Shown: piece after piece, positions 1 to 64,000 of the stretch
How the letters are laid out: the number at the start of each line of letters is the position of its first letter
Numbering within the stretch: position 1 is the first letter of the stretch
DNA from: Acrocarpospora catenulata
Lineage (GTDB): Bacteria > Actinomycetota > Actinomycetes > Streptosporangiales > Streptosporangiaceae
NCBI RefSeq assembly: GCF_018476525.1
Contig: NZ_JAHCST010000010.1
Coordinates: forward strand, 124,001-188,000
DNA length: 64,000 bases
Reading direction: 5' to 3'
Notes under the pieces: model-generated
Told to the model about the DNA's origin: nothing
The model's input: only the letters and a program-made list of their open reading frames with translations
Databases searched by the model: none
Position numbers and translations under genes: made by a program

Positions 1-197
<197 letters not shown>

Positions 198-246
198 CTA
201 CTTTGTCACCGGTACGCGGCCGGTTGGGCCCCGGGGGTTGGGGACA

Positions 247-263
247 AGCTGAAACTTTCAGCT
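247..263. promoter_or_regulatory. Perfect 17-bp palindrome upstream of the cellulase
   Basis: The sequence AGCTGAAACTTTCAGCT is a perfect inverted repeat of 8-bp arms around one base. Its core GAAACTTTC matches the GAAA-N-TTTC core reported for LacI-family operators of xylanase and cellulase genes in actinomycetes. It lies about 180 bp before the cellulase start. A role as a second operator is inferred from shape and position. Confidence 0.5.
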
Positions 264-383
264 AACGCATGGGGTGTTTTTCCCGTAATGTGAGGGTGGA
301 TGGCCTGCTCGTGAGGGTTGGGTGGGCCAATGGTGGGGCTGGGACGCCCGGGACGGTCCTGTACGCGTCGATCACGCGAACCC

Positions 384-389
384 TATCTT
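384..389 (+). promoter_or_regulatory. Possible -10 element of the cellulase promoter
   Basis: TATCTT lies four bases upstream of the CebR/CelR box. Bound repressor would therefore cover the transcription start. No convincing -35 hexamer is visible, as is common for actinomycete promoters. Confidence 0.35.
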
Positions 390-392
390 CCG

Positions 393-406
393 TGGGAGCG
401 CTCCCA
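393..406. promoter_or_regulatory. CebR/CelR cellobiose-responsive operator
   Basis: TGGGAGCGCTCCCA is a perfect 14-bp palindrome, identical to the box bound by the LacI-family repressors CelR of Thermobifida fusca and CebR of Streptomyces. These leave the DNA when cellobiose binds. It sits 35 bp before the cellulase ATG, just downstream of a possible -10, as expected for repression at the transcription start. No gene for the regulator is in the window. Confidence 0.92.
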
Positions 407-441
407 AGTGCGCGATGGAAACACCCAGGAGGACCCCCCCA

Positions 442-2349
442 ATGAGTTCCATCCCCCGATCCGGAGCCGCGCGCTCCCGTCTCCGTCGCGGCCTGGCCGC
501 GATGGCGGTGGCCGCGCTCGGATCCACGCTCGCCGTGGCCAACGCCACGGCGGCCAACGCGGCGGTCGCGTGTGACGTGACCTACGCCGTCAACGAGTGG
601 ACGTCGAGCCCGGGCACCGGTGGGTTCACGGCCAACGTCACGATCAAGAACACGGGCGACGCGCTGAGCGACTGGACGCTGCGCTTCGCGTTCCCCAACG
701 CCGGGCAGCAGGTCAGCCAGGGCTGGTCGGCCACCTGGTCGCAGTCCGGGGCCAACGTGACCGCGGTCGCCATGGACTGGAACCGCTCCCTGGCCACCAA
801 CGCCACCGTCAGCATCGGCTTCAACGGCACCTGGTCCGGGAGCAACCCCCGGCCGACGGCGTTCTCCGTCAACGGCGTGACCTGCGGCGGCACCCCGTCG
901 CCGTCCCCTTCGCCGAGCCCGAGCCCCAGCCCGTCGCCGTCACCGAGCCCCTCGCCCAGCCCTTCCCCCAGCCCGAGCCCGTCGCCGTCGCCCAGCCCCT
1001 CGCCGAGCCCGTCGCCGAGCCCGTCGCCGAGCCCGAGCCCCAGCCCGTCCCCGTCGCCCTCGCCGAGCATCCCGCCGGAGCCCCCGGGCCCGCGGGTGGA
1101 CAACCCCTACGCCGGGGCGACCGGCTACGTGAACCCGGACTGGGCCGCGTCGGCCCGCTCCGAGCCCGGCGGCGCCGCGGTCGCCAACACCTCCACCGCC
1201 ATCTGGCTGGACCGGATCGCGGCGATCAGCTCCGGCTCGGCCGGCAACAACAGCAAGGGTCTCCGTGACCACCTGGACCTGGCCGTGGAGCAGGACGCCG
1301 CCAACGGCTCCCAGGCGCTGACCATCCAGGTCGTCGTCTACAACCTGCCCAACCGCGACTGCTCGGCGCTGGCCTCCAACGGCGAGCTGCTCATCTCGCA
1401 GAACGGCCTCAACCGCTACAAGACCGAGTACATCGACGTCATCGCCGGCATCATGGCGGACCCGAAGTACCGGAACCTGCGCATCGTGGCGATCATCGAG
1501 ATCGACTCGCTGCCCAACCTGGTCACCAACCTCAACCTGGCGAAGTGCCAGGAGGCCAAGACCTCCGGCGCCTACGAGCAGGGTGTGGCCTACGCCCTGG
1601 GCAAGCTCTACGCGATCCCGAACGTCTACAACTACGTCGACGCCGGTCACCACGGCTGGCTGGGCTGGGACACCAACTTCGGTCCGTCCTCGCAGCTGTT
1701 CGCCTCCACGGCCGCCATGGCCACCGGCGGCCGGAACACGGTGCACGGCTTCATCACCAACACCGCCAACTACTCCGCGCTGGTCGAGCCGTACTTCACC
1801 ATCAACTCGACGGTGAACGGCCAGACCATTCGGCAGTCCCGCTGGGTCGACTGGAACTTCTACGTGGACGAGCTCAGCTACGCCCAGGCGTTCCGGAACC
1901 GGCTGATCCAGGACGGCTTCCCGTCCAACATCGGCATGCTGATCGACACCTCGCGCAACGGCTGGGGCGGCCCGAACCGGCCCACCGGCCCCAGCACGTC
2001 GACCGATATGAACACCTTCGTCAACCAGTCCAAGATCGACCGGCGCATCCACGCCGGCAACTGGTGCAACCAGAGCGGCGCCGGCCTCGGTGAGCGGCCG
2101 CGGGCCAACCCCGCCCCGGGCATCGACGCCTACGTCTGGGTCAAGCCTCCGGGCGAGTCGGACGGCTCCAGCTCGGCCATCCCGAACGACGAGGGCAAGG
2201 GCTTCGACCGGATGTGTGACCCGACCTACGGCGGCAACGAGCGCAACGGCAACAGCGCCACCGGCGCGCTGCCGAACGCCCCGGTCTCCGGTCACTGGTT
2301 CTCGGCTCAGTTCCGCGAGCTGCTGGCCAACGCGTACCCGCCCCTGTAA
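442..2349 (+). CDS. Secreted CBM2-GH6 cellulase (probable cellobiohydrolase)
   Basis: A 635-residue secreted enzyme that cleaves beta-1,4-glucan. The ATG at 442 follows AGGAGG at 427-432 and opens a signal peptide (twin Arg at 15-16, hydrophobic core 18-33, likely cleavage after ANA, residue 40). A family 2 cellulose-binding module covers about 44-147 (C44 and a C near 145 as its disulfide, several surface Trp). A Pro-Ser linker runs to about 210 and a GH6 catalytic domain follows to the end. GH6 marks are NRDCSALASNGE with D306, IIEIDSLPNLV with D355 as the likely proton donor, the stretch from VDAGHHGWLGW, and CDPTYGGN near the C-terminus. The domain order and EIDS motif resemble exo-acting bacterial Cel6B more than the endoglucanases. 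An endo activity cannot be excluded. The CebR/CelR box upstream predicts induction by cellobiose. Confidence 0.93.
   Translation: MSSIPRSGAARSRLRRGLAAMAVAALGSTLAVANATAANAAVACDVTYAVNEWTSSPGTGGFTANVTIKNTGDALSDWTLRFAFPNAGQQVSQGWSATWSQSGANVTAVAMDWNRSLATNATVSIGFNGTWSGSNPRPTAFSVNGVTCGGTPSPSPSPSPSPSPSPSPSPSPSPSPSPSPSPSPSPSPSPSPSPSPSPSPSPSPSPSPSIPPEPPGPRVDNPYAGATGYVNPDWAASARSEPGGAAVANTSTAIWLDRIAAISSGSAGNNSKGLRDHLDLAVEQDAANGSQALTIQVVVYNLPNRDCSALASNGELLISQNGLNRYKTEYIDVIAGIMADPKYRNLRIVAIIEIDSLPNLVTNLNLAKCQEAKTSGAYEQGVAYALGKLYAIPNVYNYVDAGHHGWLGWDTNFGPSSQLFASTAAMATGGRNTVHGFITNTANYSALVEPYFTINSTVNGQTIRQSRWVDWNFYVDELSYAQAFRNRLIQDGFPSNIGMLIDTSRNGWGGPNRPTGPSTSTDMNTFVNQSKIDRRIHAGNWCNQSGAGLGERPRANPAPGIDAYVWVKPPGESDGSSSAIPNDEGKGFDRMCDPTYGGNERNGNSATGALPNAPVSGHWFSAQFRELLANAYPPL
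892..1068 (+). repeat. Pro-Ser linker-coding repeat in the cellulase
   Basis: Tandem CCG/CCC/TCG/AGC codons encode a run of Pro-Ser dipeptides nearly 60 residues long between the CBM2 and GH6 domains. This is a flexible, probably glycosylated linker. The low-complexity DNA opens long reading frames in other frames and on the other strand; these are artefacts. Such tracts can change length by slippage. Confidence 0.85.
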
Positions 2350-2373
2350 CGACCGGGCGACAACCGAATAGAT

Positions 2374-3342
2374 CTACGGCACGGGCCCGTCCGCTTTGTG
2401 GACGGGCCCGTGTGGTGCGTGGCAGTGGGCGTCGTCGTCGCCGATGCGGAGCAACTCGGGAGCGGCGTGGTCCACCTGGAGCGTGGTGTGCTCGATGCCG
2501 TACGTGTCGAGAACCAGGCGCTCGGTGGCCAGCCGTACCGCGTGGCAGTCCGCGCCCGGGTCCACCAGGATGTGCGCGGAGAGCGCGGCGTACCCCGAGG
2601 TGACCTCCCAGACGTGCAGGTCGTGCACCTCCACGACGGAGCCGAGAGCCGCCATGCGGCCGCCGATCTCGTTCGGGCTCATGCCCGCGGGGGCGGCCTC
2701 CATGAAGACCCGCCCCGAGTCCCGGACCAGCCGCCAGCCGGCCTTGGCCATCAGCCCCGCCACCACCAGCGCGGCCAGCGCGTCGGCCCGCCCCCAGCCG
2801 GTCAGCCAGATGACCACACCGGCCAGCGTGGTGGCGATGAACGCGTACAGGTCGTTGAGTACGTGCTGGAAGGCGCCCTCGATGTTCAGGCTGGTCCGGT
2901 TGGCGCGGCTGATCAGCCAGGTGGCGGCCAGGTTCACCACGATCCCGGCCAGGCCGGTGGCCACCACCAGGCCGCCCGCCACCGTCGGCGGCGTGATGAG
3001 GCGCCGGACCGCCTCGACCACGAAGTACGCGGTGAGCAGGAGCAGTGTGATGCCGTTGAGCTGAGCGCTGATGATCTCGGCACGGCGCAGGCCGTAGGTG
3101 AATCCGCCCTGCGGCGGGCGGGCGGCGATCCTCATCGCGACCAGCGCGAGCACGATGGCCGCCGCGTCGGTGAGCATGTGACCGGCGTCGGAGATCAACG
3201 CCAGGGAACGGGCGATCAGGCCGACGACCACCTCGCCGGCCATGAACAGGACGATCAGCAGGAGCGCGCCGCCCAGGTAACGGCGGTCGGCTTCGGTGGT
3301 GAGAGCGTGCCCATGACCGTGCCCGTGTGCGTCACCGCTCAT
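2374..3342 (-). CDS. Cation diffusion facilitator (Zn/Co/Cd exporter, CzcD/ZitB type)
   Basis: A 322-residue inner-membrane antiporter that expels divalent metal ions in exchange for protons. The N-terminus is His-rich (HGHGHGH, residues 6-12), followed by six hydrophobic segments. The paired metal-site motifs are visible: SDAGHMLTD in the second segment and HVLNDLYAF in the fifth (H and D of each). A C-terminal cytoplasmic domain carries VHDLHVWEVTSGY and ends in another His-containing tail. Length and layout are normal for the CDF family. The metal cannot be deduced reliably; zinc is most likely given the HxxxD sites. It is followed upstream on the same strand, 18 bp away, by a small membrane protein gene and may share its transcript. 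Confidence 0.93.
   Translation of the reverse strand: MSGDAHGHGHGHALTTEADRRYLGGALLLIVLFMAGEVVVGLIARSLALISDAGHMLTDAAAIVLALVAMRIAARPPQGGFTYGLRRAEIISAQLNGITLLLLTAYFVVEAVRRLITPPTVAGGLVVATGLAGIVVNLAATWLISRANRTSLNIEGAFQHVLNDLYAFIATTLAGVVIWLTGWGRADALAALVVAGLMAKAGWRLVRDSGRVFMEAAPAGMSPNEIGGRMAALGSVVEVHDLHVWEVTSGYAALSAHILVDPGADCHAVRLATERLVLDTYGIEHTTLQVDHAAPELLRIGDDDAHCHAPHGPVHKADGPVP
2380..2412. terminator. Bidirectional terminator between cellulase and CDF exporter
   Basis: CACGGGCCCGTCC and GGACGGGCCCGTG form a perfect 13-bp stem around a 7-base loop, 30 bp after the cellulase stop. The hairpin lies inside the last codons of the convergent exporter gene and encodes its DGPVHKADGPVP tail. Confidence 0.75.
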
Positions 3343-3360
3343 GCGGTCAGGATACGAAAC

Positions 3361-3543
3361 CTAGTGGTAGTCGTCCCGGCCGGAGCTGCCGGAGCGTAGC
3401 AGCCGCATCACGGCCATGGCCACGAACGCGAGGATGGCGACGACCAGAATCCACTTGATGGCGCTGAAGACGAAGCCGATCAGCCAGCCGATGACGAAGA
3501 ACCCCACCACGACCAGCGCGGCGATCATAAGAATGCGTCCCAT
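3361..3543 (-). CDS. Small two-segment membrane protein
   Basis: A 60-residue protein, almost wholly hydrophobic from residue 4 to 48, with a Gly-Trp break near residue 20 that suggests two membrane passes. It ends in a charged tail (RLLRSGSSGRDDYH). I do not recognise a family. It starts with ATG and lies 18 bp upstream of the CDF exporter on the same strand, so co-expression is likely. A link to metal export is only an inference from position. Confidence 0.6.
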   Translation of the reverse strand: MGRILMIAALVVVGFFVIGWLIGFVFSAIKWILVVAILAFVAMAVMRLLRSGSSGRDDYH

Positions 3544-3629
3544 GCCTTCACGGTACGACCGGGGGCGGCCGTTGTGGCGAGACGGGACGGAACATCAGGG
3601 ACAACTCAGGGTGCTCTCAGGGGCGGGCG

Positions 3630-3659
3630 TTGACCCTGACACCGTGTGAGGGCCTACAC
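3630..3659 (+). promoter_or_regulatory. MerR-type promoter/operator
   Basis: TTGACC (3630-3635) and CTACAC (3654-3659) sit 18 bp apart. Between them lies a 19-bp dyad, CCCTGACACCGTGTGAGGG (3634-3652), with only two mismatched pairs. MerR regulators bind a dyad inside a stretched spacer and untwist it. The start of transcription would fall only a few bases before the merR-type ATG at 3671. Confidence 0.65.
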
Positions 3660-3670
3660 CAGGAGGGGTC

Positions 3671-4486
3671 ATGTTCACTATCGGAGACTTCGCCAGGATC
3701 GGCCGGGTGTCGATCCGCATGCTGCGCCACTACGACTCGGTGGGCCTGCTCCGGCCCGCCCGGGTCGATCCGGTCACCGGGTACCGCTACTACCAGGCGG
3801 CCCAGCTGTCCCGGCTCAACCGGCTGATCGCGCTCAAGGATCTCGGCTTCACCCTGCACCAGGTGGCGGCCGTGCTCGACGACAAGGTCAGCGTCGAGGA
3901 GCTGCACGGCATGCTCCGGCTCCGGCAGGCCGAGCTGGAGGCCCAGGTAAACCGGGACCGGGCCCGGCTGGTCGGGGTCGAGGCGAGGATCCGGCTCATC
4001 GAAAAGGAGGGCGTCATGCCCGCAGACGTCGTCGTGAAGAGCGTGCCCGCGGTCCGGGTGGCCGAGCTCACCGGGGTCGCGGAAAGCTACGAAGCCGAGC
4101 ACATCAGCCCCGTCATCCAGCCCCTCTACCCCGAACTCATCAAACGTCTGGAAAAGGCCGGGGTCACCATGGTCGGCCCCGGCATCGCCTACTACGAGAC
4201 CGTCCCCGAGGGCATCAAGATCCACGCCGCCTTCCCGGTCGCCGTCGAGCCCAGCGACCAGTACGACTTCGCCGTCGTCGACCTCCCCGCCGTGGAGAAC
4301 GTCGCCACCCTCCTGCACCACGGCCCGATGGACACCGTGGACGCCTCGGTTCAGCAACTGGCCCGCTGGGTGGAGGAGAACGGCTACCGCAGCCTCGGCT
4401 ACATGCGCGAGGTCTACCTCGAGTACGGCATGGGCGACCCGTCCACCTGGGTGACCGAGCTCCAGGAGGCCATCTCCCCCTCCTGA
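3671..4486 (+). CDS. MerR-family regulator with GyrI-like effector domain
   Basis: A 271-residue regulator. The N-terminal 70 residues are the MerR winged helix (FTIGDFARIGRVSIRMLRHY, then the YRYY wing motif). A helical linker spans about 75-115, and a C-terminal domain of about 150 residues has the GyrI/BmrR-like effector fold (PAVRVAELTGV, a conserved Glu-rich second half). Such proteins bind bulky amphipathic compounds and activate efflux or detoxification genes. No efflux gene follows; the promoter upstream suggests it controls itself. AGGAGG at 3661-3666 fixes the start. The gene is convergent with dapD, separated by a hairpin. Confidence 0.9.
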   Translation: MFTIGDFARIGRVSIRMLRHYDSVGLLRPARVDPVTGYRYYQAAQLSRLNRLIALKDLGFTLHQVAAVLDDKVSVEELHGMLRLRQAELEAQVNRDRARLVGVEARIRLIEKEGVMPADVVVKSVPAVRVAELTGVAESYEAEHISPVIQPLYPELIKRLEKAGVTMVGPGIAYYETVPEGIKIHAAFPVAVEPSDQYDFAVVDLPAVENVATLLHHGPMDTVDASVQQLARWVEENGYRSLGYMREVYLEYGMGDPSTWVTELQEAISPS

Positions 4487-4507
4487 CCCGGGCGGGAACG
4501 CCGCGAT

Positions 4508-4534
4508 GACCTGGGCGTGGCGCCCGCCCAGGTC
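4508..4534. terminator. Bidirectional terminator between merR-type gene and dapD
   Basis: GACCTGGGCG and CGCCCAGGTC form a perfect 10-bp stem with a 7-base loop in the 58-bp gap between two convergent genes. Confidence 0.75.
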
Positions 4535-4544
4535 GCGCGGTGGG

Positions 4545-5501
4545 TCAGTCGTTGGCGTGCAGGGCCGCGTTCAGCTCGATGCCGGTTCCGGTACGGGGGA
4601 CCGCCTCGACGGTGCCCGTGGTGGAGTTGCGCCGCAGCAGCAGGCCGTTGCTGCCGCTCAGGTCGCGGGCCTTGACGGCGGTGCCGTCGGGGAGGGTGAC
4701 CTTGGTGCCGGCGGTGACGTACAGACCGGCCTCGACCACGCAGTCGTCGCCGAGGGAGATGCCGATTCCGGCGTTGGCGCCGACCAGGCAGCGCTCGCCG
4801 ATCGAGATGACCTGCTTGCCGCCGCCGGAGAGGGTGCCCATGATCGACGCGCCGCCGCCCACGTCCGAGCCGTTCCCGACCACCACTCCGGCCGAGATCC
4901 TGCCCTCCACCATGGAGGCGCCCAGCGTGCCCGCGTTGAAGTTGACGAAGCCCTCATGCATGACGGTGGTTCCCGAGGCCAGGTGGGCGCCCAGGCGCAC
5001 CCGGTCGGCGTCCGCCACCCGGACGCCCGAGGGGAGCACGTAGTCCACCATGCGGGGGAACTTGTCCACCCCGTACACGGTGACCGGGCCGCGGGCGCGC
5101 AGGCGGAGCCGTACCGACTCGAAGTCCTCCACCCGGCAGGGGCCGTGGTTGGTCCACACGACGTTGGCCAGCAGGCCGAAGATCCCGTCCAGGTTCAGGC
5201 CGTGTGGCTGGACCAGACGCGAGGAGAGCAGGTGCAGCCGCAGGTAGACGTCGTGCGCGTCCACCGGCGCCTCATCGAGCTTGCCGATCCCCGTTCGCAC
5301 GGCGACCACCCGTACGCCCCGCTCGGGGTCCTCCCCGATCAGGGGGGCCAGCTCGCCCGCCTCGTCGGGGGAGAGCACCTGCGTCCCGATGGCCGGGGGT
5401 TCCCCCAGCGCCGGGTTCGGATACCAGGTGTCCAGGACGGTCCCGTTGTCCGCGATGGTCGCCAACCCTGTGCCGTACGCGCCGGCGTCAATAGCAGTCA
5501 C
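4545..5501 (-). CDS. dapD: Tetrahydrodipicolinate N-succinyltransferase
   Basis: A 318-residue enzyme that succinylates tetrahydrodipicolinate with succinyl-CoA in the lysine and meso-diaminopimelate pathway, feeding cell-wall synthesis. The sequence matches the actinobacterial DapD type, as in Mycobacterium tuberculosis: [41 protein letters not shown] and the left-handed beta-helix with [13 protein letters not shown] and [14 protein letters not shown]. The start is uncertain. GTG at 5501 gives [20 protein letters not shown]; two TTG codons at 5507 and 5510 are in frame just upstream and none has a clear Shine-Dalgarno. Its neighbours are unrelated. Confidence 0.95.
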
Positions 5502-5548
5502 GGCCAACAAGGTACCGCCGCCCGCCCCGGACTCCGTACGGCCGGGTC

Positions 5549-7231
5549 TCAGGGGAGGGGCGGGGTGGTGGGGGTGAGGGTTGTCCAGAGGATGTGGGCT
5601 TCGGCCGTGTTGCCGCCCTTTGTGCCGGTGACCCAGTGGGTGAGGGCGGGGGCCTCGCCGGAGTCCTGGATGATCCAGGTGGTGCCGGTGTCGGCGCCGT
5701 TGCGGTAGAGGCGGGCCACGCCGGCGCTGTCGGTGGTGACCTTCCAGGTGGTCTCGTCGAGGGGGGACGCGACCGGGTGGACGCGTTCCCAGGTGGTGGA
5801 GCCCTTGCGCATGGTCCAGACGCCGCCGCGCTGGATGGTGAGCATGAGGCGGCGGGCGCCGTTGCAGACCTTGGTGCCCAGGCTGACGCCGCTGCCGGTC
5901 TGCGGGTCCAGGGCGCTGTCGTCCAGGACGCGGCCGCGGAACTCGACGGTGAAGTCGCAGCCGGCGGCCAGGGGAGTGGTGGCACGGACCGGGGTGGCGT
6001 TGGTGCTGCGGAGGTGGATCCCGGTGGCGTCCCGGCGGGCGCCGGGGTCGAGGGTCCACGGGCCTGGGGCCAGGTTCTGGGGGAGGTCGTCGTGGTCGAG
6101 GTCGAGGACGGCTACCTTGATGTTGATCTGGTTGTGCTCCCAGACGACGGCGTACCTGCCGGGGGCGAACTCGTCGCCGCTGGGGTAGACGTCCCAGCCT
6201 CGGGCGGCCTTCTTGGTCAGGCGGGGGCCGTCGGCGAAGAGGCGGCCGGGTTGCCAGGGTTCTCCGGGGCGTCTGGTCTTGTAGTGGAGGACCTCGCGGT
6301 AGCGGTCGGGGCGGGATTCCGACGGGCCGGCGAACGGGCCGGCGAGCGTGTTGTAGATGGCGAGTTCCCGGCCGTCGGCGGCCCGGCTGTAGAAGGTTTT
6401 GACGTAGTAGTTGGGTAACTCGGGGTCGAGTGTCATCGGGGACCAGGTCAGGCCGCCGTCGGTGCTGGTGGCGGTGGCGGAGTAGGCGGCGTTCCTGCGG
6501 TAGTACGCGTCACGGTCCTCGGGGCGGGCGGTGCGGACCAGGGCGCGGGTGACCATCACGAGCGTGTCGCCACGGGAGACGACCTGCGGTTCCTCGATGC
6601 CGATGCCTGCCGGGGGCACCGCCAGGGCACCTGACTCCCAGAGGCGGAGATCTGTGGAGCGGAGTACTCCGGCCTGGGAGACCCCTGAGCCCTGCCGCCA
6701 GTAGGGGATCACCCAGACGCCGTCGTGGAGAACCGGCTTTCCGGCGACGACCACCCCTCGGGTGTTGTCCGGAACCCGTACCTCGATCGGGAAATCCGAC
6801 CAGGTCACTCCCGCGTCCAGGCTCCGCTTCATCGTCATCCGGACCGGAAACCCGTCGACCTCCGTTCCCTCCCGGTCCTCCGCGACCGAAATCCGCCCCA
6901 CCACCGCGTACAAAACGGATTTATCGCGAAAAAATATGACGTAGTGGTAGCGGTGGGTGGAGGTGGCCGTGGCCAGTGTGCCCTTCGTCCAGGTACGGCC
7001 GCCGTCGGTGGTTCGCGCGTACCGGATGGAGCCCTGGTCGGTGGGGGTCGCGTCGAGGGGGTCGCTGGTGCCCGCCCGCCAGCCCACCACCCAGCGGAGT
7101 GGGTCCAGGGTCACGATGTCCGGGACCCGGTTCCCCTCGTGCACGAGTTCCCCGGCGGCATCACGTACCGCACGCGAGTCAACGATGATCGCCTGGCTCA
7201 CACCCATGCCGCCACACCGAAGCGGCACCAC
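5549..7231 (-). CDS. Sialidase-fold (BNR/Asp-box) protein with C-terminal lectin-like domain
   Basis: A 560-residue protein. Three Asp-box motifs are visible (TTDGGRTWT near 75, SLDAGVTWS near 138, STDGGLTWS near 265) together with a GNRVPDIV motif near 33-40 that corresponds to the FRIP arginine motif. This indicates a six-bladed sialidase-type propeller. From about 410 a concanavalin-like domain follows ([17 protein letters not shown] and [14 protein letters not shown]). No signal peptide is seen, which is odd for a glycan-cleaving enzyme. The GTG at 7231 has GGAG six bases upstream; an ATG eight codons later (7207) is an alternative. True sialidase activity is not proven; other BNR-fold glycosidases are possible. 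Confidence 0.8.
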
Positions 7232-7262
7232 GGCAAACTCCGCAACCCACCAAAATGAACTT

Positions 7263-8675
7263 TCAGAGCCCGTACGCCTCCAGCAGCCGCAGCCACACCT
7301 CGCTGACGGTCGGGAACGACGGCACGGCGTGCCACAGATCGTCCAGCGTCACGCCGGCCGTGACCGCGATCGTGGCGGAGTGCAGCAGATCAGCCACCCC
7401 CGGCCCCACGAAGGTCACCCCGAGCAGCACCCGCCGGTCCTCGTCCACGACCGCCTTGGCCCGGCCCTTGTACCCCTCCCCCTGGAGGTACGCCCCGGAC
7501 ACCTGCGCGATGTCGTATTCGACGACCCGCACGTTCTTTCCGGCCTTCCTGGCGGCCTCTTCGGTGATCCCGACGGCGCAGACCTGGGGATCGGTGAAGA
7601 TCACCTGGGGCGCCCCGGCGGCACCGGCCCGATCCCGCATCGACGGGAGATCGTCGGCGGTCCCGGTCGCCCGAGCCACGATCACGTCCCCGCAGATCCT
7701 GGCCTGATATTTCCCCATGTGGGTGAGGAGGTCGCGCCCGTTGACGTCCCCGACCGCGTACAGCCAGCCGTCCTCGACGCCGGTCGCCCGCATGCTGTCG
7801 TCGACCGTCACCGGACGGCCCCCCGTCAGCCCGACCGAGTCCATGCCGATGTCGACGGTGGACACCTGTCGCCCCGCCGCCACCAGGATCTCGTCGGCCG
7901 TCAGCGACGTGCCGTCCGACAGTTCGACCGTCACCTCGCCCCCGGCCACCGGCCGATCCACCTTCTGGATCGTGGTCCCGAACCGCACGTCGATCCCGTG
8001 CGCCCGCAGGGACTCGGCCACCATCTCCCCGGCGAACGGCTCGGCCCGCTCCAGCAGCCGCCGTCCCCGGACGACCAGCGTCACCTCCGCAGCCCCGAGG
8101 CTCCGCAACGCCTGCGACATCTCGGAGGCGACCACGCCACCCCCGAGCACCACCAGCCGCCGGGGGACGTTCCGTACCCCGGTGGCCTCCCGGTTGGTCC
8201 ACGGCCGGGCGTCGGCCAGCCCCGGGACGGGCGGGATCGTCGCCCTGCTTCCTGTCGCCAGCACCACCGCCTGCCGGGCGGTGAGCTGCCGCTTGTCTCC
8301 GTCACTGCCGGTCACCTCGACCTGCCGGGGCCCGGCCAGCCGTCCCAGGCCTCGGAAGAACACGCCGTGCACCGACTCCACCCAGCGGACCTGACCCGCG
8401 TCGTCGTACCCCGACACCGTCTCGTCCCGCCTGGCCACCACTTTGGCCGGGTCGATCGGCCCCGCCGGCAGCCCTGGCACCCGCTTGGTCTCGGCCAGCA
8501 GCTCCATCGGCCGCAGCAGCGCCTTGCTGGGGATGCAGGCCCAGTAGGCGCACTCGCCGCCCGCCAGCTCGCTCTCCACCAGGGCCGCGGTCAGCCCGCC
8601 GCGGGTCACCCGGTCCACCACGTTCTCCCCAGCAGGGCCGGCGCCGATCACGATCACGTCGAAGACGTCCGCCAT
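7263..8675 (-). CDS. Class I pyridine nucleotide-disulfide oxidoreductase (Lpd/MerA-like)
   Basis: A 470-residue FAD enzyme. The FAD-binding GAGPAGENVV motif is at 11-20, the redox-active disulfide CAYWAC at C42 and C47, the second ATG-type motif AVVLATGSRATIP mid-protein, the NAD(P) loop VVLGGGVVASEM, and YAVGDVNGRDLLTH before the dimerisation domain. The C-terminal motif that is normally HPTxxE reads FPTVSE. F454 stands where dihydrolipoamide dehydrogenase and glutathione reductase have the catalytic His, although E459 is kept. It may thus act as a quinone or other reductase rather than a true Lpd. GGAGGAGCT precedes the ATG. It is divergent from an ABC exporter, with a palindrome between them. 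Confidence 0.88.
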   Translation of the reverse strand: MADVFDVIVIGAGPAGENVVDRVTRGGLTAALVESELAGGECAYWACIPSKALLRPMELLAETKRVPGLPAGPIDPAKVVARRDETVSGYDDAGQVRWVESVHGVFFRGLGRLAGPRQVEVTGSDGDKRQLTARQAVVLATGSRATIPPVPGLADARPWTNREATGVRNVPRRLVVLGGGVVASEMSQALRSLGAAEVTLVVRGRRLLERAEPFAGEMVAESLRAHGIDVRFGTTIQKVDRPVAGGEVTVELSDGTSLTADEILVAAGRQVSTVDIGMDSVGLTGGRPVTVDDSMRATGVEDGWLYAVGDVNGRDLLTHMGKYQARICGDVIVARATGTADDLPSMRDRAGAAGAPQVIFTDPQVCAVGITEEAARKAGKNVRVVEYDIAQVSGAYLQGEGYKGRAKAVVDEDRRVLLGVTFVGPGVADLLHSATIAVTAGVTLDDLWHAVPSFPTVSEVWLRLLEAYGL

Positions 8676-8726
8676 AGCTCCTCCAATGCTCGCCTCCGAC
8701 CGTACCCAACAAGTGATCTCCTGCCC

Positions 8727-8745
8727 CGCTAGATCCGATCTAGCG
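8727..8745. promoter_or_regulatory. Perfect 19-bp palindrome between divergent genes
   Basis: CGCTAGATCCGATCTAGCG has 9-bp arms around one base. It lies 51 bp upstream of the oxidoreductase start and 41 bp upstream of the ABC exporter start. Symmetry and length fit a TetR-type operator controlling both genes. No TetR gene is adjacent. Confidence 0.6.
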
Positions 8746-8786
8746 ACCTTCTCGCGCCCTACGGGTGAAGAGAGAGGGAAGCAGCA

Positions 8787-9737
8787 ATGAGCGCACAAGA
8801 CGTTCCGGCGATCGAGACGTCCGGACTGGTGAAAGTATTCGGCACCACCCGCGCGGTCGACGGCCTCGACCTCACCGTCCCGCCCGGCACCGTGTACGGC
8901 GTGCTCGGCCCCAACGGGGCAGGAAAGACCACGGCCGTGCGCATGCTGGCCACCCTGCTGCGGCCCGACGGCGGCCAGGCCCGGGTCTTCGGCCACGACG
9001 TGCTCCACGAGGCCGACACCGTCCGCGGCCTGGTCAGTCTGACCGGTCAGTACGCCTCCGTGGACGAGGAGATGACCGGCACCGAGAACCTCGTCCTCCT
9101 GGGCCGCCTGCTCGGCTACCGCAAGGCCGCCGCCCGGGACCGCTCCGAGCAGCTGATGGTCGCCTTCGGCCTGACCGAGGCGGCCGGTCGCCTGGTCAAG
9201 ACCTACTCGGGCGGCATGCGGCGGCGGCTGGACATCGCCGCCAGCATCCTCAGCACCCCCCGCCTGCTCTTCCTGGACGAGCCCACCACCGGCCTCGACC
9301 CGCGCAGCCGCAACCAGGTCTGGGACATCGTCCGCGCCGTGGTCGCGCAGGGCACCACCGTGCTGCTCACCACGCAGTACCTGGACGAGGCCGACCACCT
9401 GGCCGCCCGCATCGCCGTCATCGACGCGGGCCGGGTCATCGCCGAGGGCACGCCCGGCGAGCTGAAGGCGTCCATCGGGGCGGGCACCGTGCACGTGCGG
9501 CTGCGCGACGCCGCCCAGCGTCCGGCGGCCGAAGACGTGCTGGCGCGGGCGCTGCGGACGCCCGTGCAGCAGGAGGCCGACCCCGTCGCGCTCAGCGCCC
9601 GGGTGGACGACGCGGAGATCGCCGCCGCCGCGCTGGCCGAACTGGCCGCCGCCGGGATCGTCGTGGACGAGTTCGCTCTCGGCCAGCCCAGCCTCGACGA
9701 GGTCTTCCTCGCCCTCACCGACCGCGCCGCCGCCTGA
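8787..9737 (+). CDS. ABC exporter ATPase, DrrA type
   Basis: A 316-residue ATP-binding subunit. Walker [10 protein letters not shown] is near residue 43, the Q-loop at [14 protein letters not shown], signature [14 protein letters not shown], Walker [14 protein letters not shown] and the switch His region [11 protein letters not shown]. The TQYLDEAD form and the C-terminal extension ending in [12 protein letters not shown] are typical of the daunorubicin-resistance (DrrA) group, which powers drug or lipid efflux. The partner permease follows 30 bp downstream. The substrate is unknown; no biosynthetic genes are nearby. Confidence 0.92.
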
Positions 9738-9767
9738 CTTCTGGTCGCCTGACTTTTGGGAGAAACC

Positions 9768-10616
9768 ATGACCACCACCACCTCTGAGACCACCACCGTC
9801 CCGTACGTCCCGGCCGCCGAGACCATAGGCGCGGTCATGGCGCCGGGGGCACGGCCACCCCGGCCGAGCGCCCTGTCTGCGTCGATCACGTTCGGCTGGC
9901 GCGCCATGTTGAAGATCAAGCACGTGCCGGAGCAGCTGTTCGACGTGACCGCGTTTCCGATCATGATGACGCTGATGTTCACGTACCTGTTCGGCGGCGC
10001 CCTGGCCGGGTCCACCGGGGAGTACCTGCAGTACCTTTTGCCCGGCATCATGGTGATGAGCGTGGTGATGATCACTATGTACACCGGCGTGGCGGTCAAC
10101 AACGACATCGCCAAGGGGGTCTTCGACCGTTTCCGCACGCTGCCCGTCTGGCGCCCGGCCGCCCTGGTCGGCAACCTGCTCGGCGACGTGCTCCGCTACC
10201 TGCTGGCCTCCACGACGATCGTCGTGGTCGGCCTGATCATGGGCTTCCGCCCGCCCGGCGGGATCGTGGGCGTGCTGTCCGGGGTCGCCCTCCTGGTGAT
10301 CTTCTCGTTCGCCTTCTCCTGGATCTGGACCATGTTCGGCCTCTTCCTGCGGAGCGAGAAGTCGGTGATGGGCATCAGCATGCTGGTGCTGTTCCCGCTC
10401 ACCTTCCTCAGCAACGTCTTCGTCGACCCCGCCACCATGCCCGGCTGGCTCCAGGCCTTCGTGGACGTCAACCCGATCGCCCACCTGGTCGCCGCGGTCC
10501 GCTCGATGATGAACGGCGCCTGGGACACCGGTGAAGTGACCTGGGTGCTGGTCTCCGCGGCCGTGCTCACCGTCGTGTTCGGCACGATCACCATGCGGCT
10601 CTACAACCGCAAGTAG
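9768..10616 (+). CDS. ABC-2 type permease, DrrB type
   Basis: A 282-residue membrane subunit of the exporter encoded just upstream. The hydrophilic N-terminus (about 40 residues, Thr-rich) is followed by ITFGWRAMLKIKHVPEQLFD and six membrane segments, with the ABC-2 motif around NNDIAKGVFDRFRTLPVWR. The pattern PLTFLSNVFVDPATMPGWLQ followed by VNPIAHLVAAVR is characteristic of the DrrB family. ATG 9768 is preferred over an in-frame TTG at 9756 because GGGAG lies six bases before the ATG. Confidence 0.92.
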   Translation: MTTTTSETTTVPYVPAAETIGAVMAPGARPPRPSALSASITFGWRAMLKIKHVPEQLFDVTAFPIMMTLMFTYLFGGALAGSTGEYLQYLLPGIMVMSVVMITMYTGVAVNNDIAKGVFDRFRTLPVWRPAALVGNLLGDVLRYLLASTTIVVVGLIMGFRPPGGIVGVLSGVALLVIFSFAFSWIWTMFGLFLRSEKSVMGISMLVLFPLTFLSNVFVDPATMPGWLQAFVDVNPIAHLVAAVRSMMNGAWDTGEVTWVLVSAAVLTVVFGTITMRLYNRK

Positions 10617-10642
10617 TTGCTGTCCACGGGACGGGTTTCTCG

Positions 10643-13600
10643 TCAGTGCAGCCGCCAGTCGATCTCCCGGTCCGGCTGGTAGCGGCAGGTGGCTCCCGTG
10701 GAAATGGTGGAACGCAGATGGGAGGCGAGGGCGGGGTGGCGGTCGTCGAGTTTGCGCAGGGTGTCGCGGATGCGGGCGGTGACCGTCTTGCGGGCCCGCT
10801 CCGCCTCGTCGCCCAGCCGCCGGTCCCGGCCCGCCAGACCGGCGGCGGCCCGCAACTCGGCCAGCAGCGCCTGCCGCTCCCGGTCGAACTCGGCGGCCCG
10901 CCCCTCCTGGCCGAGCGCCGCCGCCTGGTCGATCTCCTCGTCCAGCAGGGTCAGCCGGTGCCGGAAGGCGGCCTTGGCCGCGTCGTCCAGCACCGGATCC
11001 CCGCCCATCCGGCGCGCGGCCACCACGACCTCGCCGCCCTCGGGGTCGAGCAGCCGCACGGCCGGCACGTCCCCGCCGGGGGTGCTCAGCAGGTAGTGCA
11101 GGTCGCGCAGGCCCTTGGCGTCCGGCATGTGCACGGTGCGCTCCCCGAAACCCAGCGACCAGACGCCGTTCTCCAGCCGGAACACCCCGCCGGGCACCGG
11201 GGCGGCGGACGGGCCCGTCTGACGGCGGAGCGCGTGGACCCGGTCCACGATGTGCCGCATGCCGATGCGAGCCGCTTCCCGCTCCACCGCGTCCAGCAGG
11301 GTCACGGCCGCCCGCAGGTCGCCGTCCGCCCCTCTGGCGAGGCGGGCCGCCGCCAGGCCGGTCCGCGCCTCGATCGACCAGGGCGCGGCCTTCAACCGGT
11401 CGGCGGATCGGTAGGCGGCGGTGAACCCGGCGATCGCGTCCGCCCAGCGTCCCTCCCCGGCGTCCAGCACCGCCAGCCAGTGGTCCACGGGGCCGCTGAT
11501 GTCGCAGCCCCACAGGGAGAGCAGCCAGTCACCGCGGTGCGGCTCCAGCGCCGCCCGGGTCCGGGCGGTCAGCCCGGGGTCACCCGCCACGGCCGCCGCC
11601 TGCGCCATCAACCGCAACCCCAGCGACGCGAAACTCCGCGGGTACGGGTCCGCCCCCGGGCCCGGCAGCAGGCGCAGACCGCCCGCCACGTCGCCCTTGC
11701 TCAGGGCGGTGATGCCCGCCAGCAGCTCCGGATGCGGGTGGCGGTCGGCCACCAGGCGTTTGTGCAGTTCCTCCAGCTCGTCGAACCTGCCCTGCAGGAG
11801 CAGGAAGGCCCAGCGCAGGTGGTTGGCCATGAACGCGGGCGCCGACGCGCTGTCGTCGCCGACGGAGGAGAGCGCCTGCTCCAGGTAGTTTTCCGCCTCC
11901 TCGAACCGGCCCATCAAGGTGGTGATGATGCTCTGGTCGATGAAACCGGCGAAGTTGAGACGGAGCATGCCCTCCTGCTCGGCGACCTTGGTGGACAGGT
12001 CGTACTGGTCGAGGTAGGCGGGGTCCCCCTGCTCCAGCAGCGTCACCCAGCGCAGCGACGCCCCGAAGTGCATCGTGTCGTGGTCACCGGTGCGCCGGGC
12101 GACCTCCATCAGCTCCGCGGTCAACGCGGCCCGCTGCTTCGCGGTGCCCGGACGCCAGAGCAGGTCGAACAGCGTTAGCAGGCTGAAGGAGAGCGTTTCG
12201 TCGTCCTGCTCCCGCCGGGCCAGGTCCGCCAGCCAGGCGGCCAGCTCTGCCGCGATCACTTCGTTCGGGACCGGCCCCGCGCGTCCCGGGTGTTCCGCAT
12301 GGACGTGGTGATCCTGGTCCCGGTTCGGGTGTTTTGTGTGATCCCTGGTCGCGGTCATCCGGGCGTGGGCCTCGTGGAGGAAGTCGATGGCGACCGGCCA
12401 AGTGTGGCCGTAGTTCCAGACCGGGCCCTCCGAGCGGAAGAGGCTGAGGGCGACCCTGGCCAGCAGGTCCGGCCTGTCCAGTTTCCTGGCCAGGTCGATG
12501 GCGATGCGGAAGCTGGTGCGGGCCTCTTCGACGGCGCCCCGGTGGTCGAGGGACTCGCCCAGGCGGAGGGCGATCACCAGCCTGCTCCGCGGGTCGAGGG
12601 CGGCGGCCACCTCGTACGCCTTGCGGAGGTGGCCCAGCGCCTCCTCGGTGGCCATGCGCTGGCCCGCGTCCCATTCGGCGTGACGCAGGGATTTCACCAC
12701 GCGGGCGGGGTCCAGTTCGTCGCCTGCCAGGTAGGCGTGGTGGGCCTGGTCGGCAGGGAAGATCCATTCGGCGAGGGCGGGGGAGCGGTCGAGGGCACGG
12801 ATCACCGTCGCGTGGCGGCGGCGTATCTCGGCCGCGCCCGGCGTGGCGTAGAGCGTCTCCCGTACCAGATCGTGGGCGAACACGAACTTCCCGGTGTCCC
12901 GCGCGACCACCAGGCGGGCGTTCACCGCCTGCTCCAGCAGGCCGTCCACCTCGGGCGGCGCCAGCCCGGACACCGCCGCCAGGACCTCACGGTGGAACTC
13001 CCGCCCGAGCACCGCGGCGTCCGTCAGCAACTCCACCAGGGCCGGGGGCAGCAGCGACAACCGGCGCTGCAAGGCGTCCCGCACCCCTGGCGCGATCGCG
13101 CTCACCGAGCCACTGCTCCGCCACAACCGGGCGGTCTGCTCGACGAAGAACGGGTTCCCCCCGGTACGCCGGTGCACCTCGTCGACCAGCCCCGGCGTCG
13201 GCTTCCGACCGGCGGTCCGGGCCATCAACGTGCCCACCTCGTCCCGAACCAGCCCGGTCAGCGTCACCGTGGTCGCCTTCGCCAGCAGCGGCGTGATCAA
13301 CGGCTCCAGCGGGTGCCCGCCCGACTCCACCTCCACATCCCGGTACGTCCCGACCAGCAGTACCCGCTCGAACCAGGTGTGCTGAACCGCGAACTCCAGC
13401 AACCGCAACGACGCCGTGTCCGCCCAGTGCAGGTCATCCAGCACCACCATCACCGGCCGATGCTGCGACACCGAAACCAGCGCCACCGTCACCGCGTCAT
13501 ACAACCGGAACGCCTCGGCCGACCCGGGCGCCGGCGCCTCCCCCAGCAACACCAGTAGATTGCTCCCCGCCGCCGCGGCCGCCTCCGCCCACTCCTCCTC

Positions 13601-13861
13601 CGTGGCCCCCCGCTTCAACGCCCGCACAACCTGCACCCACGGCCAGTACCCCGGCGCCCCCTCCGAATGCCAGCACGACCCGCTGACCACCAGCGCCCCC
13701 CGCCGCCTGGCCTCCTCAACGGCCCCCGTCACCAGCGAGGTCTTCCCAATCCCCGCCTCCCCGGTGACCAGCACCAGCCCCCCATGACTCTCCGCGGCCC
13801 GCTCAATCTCCCCACGCAGAACCCCCGCCGGCCCTTCCCGCCCGATGAGCCCCACCACCAT
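10643..13861 (-). CDS. Large AAA/STAND-type ATPase with TPR-like region, regulator-like
   Basis: A 1072-residue protein. The N-terminal domain is a MalT/LuxR-LAL-like ATPase: GREGPAGVLRGEIERA, Walker A GEAGIGKTS, Walker B VMVVLDDLHWAD. A long helical repeat region follows. The last 180 residues start with VFRLENGVWSLGFGERTVHM and include RKTVTARIRDTLRKL and the end pattern ISTGATCRYQPD. I know this tail from other actinobacterial ATPase and cyclase-like proteins. The classical LuxR helix-turn-helix expected in this family is absent, so whether it binds DNA is unclear. The start is uncertain: ATG 13861 was chosen because it begins right before the GREGPAG box; GTG 13891 is in frame. It is convergent with the ABC exporter, 26 bp apart. 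Confidence 0.8.
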   Translation of the reverse strand: MVVGLIGREGPAGVLRGEIERAAESHGGLVLVTGEAGIGKTSLVTGAVEEARRRGALVVSGSCWHSEGAPGYWPWVQVVRALKRGATEEEWAEAAAAAGSNLLVLLGEAPAPGSAEAFRLYDAVTVALVSVSQHRPVMVVLDDLHWADTASLRLLEFAVQHTWFERVLLVGTYRDVEVESGGHPLEPLITPLLAKATTVTLTGLVRDEVGTLMARTAGRKPTPGLVDEVHRRTGGNPFFVEQTARLWRSSGSVSAIAPGVRDALQRRLSLLPPALVELLTDAAVLGREFHREVLAAVSGLAPPEVDGLLEQAVNARLVVARDTGKFVFAHDLVRETLYATPGAAEIRRRHATVIRALDRSPALAEWIFPADQAHHAYLAGDELDPARVVKSLRHAEWDAGQRMATEEALGHLRKAYEVAAALDPRSRLVIALRLGESLDHRGAVEEARTSFRIAIDLARKLDRPDLLARVALSLFRSEGPVWNYGHTWPVAIDFLHEAHARMTATRDHTKHPNRDQDHHVHAEHPGRAGPVPNEVIAAELAAWLADLARREQDDETLSFSLLTLFDLLWRPGTAKQRAALTAELMEVARRTGDHDTMHFGASLRWVTLLEQGDPAYLDQYDLSTKVAEQEGMLRLNFAGFIDQSIITTLMGRFEEAENYLEQALSSVGDDSASAPAFMANHLRWAFLLLQGRFDELEELHKRLVADRHPHPELLAGITALSKGDVAGGLRLLPGPGADPYPRSFASLGLRLMAQAAAVAGDPGLTARTRAALEPHRGDWLLSLWGCDISGPVDHWLAVLDAGEGRWADAIAGFTAAYRSADRLKAAPWSIEARTGLAAARLARGADGDLRAAVTLLDAVEREAARIGMRHIVDRVHALRRQTGPSAAPVPGGVFRLENGVWSLGFGERTVHMPDAKGLRDLHYLLSTPGGDVPAVRLLDPEGGEVVVAARRMGGDPVLDDAAKAAFRHRLTLLDEEIDQAAALGQEGRAAEFDRERQALLAELRAAAGLAGRDRRLGDEAERARKTVTARIRDTLRKLDDRHPALASHLRSTISTGATCRYQPDREIDWRLH

Positions 13862-13970
13862 CCCACCCAGCCACCTCAGCTCCGCCAACACCTACCCCGC
13901 CACGCTACCGACCGCTTCCGACAAAACCAGGAGCCCTGGTCTGGACTCTGCTGGCAGGCACGTTCGGTGA

Positions 13971-13999
13971 TTGCATTTATTGCGTTCGCTGCACATAAT
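13971..13999 (+). promoter_or_regulatory. Sigma-70-type promoter of the excisionase-like gene
   Basis: TTGCAT (13971-13976) and CATAAT (13994-13999) are separated by exactly 17 bp, 22 bp before the ATG at 14022. GAGGAGG lies between. This AT-rich promoter stands out from the GC-rich surroundings. Confidence 0.6.
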
Positions 14000-14021
14000 G
14001 CGATGGAGAGGAGGGTAGTAA

Positions 14022-14480
14022 ATGACCGTGCGAACTCCGAAGTCCCTGGAGCCCGGCCGGGTGGACGCGCAGGACGCGGCCCGTGCCATGCGACGGATCA
14101 AGGACTACCTGGCCACCCACCCCGGCGCTGAAGACATCCGCGTTACCGGGGAGTTGGCCGGCGACGAGGCCCTCGTCCTGCCCCGCGATGTCGTGACGAT
14201 GCTCGCCTACATGCTCACGCAGCTCGCCGAGGGGCGGGGCGTGACAGCGATGCCCAATCATGCCGAGCTGACTACACGGCAGGCGGCGGACCTGCTCAAC
14301 GTCTCCAGGCCCTACCTCATCGGGCTGCTCGACACGGGAAGGATTCCGCATCGCCTCGTCGGGCGGCACCGGCGTGTCCGGTTCGAGGATCTCATGGCTT
14401 ACAAGCGGCAGAGCGATACTGACAGGCGCAAGGCCGCCGACGACCTCATAGCCCTCAGCGAGGAACTGGACCTGTACTGA
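14022..14480 (+). CDS. Excisionase/MerR-type DNA-binding protein, probable orphan antitoxin
   Basis: A 152-residue protein. Residues about 85-135 form an excisionase-family helix-turn-helix (LTTRQAADLLNVSRPYLIGL, then IPHRLVGRHRRVRFEDLMAY). The N-terminal 80 residues are variable. In actinobacteria proteins of this build commonly precede and overlap a PIN-domain toxin gene and act as its antitoxin. Here the stop overlaps a new ATG in the expected coupled way (TGATG), but that frame stops after nine codons, so the partner is missing. The promoter and strong ribosome binding site suggest it is still expressed. Confidence 0.8.
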   Translation: MTVRTPKSLEPGRVDAQDAARAMRRIKDYLATHPGAEDIRVTGELAGDEALVLPRDVVTMLAYMLTQLAEGRGVTAMPNHAELTTRQAADLLNVSRPYLIGLLDTGRIPHRLVGRHRRVRFEDLMAYKRQSDTDRRKAADDLIALSEELDLY

Positions 14481-14509
14481 TGGCGTTCGCCGCGTCGGGC
14501 TGGCCTTGA
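14480..14509 (+). pseudogene. Nine-codon remnant of the antitoxin's partner gene
   Basis: The ATG at 14480 overlaps the last base of the upstream stop codon, the usual coupling for a toxin partner. The frame reads MAFAASGWP and then TGA. No continuation in another frame was seen before the convergent gene remnant begins at about 14538. A deletion that removed the toxin is the simplest reading. Confidence 0.4.
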
Positions 14510-14537
14510 TTAGGTGGAGCGGTTAGTTGACCTGGGC

Positions 14538-14968
14538 CTACTCTTGCTCGCCTTCCGCCAGGAGCGTTGCGGCGGCTTGAGGGTCCATGAGATTGGACCA
14601 GACCACCTCACCGGACTCCGCCGGTGTGTGTGCGAGCTGTTGTACGCCTTACGCGCCTGCCGGGCTCGTTCGGCGAGCGCCGCGTAGAAGTCGTCTGGGC
14701 TGCCGTCCTCCCGACGACCGGCTGCCACCAGCCAGGGGCAGCGGTTGTCTTGCCATACCGCTCCCCTCCAACGCTGGATCTTGACCTTGAGCAGGACGTT
14801 GTCATCCACCGAGGCGATCCGCTCCCGGGCGCTGCCTCCGGCGAACTGGGCAGACGCCTTGTGGATCAGTGGATGGTCGATCTCGTCCAGAGCTATGTGG
14901 GCTGGCGGCAGCTTGGCGATGCCGAGGTCTTCACGCAGGCAGCGGATGGTCGGACGGGTAGGATTCAC
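14538..14968 (-). pseudogene. Frameshifted gene downstream of an RHH antitoxin
   Basis: The GTG at 14968 overlaps the antitoxin stop (GTGA). The frame encodes about 115 residues including LREDLGIAKLPPAHIALDEI, LLKVKIQRWRGAVWQD and RREDGSPDDFYAALAERARQ. Near 14616-14626 the coding sense moves to another frame. The first frame becomes Arg/Ser-rich and poorly biased, while the shifted frame reads ESGEVVWSNLMDPQAAATLL and stops at 14538-14540. A one-base loss there, perhaps with a larger internal deletion, explains this; a sequencing error is the alternative. I do not recognise the family. Its position suggests it is the partner (toxin or accessory) of the upstream antitoxin. Confidence 0.6.
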
Positions 14969-15231
14969 CCTTCCTCCACTCCGCCGAGTTCCTCGATCTG
15001 CTCCTTGGTGAGTCCGGAGACGAGGGCCACTCGGGCGGTGTGCGTGCCGTCCAGCTGGGCCATCGCCTCCTGCATTGCGGCATGCAGTTCGGCCTGGCGG
15101 ACCTTGAGGTACACCCGTACGGCCTGTGCCACGAACTCCTTCTTCGTCACGTGGAGAAAGTGAGCCCCGTGAGAGATCAAGCGATCGGTTTCCGAGTCCA
15201 CCTTCAGCGGCGCCACATTCGAACCAGCCAC
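14965..15231 (-). CDS. Ribbon-helix-helix antitoxin-like protein
   Basis: An 88-residue protein. VAPLKVDSETDRLISHGAHF and the following KKEFVAQAVRVYLKVRQAEL fit a ribbon-helix-helix fold: a short strand then two helices. An acidic tail (LTKEQIEELGGVEEG) would bind a partner. The GTG at 15231 has GGAGG five bases upstream, which decides it over longer reading frames. The gene overlaps its downstream partner by four bases, and a near-perfect palindrome lies 18 bp upstream, as in self-repressed antitoxin operons. Confidence 0.75.
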   Translation of the reverse strand: MAGSNVAPLKVDSETDRLISHGAHFLHVTKKEFVAQAVRVYLKVRQAELHAAMQEAMAQLDGTHTARVALVSGLTKEQIEELGGVEEG

Positions 15232-15248
15232 GATAACCTCCAGTACCC

Positions 15249-15267
15249 AAAGGTACCTGGTGCCTTT
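15249..15267. promoter_or_regulatory. 19-bp palindromic operator of the RHH antitoxin operon
   Basis: AAAGGTACCTGGTGCCTTT is an inverted repeat with a single mismatched pair, 18 bp upstream of the GTG start. The overlapping GTACCCAAAGGTAC (15243-15256) gives a second, perfect 5-bp-arm dyad. Two adjacent dyads fit cooperative binding by RHH dimers. Confidence 0.6.
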
Positions 15268-15409
15268 GCCTGAATGAAAGCGTACGCCTCCGACCTGCGG
15301 GGACAACGCGCTACCGCAGGTCGGTGGGGAGGCTTCGAATGCTCGCCTAGGTATGGGGCTGTTTGCCAGGGGAGGAAGTCAACGGCACCCTCTGACGGTC
15401 CAGACGCGG

Positions 15410-15444
15410 GAGCGGAAAGTCGCGCTGGGCGTGACTTTCCGCTC
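15410..15444 (-). terminator. Terminator after the ricin-type lectin gene
   Basis: GAGCGGAAAGTC and GACTTTCCGCTC form a perfect 12-bp stem with an 11-base loop, 14 bp beyond the lectin stop codon. Confidence 0.75.
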
Positions 15445-15457
15445 GGGTAGGGGATTG

Positions 15458-15988
15458 TTAGCTGGTCCAGACGAGGTGCCAGCGGCGGGAGGGGTGGCGG
15501 TCGCAGGTGTACTGGAGGGCTTCGACGTTGTTGGCGGTGCTGAGGCCGCCGGCGATGGTTACGCACTTGCCGGTCTGTACGTTTTTGATCCAGTAGTTGC
15601 CGGTGTCGCCGTCCTCGGAGAAGGTCCATGACCGGGAGGGGTGGCGGTCGCAGTTGTATTGCAGAGCCGTGACGTTGTTGGCCGTGCTGAGGCCGCCCGC
15701 GATCGTCAGGCACTTGCCCGTCTGGGCGTTTCTGATGCGCTTTCCACCGCCCCTGCCCGACTCCAGCGTCCAGCGCCGGGACAGGTCGGTGTCGCAGGTG
15801 TACTGCACGGCGTGGACGTTGTTGTCGGTGCTGACGCCGCCCGCGATGGTCAGGCACTTGCCGGTCTCCACGTTGACGAGCATCAGCTGCCTCGCGCTTG
15901 CGGTGGCCTGGGTCGGGACGGCGAGGGTGGCCAGCACAAGGCTCAAGGCTGTGGCGACGGCGAGCTTGACGGCGGCGGAACGTTCCAC
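15458..15988 (-). CDS. Secreted ricin-type beta-trefoil lectin
   Basis: A 176-residue exported protein made almost only of one carbohydrate-binding trefoil. The signal peptide is VERSAAVKLAVATALSLVLA with cleavage near ATASA. Three repeats follow, each with TGKC(L/V)TIAGG, NNV and QY(T/N)C, ending in a QxW-like SRRW, SRSW or SRRW. One Cys pair per repeat suggests a disulfide in each lobe. No enzyme domain is attached, unlike most actinomycete proteins with this module. AGGAGG five bases before the GTG at 15988 fixes the start. Confidence 0.9.
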   Translation of the reverse strand: MERSAAVKLAVATALSLVLATLAVPTQATASARQLMLVNVETGKCLTIAGGVSTDNNVHAVQYTCDTDLSRRWTLESGRGGGKRIRNAQTGKCLTIAGGLSTANNVTALQYNCDRHPSRSWTFSEDGDTGNYWIKNVQTGKCVTIAGGLSTANNVEALQYTCDRHPSRRWHLVWTS

Positions 15989-16100
15989 GGAGACCTCCTG
16001 AAGGTGGGTCGGACTTCCTTCAGGATCCGGAGAGCGGCCCAATTGGGTCGTGAGTAGGGACCTACTCAAGTGGGACTCCAACTACCGGGATTCCGGGGGG

Positions 16101-18263
16101 TCAGCGTCTGGCCGGGGCTCTGTGCTGGGCTGGTCGGGTGATGACCGTTGTGCCGGTCTCGTCCTCCAGTGTTGGGGTGTAGCCGGCGTTGCGGAGGGCG
16201 GTCAGGGTTTCCTGATCGTCCGCTGAGCTGATCAGGACGGTCGGGGCGATCTTGCGGAGGCCGAGTTTGGCCAGGGCTCGGGTGCGGGCCAGTTCGTCGA
16301 TGAGGGTTTCGTCGTCGGAGCGGATGCAGCAGCCGGAGCGGACCACGCGCATCCGGCCGTGGGTGCGGCCCATGTCCTTGATCAGGTATTCGAGAGGCTG
16401 TGGGAGGGGGGCTTCGGCGACGGCGGTGAGTTGGGTGAGCAGCTTGTCGGCCTCGTGACCGGTGTCGAGGGCGCGGCGTACGGTCGCGGGAGTGAAGCGC
16501 CAGACCACCGCGTGGCCCTCCGACTCCCGGTCGGCGGTCGTGTCGAGCAGGGCGGCGAGTGACGCGATGGGGATCCCCCGGACGACCGCGGTCAGGTCGG
16601 CCTGGAAGAAGGCCGACGACTGAGGCGGCGGCAGCATCGCGGTCAGCGCGGAGGCCAGCGCGGGCTCCGGCGACGACCACGCCTCGCCCGTGCGGAGCAG
16701 ATCGAGGACGGCGCGGCCGACCTGGGTGAGCCCGCCGTCGGCGACGACTCCGAGCAGTTCGGCCTCCCGGAGGATGGCGGTGATCTGTTCGGGCGTGTCG
16801 GTGACCCCGTGCGGGCAGTGCCAGTTCGCCCTGGCGATCAGGTAGGGCAGCGCGGTGACGCCCTTGCCCGGCGGCAGCGCGTCCAGCGCCTCAAGCAGCG
16901 CGTACCGGGTGCCGACCGCGTACGGGTCGTCCGGCTCGGTGAGGGCGACGGGCGTCTCCCCGGTGAAAGGCCAGTACGTATAGGTCGCCGGGATCGTGGC
17001 CCAGGTGGCGATGACCGGGGTCAGCCGTTCGGCCGGTGGCCGTTTCAGCCACCTGTCGTACGCCTTGGTGGGAAGCAGGTTGGCCACGGGGTCCGGCAGC
17101 CGGCCACGGTACCCCTTGGGGCGTTCGACCGGTTCCGCGTGCGGGCGGAGCAACTGGGCCTGGGTGGCGAGGTCGAGCCAGAATCTGGCGACCTCCTCGG
17201 CCACGCTCGCGGCCTTCGCGACGCGTTTGGTGTCCCGTACCGAGAGGCCGCCGGTCTTGCGCAGGGCGGGAGGCTGCTGCGCGCAGGCGGCGAGGAGCCG
17301 TTCGATCTGGGAGGCCGCGCCGGTGACCGCGGCCTGGGCGGAGCCGTCGGCCCGAGTGGTGGCGATCAGATCGTCGGGCGGCTGTGGCGGGCGGGGGTGG
17401 AAGGGGACCCGTAGTTCGCCGAGGACGGCCGTGGCGACCTCGATCGGCACCTCGGCCAGGTCCTCCGCCCCCGCAGGTAGCAGCAGGCCCCGGGCGGTCA
17501 GCCAGTCGGTGTCGGGATCGCCGGAGCCGCTGTCCCGGAAGCGGACCTTGGGGTTCGGGGGATAGCCGAGGGAGCCTTCGTAGGCGTGGGTGAGGACCTG
17601 CGAACCGTGCTTGATGATGCCGTCCAGATGGTCCCTGACCGACGCGGGCGCGTCGTCCAGCAGAGCACGCACCCGGTCGGCGTCGGTCAGCAGGGCGACC
17701 ACTCCGCGTTGGGCGTCGTCGCGGGTTCTCGCCTTCGGCAGGCCCAGCGTGTCGGCCAGCCGGTGGACCTCCGGGGCGTTGAAGAAGGCGGTGAGGAGTT
17801 CGGCGGCCGGGCGGCCCAGGCCCACCGTGTCGGCGAGGCTCACATGGACGCCGACCGGAACCGTCACGTGCGCGCCATGCGGCGGGAGCACCAGCGTCAG
17901 TTCGGCCAGGTCGTCCAGGACCGCCTCGGCGTCGGCCCGTAGTCCCTGGTCCGCTCCGGCGAGTAAGTCGATCACTTCGGCGCGAGGCACGGAACGGGTG
18001 GCCGGGTCCACGCCGTGCCAGTAGCCGCTCAGCCGACCGTGCCGGCGTGCCGCCACCCAGGCCGTGGCCGCCAGGGCCTGGGTCTGGGGAAGTGTGCAGA
18101 ACCCGATGAGCGCGAGCGTCACCTCATGGCGAAGCAGCAGCCGCGCGAGGTCCGCCGGTGAAATGCCGTTCCTGCTGGTGAATCCGGCCCGCGCCAGAAT
18201 CTGGCGAAGCTCCTCCGGACTCTTGGTTTTCAGCCAGGACACGAGATGCCGCTCCGTGCTCAT
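16101..18263 (-). CDS. Helicase-associated (XPB/Ssl2-like, Helicase_C_3) domain protein
   Basis: A 720-residue protein without Walker motifs. It begins STERHLVSWLKTKSPEELRQ, and its last 150 residues (from AVVWRFTPATVRRALDTGHE) match the domain annotated as helicase conserved C-terminal/XPB-Ssl2-like. In many actinobacteria this gene stands near a DNA repair helicase of XPB type. No helicase gene is in this window. A role with a separately encoded helicase is inferred from the family; no catalytic residues are visible. Confidence 0.85.
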   Translation of the reverse strand: MSTERHLVSWLKTKSPEELRQILARAGFTSRNGISPADLARLLLRHEVTLALIGFCTLPQTQALAATAWVAARRHGRLSGYWHGVDPATRSVPRAEVIDLLAGADQGLRADAEAVLDDLAELTLVLPPHGAHVTVPVGVHVSLADTVGLGRPAAELLTAFFNAPEVHRLADTLGLPKARTRDDAQRGVVALLTDADRVRALLDDAPASVRDHLDGIIKHGSQVLTHAYEGSLGYPPNPKVRFRDSGSGDPDTDWLTARGLLLPAGAEDLAEVPIEVATAVLGELRVPFHPRPPQPPDDLIATTRADGSAQAAVTGAASQIERLLAACAQQPPALRKTGGLSVRDTKRVAKAASVAEEVARFWLDLATQAQLLRPHAEPVERPKGYRGRLPDPVANLLPTKAYDRWLKRPPAERLTPVIATWATIPATYTYWPFTGETPVALTEPDDPYAVGTRYALLEALDALPPGKGVTALPYLIARANWHCPHGVTDTPEQITAILREAELLGVVADGGLTQVGRAVLDLLRTGEAWSSPEPALASALTAMLPPPQSSAFFQADLTAVVRGIPIASLAALLDTTADRESEGHAVVWRFTPATVRRALDTGHEADKLLTQLTAVAEAPLPQPLEYLIKDMGRTHGRMRVVRSGCCIRSDDETLIDELARTRALAKLGLRKIAPTVLISSADDQETLTALRNAGYTPTLEDETGTTVITRPAQHRAPARR

Positions 18264-18303
18264 CCCCGGAGTTTAGATGCGATGAAGGGCACGTGTACCG
18301 ACA

Positions 18304-18963
18304 TCACCCGGAGCTGGGGCCCATCAGGTCGACAGTGACCTGAGGGGGCTGTCGCAGGGAGTTGTGTACGGTGCAGTGTTCGGCGACGGCGCGCAACGCG
18401 GCGCGGCGGGACTCGGGAAGCTCTTCGGGGACGGTGACCCGCAGGCGTACCGCGCTGACGCGGGCGGGTCTGTCGGCCGCCATGTCGAACTCGGCGGTGA
18501 CGCGCAACCCTCGGCGGGGGACGCCGTGCCGATCGAGGAACCGGCCGGCGTAGAAGGCGACGCAGGACGCCAGCGAGGCCACGAACAGTTCCGTCGGCAT
18601 GGTGCCCCGGTCGGTGCCGCCGCTGTCGGCGGGCTGGTCGGTGAGGAGTGCATGCCCGCGCACCTCGACCGTGTACGCGTCGCCTCCCGCGTGGCGTACG
18701 TCGATCGTGTGCCGTGCCTCGGCCCCCGCTTCGGGCGCGGGTCGTGGCGCTTCCTCAAGGGCGGCCGCCTGGGCGAGCAGGCAGGCGGCCAGGGCCCGGG
18801 CAACCTGCGGGCTCAGGCTGATCCATGCCTCATCGTGATCGTAGGAACGTAGACCGACATCGAGCGTCACCCGCCCATGCGTGTGTGGGAGCTCCAGATG
18901 ACCCACGACCAGTTCCCGGCCACATTCTGTTCTTACGATGTCCTGTCCTTCGCGAAGCTTCAT
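18304..18963 (-). CDS. OsmC-family peroxide-resistance protein with extra N-terminal domain
   Basis: A 219-residue protein. The C-terminal 135 residues are OsmC/Ohr-like: TMPTELFVASLASCVAFYAG holds the first catalytic Cys and VAEHCTVHNSL the second. These proteins reduce organic hydroperoxides. The N-terminal 80 residues (from REGQDIVRTECGRELVVGHL to about LLAQAAALE) are not part of OsmC and resemble a small actinobacterial domain of unknown role. Fusions of this kind are unusual. ATG 18963 was chosen because GGAGG lies five bases before it; the GTG one codon earlier is less well spaced. Confidence 0.85.
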   Translation of the reverse strand: MKLREGQDIVRTECGRELVVGHLELPHTHGRVTLDVGLRSYDHDEAWISLSPQVARALAACLLAQAAALEEAPRPAPEAGAEARHTIDVRHAGGDAYTVEVRGHALLTDQPADSGGTDRGTMPTELFVASLASCVAFYAGRFLDRHGVPRRGLRVTAEFDMAADRPARVSAVRLRVTVPEELPESRRAALRAVAEHCTVHNSLRQPPQVTVDLMGPSSG

Positions 18964-19041
18964 CACTGCCTCCTGATCCCGGTGTAGTCCCGTTGCGGCG
19001 GGCGGAGAAAGGGTCCAAGGACCTCTGGGTCGGGCGCACCG

Positions 19042-19452
19042 TCACGTCGGGTTGAGCCGCAGGTCGCGGCTCCTCCGGCAGGCGATCAGGTACGCGATCG
19101 CGGCCACGGCGACGACCGGGAGCGCCGCGAGCCCCCACCCGGTGTGGAACAGGGCGGGCGGTGCCTGTTGGACCAGCACGAGGCCGCCCATCGCGAAGAC
19201 GAACCAGCCGAAGGCCGTACGAAGGCGGTCCGCGCGGACCCGCCCGGCGAGCCATCCGCCGACCAGGCCGCCGGTCACCGCGGCGGCGGTGACCGGAAGG
19301 GCGATCGACCAGTCGACCTGGACGGTCTGCAGGGCGACGGCGCCTTCGAGGACGACATGGCCGATCGGCAGGTCGGTGTGGACCGGCGCACCCTCAGGTG
19401 TCCCGCGCCCGCAGATCATCGCCGCGGCGGTGGCCAGCATCATCAGCGCCAA
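19042..19452 (-). pseudogene. Truncated TauE/SafE-type membrane exporter (C-terminal half)
   Basis: The reading frame of 136 codons contains the C-terminal repeat of the sulfite/organosulfonate exporter family: VDWSIALPVTAAAVTGGLVG, GWLAGRVRADRLRTAFGWFV and FAMGGLVLVQQ. The family is normally near 250 residues with the same fold repeated. Only about 120 bp separate this frame from the next gene, so the N-terminal half cannot be present. The first 40 residues here do not match the family. Confidence 0.7.
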
Positions 19453-19573
19453 GGGCTAGGACGGTTCGTGGGCGTTGGCGAAGCCGGCGGCGATTTCGGC
19501 GAGGACGGGTTCGTTGTTTCGGGAGGAGGGTGAGGGCGTCCCAGCGTTCCCAGATGGTAGGAACCTTCGGAGG
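19453..19573 (-). other. Short decayed coding remnant
   Basis: On the minus strand this gap reads VPTIWERWDALTLLP in one frame and NNEPVLAEIAAGFANAHEPS followed by a stop in another. Together they look like the 3' end of a lost gene broken by a frameshift. No family is recognised. It borders the truncated TauE gene and supports a deletion here. Confidence 0.3.
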
Positions 19574-21196
19574 TCAACGATCGAGGTGCGCCTCCTGCTT
19601 CGGGCGCGGCACCGCGTTCAGCAGTGCCTGGGTGTACGGATGCCGCGCGTTCTCCAGAATCGCCTCGGCGGGTCCCGCCTCCACGATCCGCCCGCCCCGC
19701 ATGACCGCCACCTCGTCGCAGAACTGCCGGACCACGGCCAGGTTGTGCGAGATGAACACGTACGTGAGCGCGTGCTCCTCCTGGAGCCGGGCCAGCAGCC
19801 GGAGCACCTGGTCCTGCACCGACACGTCCAGCGCGGACACCGGTTCGTCCAGCACCACGATCTCCGGCCCGACCGCCAGCGCCCGGGCGATGGCCACCCG
19901 CTGCCGCTGGCCGCCGGACAGCTCGCCCGGCCTGCGGTCCACCACGTCTGCGGGCAGCGCCACGTCGGCGACCAGGTCGGCGACCCGGGCCCGCCGCTCG
20001 GCCCGGGTGCCGATGCCGAAGGCGTCCAGCGCGGTCGCGATGTTCGCGCCGACCGTCCGGCGCGGGTCCAGCGAGGAGTACGGATCCTGCTGGACCAGCT
20101 GGATCCGCCGCCGCGCCTGGCGGAGCGCCTCGCCGCGCAGCCGCAGCAGGTCCTGCCCGGCCAGCTCGACCGACCCGGAGTCCGGCCGTTCCAGCCGGAG
20201 CAGCATCCGCGCCGTCGTCGACTTGCCGGACCCGGACTCCCCGACGATCCCCAGCGTGGTCCCGCGCGCCACGCTCAGCGACACCCCGTCCACCGCCCGG
20301 CGCCTGCTCCCGCGGCGGCCGAACGTCTTCACCAGGTCCTCGGCTCCGATCACCGGGTCCCCGCCCGCGCGGGCCGGGCGGAGCCGCTCGCCCTCCAGGG
20401 TCTGCGCGACCCTGACCAGTTCGGCGGTGTAGGGATGGCCGGGCGCATCGAAGACCTGCGCCGCCGCGCCGGTCTCCACGATCTCGCCCTGCCGCACGAC
20501 CACCACCCGGTCGGCGCGTTCCGCCGCCAGCGCCAGATCGTGCGTGATGAGCAGCACCGAACTGCCCTCCCGGCCGGCCACCTCGACCAGCAGGTCCATG
20601 ATCGTCCGCTGGGTGGTCACGTCCAGCGCGCTGGTCGGCTCGTCGGCGATGATCAGCCGGGGCCGGGCGGCGATCGCGATGCCGATCAGCACCCGCTGCC
20701 GCTGCCCGCCGGACAGCTGGTGCGGGTACTGGCGAGCCCGCCCCTGCGGATCGTCGATGCCGACGCTCGCCAGCACCTCCACCGCGCGCCGCCGCGCGGT
20801 CCGCCGGTCGGCCAGCCCGTGCACGGTGAGCACCTCGGCGATCTGGTCGCCGATCCGGCGCACCGGGTCCAGCGACACCCCGGGGTCCTGGGGCACCCAG
20901 CCGATGTCCCGGCCGCGCCGCGCGCGCAGCTCCCCGTCGGTGAGGCCGGTCAGCTCGACCGTCTCCCCGTCCGGGGTGAAGGCCACCGACCGGGCGGTCA
21001 TCGCCGCGTTGCCGCTGAGCATCCGGAGCACGGCCCGGGCCAGCGTCGACTTGCCCGACCCCGACTCGCCGACCACCGCGACGATCTCACCGGGCCGCAC
21101 GTCCAGATCGACGCCGCGCAGCGCCGCCACCGTGCCGCCGCCGGCCAACCGGTACTCGACCGCCAGGCCGCGTACGGCCAGCAGGGTTCCGCTCAC
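19574..21196 (-). CDS. Peptide/opine-type ABC importer ATPase, two fused ABC domains (DppD-DppF type)
   Basis: A 540-residue protein with two complete ABC domains. The first has GESGSGKST near 38, signature LSGGQRQRVLIGIA and Walker B LIIADEPTSALD. The second has a repeated GESGSGKST, signature LSGGQRQRVAIARA and IVVLDEPVSALD. Fused DppDF ATPases drive solute import from a lipoprotein receptor. The GTG overlaps the stop of the upstream permease (GTGA), so the long in-frame extension upstream is not used. Last gene of the minus-strand operon 25933-19574. Confidence 0.93.
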   Translation of the reverse strand: MSGTLLAVRGLAVEYRLAGGGTVAALRGVDLDVRPGEIVAVVGESGSGKSTLARAVLRMLSGNAAMTARSVAFTPDGETVELTGLTDGELRARRGRDIGWVPQDPGVSLDPVRRIGDQIAEVLTVHGLADRRTARRRAVEVLASVGIDDPQGRARQYPHQLSGGQRQRVLIGIAIAARPRLIIADEPTSALDVTTQRTIMDLLVEVAGREGSSVLLITHDLALAAERADRVVVVRQGEIVETGAAAQVFDAPGHPYTAELVRVAQTLEGERLRPARAGGDPVIGAEDLVKTFGRRGSRRRAVDGVSLSVARGTTLGIVGESGSGKSTTARMLLRLERPDSGSVELAGQDLLRLRGEALRQARRRIQLVQQDPYSSLDPRRTVGANIATALDAFGIGTRAERRARVADLVADVALPADVVDRRPGELSGGQRQRVAIARALAVGPEIVVLDEPVSALDVSVQDQVLRLLARLQEEHALTYVFISHNLAVVRQFCDEVAVMRGGRIVEAGPAEAILENARHPYTQALLNAVPRPKQEAHLDR

Positions 21197-22047
21197 CCGT
21201 GCACCTCGCTCCGATCCTTGAAGGTCCGGCTGATCACATTGGCCGCGGTCACGGCCAGCGCGATGACCAGCCCGGGAATGGTGGTGAGCCACCAGGCACT
21301 GGCCAGGAAGGTCCGCCCGTCGGCGACCAGCAGCCCCCACTCGGGATTGGGCGGCACCGCCCCGAACCCGAGGAAGGAGAGCGCCGAGACGGCCAGGATC
21401 GCCGTGCCGAACTCCAGCGCGGCCAGCACCAGGACCGAGCCGATCGCGTGTGGCAGCACGGTGCGCAGCGCGATGGTCCGCCGCCGGACCCCGCAGGCCA
21501 GGGCGGCCTCGACGAACGCCGAGGTGCGCACCCGGAGCACCTCCGCCCGCATCACCCGGGCGAACCCGGCGATGGCCGCCACCCCGACGGCCAGCGCCAC
21601 CTTCACCACGCCGAACCCGAGCGCGGTCACGATGGTCAGCGAGATGAGCAGCGCGGGGATCGCCAGCAGCACGTCCACCACGCGCATCAGCACCGCGTCC
21701 AGCCAGCCGCCGACGAAGCCGGAGACCAGCCCGATCAGGGTTCCGGCCGTCATGCCGACGAGTACGGCGACCACGGTGGCCCGGATCGAGGCCCCCGCCC
21801 CGTACACCACCCGGGCGTAGAGGTCCCGGCCGAGTTGGTCGGTGCCGAACGGGTGGGCGGCGCCGGGCGCCTGCAGCCGCTGGGCCGGGGCGCTGGCGAT
21901 CGGGTCGTGTCCGGTGAACAGGGCGGGGAAGAGCGCCCAGCTCAGGAAGAGGGCGATCAGGGCGACCGAGATCCAGAACCCGGCGCCGAGCGTGCCCCGG
22001 CGGGTCCTGGGCACGGCCGCTACGGCGGGAAGCGTGTCGGTTGTCAC
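21193..22047 (-). CDS. ABC importer permease, DppC type
   Basis: A 284-residue membrane protein. It has the N-terminal OppC-like segment with HPFGTDQLGRDLYARVVYGA, six hydrophobic stretches and the EAA loop around EAALACGVRRRTIALRTVLP (motif EAAxxxG). It forms the channel with the permease encoded upstream. The start is 11 bp after that gene's stop, and its own stop overlaps the ATPase start by four bases. Confidence 0.93.
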   Translation of the reverse strand: MTTDTLPAVAAVPRTRRGTLGAGFWISVALIALFLSWALFPALFTGHDPIASAPAQRLQAPGAAHPFGTDQLGRDLYARVVYGAGASIRATVVAVLVGMTAGTLIGLVSGFVGGWLDAVLMRVVDVLLAIPALLISLTIVTALGFGVVKVALAVGVAAIAGFARVMRAEVLRVRTSAFVEAALACGVRRRTIALRTVLPHAIGSVLVLAALEFGTAILAVSALSFLGFGAVPPNPEWGLLVADGRTFLASAWWLTTIPGLVIALAVTAANVISRTFKDRSEVHG

Positions 22048-22057
22048 AGGGGGCCCT

Positions 22058-23017
22058 TCAGCTCGCGGCCGTCGCGCGGTGGCTGATCCGCGGGTCGACG
22101 AGGGGATAGAGCAGGTCGACGACGAGGTTGACCAGGACGAAGACGGCCGCGCTCACCACCACCACGCCCTGCACGAGCGGGATGTCCTGCTCGCTGACCG
22201 CCGCCTCGGTGAGCCGCCCCAGGCCGGAGCGGCCGAACACGGTCTCGATCACGATGGCCCCGGCCAGCATGGCCGCGATGTTCATGCCGACCAGGGTGAG
22301 CGCAGGGAGCACGGCCACCCGGAGCGCGTGGCCGAGCAGGATGCGCCGCTCGCTCAGCCCTTTGGCGCGCAGCACCTCCACGAAGGCCTGGCGGAGCGCG
22401 CCGCTCAGGTTGTTGTACAGCACCTGGGCCACCACGGCGCCGGTCGGCACCGCGAGCGTGACGGCGGGCAGGACCAGGGTGGCGAAGCCGCCGTTGCCGA
22501 GCGCGGGGAACAGGTGCAGCCGGAAGGAGAAGAGCTGGATGAGGACCATGCCCACCCAGAAGGACGGCAGGGACACCGCCACCGACGGCAGGTTGGTCAG
22601 CACCCGCCGCAGCGTCCGCGAGCGGGTCGCGCTCGCGGCCACCGCCAGGCCGACCCCGCCCGCCACCGCGATGACGGCGGTCACCGCGGTGAGCAGGACG
22701 GTTTGCGGCAGGGCTTGGAGGATGTGCCCGATGACCGCGCCACCGAGGGTGATCGAGTCGCCGAAGTCCCCGTGCAGGGCACGCCACAGCGCCGTGGCGT
22801 ACTGGACGAGGACCGGCTGGTCGAGGCCGAACTCGGCGCGCAGCCGGGACTCGGCCTCCTCGCTCACCCCGGTGCTGTCGCCACCCTGGCTCAGCATGAT
22901 CGAGACCGGGTCGGATGGCAGCAGGTAGAGGATGACGAAGGTGACCGTGAAGGCGGCCCAGATCACCACGGCGCCCTGGGCCAGCCGTCCGGCGACGTAC
23001 CGTGCGGGGGCTCCCAT
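22058..23017 (-). CDS. ABC importer permease, DppB type
   Basis: A 319-residue membrane protein. VAGRLAQGAVVIWAAFTVTF and LYLLPSDPVS at the N-terminus and the EAA loop VEVLRAKGLSERRILLGHAL are characteristic of DppB/OppB. It pairs with the DppC-type subunit. It starts six bases after the binding-protein gene. Confidence 0.93.
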   Translation of the reverse strand: MGAPARYVAGRLAQGAVVIWAAFTVTFVILYLLPSDPVSIMLSQGGDSTGVSEEAESRLRAEFGLDQPVLVQYATALWRALHGDFGDSITLGGAVIGHILQALPQTVLLTAVTAVIAVAGGVGLAVAASATRSRTLRRVLTNLPSVAVSLPSFWVGMVLIQLFSFRLHLFPALGNGGFATLVLPAVTLAVPTGAVVAQVLYNNLSGALRQAFVEVLRAKGLSERRILLGHALRVAVLPALTLVGMNIAAMLAGAIVIETVFGRSGLGRLTEAAVSEQDIPLVQGVVVVSAAVFVLVNLVVDLLYPLVDPRISHRATAAS

Positions 23018-23023
23018 CCTCGG

Positions 23024-24670
23024 CTACCGGTCGAGCCAGGTGTCGTAGAGGACGGGGAGCGCGTAAGCGTCCAGCCGGAAGCCCTGCAAGCCGGAGGAGG
23101 CGCCGACGACCTTGGAGAGCTCCTTGATCGGGATCCAGTAGCCGTCGCTGACCAGCAGCCGCTGCAGGTCGGCGGCGGAGCTCGCGCGCTCCTGCTCGGT
23201 GGTGGCGGCGGCCAGCTTGTCCGCCGCGGCCTCCAGTTCCGGCTGCTCGGCCCCGCCGAGCGCGGGGTTGCTGTTGCGGAACAGGCCGACCAGGAAGGAC
23301 GGGTCCTTGCTCGGGCCGCTGCCGGACAGGAAGTCGTACTGGGCGTCGGTGCCGCGCTCCTTGATAGCCAGGATGGCCTCGGTGAACTCGGCGGCGGTGG
23401 CGGGGACCAGGGTGACCCCGATGCCGACCCGCTTGAGCTGGTCCTGGAGGAGTTCGAGGTCCGACTTGGTGGCGACCAGGGAGTTCAGGGTGTAGATGAG
23501 CTTCAGGTCCAGCCGGACGCCGTCCTTTTCTCTGATGCCGTCGGCGCCGGCCTTCCACCCGGCGTCCTCCAGGATCTTCTTGGCGCCCTCGGGGTCGTAC
23601 GCGAGATCGGCCGACAGGTCCGTCCAGAGCGGGGTGGTGGCCCCGATGGCGCTGGTCACCGGCTGGGAGCTCGCCTCGGACTGCAGCGTGGTGCGCACCT
23701 CGGCGCGGTCGATGGACTTGGTGACCGCCTGCCGGATCGCCTTGTCGCCGCCGAACACGCTGTAGGGGTTCTGCCGCAGGCCGCCGACCAGGCCGGGGGT
23801 GCCCGCGAAGGCGATGGAGCCGCCCGCGGAGGTGACCGTCGCCTCGTCGTCCTTGGCCACGTCGTCGACCAGTTCGGCCTGCTGACTGGCGAGCAGCCCG
23901 GCGCGCACGCCCGACTCCGGCACCACCTTGAAGGTCACCGAGTCGAGGTAGGCGCGGCCCTGGTGGGCGCTGGTGCTCTCCGGCGCCCAGTTGTAGTCCT
24001 TGCGGGCGAGCAGTTCGATCGACTCGTTCCGCTTGATCGTGCCGAGCACGAACGGGCCGGTGCCGACGAGCTTGCCCGCCGCGCGCTCCTCCGGTGTCGC
24101 CTTCAGTGTGGCGGAGGAGAGCAGGCCCAGGTAGGGGTCGCTGAGGTTGCGCAGGAAGCCGAGTTCCGGGGAGTTGAACTCGACCTCCACGGTGTTCGCG
24201 TCGATGACGGTGGAGCCCTTGTAGCTGGCGAGCGCGCTGCGCACCAGGGTGTCGGTCTTGGCGGCGGCGTTGAGCTGGACCAGGGTGTCGAGATTGTCCT
24301 TGACATTCTGGGCGTCGAACTTCGTGCCGTCGCTGAAGGTCACGTCGTCGCGCAGGGTGAAGGTGAACTTCTTGGCGTCCGGGCTGACCGTCCAGCTCTT
24401 GGCCAGCCGCGGCTTGATCTCGTTGGTCTTCGGGACGCTCTCGGTGAGCGTGTCGACGATCTGCACGCCCGCCAGGGTGCCTCGGCCGCCCTGCAGCGAG
24501 ATGTCGATCGAGACGGGGTAACCGGCGATGGCGTAGGTCACGGCGCCGCCGGTCCGCGGCGTGCCGCCGCCGGTGCCGGTCGGCGCGGACTCACCGCACC
24601 CGGTGAGCGCCGTGGCCGCGGTGAGGATGGCCAGGCTCGCGAGTGCGAGGCGTCGGGGGAGGGATGGCAC
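23024..24670 (-). CDS. Solute-binding lipoprotein of the DppA/OppA family (SBP_bac_5)
   Basis: A 548-residue extracytoplasmic receptor. A lipoprotein signal (LAILTAATALTGC, lipobox LTGC) precedes a Gly/Thr-rich tether. The body shows family 5 marks: VQIVDTLTESVPKTNEIKPR, LAKSWTVSPDAKKFTFTLRD and DVTFSDGTKFDAQNVKDNLD. The ligand may be a peptide, opine, nickel chelate or another small organic molecule. Co-transcription with an acyl-CoA-dehydrogenase-like flavoenzyme suggests a substrate that is oxidised after entry. Confidence 0.92.
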   Translation of the reverse strand: MPSLPRRLALASLAILTAATALTGCGESAPTGTGGGTPRTGGAVTYAIAGYPVSIDISLQGGRGTLAGVQIVDTLTESVPKTNEIKPRLAKSWTVSPDAKKFTFTLRDDVTFSDGTKFDAQNVKDNLDTLVQLNAAAKTDTLVRSALASYKGSTVIDANTVEVEFNSPELGFLRNLSDPYLGLLSSATLKATPEERAAGKLVGTGPFVLGTIKRNESIELLARKDYNWAPESTSAHQGRAYLDSVTFKVVPESGVRAGLLASQQAELVDDVAKDDEATVTSAGGSIAFAGTPGLVGGLRQNPYSVFGGDKAIRQAVTKSIDRAEVRTTLQSEASSQPVTSAIGATTPLWTDLSADLAYDPEGAKKILEDAGWKAGADGIREKDGVRLDLKLIYTLNSLVATKSDLELLQDQLKRVGIGVTLVPATAAEFTEAILAIKERGTDAQYDFLSGSGPSKDPSFLVGLFRNSNPALGGAEQPELEAAADKLAAATTEQERASSAADLQRLLVSDGYWIPIKELSKVVGASSGLQGFRLDAYALPVLYDTWLDR

Positions 24671-24709
24671 GCTGGTCCTGCTTTCCTGGGTAGAGCGTGG
24701 TGCGGTGAT

Positions 24710-25933
24710 CTAGAAGAAGCCGTTGCCGGGCAGGCGGGCGCCGTTGACCAGGTGGTCGCCGACGGCCCTGGTCTTGAAGACGGTGGGGTTGTGCGAGGCC
24801 ACCGTGCGCGCGTTGCGCCAGTGCCGGTCGAGGTTCTGCCTGACGGTCGCGGTGGAGGCGCCCCCGGCCTCGAAGAGCAGGGTCGCGGCGCGCAGCGCCA
24901 GGTCCTCCACCACCGGTTTGGTACGTGCGACGTCGAGCGCGGCGGCGTGCAGCAGCTCGGGGTCGGACTGCCCGTCGACGCCGGTGCTCGCCGCGGCGGC
25001 GTCGAGCGTTTCCGCGGCGACGAGCACGGCGGCCCTGGCGGTGAAGGCGAAGCCGTCGATCTGGCCGGCGATGTGCTGGACCAGCGGGTCGTCGGCCGCG
25101 GTGGCCGCCGAAGCGTGCGAGAAGGTGCGGCGGCGGCCCCTGATCACCTCGGCCGCCGAGTCGGCGCTGGCGGCGGCGATCCCGGCGAGCACCGCCTGCA
25201 GGTAGAGCTGGGCGAAGGTGCCCCGGTAGGTGCGCGGGTCCGAACTTCCCGGCAGACCGAGTTCGGCCTTGAGCACGTGGTCGTCGGGGACGGCGACGGA
25301 GCGGAAGATCGTGGTGCCGCTGGCGGTGAGACGCTGCCCGATGCCGTCCCAGTCGTCGCGGTGGTCGACGCCGGCCGCGTCGTGGTGGACGAAGGCGAAC
25401 CTGACCGTGCCGTCCTCGCCGACGGCGGGCACCTGGATCCAGTCGGCGAAGAGCGATCCGGTGGAGTAGATCTTCTCGCCGTCCAGCAGCCAGCCGTCGC
25501 CGTGGCGGCGGAGCGTGGTGGTGTAGTCGCGGGAGTCGATGCGGGCGGTCGCCGCCTCGGCGACGGCGATGCCGAACAGCTCGCCGCGGGCGGCGGCCCG
25601 CAGCCACGGGTCGGCCGGGAGGTGCAGGCGGCTCTCGGTGACCAGGTAGTGGGAGCGCAGCGCGTGCGCGATGTTGGCGTCGGCGCGGGCGATCCGGATG
25701 ACCACGTCGAGCAGCCGCCGGAGGGTGACGCCCGGCCCGCCGTACGCGCCGGTCAGCCGCAGGCTGCCGACCCCGGCCTCCTTCAGCCAGCCGATCTGCT
25801 CGTGCGGGTTGACCCGATGGCGTTCGCGGTCGCTCGCGCCCGCGGCGATGCGGGCGAGCAGCGCGGCGAACTCGGGGGAGTCGGGGTGGTGGGCGATCAG
25901 GGGTGGTGATGTTTCAACCCTCGAGCTGGTCAC
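24710..25933 (-). CDS. Acyl-CoA dehydrogenase-fold flavoenzyme (SfnB/DszC-like)
   Basis: A 407-residue protein. It has the acyl-CoA dehydrogenase fold with GSLRLTGAYGGPGVTLRRLL, FGIAVAEAATARID in the flavin-binding middle domain, GWLLDGEKIYSTGSLFADWI, and helical C-terminal QNLDRHWRNARTVASHNPTV. The catalytic Glu of fatty-acid oxidation enzymes is not evident. The HNPT ending is shared with flavin-dependent monooxygenases and SfnB-type sulfur proteins. It probably oxygenates or desulfurises an imported substrate using reduced flavin. First gene of its operon. The GTG at 25933 is only eight bases from a TATAGT -10, so the message may be leaderless. Confidence 0.85.
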   Translation of the reverse strand: MTSSRVETSPPLIAHHPDSPEFAALLARIAAGASDRERHRVNPHEQIGWLKEAGVGSLRLTGAYGGPGVTLRRLLDVVIRIARADANIAHALRSHYLVTESRLHLPADPWLRAAARGELFGIAVAEAATARIDSRDYTTTLRRHGDGWLLDGEKIYSTGSLFADWIQVPAVGEDGTVRFAFVHHDAAGVDHRDDWDGIGQRLTASGTTIFRSVAVPDDHVLKAELGLPGSSDPRTYRGTFAQLYLQAVLAGIAAASADSAAEVIRGRRRTFSHASAATAADDPLVQHIAGQIDGFAFTARAAVLVAAETLDAAAASTGVDGQSDPELLHAAALDVARTKPVVEDLALRAATLLFEAGGASTATVRQNLDRHWRNARTVASHNPTVFKTRAVGDHLVNGARLPGNGFF

Positions 25934-25941
25934 AGGCAGAT

Positions 25942-25947
25942 ACTATA
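25942..25947 (-). promoter_or_regulatory. -10 element for a leaderless transcript
   Basis: On the minus strand TATAGT is followed by eight bases and then the GTG start codon of the flavoenzyme gene. That spacing puts the transcription start at or next to the start codon, as in leaderless actinobacterial mRNAs. No ribosome binding site is present. Confidence 0.55.
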
Positions 25948-25970
25948 CTATTCCTGTAGGAATTACATAG
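25943..25970. promoter_or_regulatory. 28-bp dyad operator between the divergent flavoenzyme and lyase operons
   Basis: The symmetric pattern is CTAT-N3-ATTCCT-N2-AGGAAT-N3-ATAG, every named base matched by its partner. It overlaps the -10/-35 spacer of the leftward promoter and lies 34 bp before the rightward ATG. An AT-rich dyad in GC-rich DNA at this place is a strong operator candidate. The regulator is not encoded in the window. Confidence 0.7.
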
Positions 25971-26004
25971 AACAGGCGCTCAACCGCACCGAAGAAGGAC
26001 GAAC

Positions 26005-26859
26005 ATGCCTTCCAGTGATCACCCTCCGCTCCGGTATCCGGCCCGGCTGCCGTATCGCAGCTACCTCTACGTCAGCCCAAGCACCCCGGACGTCGTACGG
26101 GAGGCGGACCGGTCGCCCGCCGACGCGGTCGTCCTGGACCTGGAGGACCTGACTCCGGAGGCCGGCAAGGACCAGGCGCGGGCCGTCGCCGCGGAGTTCC
26201 TGTCGGGCACGCCGGAGCGGCCCACCCTGGTCCGGGTCAACGCGGCCCGCGACGACGGCACCCTGGAGCGGGACCTGGCGGCCGTGGTCGCCCCCGGGCT
26301 GACCGCGATCCGGCTGCCCAAGTCCGAGGACGCCGCGCGGATCCGCTGGATCGCCGGGCTGGTGGAGGACCTGCGGGCGCGGCGGAACCTGGCCGGGACC
26401 ATCGGGCTGCAGGTCATGGCGGAGACCGCGCGCGGCGTCGAGTCGCTGGCCGCGCTGGCCACCGCCACCCACACCGTCTGGTCGGTCGGCCTCGGCGAGG
26501 GCGACCTGCGGGCCGAGCTCGGCACCGCCACCGACGAGGGCCTGGCGTACGCGCGCACCCGCCTGGTCTACGCCGCCGCGGCCGCGCACCTGCCGCCGCC
26601 CGTCCAGGTCGCCTTCCCGCCCGGCGGGGACGAGGCGGACCTGCGCCGCAGCACCGAACTCGGTCGCTCGCTCGGCTTCGGCGGCCGGTCGATCCTCAAC
26701 CCCGCGCACGCCGCGACGGTCCACGCGATCTACCCCCTCCCCGCCGCGGCGGACCCGGTCGCCGGCGGTTCCGTCGGCGGCGCGGGCGACGATGCGCATG
26801 CCGCCGCGGCGGCGGGCGCGGACGGCGTGCGGGCGTCCTTCGCGGAGGTGGTGGCGTGA
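26005..26859 (+). CDS. HpcH/HpaI aldolase / citrate lyase beta-like protein
   Basis: A 284-residue TIM-barrel protein of the CitE group. RSYLYVSPSTPDVVREADRS, ADAVVLDLEDLTP (metal and substrate-loop Glu/Asp), VRVNAARDDGTLERDLAAV, IRLPKSEDAARI and IGLQVMAETARGVESL are in the family order. It probably cleaves or forms a carbon-carbon bond in a CoA thioester or a related acid. AAGGA precedes the ATG. First gene of a three-gene operon with two LLM flavoenzymes, overlapping the next by four bases. Confidence 0.88.
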   Translation: MPSSDHPPLRYPARLPYRSYLYVSPSTPDVVREADRSPADAVVLDLEDLTPEAGKDQARAVAAEFLSGTPERPTLVRVNAARDDGTLERDLAAVVAPGLTAIRLPKSEDAARIRWIAGLVEDLRARRNLAGTIGLQVMAETARGVESLAALATATHTVWSVGLGEGDLRAELGTATDEGLAYARTRLVYAAAAAHLPPPVQVAFPPGGDEADLRRSTELGRSLGFGGRSILNPAHAATVHAIYPLPAAADPVAGGSVGGAGDDAHAAAAAGADGVRASFAEVVA

Positions 26860-27776
26860 CCACGCGGCTCAACGTCACCCTCGCCCCCTCCGTCTGGGCC
26901 GCGTTGCCGCCTCACGAGCTGTTCGCCCTGGTCGGGCGGCTGGAGGAGAGCGGCGCCGGATCCGTCGTGCTGACCGATCCCGCCACGACCGGCGAAGCGG
27001 GGCCCTGGCGCTGGGACCCGCCCACCGCGGCCGCCGCGCTGGCCGGGTTCACCTCCCGCATCGGCCTGGTCACCCCCGTCGCGACCGGGTTCACCGAACC
27101 GCTCAGCGCGTCCCGGCAGATCGGCTCGATCGACCACTTCGCCCGTGGGCGCGCGGGTTGGCTGCTGGACATCGAGGAGGATCCCATCAGGGCCGCCAGG
27201 ACCCGGGCGGTCTCGCCGGTCCTGGCCACCGGCGAGCCCGTCGCCCGCGCCGTCGAACTGGTCACGGCGGCCCGCTCGCTCTGGGACGGCTGGGCGGAGG
27301 GCGCCTTCTCCGTCGACATCGCGAACGGCACGATCATCGACCGGTCGCGGATCCACCCCTCGGACTTCGCAGGACGCCACTTCCGGGTGGCCGGTCCCAG
27401 CACGCTGCGGCGACCGCCGAACGGCAACCCCGCGGTCTTCGTCCGGGTCGCCGACGACGCGGGAGCGGAACTGGCCGGCGCGGTCGCCGACGTCGCCCTC
27501 GTGCCCGTGGCCGAGCTGGCCGGTCGAGCGCCCGCGCTCGCCGCCGCCGCCGCCGAACGCGCGAGCCGGGACCACGGGCCCGCGGTGCTCGCCTCGATCA
27601 CCCTGCACGACCTCACCGCCGACATCTCCGCCACGGCCGGCGCCGACCTGCTGGTCGACGGGCCGACCGACCTTGACGTGCTCGCCGGCGCCGTGGCGAC
27701 ACTCGCCGCCCGGGTGCCCGCCGCCGAGGGCGCCGGGCTGCGCGGCACCTACGCCCTGCCCACGCTGAGAGGCTGA
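26856..27776 (+). CDS. LLM-class flavin-dependent oxidoreductase (short, divergent)
   Basis: A 306-residue luciferase-like TIM-barrel protein. TRLNVTLAPSVWAALPPHEL, TSRIGLVTPVATGFTEPLSA, SRQIGSIDHFARGRAGWLLD and HFRVAGPSTLRRPPNGNPAV match the LLM monooxygenase pattern. It is shorter than its neighbour, and the C-terminal part is reduced, so it may be a non-catalytic partner. The GTG overlaps the lyase gene stop (GTGA). Confidence 0.82.
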   Translation: MTTRLNVTLAPSVWAALPPHELFALVGRLEESGAGSVVLTDPATTGEAGPWRWDPPTAAAALAGFTSRIGLVTPVATGFTEPLSASRQIGSIDHFARGRAGWLLDIEEDPIRAARTRAVSPVLATGEPVARAVELVTAARSLWDGWAEGAFSVDIANGTIIDRSRIHPSDFAGRHFRVAGPSTLRRPPNGNPAVFVRVADDAGAELAGAVADVALVPVAELAGRAPALAAAAAERASRDHGPAVLASITLHDLTADISATAGADLLVDGPTDLDVLAGAVATLAARVPAAEGAGLRGTYALPTLRG

Positions 27777-27778
27777 CC

Positions 27779-29059
27779 ATGACCGAGCGGCGCCACATGC
27801 GCATCAACCTGAACCTGCGCGGCATCGGCTTCCACCCCGCCGCCTGGCGGCACCCCGACAGCACCCCGCACCGCATCCACGACCTCGACTACTACGTCGA
27901 GATCGTCCGGACCGCCGAGCGCGGCCTGTTCGACTCGGTGTTCCTCGCCGACATGGTGGCCTTCGTGCCCGCCGGGATCGGGCAGAACGAGCAGGCGTGG
28001 CCACTGGACCCGTTCGTCATGCTGGCCGGGGTCGCCCCGCACACCCGGCACATCGGGCTGATCGGCACGCTGTCCACCACCTACAACGACCCGTACGCGG
28101 TGGCCCGCAAGGTCGCCGCGCTCGACCAGCTGAGCGGCGGCCGGGCGGCGGTCAACCTGGTCACCTCCGCCGGTGACGCGGTGGCCAGGCAGTTCGGCTG
28201 GGACCGGCACGCCGAGCACGCCCGCAGGTACGAGCGGGCCGGGGAGTTCATCGCCGTGCTCAACGCCCTGTGGGACGGCGGGCACGTCGAGCACCAGGGG
28301 GAGCACTTCCAGGTCTCCGGATCCCTCGACGTCGCCGGCAGCCCCCAGGGCCGTCCGGTGATCGTGCAGGCCGGGGCGTCGGAGGCCGGGCGGGCGCTCG
28401 CCGGGCGCTTCGCGGAGGCCGTGTTCGCCGGCTCCAGCGACATCCCGACCGGCGTGGCGCTCTACGACGACCTCAAGGCCAGGGTGCTGGCGGGCGGCCG
28501 CCCGGCCACCGACCTCGCCGTGCTCCCCGGCGTCGTCCCGTACGTGGGCTCCACCGAGGCCGAGGCGCGCCGGATCCACGGCGAGTTCGAGGACCTGATC
28601 CTGGACGACGGCGGGAACATCGCCCGGCTCGGCCAGGAACTGGGCCTCGACCTGAGCGCGGCCGACCCGGACGGGCCCGTGCCGGTCGACGACTTCCCCG
28701 CGGTCGAGGGCTACCAGGGCGCGGTCACCCGGCTGGTACGGCTCCGCGCCTGGGCCCTGGAGGAGAACACCAGCCTGCGGCGGTTCGCCAACACGGTCTA
28801 CCGGAACCTGGGGGTCATCCACTGGACCCCGGTGGGCACCCCGGAGCAGATCGCCGACGAGCTGGCGGCGTGGTTCCTGGGCGGCGCGGCGGACGGCTTC
28901 AACGTGCTCACCCCCCAGCACCCGCAGCAGCTCGACGCCTTCGTGGACCACGTCATCCCGGAGCTCCAGCGGCGCGGCCTGTTCCGGGAGGAGTACACGA
29001 CCACCACCCTCCGCGACCATCTCGGCATCACCAGACCGGACCTGTCGCCGGTCCGCTGA
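27779..29059 (+). CDS. LLM-class FMN-dependent monooxygenase (NtaA/SnaA/DszA type)
   Basis: A 426-residue enzyme. It has the full-length pattern of the nitrilotriacetate, pristinamycin and dibenzothiophene-sulfone monooxygenase group: RGLFDSVFLADMVAF, GTLSTTYNDPYAVARKVAAL, DQLSGGRAAVNLVTSAGDAV, WDGGHVEHQGEHFQVSGSLD, PVIVQAGASEAGRALAGRFA and the C-terminal DGFNVLTPQHP. It uses reduced FMN from a separate reductase and oxygen to cleave C-N or C-S bonds. Together with the importer and flavoenzyme it suggests scavenging of an organosulfur or amino-acid-like compound. It starts two bases after the previous stop. Confidence 0.92.
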   Translation: MTERRHMRINLNLRGIGFHPAAWRHPDSTPHRIHDLDYYVEIVRTAERGLFDSVFLADMVAFVPAGIGQNEQAWPLDPFVMLAGVAPHTRHIGLIGTLSTTYNDPYAVARKVAALDQLSGGRAAVNLVTSAGDAVARQFGWDRHAEHARRYERAGEFIAVLNALWDGGHVEHQGEHFQVSGSLDVAGSPQGRPVIVQAGASEAGRALAGRFAEAVFAGSSDIPTGVALYDDLKARVLAGGRPATDLAVLPGVVPYVGSTEAEARRIHGEFEDLILDDGGNIARLGQELGLDLSAADPDGPVPVDDFPAVEGYQGAVTRLVRLRAWALEENTSLRRFANTVYRNLGVIHWTPVGTPEQIADELAAWFLGGAADGFNVLTPQHPQQLDAFVDHVIPELQRRGLFREEYTTTTLRDHLGITRPDLSPVR

Positions 29060-29065
29060 CCGTCG

Positions 29066-29101
29066 GTCGTCTCCCCCGTCCAGCCAGGCGGGGGAGACGA
29101 C
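29066..29101. terminator. Bidirectional terminator between the LLM operon and the E2 gene
   Basis: GTCGTCTCCCCCG and CGGGGGAGACGAC form a perfect 13-bp stem with a 10-base loop between convergent genes. Confidence 0.85.
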
Positions 29102-29108
29102 GGCCGTT

Positions 29109-30407
29109 TCAGGCGAGGATGCGCACCGGGTTCTCGATCAGGGCCAGGAACTCGGCCATCCAGCGGGCGGCGACCGTGCCGTCGATCGGGCGGTGGTCGA
29201 CCGAGAGCACGAAGCGGATCGTGGTGCCCGCGACGACGGTTCCGTTCTCGACGACGGGCTCGGTACGGGCGGCGCCGACCGACAGGATGGAGGAGTGCGG
29301 TGGGTTGATGATCGCGGTGAACTCCTCGGTGCCGTACATGCCCAGGTTGGTGACGGAGACGGTGCCGCCTTCCAGGTCGTTCTGGCGTAGGCGGCCGGTG
29401 CGGGCGCTCTCCGCGTGGCGGCGGGTGGTCTCGGCCACGGCGGTGATCGGCATGGTGTCCACCGCGCGGAGCACCGGGGTCACCAGGCCGGTGTCGGTGG
29501 CCACGGCGACCGCGACGTCCACGTGGGTGAAGCGGCGGACGGCGTCCGGGGTCCAGATCGTGTTCATCTCGGGGACGAGCCGGTGGGCGCGGGCGACCGC
29601 CTTGACCACCAGGTCGTTGACCGAGATCTTGGGCGAGCCCGGCTGGTTGAGCTGCGCCCGGACGGCCAGGAGCTGTTCGGCGCGGGCGGTTCCCCGGACG
29701 TAGAAGTGCGGGGTGGTCTGCTTGCTCGCCACCAGGCGGGTGGCGATGGCGCGGCGGATCCTGCTGTGCGGGATGTCCTCGTATTCGCCGGATGGTGTGG
29801 CCGTGACGGGTGCGGGGGTGGGCGTAGGGGCGGGACGGCTCGCGCGGGCCAGTGCCTCCTCGACGTCCCGCCGGAGGATACGGCCGCCGGGGCCGGTCCC
29901 GGCGATCTGGTCGATCGCCAGGCCACCCTGGCGGGCCAGACGGCGGGCCAGCGGGCTGGCGAAGACCCGCGCGGACGTGGACTCGGCGGGCGGTTCCTCC
30001 GTCACCGGCGCGGCCTGCCCGTTCAGAGCGGCGGCGGGCTGCGCAGGGGAGGCGGCGGCGGACGGGGCCGGGGGTGCGGCTGGCTGCGCGGAGGAGGTGG
30101 CGGGCGGGGCCGGGGGTGCGGTGGCGCCGAGTTCGGCGAGGAGGGCTTCCACGTTCTCCGGTCGTTCCCCGGGCGCGCCGAGCAGCGCGATGGGGGCGCC
30201 GACGTCCACCTCGGTGCCGGCGGCGACCAGCCGCTTGAGGAGGACGCCGTCGCTCTCCGCCTCGATCTCGATGGACGCCTTTTCGGTCTCGATGACGACG
30301 ATGGCGGCGTTGACGGAGTAGGGGGAGTTCTCGGCGATCGGCCATTCCGACACGACGGCGCTGGTGGCACCGGCCGCCGGTTCTGGCATGCGAAGAAGAG
30401 TGGCCAT
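29109..30407 (-). CDS. 2-oxoacid dehydrogenase E2 (dihydrolipoamide acyltransferase)
   Basis: A 432-residue core subunit. An N-terminal lipoyl domain carries IETEKASIEIEA with the lipoylated K43. An Ala-Pro linker runs to about 145, a peripheral-subunit-binding domain follows (FASPLARRLARQGGLAIDQI, GTGPGGRILRRDVEEAL), then a Pro/Thr linker and a catalytic domain with VSVTNLGMYGTEEF and SVDHRPIDG, catalytic H405 and D409. It transfers an acyl group from lipoamide to CoA. It lies 31 bp downstream of the fused E1 gene. No E3 is adjacent, so a shared dihydrolipoamide dehydrogenase is needed. Confidence 0.94.
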   Translation of the reverse strand: MATLLRMPEPAAGATSAVVSEWPIAENSPYSVNAAIVVIETEKASIEIEAESDGVLLKRLVAAGTEVDVGAPIALLGAPGERPENVEALLAELGATAPPAPPATSSAQPAAPPAPSAAASPAQPAAALNGQAAPVTEEPPAESTSARVFASPLARRLARQGGLAIDQIAGTGPGGRILRRDVEEALARASRPAPTPTPAPVTATPSGEYEDIPHSRIRRAIATRLVASKQTTPHFYVRGTARAEQLLAVRAQLNQPGSPKISVNDLVVKAVARAHRLVPEMNTIWTPDAVRRFTHVDVAVAVATDTGLVTPVLRAVDTMPITAVAETTRRHAESARTGRLRQNDLEGGTVSVTNLGMYGTEEFTAIINPPHSSILSVGAARTEPVVENGTVVAGTTIRFVLSVDHRPIDGTVAARWMAEFLALIENPVRILA

Positions 30408-30438
30408 GGTCCTGGTCCCTGGTAGTCCGGTTGAGGGC

Positions 30439-32643
30439 TCAGCGCCGGGGCGCGAGCGTGCCGTCGGTGGTCATGCGGCGGAAGGCGTCGGCGACCTCCT
30501 CGGTGCGGGCGATGGCCGCCCGTTCGAGGACCTTGCTGATGCTCGGCGACGCCTCCCCGCCGGTCACCCGCCGTACCGGGTGGTCGAGCCAGTCGAAGTA
30601 CCGGCGCTGGATCTCGTCGGCCAGCCACCCGCCGTACGAGGTGCCGATCGCCCCCTGCTCCACGATGAGCACGTTGCCGGTCTTCAGCACGCTGGCGCCG
30701 ATGGTGTCCCAGTCGATGCTGGCCCGGTCCAGCCAGCGCAGGTCGATGACCTCGGGGTCGATCCCCTCGACCTGCTCGGCGGCCTCCAGGCAGTGGGCGA
30801 CCATCGACAGGTAGGAGAGCACGGTCACGTCGCGGCCGGTGCGGCGCACGGCGGCGCTGCCGACCGGGATGTGGTAGTCGAGGTCGTCCACCGGTCCGGT
30901 GCCGGTGCTCGCGTACAGGTCCACGTGCTCGATGACCACCACCGGGTCGTCGCAGCGGAGCGCGGTGTTCATCAGGCCCACGTAGTCGAAGGGCGTGCTG
31001 GGGGCGACGATCCGCCAGCCGGGCGAGGTGGCGAAGATCCCGGCCGGGTCCATGGAGTGCTGCGAGCCGTACCCGGTGCCGGTGCCCACCTTGCTGCGCA
31101 GCACCAGCGGCACCGGGTTGTCGCCGCCGAACATGTGCCTGGCCTTGCCGATCTGGTTGAACAGCTGGTCGGCGGCCACCCAGAGGAAGTCGGCGTACAT
31201 GAACTCCACGACCGGGCGGTACCGGCCGTCCAGCGCCATGCCGCCGGCCAGGCCGGCGAACGCGTTCTCGCTGATCGGGGTGCCGAGCACCCGGTCGGGG
31301 AAGGCGTCGGCCAGGCCCCTGGTGGCCCCGTTGGTGCCGCCCTTGAGGCGGTGCACGTCCTCGCCCATGACGACGACGGCGGGGTCGTCGGCCATCCGGC
31401 GGGTCATCACCTCGGCGACCACGTCGATGAACCTGCGCTCGGCGAGCGCGCCGGAGAAGGTGTCCGCCTCCTCGTACCGTACGTCGGGGCCGAACTCCGA
31501 CAGGTCGCCGCGGACGCCGACGTCACGGAAACCGGCGTCCGGCCACTCCTGCGGCCGGATGCGGCGCTGGCCCGGCTTGCCGCCGGGGAGGGGTTCGAGC
31601 AGCTGGTCGCCGATCATCCGCATCGTGGCGCCGGCCAGGTCGGTGGCCTTCCCCGCCTCCTCGGCGGTGAGCACGCCGCGGCGGACCAGGTGCCCGGCCA
31701 TCAGGTCGATGGGGTCGCGCTGCCGCCACTGCCGCTCCTCCTCCTTGGAGCGGTAGCCGAACGCGCTGCCGGGGAAGGGGCCGTTCTGGTGGTAGTACCG
31801 GTACAGGTCGGCCTCGATGATGGTCGGCCCGTTGCCCGCCCGCATGTGCGCCAGCGCCTCGTCCATGGCCAGATGGACGGCGAGTGGATCCATGCCGTCC
31901 ACCCGCCAGCTGGGGATGGCGAAGCCGAGGCCACGCACCGACAGCCGGGGCTCCGCGGTCACCTCGCGGACGTGCGTGGACACCGCGTACTGGTTGTTCT
32001 CGATGAAGAAGCAGACCGGGAGCGACCAGGCGGCGGCCAGGTTGAAGCTCTCCAGGACGGAGCCGATGTTGGCGGCCCCGTCGCCGAAGTAGGCGACCGA
32101 GACCGCGTCGGTGCCGGCCCGCCGGTGCGCCCAGGCGAAGCCGGCCGCCTGCGGGACGCCGCCGCCGACGATGGCGTTGGTGCCCATCGCCCCGGCCTCC
32201 GGCCACTGCAGGTGCATGGATCCACCCCGGCCCCGGCAGAAGCCGCGGGCCAGGCCGCAGATCTCGGCCAGCGTCCGGGTGAGCAGCTCGGTGACCGCGG
32301 CGGGCAGGTCCGCGCGTGGATCCCATCCGGCGGGCAGCGCGTGGCCGAGCGCCTTGGCCAGGAACTGGTGGTGCCCCCGGTGTGAGCCGGTGATGGTGTC
32401 CGCCGAGGTCAGGGAGAGGATCGAGCCGACCGCCCCGGCCTCCTGGCCGACGCTGGAGTGGGCGGGCCCGTGGACCAGTCCGGCTCCGGCGAGTTCGAGG
32501 ACGTACTCCTCGAAGGCTCTGATGAGCACGAGCTGCCCGAACATCGCGCGCAGCAGGCCGGGGTCGGCCGCGTCCCAGTCCGCCTCGGTGGTGGTCAGTT
32601 CCAGCCAGGGCGTGGGCGCGGCGAGGTCCTGGTGTTTGGTCAT
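30439..32643 (-). CDS. 2-oxoacid dehydrogenase E1, alpha and beta subunits fused
   Basis: A 734-residue thiamine-diphosphate enzyme. The alpha half (1-345) has SHRGHHQFLAKALGHALP and the ThDP motif GDGAANIGSVLESFNLAAA at 187-205 with ENNQYA. The beta half begins near 380 (FIDVVAEVMTRRMADDPAVV, VVMGEDVHRLKGGTNG, ISENAFAGLAGGMALDGRYR, and QHSMDPAGIFATSPGWRIVA). Most E1b enzymes keep these as two genes; here the two are one chain. The substrate may be pyruvate, acetoin, a branched or a hydroxylated 2-oxoacid. ATG 32643 with GGAGAG upstream is chosen over in-frame upstream codons without a ribosome site. It diverges from the catabolic gene series. Confidence 0.92.
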   Translation of the reverse strand: MTKHQDLAAPTPWLELTTTEADWDAADPGLLRAMFGQLVLIRAFEEYVLELAGAGLVHGPAHSSVGQEAGAVGSILSLTSADTITGSHRGHHQFLAKALGHALPAGWDPRADLPAAVTELLTRTLAEICGLARGFCRGRGGSMHLQWPEAGAMGTNAIVGGGVPQAAGFAWAHRRAGTDAVSVAYFGDGAANIGSVLESFNLAAAWSLPVCFFIENNQYAVSTHVREVTAEPRLSVRGLGFAIPSWRVDGMDPLAVHLAMDEALAHMRAGNGPTIIEADLYRYYHQNGPFPGSAFGYRSKEEERQWRQRDPIDLMAGHLVRRGVLTAEEAGKATDLAGATMRMIGDQLLEPLPGGKPGQRRIRPQEWPDAGFRDVGVRGDLSEFGPDVRYEEADTFSGALAERRFIDVVAEVMTRRMADDPAVVVMGEDVHRLKGGTNGATRGLADAFPDRVLGTPISENAFAGLAGGMALDGRYRPVVEFMYADFLWVAADQLFNQIGKARHMFGGDNPVPLVLRSKVGTGTGYGSQHSMDPAGIFATSPGWRIVAPSTPFDYVGLMNTALRCDDPVVVIEHVDLYASTGTGPVDDLDYHIPVGSAAVRRTGRDVTVLSYLSMVAHCLEAAEQVEGIDPEVIDLRWLDRASIDWDTIGASVLKTGNVLIVEQGAIGTSYGGWLADEIQRRYFDWLDHPVRRVTGGEASPSISKVLERAAIARTEEVADAFRRMTTDGTLAPRR

Positions 32644-32961
32644 GTGTTCTCTCCAGGTGACAAGCCGTGGCCGGTGCAGTTTCCGGCATGGGGGCGCCGG
32701 CGCTCCGCCAGGCGACCGGGACCGGTCAGCCGCACCCCCTCCGCGATCCGCGGTTGTTACCGACCTTCGCACAGATTGGATCCGATCTCATACTCCCGTT
32801 ATGTCTTCGTAACAGAAGAATGTCGTCTCAACATTGACTTTCCCTGGTTTGGGAGACAAAGCTACCGATTCACCAGGCCGCATTGGATCCATCCCGGATC
32901 GAAGTGCGGCGGTGGAAACAACCACGAAACAGATTGTCAACGGATTGCGGAGGTGGGGAAC
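32644..32961. promoter_or_regulatory. Control region between the E1/E2 operon and the catabolic operon
   Basis: 318 bp without a gene. It is AT-richer than its surroundings from 32760 on. Possible elements: the dyad GTTATGTCTTCGTAAC at 32798-32813 (one mismatch), TCAACATTGA at 32828-32837 overlapping a TTGACT -35 hexamer (32834-32839), TCCC-N6-GGGA at 32841-32854, and an imperfect hairpin at 32878-32909 with arms CCGCA/TGCGG and GGATCC/GGATC. These are candidates for GntR/FCD operators. Which one is used cannot be told from sequence alone. Confidence 0.45.
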
Positions 32962-33483
32962 ATGGCCGAAGTGGGCGCCCCGGGACTGCCGGGGCTGGTC
33001 GGCCTGGACCACGTCGGCCTGACCGTTCCCGACATCGAGCAGGCCACCGAGTTCCTGGTGGACGTGCTCGGGTGCGAGTACCTCTACCCGCTCGGCGCCA
33101 AGTCCGACGACGGGGACTGGATGGCCACCCATCTCAACGTGCACCCCCGGGCCCGGGTGGGCAAGCTGCGGTTCTTCCGCTGCGGCAACCAGCCGGTCTT
33201 CGAGGTCTTCGAGTACGAGGCCCCCGACCAGGCGCTGACCCCGCCGCGCAACAGCGACGTCGGTGGACACCACCTCGCCCTGTACGTGGAGGACATCGAC
33301 GCCGCGGCGGACTACCTGCGCTCACGCGGCGTGACCGTGCTCGGCGGGCCCACCGCCAGCGACGGCCCGCACGCGGGACAGCGCTGGATCTACTTCCTGG
33401 CCCCCTGGGGCGCCCAGTTCGAGCTGGTGTCCTACCCGCACGGGCGGGCCTGGTACCTGCGGGAGGAGGCGGTCGGCCGATGA
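32962..33483 (+). CDS. VOC-superfamily protein (glyoxalase/dioxygenase fold)
   Basis: A 173-residue protein with two beta-alpha-beta-beta-beta modules. LVGLDHVGLTVPDIEQATEF holds a likely metal ligand (H17), GGHHLALYVEDIDAAADYL the second His, and QFELVSYPHG the Glu. The fold serves isomerases, epimerases, lyases and dioxygenases; which of these applies is not clear. It is the first gene of the rightward series and overlaps the GntR gene by four bases. GGAGG lies upstream of the ATG. Confidence 0.85.
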   Translation: MAEVGAPGLPGLVGLDHVGLTVPDIEQATEFLVDVLGCEYLYPLGAKSDDGDWMATHLNVHPRARVGKLRFFRCGNQPVFEVFEYEAPDQALTPPRNSDVGGHHLALYVEDIDAAADYLRSRGVTVLGGPTASDGPHAGQRWIYFLAPWGAQFELVSYPHGRAWYLREEAVGR

Positions 33484-34157
33484 GCGGTGTCGTCCCGGAA
33501 GCGACCACCGACGGCGTGATGAGCCACCGGATCGCCGAGCACCTGCGCGAGCAGATCCTCTCCGGCGAGCTCAAGCCGGGGGCCAGGATCCGCCAGGAGG
33601 AGGTCGCCCGGGACTTCGGCGCCAGCCGCCTGCCGGTCCGGGAGGCGCTGCGCATCCTGCACTCCCAGGGCCTGGTCACTCTCAAGGCCAACAGCGGCGC
33701 CTGGGTCTCCGAGATGAACGCGGAGGAGTGCGACGTCACCTACAAGATCCGCGAACGCCTGGAGCCGCTCGCGCTGACCGAGAGCATCCCGCACCTGTCC
33801 GCCGAGACCATCCGGCGCCTGGAGCAGATCCAGGACGAGATCGAGGCGAACACCAGCCTGGACAGATTCCTCCACCTCGACCGTGAACTGCACCTCCTGT
33901 CCTACTCGGGGAACCCGTACAAGGAACTCCGGGACATGATCGAGAGGTTGTGGAACATCACCCAGCCGTACCGGCGCGCGTACGTCGAGCGTTCGGGCCA
34001 CGAGCGGGACTGGGTGATCAACGCCGAACACCGACTGCTCATCGACGCGATCCGGCGTGCCGACACCACGGACGCGGAGCGCCTGCTGGCCGGTCACATC
34101 CGCCGGACCCGGATCGCGCTCCTGCCGGTCATCGAACGCAACTCCACAGGCCGCTGA
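33480..34157 (+). CDS. GntR-family regulator, FCD subfamily
   Basis: A 225-residue regulator. The winged helix covers about 13-80 (RIAEHLREQILSGELKPGAR, then RLPVREALRILHSQGLVTL). The all-helical FCD ligand domain follows, with the family's D/H metal positions in FLHLDRELHLLSY and the final AEHRLLIDAIRRAD. FCD regulators commonly sense sugar acids or other carboxylic acids and repress adjacent catabolic genes. It is translationally coupled to the VOC gene (ATGA) and followed by a hairpin. Confidence 0.92.
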   Translation: MSGVVPEATTDGVMSHRIAEHLREQILSGELKPGARIRQEEVARDFGASRLPVREALRILHSQGLVTLKANSGAWVSEMNAEECDVTYKIRERLEPLALTESIPHLSAETIRRLEQIQDEIEANTSLDRFLHLDRELHLLSYSGNPYKELRDMIERLWNITQPYRRAYVERSGHERDWVINAEHRLLIDAIRRADTTDAERLLAGHIRRTRIALLPVIERNSTGR

Positions 34158-34163
34158 ACCACA

Positions 34164-34189
34164 CCGGACGCGGCTCCACCCGCGTCCGG
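34164..34189 (+). terminator. Hairpin after the GntR gene
   Basis: CCGGACGCGG and CCGCGTCCGG form a perfect 10-bp stem with a 6-base loop, 6 bp after the GntR stop. It separates the VOC-GntR unit from the transporter and enzyme genes, which probably have their own promoter in 34190-34310 or depend on read-through. Confidence 0.65.
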
Positions 34190-34310
34190 CGCGCTGCGGC
34201 AAACGGTGACTCCGGGACCAGAACTCCCGGGAGCGCCCCCATGCGGCCGTCCCTTCCATGAACGGTCAGTACACGAAGAACGACATCACCACCCAAGCAA
34301 AGCAGGATCC

Positions 34311-35369
34311 ATGTCATACCACAGCACAACGGGCAGGCGTGTACTGACCCTGTTCGCAGCGGCCACCCTCACCCTCAGCGCGTGTTCCTCCACCGACTCC
34401 GGCACCGGCGACACCGCGGCGACCGGCGACCCGGCCGCCGCGGCCGGCGGCGAGGTCGGCTTCTCCGAGTCCTTCCTCACCGACGCCTTCCAGGTGCAGC
34501 TGGTCAAACAGCTCGGCGAGCAGGCCAAGGCGGCGAGCGTCAACCTGCTGCCCGCGGCCAACGCCGACGGCGACGCGGCCAAGCAGAACGCCGACATCAC
34601 CACCCTGCTCGGCCGGGGCGTCAAGGGCCTGATCGTGGTCCCGGTGGACAGCAAGGCGGTCGGCCCCGCCATCGACCGGGCCAACGCCAAGAACGTCCCC
34701 GTGGTCACCGTCGACCTGGGCGCGGAGTCGGGCAAGATCTACATGGTGGTCCGGGCGGACAACGTCTACATGGGCAAGGCCGCCTGCGAGTACATGGGCA
34801 AGCAGATCAACGGCGAAGGCACCGTGCTGGACCTCCAGGGCGACCTGGCCACCTCGAACGGCCAGGACCGCAGCAAGGGCTTCACCAGTTGCATGGCCGA
34901 GCAGTTCCCCAACGTCAAGGTCATCTCCAAACCGATGAACTGGAAGCCGGAGGAGTGCGCCACCCAGGCGCAGACGGTGCTCAGCACCGAGAAACTGGCC
35001 GGCCTGTTCATGGGCAGCGAGTCGGTCTGCCTGGCCGGTGTCCAGCAGGCCCTGCGCAACCAGGGCAAACTCACCAAGGCCGGCGACCCTGACCACATCG
35101 TCACCGTCGGCATCGACGGCTCCAAGCCGGCGCTGGACGCGGTACGGGAAGGTACCCTCGACGCCGTCATCTCGCAGCCGCTGGACCTGTACGCCAAGTA
35201 CGGCATCCAGTACATCAAGGACGCGATGGCGGGCAAGACCTACCAGCCAGGCCCCACCGACCACAACAGCACCATCGTCGAGGTCGGACAGTCGCTTCAG
35301 GACCTGCTTCCCTCGCCCACGGTGACCAAGGAGAACGTGGACGACGCGAGCCTGTGGGGCAACGGCTGA
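34311..35369 (+). CDS. Sugar-binding lipoprotein of a ribose-type (CUT2) importer
   Basis: A 352-residue receptor. The lipoprotein signal ends in LTLSACSS (lipobox LSAC). The mature part has VGFSESFLTDAFQVQLVKQL, ADITTLLGRGVKGLIVVPVD, YMGKAACEYMGKQINGEGTV and VTVGIDGSKPALDAVREGTL, the pattern of the RbsB/periplasmic-binding-protein 4 group. This group binds monosaccharides, polyols and autoinducer-like sugars. AGGA lies before the ATG; the longer frame from 34206 lacks any signal. Confidence 0.92.
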   Translation: MSYHSTTGRRVLTLFAAATLTLSACSSTDSGTGDTAATGDPAAAAGGEVGFSESFLTDAFQVQLVKQLGEQAKAASVNLLPAANADGDAAKQNADITTLLGRGVKGLIVVPVDSKAVGPAIDRANAKNVPVVTVDLGAESGKIYMVVRADNVYMGKAACEYMGKQINGEGTVLDLQGDLATSNGQDRSKGFTSCMAEQFPNVKVISKPMNWKPEECATQAQTVLSTEKLAGLFMGSESVCLAGVQQALRNQGKLTKAGDPDHIVTVGIDGSKPALDAVREGTLDAVISQPLDLYAKYGIQYIKDAMAGKTYQPGPTDHNSTIVEVGQSLQDLLPSPTVTKENVDDASLWGNG

Positions 35370-35385
35370 CCCCCCTCCGGTGACG

Positions 35386-35424
35386 TCCGGTGGCGTGCCC
35401 GCACCAGCGCGGCACGCCACCGGA
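35386..35424 (+). promoter_or_regulatory. Strong intercistronic hairpin between receptor and ATPase genes
   Basis: TCCGGTGGCGTGCC and GGCACGCCACCGGA form a perfect 14-bp stem with an 11-base loop. Hairpins at this place in import operons protect the 3' end of the receptor message and lower downstream expression, giving more receptor than transporter. It has no T-tract, so partial termination or mRNA stabilisation is more likely than full termination. Confidence 0.7.
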
Positions 35425-35460
35425 GATCAACCAGAACCCAAGGAAGGAGGGTGCGGAGCA

Positions 35461-36981
35461 ATGCCTGAGGCCATCGTGGTGGACCAGGTGTCCAAGGCTT
35501 TCGGCCCCACCCTGGCCCTGTCGGCGGTGTCCCTCACCGTCAACCGGGGCGAGTCGCGGGCGCTGATCGGCAAGAACGGGGCGGGCAAGTCCACGCTCAT
35601 GTCGATCCTCACCGGCCTCTCCCAGCCGGACAGCGGCTCCGTCCAGGTGCTCGCGGAGGGGGACGCCGGGGGCGCCAGTGCCGTCGGCTGCGTCTACCAG
35701 CGCAGCACGCTGATCCCCGCCGCCACCGCCGCGGAGAACATCGCGCTGGCCCGGTTCCCCCGGTCCCGCGCCGGGCTGATCCGCTGGCCGGAGGTGCGCC
35801 GCCAGGCCACCGAGCTGCTCGCCGAATGGGAGTACGCGGACCTGGCCGGCACACCGGTCGAGCAGCTGGAGCCGCTGGAGCGGAAGGTCGTCGAGATCTG
35901 CCGGGTGCTCTCCCAGGGCCCGCGCGTGCTGCTCCTGGACGAACCGACCGCAGGTCTGGACCGGGGCGCCTCGCAGCGCCTGTTCGGCCACATCGAGAGG
36001 GCCCGCGCCCGGGGCGTGACGATCATCTACGTCTCCCACCACCTGCACGAGGTCTTCGAGGTCTGCGACTCGGTCACCGTGCTGCGCGACGGCCGGGCGG
36101 TGCTGACCGAACAGCTCACCCGGATGACCGTGCCCGACCTGGTGGACGCGATGGTCGGCGAGGCGGCGGCCACGGCGGGCGGCGGCCTGCGCGCGGCCCG
36201 TCCCGAGTCGGCCCGCCCGCCCGTGCTGGTCGCCTCCGGCGTCACCGCCCCCAAGGTGAACGGCGTGGACCTGGCCCTGCGGCCGGGCGAGTGCGTCGGC
36301 CTGACCGGCCTGGACGGCGCCGGGCACATGCAGCTGGCCGAGGTGCTCACCGGCCAGCGCCCGGCCGAGGCGGGCACCGTCACCCTGGACGGCAGGCCGC
36401 TGCCGCTCGGCGACATCCGCGGCTGCATCGAGGCCGGCATCGGCTTCACCCCGGAGGACCGGCACACCAGCGGCTACGTGCCCGCGCTGAGCGTGGCGGA
36501 GAACGCGACGCTGAACATCATGCCGCGGTTCGCCAACGGGTTCCGGCTGATCAGCGGGAAGAAGCGGGACGCGTTCTACTCGCGGCTGGCCGGCGAGTGG
36601 AACATCAAGGCGTACGGCGCCGCCCAGCCCACCGAGGAGCTCAGCGGCGGCAACCAGCAGAAGGTCGTGCTGGCCCGCTCGGTGGCCGCGGACCCCAAGG
36701 TGCTGGTCCTGGTCAACCCCACCGCCGGGGTGGACGTGTCGGCGAAGAACTCGATCTACACCACCATCGAGGCGCTCCGCGCGGACGGGCAGGCCGTGCT
36801 GATCGTGACCACCGACGACGCGGACCTGGAGGTCTGCGACCGGGTCGTCGTCATGGTCCACGGGGAGGTGTCGGCGGAACTGCGGCACCCCTTCACCGAA
36901 GGCATGATCGCCGCGGCCGTGCAGGGCGGCGGCACCACCGAACCGGACCTGCTCCCGTCTGGAGAGGAAGATTCACAGTGA
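35461..36981 (+). CDS. Ribose-type ABC importer ATPase with two ABC domains
   Basis: A 506-residue protein of the RbsA/XylG group. Domain 1 has GKNGAGKST, a degenerate signature (QLEPLERKVVEI) and normal Walker B RVLLLDEPTAGLD. Domain 2 lacks a normal Walker A (LTGLDGAGHMQL), keeps LSGGNQQKVVLARS, but its Walker B reads VLVLVNPTAGVDV. Asn replaces the catalytic Glu of the usual LDEPT. Domain 1 should therefore do the hydrolysis. Start ATG 35461 with GGAGG upstream; the stop overlaps the permease GTG. Confidence 0.92.
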   Translation: MPEAIVVDQVSKAFGPTLALSAVSLTVNRGESRALIGKNGAGKSTLMSILTGLSQPDSGSVQVLAEGDAGGASAVGCVYQRSTLIPAATAAENIALARFPRSRAGLIRWPEVRRQATELLAEWEYADLAGTPVEQLEPLERKVVEICRVLSQGPRVLLLDEPTAGLDRGASQRLFGHIERARARGVTIIYVSHHLHEVFEVCDSVTVLRDGRAVLTEQLTRMTVPDLVDAMVGEAAATAGGGLRAARPESARPPVLVASGVTAPKVNGVDLALRPGECVGLTGLDGAGHMQLAEVLTGQRPAEAGTVTLDGRPLPLGDIRGCIEAGIGFTPEDRHTSGYVPALSVAENATLNIMPRFANGFRLISGKKRDAFYSRLAGEWNIKAYGAAQPTEELSGGNQQKVVLARSVAADPKVLVLVNPTAGVDVSAKNSIYTTIEALRADGQAVLIVTTDDADLEVCDRVVVMVHGEVSAELRHPFTEGMIAAAVQGGGTTEPDLLPSGEEDSQ

Positions 36982-38024
36982 GTGCAGTATCACCGAGGAA
37001 ACTGTCGGAGCCGGTGGCCGCCGCGGCACCGTCCCATGCCGCCCGGCGCGCGCGCAGGTCCGTCGACCCCGTCGTGCTCACCCTGCTGCCCATCATCGTC
37101 ATCGCGGTGATCGTGGGCGCCGTGGTCAACCCCGTCTTCCTCACCACCACCAACATCATCGACAACATCATCACCACCTCGGCCGTGCTGGGCGTGCTGG
37201 TGATCGCGGAGAGCCTCATCCTGATCGGCGGCTACTTCGACCTGTCCCTTGAGGCCACCGTGGGCTTCGCGCCGATGCTGCTGGCCGTCCTGGTCTCCAG
37301 CGCGGCCGACGCCGGGCTCGGGCTGCCGTTCTGGGCGGGTCTGCTGATCACGATCCCGGCGGTGCTGCTGATCGGCCTGGCCAACGGGCTGATGATCGCC
37401 AAGATGAAGCTCAACGCGTTCATCGTGACGCTGGCCATGCTGATCCTGCTCCAGGGCCTGACCATCGGCCTGTCCGGCGGGCAGACCTTCGCGATGCTGC
37501 CCAAGGCCATGACCTACCTGGGCGACGGCGTCATCCTCGGCCTCCCCGTGCAGGCGTGGATCTTCGTGCTGGCCTTCGCCGCCGCGTACGTGTTCATGAA
37601 GTTCACCCCGACCGGCCGGAGCATCTACGCGATGGGCGGGAACCTGGAGGCGGCGCGGGCCGCCGGGATCAGGACCACCCGGCTGACCATCGGCGTGGTG
37701 GTGGCGGGCAGCCTGCTGGCCGCCCTGGCCGGGCTGATGCTGACCGGCAGGATCGCCTCGGTGACCGCCAACCAGGGCAGCGGCATGATCTTCACCGTGT
37801 TCGCCGCCGCCGTCATCGGCGGGATCAGCCTCAACGGCGGGCGGGGCAACCTGATCGGCGCCGGACTCGGCGTGATCCTGCTCGGCATCATCCAGAACAT
37901 CCTCACGCTCTCCAACGTGCCGTCGTTCTGGATCAACGCCGCGTACGGGGCGATCATCCTGGCCGCGCTGCTGATCGGCTGGGTCTCCACGCAGCGCTTC
38001 CCCGGCGGAAGGGCGGCGGCATGA
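36978..38024 (+). CDS. Ribose-type ABC importer permease
   Basis: A 348-residue membrane subunit (RbsC/BPD_transp_2 family). After a 30-residue Ala/Arg-rich N-terminus, about ten hydrophobic segments follow, with GGYFDLSLEATVGFAPMLLA (normally GGIDLSVGS), KMKLNAFIVTLAMLILLQGL and the conserved TGRSIYAMGGNLEAARAAGI. The GTG overlaps the ATPase stop (GTGA), and its own stop overlaps the next ATG. Confidence 0.92.
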   Translation: MSAVSPRKLSEPVAAAAPSHAARRARRSVDPVVLTLLPIIVIAVIVGAVVNPVFLTTTNIIDNIITTSAVLGVLVIAESLILIGGYFDLSLEATVGFAPMLLAVLVSSAADAGLGLPFWAGLLITIPAVLLIGLANGLMIAKMKLNAFIVTLAMLILLQGLTIGLSGGQTFAMLPKAMTYLGDGVILGLPVQAWIFVLAFAAAYVFMKFTPTGRSIYAMGGNLEAARAAGIRTTRLTIGVVVAGSLLAALAGLMLTGRIASVTANQGSGMIFTVFAAAVIGGISLNGGRGNLIGAGLGVILLGIIQNILTLSNVPSFWINAAYGAIILAALLIGWVSTQRFPGGRAAA

Positions 38025-39079
38025 GCGGGTGGCCCACCGGCACCATGCCGGCTCTGGTCTTCACCGCCCCCGGGGTCCTTTCGGTCGAGCAGGTGCCCGT
38101 GCCGGCCCCGGAGGCGGGCGAGGTCCTGGTACGGGTCGAGTACCTGGGCGTCTGCGGCACCGACGTGCACCTGCTGGACGGCAGCAGCGCGTACGTGGTG
38201 GGCGGCCTCACCCACTTCCCGATCAGGTTTGGCCACGAGTGGGCCGGGGAGGTCCTCGCTGTAGGGTCGTCGGTCCCCGCCGACCTGGTCGGGGAACGCG
38301 TGGTGGGCGAGCCGTTCCTGTCCTGCGGCCAGTGTCTGACCTGCCGCGGCGGCCACTACAACCTGTGCCCGAACCGGTTCGAGCTGGGCGTGCGCGGGGC
38401 GGTGCCCGGCGCGGCGGCCCGCTATCTGCGGATCCCGGCCTCGAACGTGCACGTGGTGCCGCCGGGGGTCGAGACGGCGCACGCGCTGCTGGCCGAGCCG
38501 CTGGTGACCGTGCTCAACGCCTTCGAGGAGGCCGCCGCCCAGCCCGGCGAAGCCGTCGCCGTGCTCGGCACCGGCACGCTCGGGCTGCTCGCGGTGCAGG
38601 TCGCCGCGGCCATGCACTGCCCGGTGGACGTCATCGGCATCGACCCGGCCGGACTGGCGGCGGCGCGCGAACTCGGCGCCCGCGCGGCCTGGACACCGGA
38701 CGACGCGCCGAGCGACGCCTACCAGGTGGTCATCGAGGCCACCGGATCCGCCGCGATCGGCCCGGTGCTGACCAGGATCGCCGGCATCGCCGGGCGGATC
38801 CTCCAGGTCGGCATTCCCGGCCGTCCGGTGGACGGGCTCGACCTGGCGGCCTTCGTCACCAAGGGTCTGCGCCTGTCCGGCGTGCTCGGCGGGGTCGATC
38901 TGATGCCCCGGGCGCTGCACCTGATCGCCAGCGGCGCGGTCACCCCCACCGCGCTGATCGAGCAGGTGTTCCCGGTGGCCGGGGCTCGTGAGGCGTTCGA
39001 CCGGATGCGGGAGGCCGGTCGGGCCAGACCGAAACTCGTCATCGATCTGTCGGAACTCCAGGGGGAGGGATCCACATGA
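38021..39079 (+). CDS. Zinc-dependent medium-chain alcohol/polyol dehydrogenase (first)
   Basis: A 352-residue oxidoreductase. The catalytic zinc ligands are C in GVCGTDVHLL, H in FGHEWAGEV and E nearby. The structural zinc site is the four-Cys set CGQCLTCRGGHYNLC. The NAD loop is VAVLGTGTLGLLAVQVAA. Sorbitol, threonine and galactitol dehydrogenases share this build. It probably oxidises a secondary alcohol of the imported compound. Coupled to the permease gene by an ATGA overlap. Confidence 0.92.
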   Translation: MSGWPTGTMPALVFTAPGVLSVEQVPVPAPEAGEVLVRVEYLGVCGTDVHLLDGSSAYVVGGLTHFPIRFGHEWAGEVLAVGSSVPADLVGERVVGEPFLSCGQCLTCRGGHYNLCPNRFELGVRGAVPGAAARYLRIPASNVHVVPPGVETAHALLAEPLVTVLNAFEEAAAQPGEAVAVLGTGTLGLLAVQVAAAMHCPVDVIGIDPAGLAAARELGARAAWTPDDAPSDAYQVVIEATGSAAIGPVLTRIAGIAGRILQVGIPGRPVDGLDLAAFVTKGLRLSGVLGGVDLMPRALHLIASGAVTPTALIEQVFPVAGAREAFDRMREAGRARPKLVIDLSELQGEGST

Positions 39080-39954
39080 GCGAGAAGATCACGGTCGGCT
39101 GGATCGGCGCGGGGCGGATGGGTTCCGCCATGGTCCGCAGGCTGCTGCTGGCCGGTCATCCGGTGACGGTGTGGAACCGTACGCCGGCCAAGGCCGAGCC
39201 GCTGCGCCAAGCGGGGGCGCGGATCGCGGCGGAACCGGGGGAGGCGGCCGGCAGCCAGGTGACCGTCACCAGCCTGGACACCCCCGCCGCCCTGGAGGAG
39301 GTGGCGATCGGGCTGCTGGATCACCGGCCGTCCGTGCTGGTGGACACCTCCACGGTGTCGGTGGAGTCCTCCCGCCGGGTGCGGGAGGCGGCGGCCAAGG
39401 CGGGGGTGCCGTTCCTGGCCGCGCCGGTCAGCGGCAACCCGTCGGCCGTCGAGGCCGGCACCGCGTCGTTCGTCTGCTCGGGCTCCCGGGAGGCGTACGA
39501 GCGGGCGCGGGGCGTGCTGGAGGCGATCGGGCGGGCCGCCACCTACGCGGGGGAGGGCGAGGAGGCCCGGCTGCTGAAGATCTGCCACAACCTGCTGCTC
39601 GCCATCACCACCCAAGGGCTGGCCGAGGTCGTCGTGCTGTGCGAGCAGCTCGGCGTCGACAAGCGCACGCTGATGGAATTCCTCAACGAGAGCGTCGTCG
39701 GCTCCGCCTTCACTCGCTACAAGACCGATGCCATCGCCGCGATGGACCTGACGCCCACCTTCACCTCCCGGCTGCTGCTCAAGGACGTCGACCTCGGCCT
39801 GGCCGAGGCGACCGCCGGGCAGGTGCCGCTGCCGCTCGTCGCCATGGTGCGCACGCTGCTGGTCTCCGCCATCGCGCAGGGCCACGGCGAGGAGGACTTC
39901 CTGTCGCTGCTGGCCGTGCAGGAGAAAGCCGCCGGAAAAGGAGTAACCGCATGA
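39076..39954 (+). CDS. 3-hydroxyisobutyrate dehydrogenase-family reductase
   Basis: A 292-residue beta-hydroxyacid dehydrogenase. The NAD loop is GWIGAGRMGSAMVRRLLLAG, followed by FLAAPVSGNPSAVEAGTASF for the substrate serine region and the catalytic Lys within LLKICHNLLLA. Family members act on 3-hydroxyisobutyrate, tartronate semialdehyde, 6-phosphogluconate-like acids and related compounds. Coupled by ATGA to both neighbours. Confidence 0.92.
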   Translation: MSEKITVGWIGAGRMGSAMVRRLLLAGHPVTVWNRTPAKAEPLRQAGARIAAEPGEAAGSQVTVTSLDTPAALEEVAIGLLDHRPSVLVDTSTVSVESSRRVREAAAKAGVPFLAAPVSGNPSAVEAGTASFVCSGSREAYERARGVLEAIGRAATYAGEGEEARLLKICHNLLLAITTQGLAEVVVLCEQLGVDKRTLMEFLNESVVGSAFTRYKTDAIAAMDLTPTFTSRLLLKDVDLGLAEATAGQVPLPLVAMVRTLLVSAIAQGHGEEDFLSLLAVQEKAAGKGVTA

Positions 39955-41198
39955 CCTTGGATCCGAACGCCATCGGGGCGCCTGGCCACATGGGCGTCGA
40001 CTTCGAGACCCGGGTGGACTTCGCCCGGCTCCGGGACTACCGGCTGGCCCGCGCCCGCGCCGCGCTGGAGGCCTCCGACCTCGGCGCGATGCTCGTCTTC
40101 GACGTCAACAACATCCGCTACCTGACCGGCTCGGTGATCGGCGAGTGGTCGCGGGACAAGATGACCAGATACGCCCTGCTGGTCCGGGGCCGCGAGCCCG
40201 TCCTGTGGGACTTCGGCTCGGCCGCCAGGCACCACAAGCTGTACGCGCCGTGGCTGCTGCCGGAGAACTGCCGGGCCGGCATGGTCGGCCTGCGCGGCGC
40301 GGTGGCCCCGGAGGTCGGCCTGTTCACCCGGGCCGTCCAGGAGATCCGCGACCTGCTGGTCGAGGCCGGGCAGCAGGACGCCCCGGTGGGCGTGGACATC
40401 GCCGAGCCGCCGCTGCTGCTGGCCATGCAGGAGGCGGGCCTGACCGTGGCCGACTGCCAGCAGGTGATGCTGGAGGCCAGGCAGATCAAGAGCATCGACG
40501 AGATCCTGCTGCTGAACCAGGCCGCGGCCATGGTGGACGGCGTCTACCAGCGCATCGCCGACGCGCTCAAGCCGGGCATCCGGGAGAACGACCTGGTGGC
40601 GATGGCCAACGCCTACCTCTACGAGATGGGCTCCGACGACGTCGAAGCGATCAACGCGGTCTCCGGCGAGCGCTGCAACCCGCACCCGCACAACTTCACC
40701 GACCGGATCATCCGGCCAGGGGACACCTGCTTCTTCGACATCATCCAGTCCTACAACGGCTACCGGACCTGCTACTACCGCACGCTCAACGTCGGCTCCT
40801 CGACCCCGGCGCAGCGGGACGCCTACAGCAAGGCCAGGGAGTGGATCGACGCCGCGATCGAACTGGTCAAGCCGGGCACCTGGACCGACGAGATCGCCCG
40901 GGCCTGGCCGACCGCGCAGGAGTTCGGCTTCGCCTCCGAGATGGACGCCTTCGGCCTCCAGTTCGGGCACGGCCTCGGGCTCGGCCTGCACGAGCGGCCG
41001 ATCATCTCGCGGCTCAACTCGATCGAGCACCCGGTCCGCATCGAGGAGGGCATGGTCTTCGCGCTGGAGACCTACTGCCCGGCGAGCGACGGCAGGTCCG
41101 CCGCCCGCATCGAGGAGGAGGTCGTGGTGACCTCCGAGGGTGCGAAGGTCATCACCCTCTTCCCGGCGCAGGACCTCTTCGTCGCCAACCCCTACTGA
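39951..41198 (+). CDS. M24 (creatinase/Xaa-Pro peptidase-fold) hydrolase with altered metal site
   Basis: A 415-residue protein with creatinase N-terminal domain (MLVFDVNNIRYLTGSVIGEW) and pita-bread C-terminal domain. Metal-site positions read D263 (CFFDIIQ), C274 in GYRTCYYRT where peptidases have the second Asp, H340 (FGHGLGLGLHERP), E373 (ALETYC) and E388 (RIEEEVV). Loss of one Asp argues against an ordinary dinuclear aminopeptidase. Creatinase, DMSP lyase DddP and other M24 relatives also use this fold for non-peptide substrates. In a sugar or polyol operon it may hydrolyse or cleave the imported compound. Confidence 0.85.
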   Translation: MTLDPNAIGAPGHMGVDFETRVDFARLRDYRLARARAALEASDLGAMLVFDVNNIRYLTGSVIGEWSRDKMTRYALLVRGREPVLWDFGSAARHHKLYAPWLLPENCRAGMVGLRGAVAPEVGLFTRAVQEIRDLLVEAGQQDAPVGVDIAEPPLLLAMQEAGLTVADCQQVMLEARQIKSIDEILLLNQAAAMVDGVYQRIADALKPGIRENDLVAMANAYLYEMGSDDVEAINAVSGERCNPHPHNFTDRIIRPGDTCFFDIIQSYNGYRTCYYRTLNVGSSTPAQRDAYSKAREWIDAAIELVKPGTWTDEIARAWPTAQEFGFASEMDAFGLQFGHGLGLGLHERPIISRLNSIEHPVRIEEGMVFALETYCPASDGRSAARIEEEVVVTSEGAKVITLFPAQDLFVANPY

Positions 41199-41232
41199 CG
41201 CACGCGGCCTTCCTGGTTAGGAGTCAACCCCC

Positions 41233-42096
41233 ATGCCCCACCATGACCTGCTGGCCACCTGCTGGACCACGGCCGGGGACGCCGTCCCGCTTCCCGGCCG
41301 GGACGCCAGCCCGATTCCGCTGCGCGTCCGGATCGAGCAGGCGGCCCGCGCGGGATTCACCGGCTTCGGGCTGATGCACGTGGACCTGGAGGAGTTCCTG
41401 CGCACCTCGGATCTGCCGGCGCTGCGCACGATCCTCGACGACAACGGCATCCGCCACCTGGAGCTGGAGTTCCTGACCGACTGGTGGCTGGACGGCGACG
41501 AGCGGGCCGAGTCCGACCGCGTCCTGGACCTGCTGCTGAAGGCCACCGAGGCCCTCGCCCCGCACCACGTCAAGATCGGCCCCGACATCACCGGCGGCCC
41601 GTACGACCTGGAGCGTTCCGCGGCCGGGTTCCACCGGGTGAGCGAGGCGTTCGCCCAGGCCGGGACCACCGTGGCGTTGGAGTTCATGCCGTTCTCCAAC
41701 ATCAACACCCTGGCCAGGGCGGTCGAGCTGGTGACCACGGCCGGGCACCCGGCCGGGGGTCTCATGCTCGACCTGTGGCACGTCGAGCGCGGGGCCGCCA
41801 CCTTCGAGGAGCTGGCCGGCCTGCCGCTCGACCTGATCAAGGGCGTCGAGCTGGACGACGGGGCCGCCGAGCAGATCGGCGACGGATACACCGACACCGT
41901 GCTCCGGCGGCGGCTCTGCGGCCAGGGCGACTTCCGGGTCGTGGAGTTCATCACCCTGCTGCGGGACCTCGGCTGGACCGGGCCGTGGGGCGTGGAGATC
42001 CTCTCCGAGACCTACCGCGTGCGCCCGCTGGAGTCCGCGCTGCCGGAGGCGTACGCGACGGCGGCCGGGCAGTTCGAGCTAGCTGAAAGGGCCTGA
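41233..42096 (+). CDS. Sugar phosphate isomerase/epimerase (xylose isomerase-like TIM barrel)
   Basis: A 287-residue AP-endonuclease-2-fold protein. RIEQAARAGFTGFGLMHVDL, HLELEFLTDWWLDG, HVKIGPDITGGPYDLERSAA, VALEFMPFSNINTLARAVEL (metal Glu), GGLMLDLWHVERG (metal Asp and His) and WGVEILSETYRV (final Glu) give a complete metal site. Typical activities are isomerisation or epimerisation of ketoses and inosose dehydration. AGGAG is nine bases before the ATG. The gap of 34 bp from the M24 gene is the widest in this stretch of the operon. Confidence 0.9.
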   Translation: MPHHDLLATCWTTAGDAVPLPGRDASPIPLRVRIEQAARAGFTGFGLMHVDLEEFLRTSDLPALRTILDDNGIRHLELEFLTDWWLDGDERAESDRVLDLLLKATEALAPHHVKIGPDITGGPYDLERSAAGFHRVSEAFAQAGTTVALEFMPFSNINTLARAVELVTTAGHPAGGLMLDLWHVERGAATFEELAGLPLDLIKGVELDDGAAEQIGDGYTDTVLRRRLCGQGDFRVVEFITLLRDLGWTGPWGVEILSETYRVRPLESALPEAYATAAGQFELAERA

Positions 42097-42099
42097 GCC

Positions 42100-42819
42100 A
42101 TGCCGCTCACCGACAAGATCTCCATAGTCACCGGCGCCGCCAGCGGCATCGGCGCGGCCACCGCCGAGCGGTTCGCCGCCGAGGGCGCCGTCGTCTACGC
42201 CGCCGACATCGCGGCCGAGCCCCGGGACGAGGGCCGCACCCACCACCGCAGGCTGGACGTCGCCGACCTGGACTCCTGGGCGGAGCTGGTCGCCGAGATC
42301 ACCGACCGGCACGGGCGCATCGACGTGCTCTTCAACTGCGCCGGTTTCGTCGGCTCCTACGAGTCGCTGACCGAGATCGAGCTGGACGACTGGCACCGCA
42401 TCGTGGCCGTCAACCAGACCGGCGTCTTCTACGGCATGCGCTCGGTGATCCCCGCGATGCGGCGGGCCGGGGCCGGGTCGATCGTCAACATGTCCTCCGC
42501 GTGGGGGCTGATCGGCTCGGCGGGCGTCGCGGCGTACCAGGCGGCCAAGGGCGCCGTGACGGTGATGACCAAGAACGCCGCCATGTCGTACGCCGCCGAC
42601 GGCATCCGGGTGAACTCGGTCCACCCCGGCCTGATCACCACGCCGATGACCGACGCCCAGGACCCGGAGATCTCCGCCGACCTGGTACGGCAGACGCCGC
42701 TCGGCCGGGCGGGCCGGGCCGACGAGGTCGCCGCCGCCGTCCTCTTCCTCGCCTCCGACGAGGCGTCCTTCATCACTGGGGCGCAACTCGTCGTCGACGG
42801 CGGCCTGATCGTGCACTGA
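42100..42819 (+). CDS. Short-chain dehydrogenase/reductase (first)
   Basis: A 239-residue classical SDR. The cofactor motif is TGAASGIGAA near 11-20, with D in YAADIA suggesting NAD. NCAG follows, then the catalytic Ser in NMSSAWG and the YQAAKGA Tyr-Lys pair, ending VDGGLIVH. It probably oxidises a hydroxyl of an intermediate. It starts four bases after the isomerase stop. Confidence 0.92.
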   Translation: MPLTDKISIVTGAASGIGAATAERFAAEGAVVYAADIAAEPRDEGRTHHRRLDVADLDSWAELVAEITDRHGRIDVLFNCAGFVGSYESLTEIELDDWHRIVAVNQTGVFYGMRSVIPAMRRAGAGSIVNMSSAWGLIGSAGVAAYQAAKGAVTVMTKNAAMSYAADGIRVNSVHPGLITTPMTDAQDPEISADLVRQTPLGRAGRADEVAAAVLFLASDEASFITGAQLVVDGGLIVH

Positions 42820-42827
42820 GCGCCGCC

Positions 42828-43859
42828 ATGACGATGACCTCTGATCTGCGCCGGGCCGTGGTGGTCCACCGAGGAGACGGCGGCCTGACGGTCAGCTGCG
42901 ACCTGCTGCCCGTACCGCCGCTGGAGGACGCCGCCCTGCGGGTCCGCCCCGAGTACGTCGGCATCTGCGGGTCCGACCTGGAGCAGCTCTCCGGCGGGAT
43001 GGACCCCAGCTTCGAAGTGCGGTTCCCGCACGTGATGGGCCACGAGTGGTCCGGCGTGGTCGTCGAGGCCGGATCCGCCACCTCGCGGTTCCGCCCCGGC
43101 GACCGGGTGATCGGGCACGGCGCAATGGGCGGCAACATCTGGTTCGGGGTGTCCACCGACGGCGCGATGGCCGACACCTTCCTGGTCCCCGAGGCGATGT
43201 GCTTCGCCATGCCGCCCGCCGTCTCCTCGCTCCGCGCCGCCCTGGTCGAACCCCTCGCCTGCTCCCTCCAGGCGCTGCGCACGGCGGGCGGGGTGGATGC
43301 CGGGCACACCGTGGCGGTCTTCGGGTGCGGGGCCATCGGCCTGTCCATGGTCGGCCTGGTCCGCACCCTCGGGGCCCGGGTGGTGGCCGTGGACCGCAGC
43401 TCGTACCGGCTGGGCATCGCCGCGCAGCTGGGGGCCGACCGCTGCGTGGAGGCGGGGCCGGGCGTGGACGTCGCCGCCGCCGTCCTGGACGTGCTCGGCC
43501 CGCGCGGCGCCGACCTGGTGGTCGAGGCGTCCGGGGCTCCCGCCGCGCAGGCCGCCGCGCTCGACGTCACCGCACAGGACGCCAGGGTGCTGTTCATGGG
43601 CCTGGCGCACCGGCGCTCCGACCAGGTGTCGCTGCACCAGATCCAGAACCGCAACCTGCGGCTACTGTCGTCCACCGGCGCACCGCCGCACATCTGGGAG
43701 CCCGCGCTGCGGCTGCTCGACCGTACCGGCCTGGACCTGGCGCCCCTGGTGTCGGACGTGTTCGCCTTCGAGGACTGCGCCGCCGCCCTGGCCGCGGCCG
43801 CGGACGCCACCACGCACGCCAAGGTCATGCTCAGCCCGGACGGGGGAGGCAGCCGGTGA
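42828..43859 (+). CDS. Zinc-dependent medium-chain dehydrogenase (second)
   Basis: A 343-residue dehydrogenase. The catalytic zinc ligands are present (C in YVGICGSDLEQL, H in MGHEWSGVV), and the NAD loop is VAVFGCGAIGLSMVGLVRTL with D in VVAVDRSS. The four-Cys structural zinc lobe is absent, unlike the first ADH of the operon. The two are thus different subtypes with probably different steps. ATG 42828 lies eight bases after the SDR stop. Confidence 0.9.
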   Translation: MTMTSDLRRAVVVHRGDGGLTVSCDLLPVPPLEDAALRVRPEYVGICGSDLEQLSGGMDPSFEVRFPHVMGHEWSGVVVEAGSATSRFRPGDRVIGHGAMGGNIWFGVSTDGAMADTFLVPEAMCFAMPPAVSSLRAALVEPLACSLQALRTAGGVDAGHTVAVFGCGAIGLSMVGLVRTLGARVVAVDRSSYRLGIAAQLGADRCVEAGPGVDVAAAVLDVLGPRGADLVVEASGAPAAQAAALDVTAQDARVLFMGLAHRRSDQVSLHQIQNRNLRLLSSTGAPPHIWEPALRLLDRTGLDLAPLVSDVFAFEDCAAALAAAADATTHAKVMLSPDGGGSR

Positions 43860-44944
43860 GCCCGCTGTTCACCCCGCTCACCATCCGGGGCACCACCTTC
43901 CGCAACCGCGTCTGGGTCTCCCCGATGTGCCAGTACGCGGCCGAGGACGGCCTGGTGTCGGACTGGCACCTGGTCCACCTGGGCAGTCTGGCGACCGGCG
44001 GTACTGGGCTGATCCTGACCGAGTCCACCGGGGTCACCCCCGAAGGCCGGATCAGTCCGTACTGCGCGGGCATCTGGACCGACGAGCAGACCGAGGCCTG
44101 GGCGCGGATCGTCCGGTTCGTCCAGGGCCAGGGCACGCCCATCGGTCTCCAGCTCGCGCACGCCGGGCGGAAGGCGTCCACCTCGGCCCCGTGGACCGGC
44201 GAGCGTTGGGTCCCGTACGCCGACGGCGGCTGGCCGACCATCGGGCCCTCGCCGGTCCCGTACGGCGACCTCCCGGCCCCTCGCGAGATGACCGAGGAGG
44301 ACCTGAACTCGGTCAGGGACGCCTTCGTCGCCGCCACGGAACGCGCTCTGCACGCCGGATTCGACGTGGTCGAGATCCACGCCGCGCACGGCTACCTGCT
44401 GCACGAGTTCCTCTCCCCGCTGACCAACCATCGCACGGACAGGTACGGCGGCTCGTACGAGAACCGCGTCCGCTACCCCCTGGAGGTCGTCGCCGCCGTC
44501 CGCGAGGCGTGGCCGGCCGACCGCCCGCTGTTCGTCCGCCTCTCGGTCACCGACTGGGCGCCCGGCGGCTGGGACCCGACGTCCTCGATCGAGCTGGCCA
44601 GGCGGCTGGCCGCGCTCGGCGTGGACCTCGTGGACTGCTCCTCGGGCGGGCTGCTCCCCGACGCCGCCATCCCGGCCGACGGCACCTACCAGACCGACCT
44701 GGCCGAGGCGGTCCGCGCGGGCGCGGACGTCCGCACCGCCGCCGTCGGCCGGATCACCGACCCGCGGCAGGCCGAGAACGTGCTCGCCACGGGCGCGGCC
44801 GACGCCGTGCTCATCGGCCGGGCCATGCTCCGCAACCCGCGCTGGCCGCTGGCCGCCGCCGGGGCGGTCGGCGCCGACCTGTCCTGGCCGGTCCGGTACG
44901 AGCGGGCCAAGCCCCGCCCCACCCCCGTGGAGAAGAAGTCGTGA
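43856..44944 (+). CDS. NADH:flavin oxidoreductase, Old Yellow Enzyme family (YqjM-like)
   Basis: A 362-residue FMN enzyme. FRNRVWVSPMCQYAAEDGLV is the YqjM-type N-terminus with the regulatory Cys. LQLAHAGRKAS carries the conserved substrate-binding His of the HAGR motif. VVEIHAAHGYLLHEFLSPLT with NHRTDRYGGSYENRVRYPLE is the core FMN motif. It reduces activated alkenes with NAD(P)H, for example an unsaturated carbonyl formed by dehydration. GTGA overlap upstream and downstream. Confidence 0.93.
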   Translation: MSPLFTPLTIRGTTFRNRVWVSPMCQYAAEDGLVSDWHLVHLGSLATGGTGLILTESTGVTPEGRISPYCAGIWTDEQTEAWARIVRFVQGQGTPIGLQLAHAGRKASTSAPWTGERWVPYADGGWPTIGPSPVPYGDLPAPREMTEEDLNSVRDAFVAATERALHAGFDVVEIHAAHGYLLHEFLSPLTNHRTDRYGGSYENRVRYPLEVVAAVREAWPADRPLFVRLSVTDWAPGGWDPTSSIELARRLAALGVDLVDCSSGGLLPDAAIPADGTYQTDLAEAVRAGADVRTAAVGRITDPRQAENVLATGAADAVLIGRAMLRNPRWPLAAAGAVGADLSWPVRYERAKPRPTPVEKKS

Positions 44945-46368
44945 AAATCAGATCCGAACTGTTCATCGGCGGCGAATGGGTCACCGGCACCGGCACGCTG
45001 CCGGTCGTGGATCCCGCCGTGGGCGAGCCGATCACCGAAGTCGCCGTGGCCGGCGAGCGCGAGTGCGCCCAGGCGGTCGACGCGGCCGCCGCCGCCCTCG
45101 GGCCGTGGGCCGCCCGCGCCCCCAGGGAGCGCGCCGAGATCCTGCGCCGGGCGTACGAGCTGATGACGGCCGAGGCGGACGACATCGCCCGGCTCATCGT
45201 CCGGGAGAACGGCAAGGTGTTCGCCGACGCCAGGGCCGAGGTCGTCTACGCCGCCGAGTTCTTCCGCTGGTTCGCCGAGGAGGCCGTCCGGGTCTCGGGC
45301 GACTACCGGCTCGCCCCCGGCGGCGACAAGCGCATCATCGTCACCCACCAGCCGATCGGGGTGTCGCTGCTCATCACGCCGTGGAACTTCCCCGCCGCGA
45401 TGGCCACCCGCAAGATCGGCCCGGCCCTCGCGGCGGGCTGCACGGTGGTGCTCAAACCCGCCACCGAGACCCCGCTCACCGCCCTGGCCGTCGCCGACGT
45501 ACTGGCCCGCGCCGGGGTCCCGGCCGGCGTGGTCAACGTGGTGGTCGCCGCCCCCACCGCGCAGCGGGTGCGGGAGATGCTGCACGACCCCCGGGTCGTC
45601 AACCTCTCCTTCACCGGGTCCACCGAGGTCGGCCGGGTCCTCCTGCACGAGGCGGCCGACCAGGTGGTGCGCACCTCGATGGAGCTCGGCGGCAACGCGC
45701 CGTTCCTGGTGCTGGCCGACGCCGACGTCCGGGCGGCGGTGGAGGGCGCGATGATCGCCAAGCTCCGCAACGGCGGCGCGGCGTGCACCGCGGCCAACCG
45801 CTTCTACGTGCACCGCGCCGTCGCCGACGAGTTCACCGCGGAGTTCAGCCGCGCGATGGCCGCGCTGAAGGTGGGCCCCGGGCTCGACCCCGCCAACCAG
45901 ATCGGCTCCCTCGTCTCCACGTTTGAACGCGGCAAGGTCGCCGAACTGGTCGACCAGGCGGTCGGGGCCGGCGGGCGGCCGGTGACCGGGGGAGCCATCC
46001 TGGCCGGGCCGGGGGCGTTCTACCCGCCCACGGTGCTCGCCGGCATCGAGCCGGACGCCGCCATCCTCGACGTGGAGATCTTCGGGCCGGTCGCCCCCAT
46101 CGTGGTGTTCGACTCCGACGACGAGGCGGTGGCCAGGGCCAACGCCACGCCGTACGGGCTGATCAGCTACGTCTACACCGGGGACCTGCGCCGGGGGCTC
46201 CAGATCGCGGAACGGCTCGACGCCGGCATGGTCGCCCTCAACCGGGGCGTGCTCTCCGACCCCGCGGCGCCGTTCGGCGGCGTCAAGCAGAGCGGGCTCG
46301 GCCGGGAAGGCGGGTTCGACGGGATCCACGAGTTCCTGGAGACCAAGTACATCGCCGCCGACATCTGA
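44941..46368 (+). CDS. Aldehyde dehydrogenase (succinate-semialdehyde dehydrogenase-like)
   Basis: A 475-residue NAD(P) aldehyde dehydrogenase. VSLLITPWNFPAAMATRKIG is the cofactor-site motif, followed by FTGSTEVGR, MELGGNAPFLV with the general-base Glu, and NGGAACTAANRF with the catalytic Cys. The set of substitutions resembles succinate- and glutarate-semialdehyde dehydrogenases, though the substrate may be a sugar-derived aldehyde. Coupled to the upstream gene by GTGA. Confidence 0.94.
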   Translation: MKIRSELFIGGEWVTGTGTLPVVDPAVGEPITEVAVAGERECAQAVDAAAAALGPWAARAPRERAEILRRAYELMTAEADDIARLIVRENGKVFADARAEVVYAAEFFRWFAEEAVRVSGDYRLAPGGDKRIIVTHQPIGVSLLITPWNFPAAMATRKIGPALAAGCTVVLKPATETPLTALAVADVLARAGVPAGVVNVVVAAPTAQRVREMLHDPRVVNLSFTGSTEVGRVLLHEAADQVVRTSMELGGNAPFLVLADADVRAAVEGAMIAKLRNGGAACTAANRFYVHRAVADEFTAEFSRAMAALKVGPGLDPANQIGSLVSTFERGKVAELVDQAVGAGGRPVTGGAILAGPGAFYPPTVLAGIEPDAAILDVEIFGPVAPIVVFDSDDEAVARANATPYGLISYVYTGDLRRGLQIAERLDAGMVALNRGVLSDPAAPFGGVKQSGLGREGGFDGIHEFLETKYIAADI

Positions 46369-46388
46369 CCACACGAAACGGAGTAACC

Positions 46389-47192
46389 ATGCAGACCAAC
46401 CTTGCGGGACGGAAGGTCCTCATCACCGGCGGCGCGTCCGGCATCGGCGCGGCGGTCGTCCGCGCGATGCTCGCGGAAGGGGCCGACGTGGTCGCCGCCG
46501 ACTACGCCGCGGACCTGCTCGACCAGCTGGAAACCGACACCAAGGACCTGCCCGGCGCGCTGCGCTCGGTCCGCGCCGACCTGTCCACCCTGGACGGCTG
46601 CGAAAGCGCCGTCACCGGCGCGCTCGACCATCTGGGCGGCCTGGACATCCTGATCAACAACGTCGGCACCGGGAACGTCCGCACCTTCGAGCAGCTCACC
46701 GACGACGAGTGGCTGCAGACCATGAACCTCAACTTCATGAGCTACGTCCGGGTCAGCCGCGCCGCCCTGCCCCACCTGCGCGCCTCCCAGAACTCCCCGG
46801 CCATCGTCAACAACGCCTCCGACCTGGCCCGCCAGCCGGAGACCCAGCCCATCGACTACGCCGCCTCCAAGGCCGCCGTCCTCGCCGTCACCAAGGGCCT
46901 GGCCCGCGCCGAGGGCCCGCACATCCGCGTCAACGCCGTCGCCCCCGGCCCCATCTGGACGCCCTTCTGGACCAAGCCCGGCGGCTTTGCCGACAACCTC
47001 GCCGCCCTGCACGGCATGGAGCCCATGGCCGCGGTCGAACACGAGATGAAGCTCCGGCAGCTTCCGCTGGCCCGCCTGGGCACGCCCGAGGAGGTCGCCA
47101 ACGTCATGGTCTTCCTGGCCAGCCCTCTGTCGGCCTTCGTGACCGGCGCCGTGTGGGGCGTGGACGGAGGGAGCATCCGCGCCCTGTACTGA
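46389..47192 (+). CDS. Short-chain dehydrogenase/reductase (second)
   Basis: A 267-residue classical SDR and the last gene of the series. TGGASGIGAAVVRAML at the N-terminus, INNVGTGN where NNAG is usual, the catalytic Ser in VNNASDLARQ, the Tyr-Lys pair YAASKAA, and a C-terminal WGVDGGSIRALY. GGAG before ATG 46389. It follows the aldehyde dehydrogenase after 20 bp and is closed by a hairpin. Confidence 0.92.
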   Translation: MQTNLAGRKVLITGGASGIGAAVVRAMLAEGADVVAADYAADLLDQLETDTKDLPGALRSVRADLSTLDGCESAVTGALDHLGGLDILINNVGTGNVRTFEQLTDDEWLQTMNLNFMSYVRVSRAALPHLRASQNSPAIVNNASDLARQPETQPIDYAASKAAVLAVTKGLARAEGPHIRVNAVAPGPIWTPFWTKPGGFADNLAALHGMEPMAAVEHEMKLRQLPLARLGTPEEVANVMVFLASPLSAFVTGAVWGVDGGSIRALY

Positions 47193-47204
47193 TCCTTTCC
47201 TCGT

Positions 47205-47238
47205 GGCCGGGCGCCGTGCACTCCACGGCCGCTCGGCC
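47205..47238. terminator. Terminator at the end of the catabolic operon
   Basis: GGCCGGGCGCCGTG pairs with CACGGCCGCTCGGCC as an imperfect stem (GGCCG/CGGCC and CCGTG/CACGG with an internal loop). It lies 12 bp after the last SDR and 1 bp before the convergent PAP2 gene ends. Confidence 0.6.
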
Positions 47239-47239
47239 C

Positions 47240-47863
47240 CTAACTCAGCAGAGTGGCCAGCACGAGCCACGTCGCGGTGCCGCCCGCGAGCGTCCCGGCG
47301 GCGGCTTGGGCGGGCGTGTGGTCCTTGAGCGTCACCCGGGACCAGGTGATCGCCCCGACCAGTACGGCACCGGCCGCGTAGACCGGGGCCGGTGGCAGGA
47401 GCCTGGCCAGCATCACCACGCTGCCGGTCGCCACCGCCGTATGGAAGCTGATCTTCCACCAGAACGTGATCGGGCCGGTCACGGCCAGTGTGGCGAGCAT
47501 GACGGCCACGCAGGCGATCATCACGTCCGGGGCGCCGAGAACGACCAGCAGGGCCAGCGCGGCTACCACCAGGGCGACGATCACTCCGATCAGCCATGGA
47601 CGTTGGGCGCGGTCGCTGATGTGCTTGTCGCCGAACCGGCCTGACCGTACGCCCGCCATGATGACCGCGAGGGGGATGCCGCCGCACAGCGAAGCGGCCA
47701 GGGCGCCCCAGGCCAGGCCGTACCAACCGCCGGTGAGCGCGCCCACCACGAAGGGCAGCGCTATGACGAAATGCGCGGGCGCGAATATCTCCGTCAGGCC
47801 GTGAGCGAAACGATTCTCCCCCTGCGGGCCTGCCTGCACGTTCCTGCGACCTGTCGAAGCCAC
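47240..47863 (-). CDS. PAP2-like membrane protein with altered phosphatase motifs
   Basis: A 207-residue protein with about six hydrophobic segments. The three PAP2 motifs are recognisable but changed. Motif 1 reads K80-HISDRAQ-R88-P89 (one residue longer than KX6RP), motif 2 ISFH (139-141) instead of PSGH, and motif 3 SRVTLKDH (175-182) with Q186 where the catalytic-triad Asp is expected. It may be a weakened lipid phosphatase or a transporter-like relative. AAGGA precedes the GTG. Confidence 0.75.
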   Translation of the reverse strand: MASTGRRNVQAGPQGENRFAHGLTEIFAPAHFVIALPFVVGALTGGWYGLAWGALAASLCGGIPLAVIMAGVRSGRFGDKHISDRAQRPWLIGVIVALVVAALALLVVLGAPDVMIACVAVMLATLAVTGPITFWWKISFHTAVATGSVVMLARLLPPAPVYAAGAVLVGAITWSRVTLKDHTPAQAAAGTLAGGTATWLVLATLLS

Positions 47864-48049
47864 GCCGTTTCCTTCTCGAGATCCTTCCGGACGCTCGATC
47901 GTAAAGGAAAGTCAGCTAGTGAATCAGGTAGATCATCGTCGAAAAAGGTCAACTGGGCTTTTGCGTAATCTCGATTGTGAGTAGTAGGTGTGCCTGATGT
48001 TCGTCGTACCTGCTCAAGGAGGCGGCAGGCCGCCTTACCGTAACCCACT

Positions 48050-48343
48050 GTGAACGAGATCGAGTGGACAGACCTTCTTGGGGCGATAGGCGGGGCGCTG
48101 GGCGTGGCCGCGGGTGTGGCGGCCGGGATCACCGCACTGGGGGCGAAGCGAACGGCGGACCACCTGACAGTGGCGTCCGATTCTTCGGGGTCCTCGGGTC
48201 TTTCGGGGTCTTCGGGGATGGCGGCCCGCCGAGGCGGCATCATCGCTGACCGGTCGGCAGCGGGTTCCAGGATCGGCGTCGGTGAGCCCTTCTACTTCAC
48301 CCCCTGTAGGAAGGGTCTGCAACCGCACATCTATTTCATGTGA
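48050..48343 (+). CDS. Possible small membrane-anchored protein (doubtful)
   Basis: A 97-codon frame from GTG. Residues 8-30 (DLLGAIGGALGVAAGVAAGI) would form one membrane segment, followed by LGAKRTADHLT and a Ser-Gly-rich stretch made of short repeats (SGSSGLSGSSG). No ribosome binding site is visible and no family is recognised. The N-terminal part could be a real small protein of the kind with a Gly/Ala membrane helix; the rest looks random. Confidence 0.3.
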   Translation: MNEIEWTDLLGAIGGALGVAAGVAAGITALGAKRTADHLTVASDSSGSSGLSGSSGMAARRGGIIADRSAAGSRIGVGEPFYFTPCRKGLQPHIYFM

Positions 48344-48361
48344 CGGTGCCGGGGGAGCCGG

Positions 48362-48390
48362 GGCCCTCCCGGCGGATGTGCGGGAGGGCC
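48362..48390 (-). terminator. Terminator after the TNT-domain gene
   Basis: GGCCCTCCCG and CGGGAGGGCC form a perfect 10-bp stem with a 9-base loop, 22 bp past the stop codon of the minus-strand gene. Confidence 0.75.
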
Positions 48391-48411
48391 GTCGCGTCCG
48401 GTGTAGTGCGG

Positions 48412-49218
48412 TTAGTTGACGCGCTTCAAGTAGCCGTTTTCAGGGTCAGCCAGCCAGGCGATGGCGAGCTCGCCGGCGGAGTTGGACGGCGGCGCCCCCT
48501 GAATGTGCTTCGCCAGCGTGTGGTACTGCCTGCCCTGCCCCCACATCTGGAATGCCCGGGAGGTCGGTCCGGCGTCTACCTTGAACTCCTTCATCACCCG
48601 GTAGACGTGGTAGTTGCAGACATGGGCCTTGTCGTCGGAGAAGGTGTTGAGATTGCTCGGCGGCAGCCCCCGCTCCACGTACGGCGTGCCGAACGGGGCA
48701 AGGAACGCGCCACCCTCACCACCGAAACGGTCGACCAACATTCCGACCGGCAGGGTCCGCGTGGAAACAAGCGGCTTGGCATTGGGCCAGCCCCCCGCAT
48801 GGGCGAATCCGAAGTCGGGCGGGAAACGATAGAAACCGGTCTCCTGGTTGAAGTAGCGGTAGAGGAACTTCTGCGGCGACAATCCCCCGAAGGGTACGTA
48901 TCCCCTGAGAATTCTGCCGATGACACCAGTCTTGGGCAGGTACTTCGGGCCGAGTTTCTGGTCCCCCATCACGTACGGCGGGCCGCAGACGATACCCGGG
49001 GGCTGCCGGACCCTCGACGCCTCACCCACTTCGGCCCGCGTCCGGGTAGCGGGCGGGTCCTCTTTCCGGTCTTCCGGCTCTTCGTTCGCGACGGGGGCGG
49101 GCGCGGGCGGCGGGCTGGTGACGACCTGCGCGGCGGCGTGGGCCGGGGTGGCGGTGAACGCCCCGGCACCGATGGCGACAGCGGCGATCAGCAGCGCATG
49201 CCGAGATAGAAGCTGCAC
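48412..49218 (-). CDS. Secreted protein with TNT-like (NAD glycohydrolase toxin) domain
   Basis: A 268-residue exported protein. The signal peptide is LLSRHALLIAAVAIGAGAFT ending near AHA-A, followed by a Pro/Glu-rich stretch. From about 110 the sequence follows the tuberculosis necrotizing toxin (DUF4237) pattern: FLYRYFNQETGFYRFPP, LPVGMLVDRFGGEGGAFLAP, FGTPYVERGLPPSNL, YHVYRVMKEFKVDAGPTSRA and the GRQYHT end motif with the Gln that is catalytic in the family. TNT domains hydrolyse NAD. No immunity gene is recognised beside it. Export through the general secretion path would keep the producer safe. AGGAGAG before the GTG supports the start. Confidence 0.82.
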   Translation of the reverse strand: MQLLSRHALLIAAVAIGAGAFTATPAHAAAQVVTSPPPAPAPVANEEPEDRKEDPPATRTRAEVGEASRVRQPPGIVCGPPYVMGDQKLGPKYLPKTGVIGRILRGYVPFGGLSPQKFLYRYFNQETGFYRFPPDFGFAHAGGWPNAKPLVSTRTLPVGMLVDRFGGEGGAFLAPFGTPYVERGLPPSNLNTFSDDKAHVCNYHVYRVMKEFKVDAGPTSRAFQMWGQGRQYHTLAKHIQGAPPSNSAGELAIAWLADPENGYLKRVN

Positions 49219-49519
49219 GGACTCTCCTGTATGAACTCACACGAAGTGAGATCGGACATATCCGCATCAAGAAGCAATTCCATAGCGATTCGGGAAATTG
49301 ATCCGAATTCCCCGACCGAATGCTCCGGATGCACTGCAGCCGTGCCTACCCGGCCATTCTTAAGGCTTAGCGCAAGGAATTTCGCCAGGAGATCAAAAGG
49401 TGCGCCCCATCATCGAACAAACGCACATCAAAGCCGACTGTCGGCCATATTCCAAGCCGTACCAATAATCGCCAGAAAGACGCCCAGGTAGTGCGCGGAA
49501 TTCGGTCGCCGCTTGGCGG
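49219..49519. other. AT-richer intergenic region upstream of the TNT-domain gene
   Basis: 301 bp, with lower GC than the flanking genes. CTCAC-ACGAA-GTGAG (49236-49250) is a perfect 5-bp-arm dyad just upstream of the toxin-like gene's ribosome site. A longer imperfect dyad spans 49288-49321, with ATTCGGGAAATT opposite AATTCCCCGACCGAAT. Both may be regulator sites for that gene. No convincing ORF or RNA gene was seen. Confidence 0.4.
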
Positions 49520-51442
49520 TCAGTTCAGGTCCAGAGCAACCTCCAGGCGCAGGTAAGCGTCAATCCAGGCCTCCTCCACCGCCTCGTCGGAGTCGTGGCT
49601 CCGCCTCGCCGCGAAGGCCGTGACGGCCTGCGCGATGCGATGGAGTCCGAGCACGCTCAACCGCCGTGCCGCGGCGGCGAGCCGGACGTCGTAGGTCGGC
49701 AACAGGTGAGACAAACCGTGATGGGCCACCTCGGCGAGCAGCCCCCGGGTGTCGATCAGAGCCGCGGTCAGTGGTCCGTGCCGGTCGTCCTCGGCGACCA
49801 GGAGCCTGCCGCTTCCCACGGCAGGCTGTAGGTCGGGGACGACGACCCGGCCGCCGACCGCCAGACCGACCGGTTCGATGACGACACCGCCCGCGGTCCG
49901 CCCGACCACGCCGCTGACGAAACGCAGTTCGCCCTCCTCGCCGGCGAGCACGGCGGCCAGCGAGTAGAGGCGTCCGAGGGCGGCGCCGGTGTGCGTGGCT
50001 CTGACGGTGGCGGTGTTCCCCGCCTGGTCGACGATGACCGCGTCGAGACGCTGGTCTCCGGGAGCGTAGGTGATGGTTTCCACCCGAGCGACGGCGACGA
50101 CCCTGACCAGTTCCGCCTCCACCCGCGGGCGGATGGGCCGGAGCGTGAGGGCGTCGAGCTCACGGCTGAGCACGGCGAAGTCGGTCACCACCAGCGACGG
50201 CGACAGTTCACCCCAGTCGCCCCGGGACGGGCTGACTGTCGTCTTGGAGATCCGCCCGGTGGCCAGCCGCACCGTACGGCTGGCGCTGCGGACGGCCGAC
50301 TCCGTGACCAGGTTGCCGGTGGCCAGCGCGGCCAGCGTGGACGTGGCGATCCGCCGCCCCGCCAGCGCCTCCCCGTCCTCGTCGCCGTCCCACCTACGGC
50401 GCAGGACCAGCACCATGGCACTGTCGCTGTGGGCCAGATAGACCTCGGCGATCCGCTGATCGCCGAGACCGCGGATCCGGCAGCCGAGGCTCTCCAGCCG
50501 GGCCCGGCGCAACGGGGTCTCGGCGGCCTCGGCGGTGCCGAGCACGCTGCTGCGCAGGGTGGAGTCCGGCCGCGTCACCGCCCGGTGCCGGGCGTGCAAC
50601 TCGGCGAGGTGGCTCGCGAGCAGCTCGGGACGGTAGTGGGCGCTACGGTCACGATAGGAAGCCAGTTGCTCGGCGAGGTCGCCGACGGCCAGCAGCGGCC
50701 AGCGCAACCCCGCGCCGTCCAGGTGGCGCTGCACGTCGGCGATGGTGGCCTCCAGGCCCTGACCGAGATGCGCCGCACCCTCGCGCAGGACCGTGCCGGC
50801 CAGGCCCAGGGCCCGCTCCAGCCCGGATCCGGTACCGGCTTCGGCCTCGCCACCGACGTCGACCCGCACCTCGGGCACGCCCGGGTGCAGCTCGTCGGCG
50901 ACCCGGAACGCCCACACCGCCAGGGCGATCACGTCATCGCGACTACCGGCCACGGTGTCGGTGTGCACGAACCCGAGGTCGCCGGGGACCAGAAAGCGCA
51001 CGGTCGCGGTAGCCAGCTCGACCTGCGGCACCGGATCGGTGGAGGTCGCGCGGCGGACCCGCGCGGTGAATCCGGTTCTTTCCGTACGGCGAGCGGCGGC
51101 CATCAACCGGGCCCCGATCTTGGCGGTGAGTTCGTCGTCGGTCACCTGCCCCGGTGACCAGGGCAGGGGCTCCGGGGCGGCCTCAGCGGGCTGACGCTGG
51201 TAGGCGAGGATCACCCCGACGACGTGCCGGCAGACGCCGGTGGCGCCGCAGGTGCAGCGGGCCACGTCGAGGCCGCCGGGAGGCAGGGTCGCGGTCAGCC
51301 CGTCGGGGAAACTGCCGTGCACGGTGCCGTCAGCGTCGGTCGAAAGCTCGGGCGCGGCTTCCTTGCCGGCACGTTTGACCAGACCGCGATTGGTGAGCGC
51401 GGCGAGGGAGTCCGCCGTGAGCCCGAGCAGATCCGTCCTCAT
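49520..51442 (-). CDS. SWIM zinc-finger protein (YehQ-like)
   Basis: A 640-residue protein. A SWIM zinc finger lies near the N-terminus: RCTCGATGVCRHVVG, with C63, C65, C71 and H73. The rest is a large uncharacterised alpha/beta region found in bacterial SWIM proteins linked to MoxR-vWA genes. SWIM fingers bind DNA or protein. It is the fifth and last gene of a five-gene operon and overlaps the vWA gene by four bases. It corresponds in place and type to E. coli yehQ. Confidence 0.88.
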   Translation of the reverse strand: MRTDLLGLTADSLAALTNRGLVKRAGKEAAPELSTDADGTVHGSFPDGLTATLPPGGLDVARCTCGATGVCRHVVGVILAYQRQPAEAAPEPLPWSPGQVTDDELTAKIGARLMAAARRTERTGFTARVRRATSTDPVPQVELATATVRFLVPGDLGFVHTDTVAGSRDDVIALAVWAFRVADELHPGVPEVRVDVGGEAEAGTGSGLERALGLAGTVLREGAAHLGQGLEATIADVQRHLDGAGLRWPLLAVGDLAEQLASYRDRSAHYRPELLASHLAELHARHRAVTRPDSTLRSSVLGTAEAAETPLRRARLESLGCRIRGLGDQRIAEVYLAHSDSAMVLVLRRRWDGDEDGEALAGRRIATSTLAALATGNLVTESAVRSASRTVRLATGRISKTTVSPSRGDWGELSPSLVVTDFAVLSRELDALTLRPIRPRVEAELVRVVAVARVETITYAPGDQRLDAVIVDQAGNTATVRATHTGAALGRLYSLAAVLAGEEGELRFVSGVVGRTAGGVVIEPVGLAVGGRVVVPDLQPAVGSGRLLVAEDDRHGPLTAALIDTRGLLAEVAHHGLSHLLPTYDVRLAAAARRLSVLGLHRIAQAVTAFAARRSHDSDEAVEEAWIDAYLRLEVALDLN

Positions 51443-52557
51443 CGGCCCACGTGCTCCGCCACGAAGGACGCCAGCTCGCCGGGTGTCATCGCACCCACGT
51501 AGGCTCCGGCATCGGCCAGGCGCTGCGCCAGCTCCCGGTCGTAGGCGGGATTGGCCTGCTCATCGAGGGCGGCCAATCCCAGCACCTTGCTGCCCTGCGC
51601 CACCAGGTCGCGCACGATGCGCACCAGCCGGTGCGGATCACCGCCCTCGTAGAAGTCGGAGATCAGCACGACGATCGCCCGGCGCGGCTGATCCACCAGG
51701 CCGGCCCCGTACGCCGCCGCGCGGGCGATGTCGGTGCCGCCGCCGAGCTGGACCTTCATCAGCAACTCCACCGGGTCGTCGACGTCGGCGGTCAGGTCCA
51801 CCACCTCGGTATCGAAGGCGACCAGGTGGGTGCGTACCCCGGGCAACCCCCACAGGCAGGCCGCGGTGACCGCCGAGTGGATCACTGAGTCGACCATCGA
51901 CCCGGACTGGTCGACGAGCAGGATCACCTGCCACTGCTCAAGGTGGCGGCGGGTGCGGGAGAAGAAGTACGGGGTCTCGATCACCACCTTGCCGGTCTCC
52001 GGCTGGTAGCGGCCGAGGTTGGCGCGCAGGGTCCTGACCATGTCGAAATTGCGGGCCAGCCGCATCCGGCCGGGCCGTCGCACCTTGGTGCCGGAGAACG
52101 CGCTGCGCACCTCGGTGGCGAGCTTGTCCATCAGCTGCCGGACGACCTGCTCCACGATCCGCCTGGCCAGCCGCAGCACCTGCGGGTTCATCAGGTGCTT
52201 GGTCCGCAGCACCGCCTTGAGCAGCGCGGGATTGGGTTCGATGCGCGCCAGCACGGCCGGGTCGGTCACCACGTCATGGATCTCGTAACGCTCGACCGCG
52301 TCCCGTTGCAGTCGTTCGATGGTCTCCTTGGGGAACAGCCGGGTGATGTCGTCGAGCCAGTCAACGGTGGTCAGCGTTGATTCGCCCGTCCCGCCGCGCC
52401 GTACCCCACGTCGGCGCAGGTCCTCGTCGCGGCCGTAGAGCCAGTCCATTGCCGCGTCACGGGCGGCGGCCTCTGCGTCGAGCTGCTGCCCGCCGAGGCA
52501 GGCGCTGCCCGCCTCGCCGAGCAGCAGGCGCCACCGTTCCAGGGTGGGGTCGGTCAT
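51439..52557 (-). CDS. vWA-domain protein (YehP-like)
   Basis: A 372-residue protein. The von Willebrand A domain occupies about 205-370 with a complete MIDAS: D216-Q-S218-G-S220, T275 in GGGTD and D301 in ISDF. The first 200 residues are helical and Arg-rich. The metal site would bind an acidic residue of a partner, in such operons often the MoxR AAA ATPase or its client. Coupled by four-base overlaps to both neighbours. Confidence 0.92.
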   Translation of the reverse strand: MTDPTLERWRLLLGEAGSACLGGQQLDAEAAARDAAMDWLYGRDEDLRRRGVRRGGTGESTLTTVDWLDDITRLFPKETIERLQRDAVERYEIHDVVTDPAVLARIEPNPALLKAVLRTKHLMNPQVLRLARRIVEQVVRQLMDKLATEVRSAFSGTKVRRPGRMRLARNFDMVRTLRANLGRYQPETGKVVIETPYFFSRTRRHLEQWQVILLVDQSGSMVDSVIHSAVTAACLWGLPGVRTHLVAFDTEVVDLTADVDDPVELLMKVQLGGGTDIARAAAYGAGLVDQPRRAIVVLISDFYEGGDPHRLVRIVRDLVAQGSKVLGLAALDEQANPAYDRELAQRLADAGAYVGAMTPGELASFVAEHVGR

Positions 52558-54797
52558 GACGCGATCAGTCCTTCCCGGCGCAGTGCCGCCTCGACCCGCT
52601 CGTCCAGTGCCCTACCGGCGGCCACCAGCTCCGGTGCCGCCTCCAGCCGCATCAGATCCCAGCCGGCCACGTCGCCGGCGCGCCGTTCGACCAGACGAGT
52701 GGCGATGAGGTGCCGCTCGCGGGGCGAAAAGAAGCCGAACGCCTGGCGCAGCGCGGGCAGGGCCACCAGGAAGTCGTGATCGGTCATCCCGCCGACCAGC
52801 TCATCGAGCAGTTCCAGCATGCCGGCGGTGTGCAGCACCTCCTCGCGGGCGAGCGCGAACAACCCGGCCAGCCAGTCCCCGGCCGACGCCGGGACGAACG
52901 CGCCGCGCAAGGCCCGGGCGGGGTCCGCGGCCGCCGTGCCCCGCAGTGACCAGCCCAGACCCAACGACGCTCCACGCAGGTCGGGTGGCGCCTCCTGGCG
53001 GGCGGCGAGCCGGTCCGCGACGCCCAGCGCCGCGTCCGTGTCCAGTCCGAGTGACGGACCGGCGTGTCTGAGAGCGTCGCGGACGGCGGTCACCGCGTCG
53101 ATGCGCTGGAGGTCGGCCGGTGCGGGGCCGCCGCGCACACCTTCGGCCAGCCACAGCGCCCGGCGGGTGGCGGCCTGGACCACCGTGCCCAGGGTGGTGC
53201 TGCCGCTGGTGCCGAACAGGCCGTCGTGGCGCCACATCGCCAGGGTGACGGTGAGGGTGCGGCCCAACGATCCCAGATCGGCCGCCGCGCCGACAGCCCG
53301 CGCCAGATCGTCCAGCACCTGTCCGGTCAGTTCGCCGATGCCGCACAGCGCCGCGTCGAACAGGACGTCGGCCAACTGGTCCAGATCCGCGCCCGCGATC
53401 CGTTCGGCGAGGGCGGCAGCCGCCGCCTCCTGCGGGTCCACGCCATACCCACCGGCCTCGATCAGCGCGGGCAGCCGGTCGTCGGACTCGGTCAGCGTCC
53501 ATCTTTCGACCAGCTCCGTACCGCCTGCCGGGCCAGGTCCCGAGATGCGCGTCACGCCGGGGATCCGCAGCACCCGCAGCCGGTGCAGCAACCGGCTGCG
53601 ATCACGGTCGGCCTCCTTGCCGAGGTCGAGCCGTTCCTCACCCGGACCGCCCAAGACCGCGAGAACCGTCCGGACCAGCGGTGGCAACGGAGTCGAGTGA
53701 TGCAGGCGGCCCACCCGGTCACCGCTGAGGGCCGCGATCATCTCCACGATCACCGGATGGTTGCCCGCCTGCAGCGGGCCACGGGTCGCCCAGGGCAGCG
53801 GGGCTTCGAGCGCCTCGCTGACCAGCGCGCTGGCCAGGCCGTCCAGCACATCGACCCGGGCCGGATGCGGATGACCGCGCAGCAACGCGAGCCCGTCCGC
53901 GATGGCCCGAGCGGCGATCAGGTCCGCGGTGGACACCGGCTGACGACGGCCGCGCAGCCGGGCCGCCACCGCCTCGGTGAGCCTGCGGGCGGCGTCGGCG
54001 GGACCGGACTCCCACAGGTCCTGGTAGTAGCCCGGCGACGGCATCCCCGACTGGTAGCCGTCGAAGGCGTCCAGCCGCCGGAACGAGTACGGCACCAGGT
54101 AGCTGCCGACGGCCGCGCCCTCGGGCGGCTGCGGCACCTCAGGCCAACTCCGGTCACCCTGCTCGGCCAGCCGGATCAACGCGGGGCGGTGGAAGCCGCC
54201 CGTGACCACGACCACCGGCCGGTCGCCCGCGTCGGCGACGGCGGCTCGGATCCACTGGGCCATGTACGCCTCGCGGGCCACGTCGTCCGGCCCGGTCCGC
54301 GTGTCGCCGCGCACCAGTTCGAAGTAGGTGCCCAGCCGTTCGGCCAGCCCGTCGGCCGGCTCGATCTCGAACAGGTGGTCCCACAACGCGTCCACGTTGT
54401 CCACGGCGAAGGTACGGTACAGCCGTCCGGTCACCTCGTTGTAGCGGGCCTCGGCGTCGGCGTAACGGTTGCGGACTTCGGCCAGCGCCGGATGCCAGGC
54501 GGGCAGGTCGATGAAACGCAGCTCGGAGCCGACGTCACGGCCCGCCGTCAGCGCCGTCCACTCCGGGGAGTAGTCGCACAGCGGCGTCCATGAACCGTGC
54601 CGTCGCTGCGAATCCCGGTAGCTGGTGTAGACCGCGATCGGCAGCTCGTGATCCAGCAGGAGCTCATCCATCCGGTGGTTCATGTCCGCCGGGCCCTCGA
54701 CCAGCACATACGCGGGCCGTACGGAATGAACGGTCTCGGCGACCAGCCGGGCACAGGCGGGACTGTGGTGCCGCACGCCCAGGAAGGTGACCGTCAT
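52554..54797 (-). CDS. DUF5682 family protein (YehM-like)
   Basis: A 747-residue protein of unknown function. It begins MTVTFLGVRHHSPACARLVA, a conserved opening with a VRHHSPACA motif, then VLVEGPADMNHRMDELLLDH and later VVVVTGGFHRPALIRLAEQ. The N-terminal third resembles TraB/erythromycin-esterase-like folds with conserved His/Glu, suggesting a possible catalytic role, but this is inference. The remainder is helical. ATG 54797 lies two bases beyond the MoxR stop; an upstream extension is not supported. Confidence 0.88.
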   Translation of the reverse strand: MTVTFLGVRHHSPACARLVAETVHSVRPAYVLVEGPADMNHRMDELLLDHELPIAVYTSYRDSQRRHGSWTPLCDYSPEWTALTAGRDVGSELRFIDLPAWHPALAEVRNRYADAEARYNEVTGRLYRTFAVDNVDALWDHLFEIEPADGLAERLGTYFELVRGDTRTGPDDVAREAYMAQWIRAAVADAGDRPVVVVTGGFHRPALIRLAEQGDRSWPEVPQPPEGAAVGSYLVPYSFRRLDAFDGYQSGMPSPGYYQDLWESGPADAARRLTEAVAARLRGRRQPVSTADLIAARAIADGLALLRGHPHPARVDVLDGLASALVSEALEAPLPWATRGPLQAGNHPVIVEMIAALSGDRVGRLHHSTPLPPLVRTVLAVLGGPGEERLDLGKEADRDRSRLLHRLRVLRIPGVTRISGPGPAGGTELVERWTLTESDDRLPALIEAGGYGVDPQEAAAAALAERIAGADLDQLADVLFDAALCGIGELTGQVLDDLARAVGAAADLGSLGRTLTVTLAMWRHDGLFGTSGSTTLGTVVQAATRRALWLAEGVRGGPAPADLQRIDAVTAVRDALRHAGPSLGLDTDAALGVADRLAARQEAPPDLRGASLGLGWSLRGTAAADPARALRGAFVPASAGDWLAGLFALAREEVLHTAGMLELLDELVGGMTDHDFLVALPALRQAFGFFSPRERHLIATRLVERRAGDVAGWDLMRLEAAPELVAAGRALDERVEAALRREGLIAS

Positions 54798-54799
54798 CG

Positions 54800-55876
54800 T
54801 CAGCCCGGCAGCAGGTGACGGGCCTCGTACAAGGCCTTCCACTGGTCGCCGTGCCGTCGCTGCTCCAGATATCTGCGGAGTTTCGCCAGGTCCTCCGGGT
54901 TGTCCTTGGCCGCCGTGCCGGCCAGGCAGGAGACCAGGTCCGCGGCGGTGCCGGGCTCGCCGCGCAGGAACCAGCCGCGCAGCCCGACGGCGTGCGCGAC
55001 CGAGACGGCCTCGGCGGTGCTCATCACCCCCGACAGCCGGTCGGTGGCGTCACCGCGCGCGGTCTGCCCCTCGCGCAGCTCCCGGAACGCGGTGACCAGG
55101 ACCTCCAGCACGTCGCGCCGTGGCGGCGCGCCGACGCCCGACCGCTTCAGGAGAGCGGTGGCCTCCGCTTCCACCAGTCGCAGCTCGGTGTCGAAGTCGG
55201 CGATCGGGAAGACCGTCTCGAAGTTGAACCGGCGTTTGAGCGCGGCGCTCATCTCGTTGACGCCGCGGTCGCGGGTGTTGGCGGTGGCGATGACGGTGAA
55301 CCCCTCCCGGGCGAACACCATGGCCTCCGGACCGGTCAGCTCCGGTACGGCGAGCACGCGGTCCGACAGAGGCGACAGCAGGCAGTCCTGCACCTCCAGC
55401 GGGCACCGGGTGATCTCCTCGAAGCGCACCACCTTGCCCTCGGCCATGCCGCGCAGCAGCGGAGCGGCCACCAGCGACCGGGTGGACGGGCCCTCGGCGA
55501 CCAGCAACGCGTAGTTCCACGAATACTTGATCTGGTCTTCGGTGGTGGCCGCGCCGCCCTGGACGGTGAGCGTCGAGGTTCCGCTCACCGCCGCGGCGAG
55601 CAGCTCGGACAGCAGCGACTTCGCGGTGCCCGGCTCACCCACCAGCATCAGCCCGCGGTTGGTCGCGAGCGTCACCAGGGATCGGTCGATCAGTGAAGGA
55701 TCACCCACGAACTTGCGGCTGATGCCCAGCTTCTCGTCCCCGAGGACGAAGCGCCGGGCGGCCCGCAGGCTCAACGCCCAGCCGGGCGGCCGGTCGTCGG
55801 CGTCGTGCTCCCGCAGCCGGGCCAGCTCGTCGGCGTAGCGGATCTCCGCCGGGGGCCGCTGGACGTGCTCGTTCAT
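54800..55876 (-). CDS. MoxR-family AAA ATPase (YehL-like)
   Basis: A 358-residue AAA+ ATPase. Walker A is GEPGTAKS at 80-87, Walker B VVRFEEI about 149-155, sensor 1 ATAN about 197-200, and arginine-finger region KRRFNFE. MoxR ATPases act as chaperones that insert cofactors or remodel complexes, usually with a vWA partner, which is encoded two genes further. The ATG overlaps the DUF4132 stop by four bases. Confidence 0.93.
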   Translation of the reverse strand: MNEHVQRPPAEIRYADELARLREHDADDRPPGWALSLRAARRFVLGDEKLGISRKFVGDPSLIDRSLVTLATNRGLMLVGEPGTAKSLLSELLAAAVSGTSTLTVQGGAATTEDQIKYSWNYALLVAEGPSTRSLVAAPLLRGMAEGKVVRFEEITRCPLEVQDCLLSPLSDRVLAVPELTGPEAMVFAREGFTVIATANTRDRGVNEMSAALKRRFNFETVFPIADFDTELRLVEAEATALLKRSGVGAPPRRDVLEVLVTAFRELREGQTARGDATDRLSGVMSTAEAVSVAHAVGLRGWFLRGEPGTAADLVSCLAGTAAKDNPEDLAKLRRYLEQRRHGDQWKALYEARHLLPG

Positions 55877-58800
55877 CGGGTGACCTCCCGCAGGTCCCGC
55901 AGGATCTCGGAGACGGTGATCGGATCGAGGCCGTCGAGGGCGATCCCCACCAGGGTCTGCTCGTCGGCGAAGTCGAGGTATCCGACCGCGATGCCCGGAT
56001 CGAGGCCGATCGTGATGGTCCTGCCGTCGGGCACGTCCCGCTCGATCCAGCCCTGCCAACCGGCGTCCTGCGGCGCGCCTCGCCGCCAGCCGCGCCGTTC
56101 CAGGCCGACCACCTTGACGGTGGGGACTCTGGTGGCGCTGATCTCGGCCAGCAGCGTCTCATCCAGGTGATAGGTCTCCCGGCCCAGTTGCGGGAACGGC
56201 TGCAGGATCTCGTAGTCGGCGAACACCTCGGCCCAGGCGGCCAGCTCCTCCGCCAGCTCCAGCGGGTGCGCCACCCCGATGACGGCCTCGTCGGGCAACG
56301 TCAGCGTGTCGTCCTCGACATCGGCGAAACTGCGGTCCTCGGCCACGCGCAACGCGCCGGTGAGCAGGCCCGAGGGGTCGTAGACTCCCCACACCAGCCG
56401 TCGCACGATGTGCCAGAGCAGGGGATGACCGACCAGCAGCCGCCTGAACTCCGCACCACTCCAGCGGCGCCGGCTCACCATGGCCTGCTCCAGCCGGTGG
56501 ATGTTGTCCGCGGCCACGGCGCGTACGTCCTTCTTCAGCCCGGCGAACCGCTGGTAGGCGGCAGGCGCGAGCTCCGGATCGTCGTTCACCCCTGGCTTGG
56601 GAAGGTTCTTGAGCTTCTTCCCCGCGGCGTCGGCCACGTACGGCTTGAGCTGCTCGTCGAAACCGACGACGAACTGCCTGCGGCCGTAGTCGAGGGTCAG
56701 GCTGCCGTCGGCGGACAGTCCGAAGTCCGGCACCAGCCGGTCGGCCAGCTCCTGCGACGTCAGGCCGAGTTCCGCGGCCACCTCGTCCATCTTCTGCCTG
56801 GCCCGGTTCTTGAGCCCGTTGAACTTGACCTTCTCGGCGATGCCGTGCAGGTGCATCAACGCGACCTCGGAGCCGATGCCGGCCAGCAGGTCAAGACCGG
56901 TGACCGCACGCGCGTGTCCGCCCTCACCGGGCCAGGCCCTGATCAACGGCGTCAGCCGCCGGACGGTCTCGTCGTCGCCGAGCAGCCCCAGCGCGTCCAT
57001 CACCCAGCTCTCCTTGGCCGGGTAGCCGGCCGCCTGCCAGCGCTGGAACAGCGCCCAGCCGAAGTCCGCGAGGCTGCGGCTGTCGCAGGCCTGTCTGACC
57101 AGGGCGAGACCGGCGTACGGATCACCGGGCCGGGAGATCGCCAGCATCGTCATCACATGGCGGACCGCCTCGGCCGGCAGCGCGCCCGCGTCGCCGTGCA
57201 GGTGGATCGGTGTCAGGATCGCGACCTCCGCCCATTCGGGCAGCACGGGCATCTTGTCAGGCAGCGCGTCGAGCGGGTCGGCCGAGATCAGGTCGGCGAC
57301 CGCGGCCTCGGCAGCTGGGCCGTAACCCGCGGCGGCCTCCGTCACAGCGTCGCGGCCACCGCCTGCGGCCAGCACGGCCAGCGCCTGCTCCGCCTGTCGC
57401 CGGGCCGGCCCGGGCTTGCCCAGAGCCGCCGGGATCAGCGCCCGCGCAGCCGCCTCGGGGTGGCGTGCCAGCCACGCCAGCGCGGTGGCCCGCACCGACT
57501 TCAGCCGGGCCAGCCACTCGGCCATCAGCACAGCGATCTCCGGGCCGGTGAACGGAAGCAGCGCCGGAGCGATCGCGGTCGGGCTGCGCCGGGCGGTGTC
57601 CAGCACCATGGGCAGCGCGGCCAGCTCGAACCTGGCGACCACCCTCGGCATCCATTCGGAGGCTCCATACGGGTCAGCCCAGCGCCACTTCTCGATCAGC
57701 GGTTCGGCCAGCTCCATGGGCCCGGAGACGAACAGGGCAACTTCGTCGTACCAGTAGCTCTCTCGGGCATTGGCGATCCGGTCGGCAATCTCTTTCCAGT
57801 TCCGGCTGGGCCGACTCCATGAACCGTGCCCAGGCCGGGCGGAACGCCAATTGTCCCGCTCGTCCGGCCCCCACACCAGGGTCGGCTCATCGGCACACAC
57901 CAGGCCACTCACGACGACCGGCTTGCGGGCCGTACGCGGACGGGTCCAAGGAGGGCTGACCAGTACCTCGGGCAAGGCCTCAAGCGGAGCAGTGGGGACG
58001 GCAGCGGCTGTTGCGATCTTGTTGATTCGATCGGCGGCGGCACCATCAACGCTCGCGAGCACCTCGGCCACCAGGTCGGGATGGGCCAGCACGTGGGCGC
58101 GCAGCAGCAGGTCCGCGACCTTGCCATTGGTGGTGGCCAGCATCCGCATCGCCCGGCGCGGGAAGCGGGCCGCCGCGCGCAGGAGGGCCGGCTGGGTGTA
58201 CTTGTGCTCGATCCGGTCGAGGAGTGCCCGCATCGCCGCGTCTGTCGGCAGTTCGGCGAGCACACCCAGCAGCCGCCGCTGGCTTTCCGAGTCGTAGAGT
58301 TCGTCGAACCAGCCGGCCAGCACCGGCACGGCCGCGTCACCCATGCCGTCGACGATCGTGACAGGCAGAGTGAGGGGGCTAATCATGCCGTAACCCGGCA
58401 GGTGGCTCACGATGAGCGCCGCATGCTCCGGCGTGCTGATCGCGGCGATCAGGCCGAGGGCGAGATGCGGATTGACGCGGCTCACTTCGGCGCAGTCGGC
58501 CGCAACCCAGTCGACCTCGGTCGGCGCCAGGTAGGAAGCCGCCGCTCGATGATGGAGCCCGCCGTCACGGCTTTCGGCCAGTGCGGCGACGACCTCGGCA
58601 TACTCGGCATCCGATGCGGCCGCGAGGGCGACACGGACCCGCGCGGCGATCTCCGTCCGATTCCAGTCGACCCAGTGGTTGGGGGATTCACCGTTGGCCA
58701 GCCGCCGGACTGCTCGCGTGTGCTCGTCGACAGCCATGCAATCCAGCGAGGACAGTTCGGCCACGGCCACTGCCGCGAACATCAGGCCACGTTCGACCAG

Positions 58801-59376
58801 CCAAACGTCGGCGAACAGGCGCAGCGACGACTGATTGTCCCATGGCAGGAATGCGGCCACCATTTTCGCGACCACCGCAGCGCCAAGCGGCGTGGCGGTG
58901 GGCTCCCCGGCCAGGTACGCCGCGCCCGCAGCAGCGATCTCCGGGTCGGAACACTGCGCCAGCGAGTCAATGATCGTCTGCCGGCGCTCGTCCAACCATG
59001 CGGCGAGTTTCTTGGGCGCGCCGGCGTCCGGCCTTCTCGCGGCGACCTTCACTCCACCCCGCCGCGGATGGAGAGCGCGCAGCCACGCGGTCGGCATCGT
59101 CAGCCGATCCTCATCCTCGGCGCTGTCGATCTCAGCCGGGGAGGTCACCGGCGCGGCGACCGCTTCGTCTTCCGTGTAGCCCTTGCGTAACTTCTCCGCC
59201 ACCAGTTTGTCGGCCGCCGCCGCGGCGGCGTCGGCGGAGTCGAACGACCTGACCTGCGTCTGACCGGCCGCGCCCAGCCGCCCATACCGGATGTTCAGCT
59301 CCGTACCGTTCTGCCGCACTTCCCAGAACTTCGCCGAACCGCCGCCGACATAGGTCAGCAGCCGATCTGCGCTCAT
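55873..59376 (-). CDS. WGR/DUF4132 protein (YehI/MolR-like)
   Basis: A 1167-residue protein and first gene of the five-gene operon. The N-terminal 75 residues form a WGR domain (KFWEVRQNGTELNIRYGRLG), a module that contacts nucleic acid in PARPs and related proteins. A very long helical-repeat middle follows. The C-terminal third holds DUF4132: LVWGVYDPSGLLTGALRVAE, VEDDTLTLPDEAVIGVAHPL and QPFPQLGRETYHL. GGAGG seven bases before the ATG supports the start. Operon order and domain content match E. coli yehI with yehL-M-P-Q. Confidence 0.92.
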   Translation of the reverse strand: MSADRLLTYVGGGSAKFWEVRQNGTELNIRYGRLGAAGQTQVRSFDSADAAAAAADKLVAEKLRKGYTEDEAVAAPVTSPAEIDSAEDEDRLTMPTAWLRALHPRRGGVKVAARRPDAGAPKKLAAWLDERRQTIIDSLAQCSDPEIAAAGAAYLAGEPTATPLGAAVVAKMVAAFLPWDNQSSLRLFADVWLVERGLMFAAVAVAELSSLDCMAVDEHTRAVRRLANGESPNHWVDWNRTEIAARVRVALAAASDAEYAEVVAALAESRDGGLHHRAAASYLAPTEVDWVAADCAEVSRVNPHLALGLIAAISTPEHAALIVSHLPGYGMISPLTLPVTIVDGMGDAAVPVLAGWFDELYDSESQRRLLGVLAELPTDAAMRALLDRIEHKYTQPALLRAAARFPRRAMRMLATTNGKVADLLLRAHVLAHPDLVAEVLASVDGAAADRINKIATAAAVPTAPLEALPEVLVSPPWTRPRTARKPVVVSGLVCADEPTLVWGPDERDNWRSARPGHGSWSRPSRNWKEIADRIANARESYWYDEVALFVSGPMELAEPLIEKWRWADPYGASEWMPRVVARFELAALPMVLDTARRSPTAIAPALLPFTGPEIAVLMAEWLARLKSVRATALAWLARHPEAAARALIPAALGKPGPARRQAEQALAVLAAGGGRDAVTEAAAGYGPAAEAAVADLISADPLDALPDKMPVLPEWAEVAILTPIHLHGDAGALPAEAVRHVMTMLAISRPGDPYAGLALVRQACDSRSLADFGWALFQRWQAAGYPAKESWVMDALGLLGDDETVRRLTPLIRAWPGEGGHARAVTGLDLLAGIGSEVALMHLHGIAEKVKFNGLKNRARQKMDEVAAELGLTSQELADRLVPDFGLSADGSLTLDYGRRQFVVGFDEQLKPYVADAAGKKLKNLPKPGVNDDPELAPAAYQRFAGLKKDVRAVAADNIHRLEQAMVSRRRWSGAEFRRLLVGHPLLWHIVRRLVWGVYDPSGLLTGALRVAEDRSFADVEDDTLTLPDEAVIGVAHPLELAEELAAWAEVFADYEILQPFPQLGRETYHLDETLLAEISATRVPTVKVVGLERRGWRRGAPQDAGWQGWIERDVPDGRTITIGLDPGIAVGYLDFADEQTLVGIALDGLDPITVSEILRDLREVTR

Positions 59377-59549
59377 GCCGATACCTCCACGCTGGGTTTG
59401 ATGTAGGGCTCGTTGTTAGAGCGAAGGAGAGGCCGCGCCATCTCCGATGCCTCGTGATCGCCAGCGCCGAGTATTGCGCGTACGACTGACAAACTGGCGC
59501 GCACCGCATCGCCGGCGGATTCACCGCGTGGAGTTGAGAAGACGACGAA

Positions 59550-59576
59550 GGGCCCGGATCGCGTTGATCCAGGCCC
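59550..59576 (-). terminator. Terminator after the Ser-Pro repeat protein gene
   Basis: GGGCC-c-GGATC and GATCC-a-GGCCC form an 11-position stem with one mismatch and a 5-base loop, 22 bp past the stop of the minus-strand gene at 59598. It also separates that gene from the five-gene operon. Confidence 0.7.
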
Positions 59577-59597
59577 TACGTTGTTCGGTGTCGCGGG

Positions 59598-60317
59598 TCA
59601 GCCGGTGACCGGGATGTTGGTCTTCACCGGCGTCGGGGTGGGCGCGGGCTTAGGTTTGTCCTGCGTGACGTTCTCGTCCCACTCGATCCATACCTGGGTC
59701 ACCTTCTCAGGCGGGGTCGGCGACTTCGACGGCGAAGGCGACTTCGAGGGCGAGGGCGACGGGGAAGGCGACTTCGAGGGTGAGGGTGAGGGCGACGGCG
59801 ACTTCGAGGGCGACGTCGAGGGCGACGGCGAGGGCGACGGAGAAGGGGAAGACGGCGAGGGCGACGGGGAAGGCGTGGACTCACACTCGACCCAGAACAC
59901 CTTCTGCTTGGCCGCGCCCTTCTGGCCCACGAAGGTCCAGAACAGCTTGTAGTGCCCATCCGGCAGCGTCATGTCGGCGGTACGGCCATGGCCGTTGCCG
60001 TCAAGCACGAGGGTGCCGCTCTTCACCGTGGTCTTGTCGCCCGTGGGCGGCCAGGACTTGATCTCCCAGCTCACCTGCTGGATCGAGTCGAAGTTGAACC
60101 CGACCAGATAGAACACGCAGACCTGCGGCTCGTTGCGCTGATCGTCCTCCGGCGTCGTCCACGAGTGGATCTTGACGTCGCCGTTGTCGCCGGGCGCCCT
60201 CTGGAACGCTCCCGCTGAGGCCGTATTGGAGATGGCGACCGCCACGAGCGCTGCCACTGCCAGCATGAGTGCCGCTGTGGTCCAGCGACGGGCTAAAGAG
60301 AGTCTGAGGGGTGTCAC
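59598..60317 (-). CDS. Secreted Ser-Pro/Lys repeat protein ending in IPVTG
   Basis: A 239-residue exported protein. The signal peptide (RRWTTAALMLAVAALVAVAI, cleavage near ASA) leads a domain of about 110 residues with two Cys (VCVFYLVGFNF and FWVECES) that I do not recognise. It has a beta-rich look (HYKLFWTFVGQKGAAKQKVF). A Pro-Ser-Lys repeat tract of about 60 residues follows, and the chain ends KTNIPVTG. That resembles a sortase LPxTG motif but lacks the hydrophobic segment and charged tail that must follow. GAGG lies upstream of the GTG. Confidence 0.75.
   Translation of the reverse strand: MTPLRLSLARRWTTAALMLAVAALVAVAISNTASAGAFQRAPGDNGDVKIHSWTTPEDDQRNEPQVCVFYLVGFNFDSIQQVSWEIKSWPPTGDKTTVKSGTLVLDGNGHGRTADMTLPDGHYKLFWTFVGQKGAAKQKVFWVECESTPSPSPSPSSPSPSPSPSPSTSPSKSPSPSPSPSKSPSPSPSPSKSPSPSKSPTPPEKVTQVWIEWDENVTQDKPKPAPTPTPVKTNIPVTG
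59708..59878 (-). repeat. Ser-Pro-Lys repeat-coding tract
   Basis: GGCGAC/GGCGAG-type hexamer units on the plus strand encode repeated SPSPSP and SPSPSK blocks on the minus strand. The tract probably forms an extended spacer through the cell wall. Low-complexity DNA of this kind makes spurious frames on the other strand. Confidence 0.75.
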
Positions 60318-60482
60318 GGCCGTACCTCGGGTGTATGGGAGAGCTAGAGCCTCATTAGGCTCATCTGTGTAAAAATGTCACATTCGCTGGCCGAGAATCC
60401 TGCAACGGTCCAAACCGTTATCCAGTGAGGCCGGATAGTTGCGCATTCGTGTCGTATGCGTCATAGCGCCTAGGAGCCAATC

Positions 60483-61262
60483 GTGCCGCTTGATGCCCCC
60501 CGCCGACTCATCGGCGCCACGCTCGTCGCCATGGGCCTCGTCGCCTCGACCCCCGCCGGCGTCGCAGCGTCGTCCGTCACCCTCGCCGTCGGCGCCTCGG
60601 CCACGGTGACCGCGCTCCCGCAGGCCACCACGTTCACGGAGTTGAGCGGCCTCCCGCAGGACACCGACACGTACGGAAAGCTGAGCGGCATCGTGGTCCA
60701 CCCCGTACGCACGGTGGCCGTTTACGCCCTGCCCGGCGGCAAGCCGGTGGCCACCCTTCCCGCGAAGCAGCTCGGCAGCCAGACCTGGGTGCCTGTCGTG
60801 GAGTCACGCAAGGGCTGGCACCGCGTACTCCTGCCCAGCAAGCCCAACCACGTGACCGGCTGGATCAGGGCCAAGGGCCTGAAGCAGGCGAGCAGCAGCT
60901 ACCGCGCCATCGTGAAACTGAGCACCAAGCGGCTGACCGTGATGAACGGGAGCAAGAAGCTCGGCACCTGGACGGTGGCCATCGGCGGACCTGACACGCC
61001 CACTCCGGTGGGCAGGACCTTCCTGCTGGCCCTGATGTCGCCGAAGAAGAAGACCTACAGCCCGCTGATCCTGCCGCTCGGCACGCACTCGACGACACTC
61101 GACACCTTCGGCGGCGGTCCCGGCACGGTCGCCTTCCACGGCTGGCCGGACCGGAAGGTGTTCGGCAAGGCGGTCACGCACGGCTGCATCAGGGTGCCTG
61201 CCAAGGCCCTCAAGGTGCTGGCACGCATGCCTCTGGGAACTCCGGTTCTGATCGCTCCCTGA
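60483..61262 (+). CDS. Secreted L,D-transpeptidase (YkuD) with SH3-like N-terminal domain
   Basis: A 259-residue exported enzyme that makes 3-3 cross-links in peptidoglycan or attaches proteins to it. It has a signal peptide (IGATLVAMGLVASTPAGVAA), an SH3b-like region (HPVRTVAVYALPGGKPVATL to GWHRVLLPS), then the YkuD domain from about 140 with VAIGGPDTPTPVG, FHGWPDRK and the catalytic THGCIRVP. TAGGAG precedes the GTG start. It is divergent from the Ser-Pro repeat protein gene. Confidence 0.93.
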   Translation: MPLDAPRRLIGATLVAMGLVASTPAGVAASSVTLAVGASATVTALPQATTFTELSGLPQDTDTYGKLSGIVVHPVRTVAVYALPGGKPVATLPAKQLGSQTWVPVVESRKGWHRVLLPSKPNHVTGWIRAKGLKQASSSYRAIVKLSTKRLTVMNGSKKLGTWTVAIGGPDTPTPVGRTFLLALMSPKKKTYSPLILPLGTHSTTLDTFGGGPGTVAFHGWPDRKVFGKAVTHGCIRVPAKALKVLARMPLGTPVLIAP

Positions 61263-61269
61263 AACGGGA

Positions 61270-61296
61270 CTCGGGGTGCCCGGCTCAGTCCCCGAG
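61270..61296. terminator. Weak hairpin between convergent genes
   Basis: CTCGGGG and CCCCGAG (7 bp) around a 13-base loop span the end of the response-regulator gene and the 22-bp gap after the L,D-transpeptidase. Confidence 0.35.
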
Positions 61297-61929
61297 GCCG
61301 GCCTGTCTCGCCCGGACGACGGCCTGGGCCCGGTCGGCCACCTGGAGCTTGGCGAAGATATTGGTGAGGTGGTTCTTCACCGTCTTCACGCTGAGGAACA
61401 GGATCCGGGCGATGTCGGCGTTGGACTTCCCGGAGGCGAGCAGGTCGAGGATCTCGCGTTCCCGCTGGGTCAGTTCGGGGAAGGGGCCGCTGCCGGGGCC
61501 GGTGGTCAGGAAGCGGCGGATGCGCCGGGCCACGGCGGCGCCGTACACGGCCTCGCCCCTGGCCACCGTGCGGACGGCGGCGATGAAGTCGGCGCCGCCG
61601 GTGCCCTTGAGCACGTAACCGCGGGCTCCGGCGCGCAGCGCGGCGAACACGGAGGCGTCGTCCTCGCTCATGGTGAGCACCAGGATGCCCAGGTCGGGAC
61701 GGCGGTCGATGAGGCGTCTGGTCGCCTCCAGGCCGGAGGTTCCGGGCATCACGAGGTCCATCACCACCACGTCGGGCGCGGTGGCCAGGACCACTTCGAC
61801 CGCACTCTCACCGTCGTCCGCCTCGCCGACCACCTCCGCGCCGCCGACCTCCTCCAGCAGGGCACGAAGCCCGTGCCGCAACAGGGGGTGGTCGTCCACC
61901 AGGACGACCCGGATCGGTCTCTCCACCAC
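61285..61929 (-). CDS. NarL/LuxR-family response regulator
   Basis: A 214-residue regulator. The receiver domain (1-120) has the acidic pair VDDHP, phospho-acceptor D58 in VVVMDLVMPG, and the Lys in GYVLKG. The C-terminal LuxR helix-turn-helix (LTQREREILDLLASGKSNAD, VKTVKNHLTNIFAKL) binds DNA. It is paired with the histidine kinase gene 14 bp upstream on the same strand. GGAGGAGAG supports the GTG at 61929. Confidence 0.95.
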   Translation of the reverse strand: MVERPIRVVLVDDHPLLRHGLRALLEEVGGAEVVGEADDGESAVEVVLATAPDVVVMDLVMPGTSGLEATRRLIDRRPDLGILVLTMSEDDASVFAALRAGARGYVLKGTGGADFIAAVRTVARGEAVYGAAVARRIRRFLTTGPGSGPFPELTQREREILDLLASGKSNADIARILFLSVKTVKNHLTNIFAKLQVADRAQAVVRARQAGLGD

Positions 61930-61943
61930 GCTCTCCTCCTCGG

Positions 61944-63920
61944 TTACAGGGGCAGCACCGCGGTGACGACAGTCCCGTCGCCGCGCGGTGAACGACGCTC
62001 CAGGGTTCCGCCGAGCTCGGCGGCGCGCTCGCGCATGCTCCCCGAGCCCACCCCTTCGACCAGTGGCTCCGGCAGCCCGCGTCCGTCGTCGCGTACCTGG
62101 AGCACCAGTCGGCGCGGCCCGGCCTGCACCAGGATCTCGATTCTCGACGCCTCCGCGTGACGAAGCGCGTTGGCCAGGGCCTCCTGTGCGATCCGGTACG
62201 CGGCGACCTCCACCGCGGCGGGCAGTTCGGGCAGGCGGTCCGGCGAGGACACGGCGATCTCAGGGGACCCCTCGGCGTCCAGGGCCAGATCCTCCAGGGC
62301 TCCGGCCAGGCCGAGTTCGTCCAGCGCGGGGGGCCGCAGGTCGTGCACGATCCGCCGTACGTGGCCCATCAGGCCCTGGGTCAGCTCGCGCACGTCGGCC
62401 AGCGGTTCCCGCAACGCCTCGGGAGCCTTCGCCTCGATCAGATCCAGGCGTACGCCGATCGCGGCGAGCCCGGGGCCGAGACCGTCGTGCAGATCGCGGC
62501 GGAGCCGCCACCGCTCCTCCTCCCTGGCGATCACCAGCCCTTCCCTGGACGCCTGGACTTCCCGGGTGAGCCGTACGGCGGCGACGGCCACGGCGAGGTG
62601 GCGGGCCAGATCGTCGAGGACGGCCAGGTCGGCGCGGGACAGGGCTTCTCCCGGCGACCGCGGTGCGGCCAGGAGTTCTCCCTCGCGCCGGCCGCCGGCC
62701 ATCAGCGGGAGCCGTACGCCGTCGACCGGCACGGCGCCCACGACGGAGAGCGGAGCGCCGTCGGCGGCCAGCACGGCGACGGCGGGCAGCCGCAGGGTGC
62801 GGGCGATCGTGTCGGCGGCGCCGTCGAGCAGGCGGGTGGGGTCGGCGGAGGCCTCCAGCCGCTGGCCGAGCCGGGAGAGCGCGGCGGCCGGGTCGCTGCG
62901 GTTGCCGAACAGGAGCCGCCCGACGGCGCGCTGCGCCAGATCGCGGACGGGGGCGAACGCGATGGCCACCACGGCCGTCCCGAGCACGGGTTCCAGGGCG
63001 CCCTCGCCGAGCCGGAACAGTTCGTGCGCGGTGGCCACCACGCCCACGTACACGGCGAGCAGGACGGCGGTGACCAGGGCGTAGACGACGGTCCGCCGGA
63101 TCAGCACCTCGATCTCGAAGAGGCGGTAGCGGAAGATCGAGATCGCGGTCGCGGCCGGGAGCAGCGGCAGCGCGACACCCATCAGCCAGACGCCGACCGG
63201 CGACTCCGGCGGCATCGAGGAGTCGGCGACCAGTGCGGCGGCGATGGCGGCGGCGGCGCCGAACACCGGGATCAGCCGACGGCGCTGGTCGCCGTCCGGA
63301 TCGGCCTTCTTCAGCCGTACGGCGAGCGCGGCCACCCCGGCCACGCCGAGCACGACGATCACCGCGGCGAAGACGACCGCGGCCAGTTCCGTGGGCACGA
63401 AGCCGATCGGGTTGGGCCGCTCGCGACCCCAGACCCAGACGCGGTCACGGAACATCAGCAGCAGTTCCAGTACGGCCATCCCGCCGGCCAGCACGATGAT
63501 CACCGGCCGCCAGCGGGGGGAGGGCAGCCGCCCGTCGGGCAGGAGCAACGGCAGCAGCAGGAGCGGTCCGAAACCGGTGAAGAACACCCAGTTGATCGTC
63601 CACGCGCTGAAATCGGTGCCCGGCCAGCCGCGCGGCTCGCCATAGGCCGCGTACCCGCCGGCGAGAGCCTGGAGCGCCATCCCGGCGCCCCCCACGCAGA
63701 ACAGCCAGCCCACCGGATGCTTCGGCAGCCGGGTCACGATCAACGCTCCGATGAGCGGATACGTCAGGCCCACCACGACATCGAGGCTGAGGTAGGCCAG
63801 GTCGGCACCGGGCACCTGGAGAGTCAACACGACACCACCGGCCACTGCGGCGGCGCAGAGCAGGGGGATCGCCCACGTCCACCGAGAGCCCGTACTACGC
63901 ATTACGACATCATGAGACAT
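61944..63920 (-). CDS. NarL-type sensor histidine kinase
   Basis: A 658-residue membrane sensor. About eight hydrophobic segments fill the first 330 residues, followed by a GAF-like region (RLEASADPTRLLDGAADTIA), a HisKA_3 dimerisation domain with phospho-His in WRLRRDLHDGLGPGLA, and an HATPase domain (AYRIAQEALANALRHAEASR, VRDDGRGLP, GSGSMRERAAELGG). The stimulus is unknown. The start is uncertain: ATG 63920 or ATG 63902. Neither has a clear ribosome site, and the frame remains open to the right edge of the window. Confidence 0.92.
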   Translation of the reverse strand: MSHDVVMRSTGSRWTWAIPLLCAAAVAGGVVLTLQVPGADLAYLSLDVVVGLTYPLIGALIVTRLPKHPVGWLFCVGGAGMALQALAGGYAAYGEPRGWPGTDFSAWTINWVFFTGFGPLLLLPLLLPDGRLPSPRWRPVIIVLAGGMAVLELLLMFRDRVWVWGRERPNPIGFVPTELAAVVFAAVIVVLGVAGVAALAVRLKKADPDGDQRRRLIPVFGAAAAIAAALVADSSMPPESPVGVWLMGVALPLLPAATAISIFRYRLFEIEVLIRRTVVYALVTAVLLAVYVGVVATAHELFRLGEGALEPVLGTAVVAIAFAPVRDLAQRAVGRLLFGNRSDPAAALSRLGQRLEASADPTRLLDGAADTIARTLRLPAVAVLAADGAPLSVVGAVPVDGVRLPLMAGGRREGELLAAPRSPGEALSRADLAVLDDLARHLAVAVAAVRLTREVQASREGLVIAREEERWRLRRDLHDGLGPGLAAIGVRLDLIEAKAPEALREPLADVRELTQGLMGHVRRIVHDLRPPALDELGLAGALEDLALDAEGSPEIAVSSPDRLPELPAAVEVAAYRIAQEALANALRHAEASRIEILVQAGPRRLVLQVRDDGRGLPEPLVEGVGSGSMRERAAELGGTLERRSPRGDGTVVTAVLPL

Positions 63921-64000
63921 TTCATGACACGAGAAGAATAGGACTGGAGTCCCCTCTCCTCGGGACCGTCCTCGATCGCGGCGATGTTGTCGGCGCCACC
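63903..64000. other. Right window edge: promoter region or end of another gene
   Basis: TCATGA-GACATT-TCATGA (63910-63927) is a perfect dyad over the kinase start. On the minus strand a frame reads GADNIAAIEDGPEERGLQSY and stops at 63904-63902. It might be the tail of an upstream gene that overlaps the kinase start, but the 30 residues visible are not enough to judge. Confidence 0.3.

Follow-up and report, generated by a model that had tools for sequence, protein, structure and literature searches.

Five-gene operon and its conserved residues

The window, meaning the whole 64,000-nucleotide stretch of DNA analysed here, carries a minus-strand operon running from 59376 to 49520 and composed of five open reading frames, each with an ATG start and a TGA stop (Table 1). 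Successive junctions from WGR/DUF4132 through MoxR, DUF5682 and vWA to SWIM measure -4, +2, -4 and -4 bp, and the ORF coordinates agree with the preliminary description of five co-directional genes. The identities given there to the first four proteins are supported by Pfam matches above cut-off, including both WGR (59.1 bits, residues 10–71) and DUF4132 (183 bits, residues 919–1097) in the first protein. The SWIM match of the fifth protein (14.8 bits) lies under the Pfam cut-off of 19.6, yet the finger C63xC65...C71xH73 is invariant among 7/7 aligned homologues, in keeping with its earlier assignment.

Table 1 Features of the operon and its upstream region (window coordinates).
Feature	Position	Strand	Remarks
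WGR + DUF4132 protein, MolR/YehI homologue	55873..59376	-	1167 aa; first gene
MoxR-type AAA+ ATPase, YehL homologue	54800..55876	-	358 aa; Pfam AAA_5 122.8 bits
DUF5682 protein, YehM/DdrW homologue	52554..54797	-	747 aa; Pfam 331 bits, above cut-off
vWA (CoxE-like) protein, YehP homologue	51439..52557	-	372 aa; Pfam VWA_CoxE 190 bits
SWIM zinc-finger protein, YehQ homologue	49520..51442	-	640 aa; YehQ match E=1e-35
PafBC-type (RecA-NDp-like) promoter, variant TTTGTCAGTC-N8-AATACT	59470..59493	-	candidate damage promoter

Residues D216, S218, S220, T275 and D301 of the vWA protein, which we take to form the MIDAS, are unchanged in 8/8 aligned sequences, as expected of the complete MIDAS previously noted. 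In the MoxR protein, Walker A (GEPGTAKS), a Walker B-like RFEE, RDRG and ALKRRF are all invariant in 8/8 aligned sequences. MoxR proteins typically carry Asp at the Walker B position where RFEE has Glu; the claim of intact Walker motifs thus stands for Walker A, and must be qualified for Walker B, because Glu replaces Asp in 8/8.

Within the N-terminal domain of DUF5682, the motifs RHHxP, E34, R175-E176-x2-M179 and GxxH203 are invariant in 20/20 members. The R-E-x2-M...GxxH arrangement and the early His/Glu motifs presumably reflect a resemblance to the Tiki/ChaN/TraB/EreA superfamily, from which DUF5682 differs by a long extra C-terminal region and by scoring below every curated cut-off. Pfam comparison gave sub-threshold matches to ChaN in 10/20 members (best E 0.013) and to TraB in 2/20 (E 0.015), and a plainly spurious FAM222A match in one member scored better than either (E 0.0037). 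Across 60 actinobacterial genomes, TraB was matched in 1 and ChaN in 0. Direct homology to erythromycin esterase (EreA) was not borne out (hhalign 0.3%), and a search against solved structures returned one weak match (2o2x, E 0.012), with none in the profile search. In the reading favoured below, a metal-dependent hydrolase of the Tiki/ChaN kind is the probable identity of the N-terminal domain.

Conservation of the gene set and related clusters

All five families occur together in 72/80 of the nearest related loci, all from actinomycetes, and the five-gene arrangement is therefore not a local accident. E. coli holds homologues of all five, contiguous on one strand and in corresponding order (molR/yehI-yehL-yehM-yehP-yehQ), as the preliminary description had proposed, with identities to the window proteins of 65% for MoxR (YehL), 61% for vWA and 37% for DUF5682. 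Unlike the window operon, the E. coli cluster has two tandem DUF4132 proteins, yehK and another regulator; in K-12 the first DUF4132 gene is broken into yehF and the pseudogene yehH. The same order was said to recur across distant phyla, which holds for E. coli and for an Iodobacter plasmid copy but not for two rhizobial plasmids (Sinorhizobium, Allorhizobium), where it reads MoxR-DUF5682-DUF4132-vWA-SWIM.

The neighbourhood survey supports a near-constant five-gene set among the nearest actinomycete relatives, whereas at greater depth the part retained as a core is the trio of MoxR, DUF5682 and vWA, and the end genes differ between clusters. The trio is accompanied either by WGR/DUF4132 and SWIM or by SWIM and DUF5691, the latter in ddrTUVWX of the radiation-resistant Deinococcus. 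DUF4132 lies more than 15 kb from DUF5682 at 10/22 places in a phylum sample from which three DUF5682 entries, the C78 copy and two fragments, were excluded; DUF4132 can thus be found apart, but with DUF5682 of the window's type the complete five-gene set is the norm. Any DUF5682 was found in 24/396 actinobacteria, a minority, and yehM, chromosomal and near-universal, in 5284/5426 E. coli genomes searched.

The five-gene cluster ddrTUVWX (SWIM-DUF5691-MoxR-DUF5682-vWA), which is damage-induced, shares with the window the trio and a SWIM protein; it differs in that SWIM comes first, DUF5691 replaces WGR/DUF4132, and control is by DdrO/IrrE. Since WGR/DUF4132 is present in the window operon and DUF5691 is absent by Pfam, the operon is a sister form of ddrTUVWX and not a member of it. 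DUF5691 was also considered as a relative of DUF4132, which the lack of profile similarity (hhalign 0.1%) does not bear out. The D. taeanensis copy of ddrTUVWX corresponds to locus L059. The SWIM proteins of type II and type I loci align at 22% across the finger region.

A damage-type promoter motif upstream of related operons, with a variant in the window

The sequence TTGTCRGTG-N8-TANNNT, which we take to be the actinobacterial damage promoter consensus (PafBC/RecA-NDp), was sought upstream of the first gene in 67 testable loci; the other 13/80 were dropped because their first gene was not found or sat at the end of a contig or locus. The exact motif is present in 21/67 (shuffle mean 0.0), the motif with at most one mismatch in 30/67 (0.08) and the core TGTCR-N11-TANNNT in 51/67 (0.15), the core being absent from the remaining 16/67; these loci share descent. 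Across the 80 loci (1.67 Mb, both strands), 22 of 23 exact matches precede the first gene of the operon, and 380 kb of sequence from control loci gave 1 match. A position weight matrix built from other sites of the window's genome topped all 60 shuffles at 46/68 loci. The presence of this PafBC/RecA-NDp-type motif at promoters of actinomycete operons is the main new result.

Genus g3, which appears to be Streptomyces, has an exact site at 19/19 DUF5682 loci of three architectures (type II 11/11, type III 6/6, type I 2/2). Among named Streptomyces type I operons, 8/9 are preceded by an exact site, the exception being L108. Four g3 genomes, taken for Streptomyces, contain 47–70 exact sites each vs 0–2 for the reversed control. 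This occurrence of the PafBC-type motif, at scale in probable Streptomyces genomes and before the named Streptomyces operons, contrasts with one study (PMC9380542), according to which the M. smegmatis motif is seemingly not conserved in S. venezuelae. Exact sites were absent at the type III locus of genome G204 and from about 20 kb read around seven trio loci of other families. A search for actinobacterial (Bacillus-type) LexA boxes upstream of the operons gave scattered matches only.

The window's own site ends 93 bases ahead of the WGR/DUF4132 ATG and has two mismatches to the consensus used. Scanning the window with up to three mismatches gave 45 matches including this one, where 20.8 were expected, so that the scan alone does not single it out. 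The site beats 60/60 shuffles when scored with a matrix trained on 30 sites elsewhere in its genome. In 10.29 Mb its 24-base pattern is found a single time, and the variant is kept in six relatives (L054, L063–L067). Two further DUF5682 loci of the genome lack an exact site in the sequence examined. The host genome holds 36 exact sites vs 0 for the reversed control, and some of them stand before apparent xseA, uvrA, recF and DinG-like helicase genes, as judged from N-termini at 30/36 sites. Tandem WYL matches and a Pup-ligase-family gene, read as pafA, are about 6 kb apart; the tandem genes are thus candidates for the host pafBC, and PafBC may act on the sites of the actinomycete operons.

Damage response and alternative readings

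Control signals of the damage type also accompany the relatives in other phyla. A LexA-like box lies 9 bases ahead of yehF/molR in E. coli, and molR is listed in published work under LexA regulation. Deinococcus ddrTUVWX is described in published work as being under IrrE/DdrO, its first gene having an RDRM and being induced more than 10-fold by radiation in an IrrE-dependent manner; DUF4132 and WGR proteins of D. radiodurans are reported to rise IrrE-dependently after mitomycin C. At L059, no clear RDRM was seen ahead of the operon and a search for a 17-base palindrome was likewise unconvincing; at the rhizobial loci, alphaproteobacterial LexA boxes exist, yet not clearly before the operon. 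Taken together, these signals suggest one machine under three unrelated damage regulators (PafBC-type, LexA and IrrE/DdrO). Their occurrence in actinomycetes, E. coli and Deinococcus suggests that the five-gene machine helps cells to cope with damaged DNA, and leads to the testable statement that it belongs to the DNA-damage response. Of the earlier guess at damage sensing or repair, or else phage defence, the first half is supported by the promoter motif before the relatives, and the second, as worded, is not supported.

In the reading we favour, with a probability of about 0.6, the operon encodes a DNA-damage-inducible MoxR/vWA machine with DUF5682 as client and WGR/DUF4132 and SWIM as nucleic-acid-targeting proteins, the SWIM+DUF5691 (ddrTUVWX) and DUF4132+~1600-aa forms being its sister versions. 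Upon damage in actinomycetes, PafBC would most likely bind ssDNA, RNA polymerase would then use the TTGTCRGTG-N8-TANNNT promoter, and the coupled operon would yield five proteins. Among these, MoxR, as an AAA+ ring, would join its vWA/MIDAS partner in an ATP-driven remodelling engine that loads or switches on the presumed N-terminal hydrolase domain of DUF5682, its dedicated client or partner, while WGR/DUF4132 and SWIM would recruit the assembly to sites of nucleic-acid damage or to a nucleoprotein. The physical complex, the client role and metal-dependent hydrolysis of DUF5682, targeting through WGR and SWIM, the benefit to repair and the biochemical step are predictions from sequence.

More tentatively, the Yeh, ddrTUVWX and actinomycete operons might be versions of one machine for the damage response, brought independently under LexA, IrrE/DdrO and PafBC, whose engine activates DUF5682 as a Tiki-like metallo-hydrolase and whose WGR and SWIM proteins aim it at damaged DNA or DNA-trapped proteins. 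If true, the MoxR/vWA-DUF5682 machine would carry out repair or clearance in a new way. Such clusters are present in almost every E. coli genome searched and in a minority of the actinobacteria. The three damage regulators join puzzles that had been noted separately: the SOS listing of molR, the place of ddrTUVWX in the radiation regulon, and the Yeh cluster. A literature search of partial coverage returned no paper giving a function of the Yeh-type cluster, linking the three kinds of cluster, or placing the operon under PafBC.

Pairs of CoxE-type vWA and MoxR proteins are known in enzyme activation, and DUF5682 resembles a metal-site domain. Both points would suit a metal/cofactor insertion or activation module, in which MoxR-vWA(CoxE) activates DUF5682 for general stress metabolism and damage is one input of several; we consider this unlikely, since the trio is accompanied by WGR and SWIM, domains of the nucleic-acid type, and three phyla use three unrelated damage regulators. 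The chaperone role for MoxR and vWA proposed by de Groot 2009 would also fit such a module.

Rather improbable is a phage-defence or conflict system in which detection of damaged or foreign nucleic acid leads to cell arrest, with the damage promoter serving as an infection cue. MoxR-vWA ternary conflict systems do exist, and the four subsystems described by Kaur et al. 2020, in its main text, likewise add a third protein to a MoxR AAA+ and vWA pair. That main text has 0 mentions of SWIM, WGR, DUF4132, DUF5682 or yeh, and Pfam found no VMAP, iSTAND, FtsH or beta-propeller among the five operon proteins (bpMoxR scored below cut-off); membership is thus not borne out as far as the main text goes, and the label of ternary system is not sustained. 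The Iodobacter plasmid copy adjoins a type I R-M locus, and WYL regulators are reported to control phage-defence loci as well. PADLOC, however, gave one weak match in the operon (WGR_XIII, E 2e-4) and nothing else at E 0.01, and yehM sits on the chromosome of nearly every E. coli genome searched. Flank proteins (103 of 194 flank genes, from every second of 66 full-length loci) matched 38 PADLOC families in 103 proteins vs 47 in 93 from controls not genus-matched; the proposed defence-island location was accordingly dropped. PD-T4-6 models dominate both sets among the 25 families listed for each.

That the motif is a general strong-promoter element and the damage link spurious is very improbable: it does contain a -10 element, but the control loci hold a single match in 380 kb, and the host sites, 36 against 0 reversed, include those before the apparent xseA, uvrA, recF and DinG-like genes.

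The operon and its relatives

The window holds five ORFs in one direction with junctions of -4, +2, -4 and -4 bp, and Pfam assigns their products, in order, to WGR+DUF4132, MoxR-type AAA+, DUF5682, CoxE-like vWA and SWIM families. The SWIM protein scores below the Pfam cut-off, yet its CxC...CxH is invariant in 7/7 homologues; the vWA protein has complete MIDAS residues in 8/8 aligned sequences. The coupled operon and complete MIDAS of the preliminary description are borne out. Of the intact MoxR Walker motifs also claimed there, Walker A (GEPGTAKS) stands, while the Walker B position reads RFEE in 8/8 sequences, with Glu where MoxR proteins usually have Asp.

Coordinates of the operon and of associated features
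Feature	Sequence	Coordinates	Strand	Observation
Five-gene operon	window	59376 to 49520	minus
Directly upstream gene	window	59598-60317	minus	long Ser-Pro-Lys repeat tract, ending PVTG, in a product perhaps secreted or cell-wall linked
yehH	E. coli K-12 locus (L053)	2411-5270		annotated pseudogene; annotation there in F17EC0245 is an intact WGR/DUF4132 gene
DUF5682 relative (32% identity)	faecal 'bacteriophage' scaffold, unverified (L062)	1453-2415		scaffold may be bacterial DNA

With the window proteins as queries, phmmer matched E. coli YehI, MolR pieces, YehL, YehM, YehP and YehQ with E-values from 1e-35 (YehQ) to 4e-146 (YehL), except for the short WGR piece yehF (4e-13). The order is that of the annotated E. 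coli record, confirming a Yeh-type set in an actinomycete. In E. coli F17EC0245, the intact WGR/DUF4132 gene precedes the yehI homologue. A resistance transposon within the metG/DUF4132/yeh region is mentioned for an ST131 sub-branch of E. coli (PMC9334617).

The closest relatives of the window DUF5682 protein are from Microtetraspora malaysiensis (92%) and Nonomuraea (four at 84-89%, a fifth at 76%). A scan of named genomes gave at least 556 confirmed relatives, of which the best 80, all from actinomycetes, were kept; these were chosen by similarity and are related by descent, making them non-independent. Among these best 80, the exact five-gene order occurs in 60 and all five families in 72 (11 with further WGR/DUF4132 matches, one with DUF5682 in two pieces), leaving six MoxR-DUF5682-vWA-SWIM loci and two partial ones. 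Contig ends cut the locus in three (L068, L090, L128), and in L091 and L100 the WGR/DUF4132 match starts outside the 7.5-kb limit used. In a phylum sample, DUF5682 was found in 24/396 genomes and DUF4132 in 19/396 (18 above cut-off); DUF5682 is no more than 15 kb away at 12 of 22 DUF4132 places, and DUF4132 is equally close at 11 of 35 DUF5682 places. The proposed constancy of the five-gene set holds for the best relatives, while in the phylum sample DUF4132 also occurs apart from DUF5682; the WGR/DUF4132 and SWIM ends are thus a property of one type, with MoxR-DUF5682-vWA as the common core.

A damage-type promoter motif in actinomycetes

In actinomycetes, operons of this class are very likely controlled in response to damage (probability about 0.85). 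Promoters were scanned with TGTCRGTG-N8-TANNNT, a pattern reportedly from Gamulin in 2004 and Müller in 2018. The RecA-NDp/PafBC promoter class and its activation by ssDNA are described in PMC8223512 and PMC11804915. In 67 testable loci, the exact motif was found in 21 and a form with at most one mismatch in 30 (shuffle means 0.0 and 0.08), and the core form in 51 (shuffles mean 0.15, maximum 1). Among the best 80 of at least 556 relatives, 22 of 23 exact matches sit before the first gene of the operon. A PWM trained on other sites of the window genome scored 46 of 68 promoters (the 67 loci and the window) above 60 shuffles. Exact matches extend across Micromonosporaceae, Thermomonosporaceae, Pseudonocardiaceae and Streptomycetaceae, and include 8/9 named Streptomyces loci (all except L108).

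The host genome contains 36 exact sites, compared with 0 for the reversed pattern. Among 30 inspected, some precede genes whose N-terminal sequences suggest xseA, uvrA, recF and a DinG-like helicase, and many others precede genes with no evident repair role. About 6 kb separate a tandem WYL pair from a putative pafA, a gene of the Pup-ligase family.

The putative window promoter is a variant form, TTTGTCAGTC-N8-AATACT, kept as TTTGTCRGTC-N8-(A/C)ATACTC, with a conserved stretch behind, in seven sequences (Nonomuraea, Microtetraspora, window); this variant pattern occurs once in 10.29 Mb. A scan within the window allowing at most 3 mismatches gave 45 matches and so does not single this promoter out. 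In Herbidospora (locus L069) the site is intermediate in form, TGTCGGTC-N8-TAGGTT.

Other locus types and other phyla

DUF5682 loci fall into four architectures. Type I is the Yeh form, including the window operon. Type II, SWIM-DUF5691 with MoxR-DUF5682-vWA, occurs in Deinococcus, Methylosinus and one genus of the phylum sample, g3 (divergent there); the Methylosinus locus lacks vWA among its listed genes, and checks confirmed SWIM/DUF5691 in L040 and DUF5691 in L039. Type III comprises a short DUF4132 and a ~1600-aa protein, MoxR, and fused DUF5682/vWA. Type IV, an uncharacterized protein followed by vWA, MoxR and a distant DUF5682, was found on host contig 78 (L034), one of three DUF5682 loci of the host, and in L043, which a TerD-domain gene adjoins.

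Genus g3, taken to be probably Streptomyces partly because its type III loci resemble that of S. atratus, contributes 11 of the DUF5682-bearing genomes. All 19 of its DUF5682 places carry an exact site: 11/11 type II loci (L004, L006, L008, L011, L013, L014, L040, L232-L235) in the divergent region, with a 1-mismatch site facing MoxR; 6/6 type III loci at the operon start; and 2/2 type I loci. In L040, SWIM-DUF5691 lies across the divergent sites from MoxR. Control loci gave 1 match in 380 kb. In L043 (type IV), an exact site lies close to the upstream end. Some loci speak against generality of the site: no exact site was found in the sequence scanned of the two further host loci (C154, C78) and the type III locus of genome G204, or in ~20 kb of seven trio loci of other families (L041, L042, L046-L050), two of which (L042, L046) have a 1-mismatch site 2-3 kb before MoxR. 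Four g3 genomes (G128, G334, G182, G023) contain 47-70 exact sites each versus 0-2 reversed-control sites. If g3 is Streptomyces, these counts are unlike a published remark (PMC9380542) that S. venezuelae seems not to conserve the motif of M. smegmatis.

In E. coli, the LexA-like box CTGGATAAAATTACAG ends 9 bases ahead of yehF (K-12) and of the intact WGR/DUF4132 gene (F17EC0245). The K-12 locus has 10 matches with at most one mismatch versus 5.5 expected, so the case for this box lies in where it sits and in published lists that include molR among LexA-regulated genes.

In Deinococcus, Deide_18730-18690 correspond to ddrTUVWX, whose first gene encodes a SWIM protein, has an RDRM and is induced >10-fold by radiation in an IrrE-dependent manner (PMC5552922); Deide_18710 is described as MoxR-like and Deide_18690 as vWA (PMC2669436). 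D. taeanensis is reported to have an additional 78-aa gene between ddrV and ddrW (PMC9510100), which matches the Deinococcus locus L059, where a gene of 237 bases separates MoxR from DUF5682. Together, these identify ddrT-X as SWIM, DUF5691, MoxR, DUF5682 and vWA, a type II make-up with DUF5691, whereas the window operon is type I with WGR/DUF4132. D. radiodurans DRA0166 (DUF4132) and DR2173 (WGR) are listed as IrrE-dependently up after mitomycin C (PMC8533742). What the operon is for is most strongly suggested by its three independent damage regulators.

DUF5682 and the defence reading

WGR and SWIM are nucleic-acid-type domains, and MoxR-vWA pairs act upon partner proteins. De Groot 2009 also contains a proposal of such action. 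DUF5682 accompanies MoxR-vWA in types I-IV and is therefore the best client candidate, on which the MoxR-vWA engine would act. RHHxP, E34, R175-E176-x2-M179 and G200xxH203 are invariant in 20/20 aligned type I and II DUF5682 N-domains, an arrangement typical of Tiki/ChaN. Pfam ChaN ('Tiki superfamily') matches 10/20 and TraB 2/20, all below cut-off, and an unrelated family scored better in one member. Comparison with erythromycin esterase by hhalign was not significant (0.3%), its sole local alignment pairing the R-x-x-x-M and H motifs. We regard a client/hydrolase mechanism for DUF5682 as somewhat less likely than not.

The suggested phage-defence or conflict role was not supported: PADLOC gave a single weak match among the operon proteins, and 103 flank proteins were not richer in matches than 93 control proteins, which were not matched by genus (at most 25 families listed per set). 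In E. coli, yehM is present in 5284/5426 genomes (>=80% coverage in 5166), with 5289/5291 places chromosomal, and molR-type WGR/DUF4132 DNA is >=80% covered in 3988/5426. Among flank proteins of the window operon's relatives (L063-L141), two match DUF2201 (putative metallopeptidase and VWA-like); the single protein matching DNA polymerase III alpha could be a damage-linked DnaE2.
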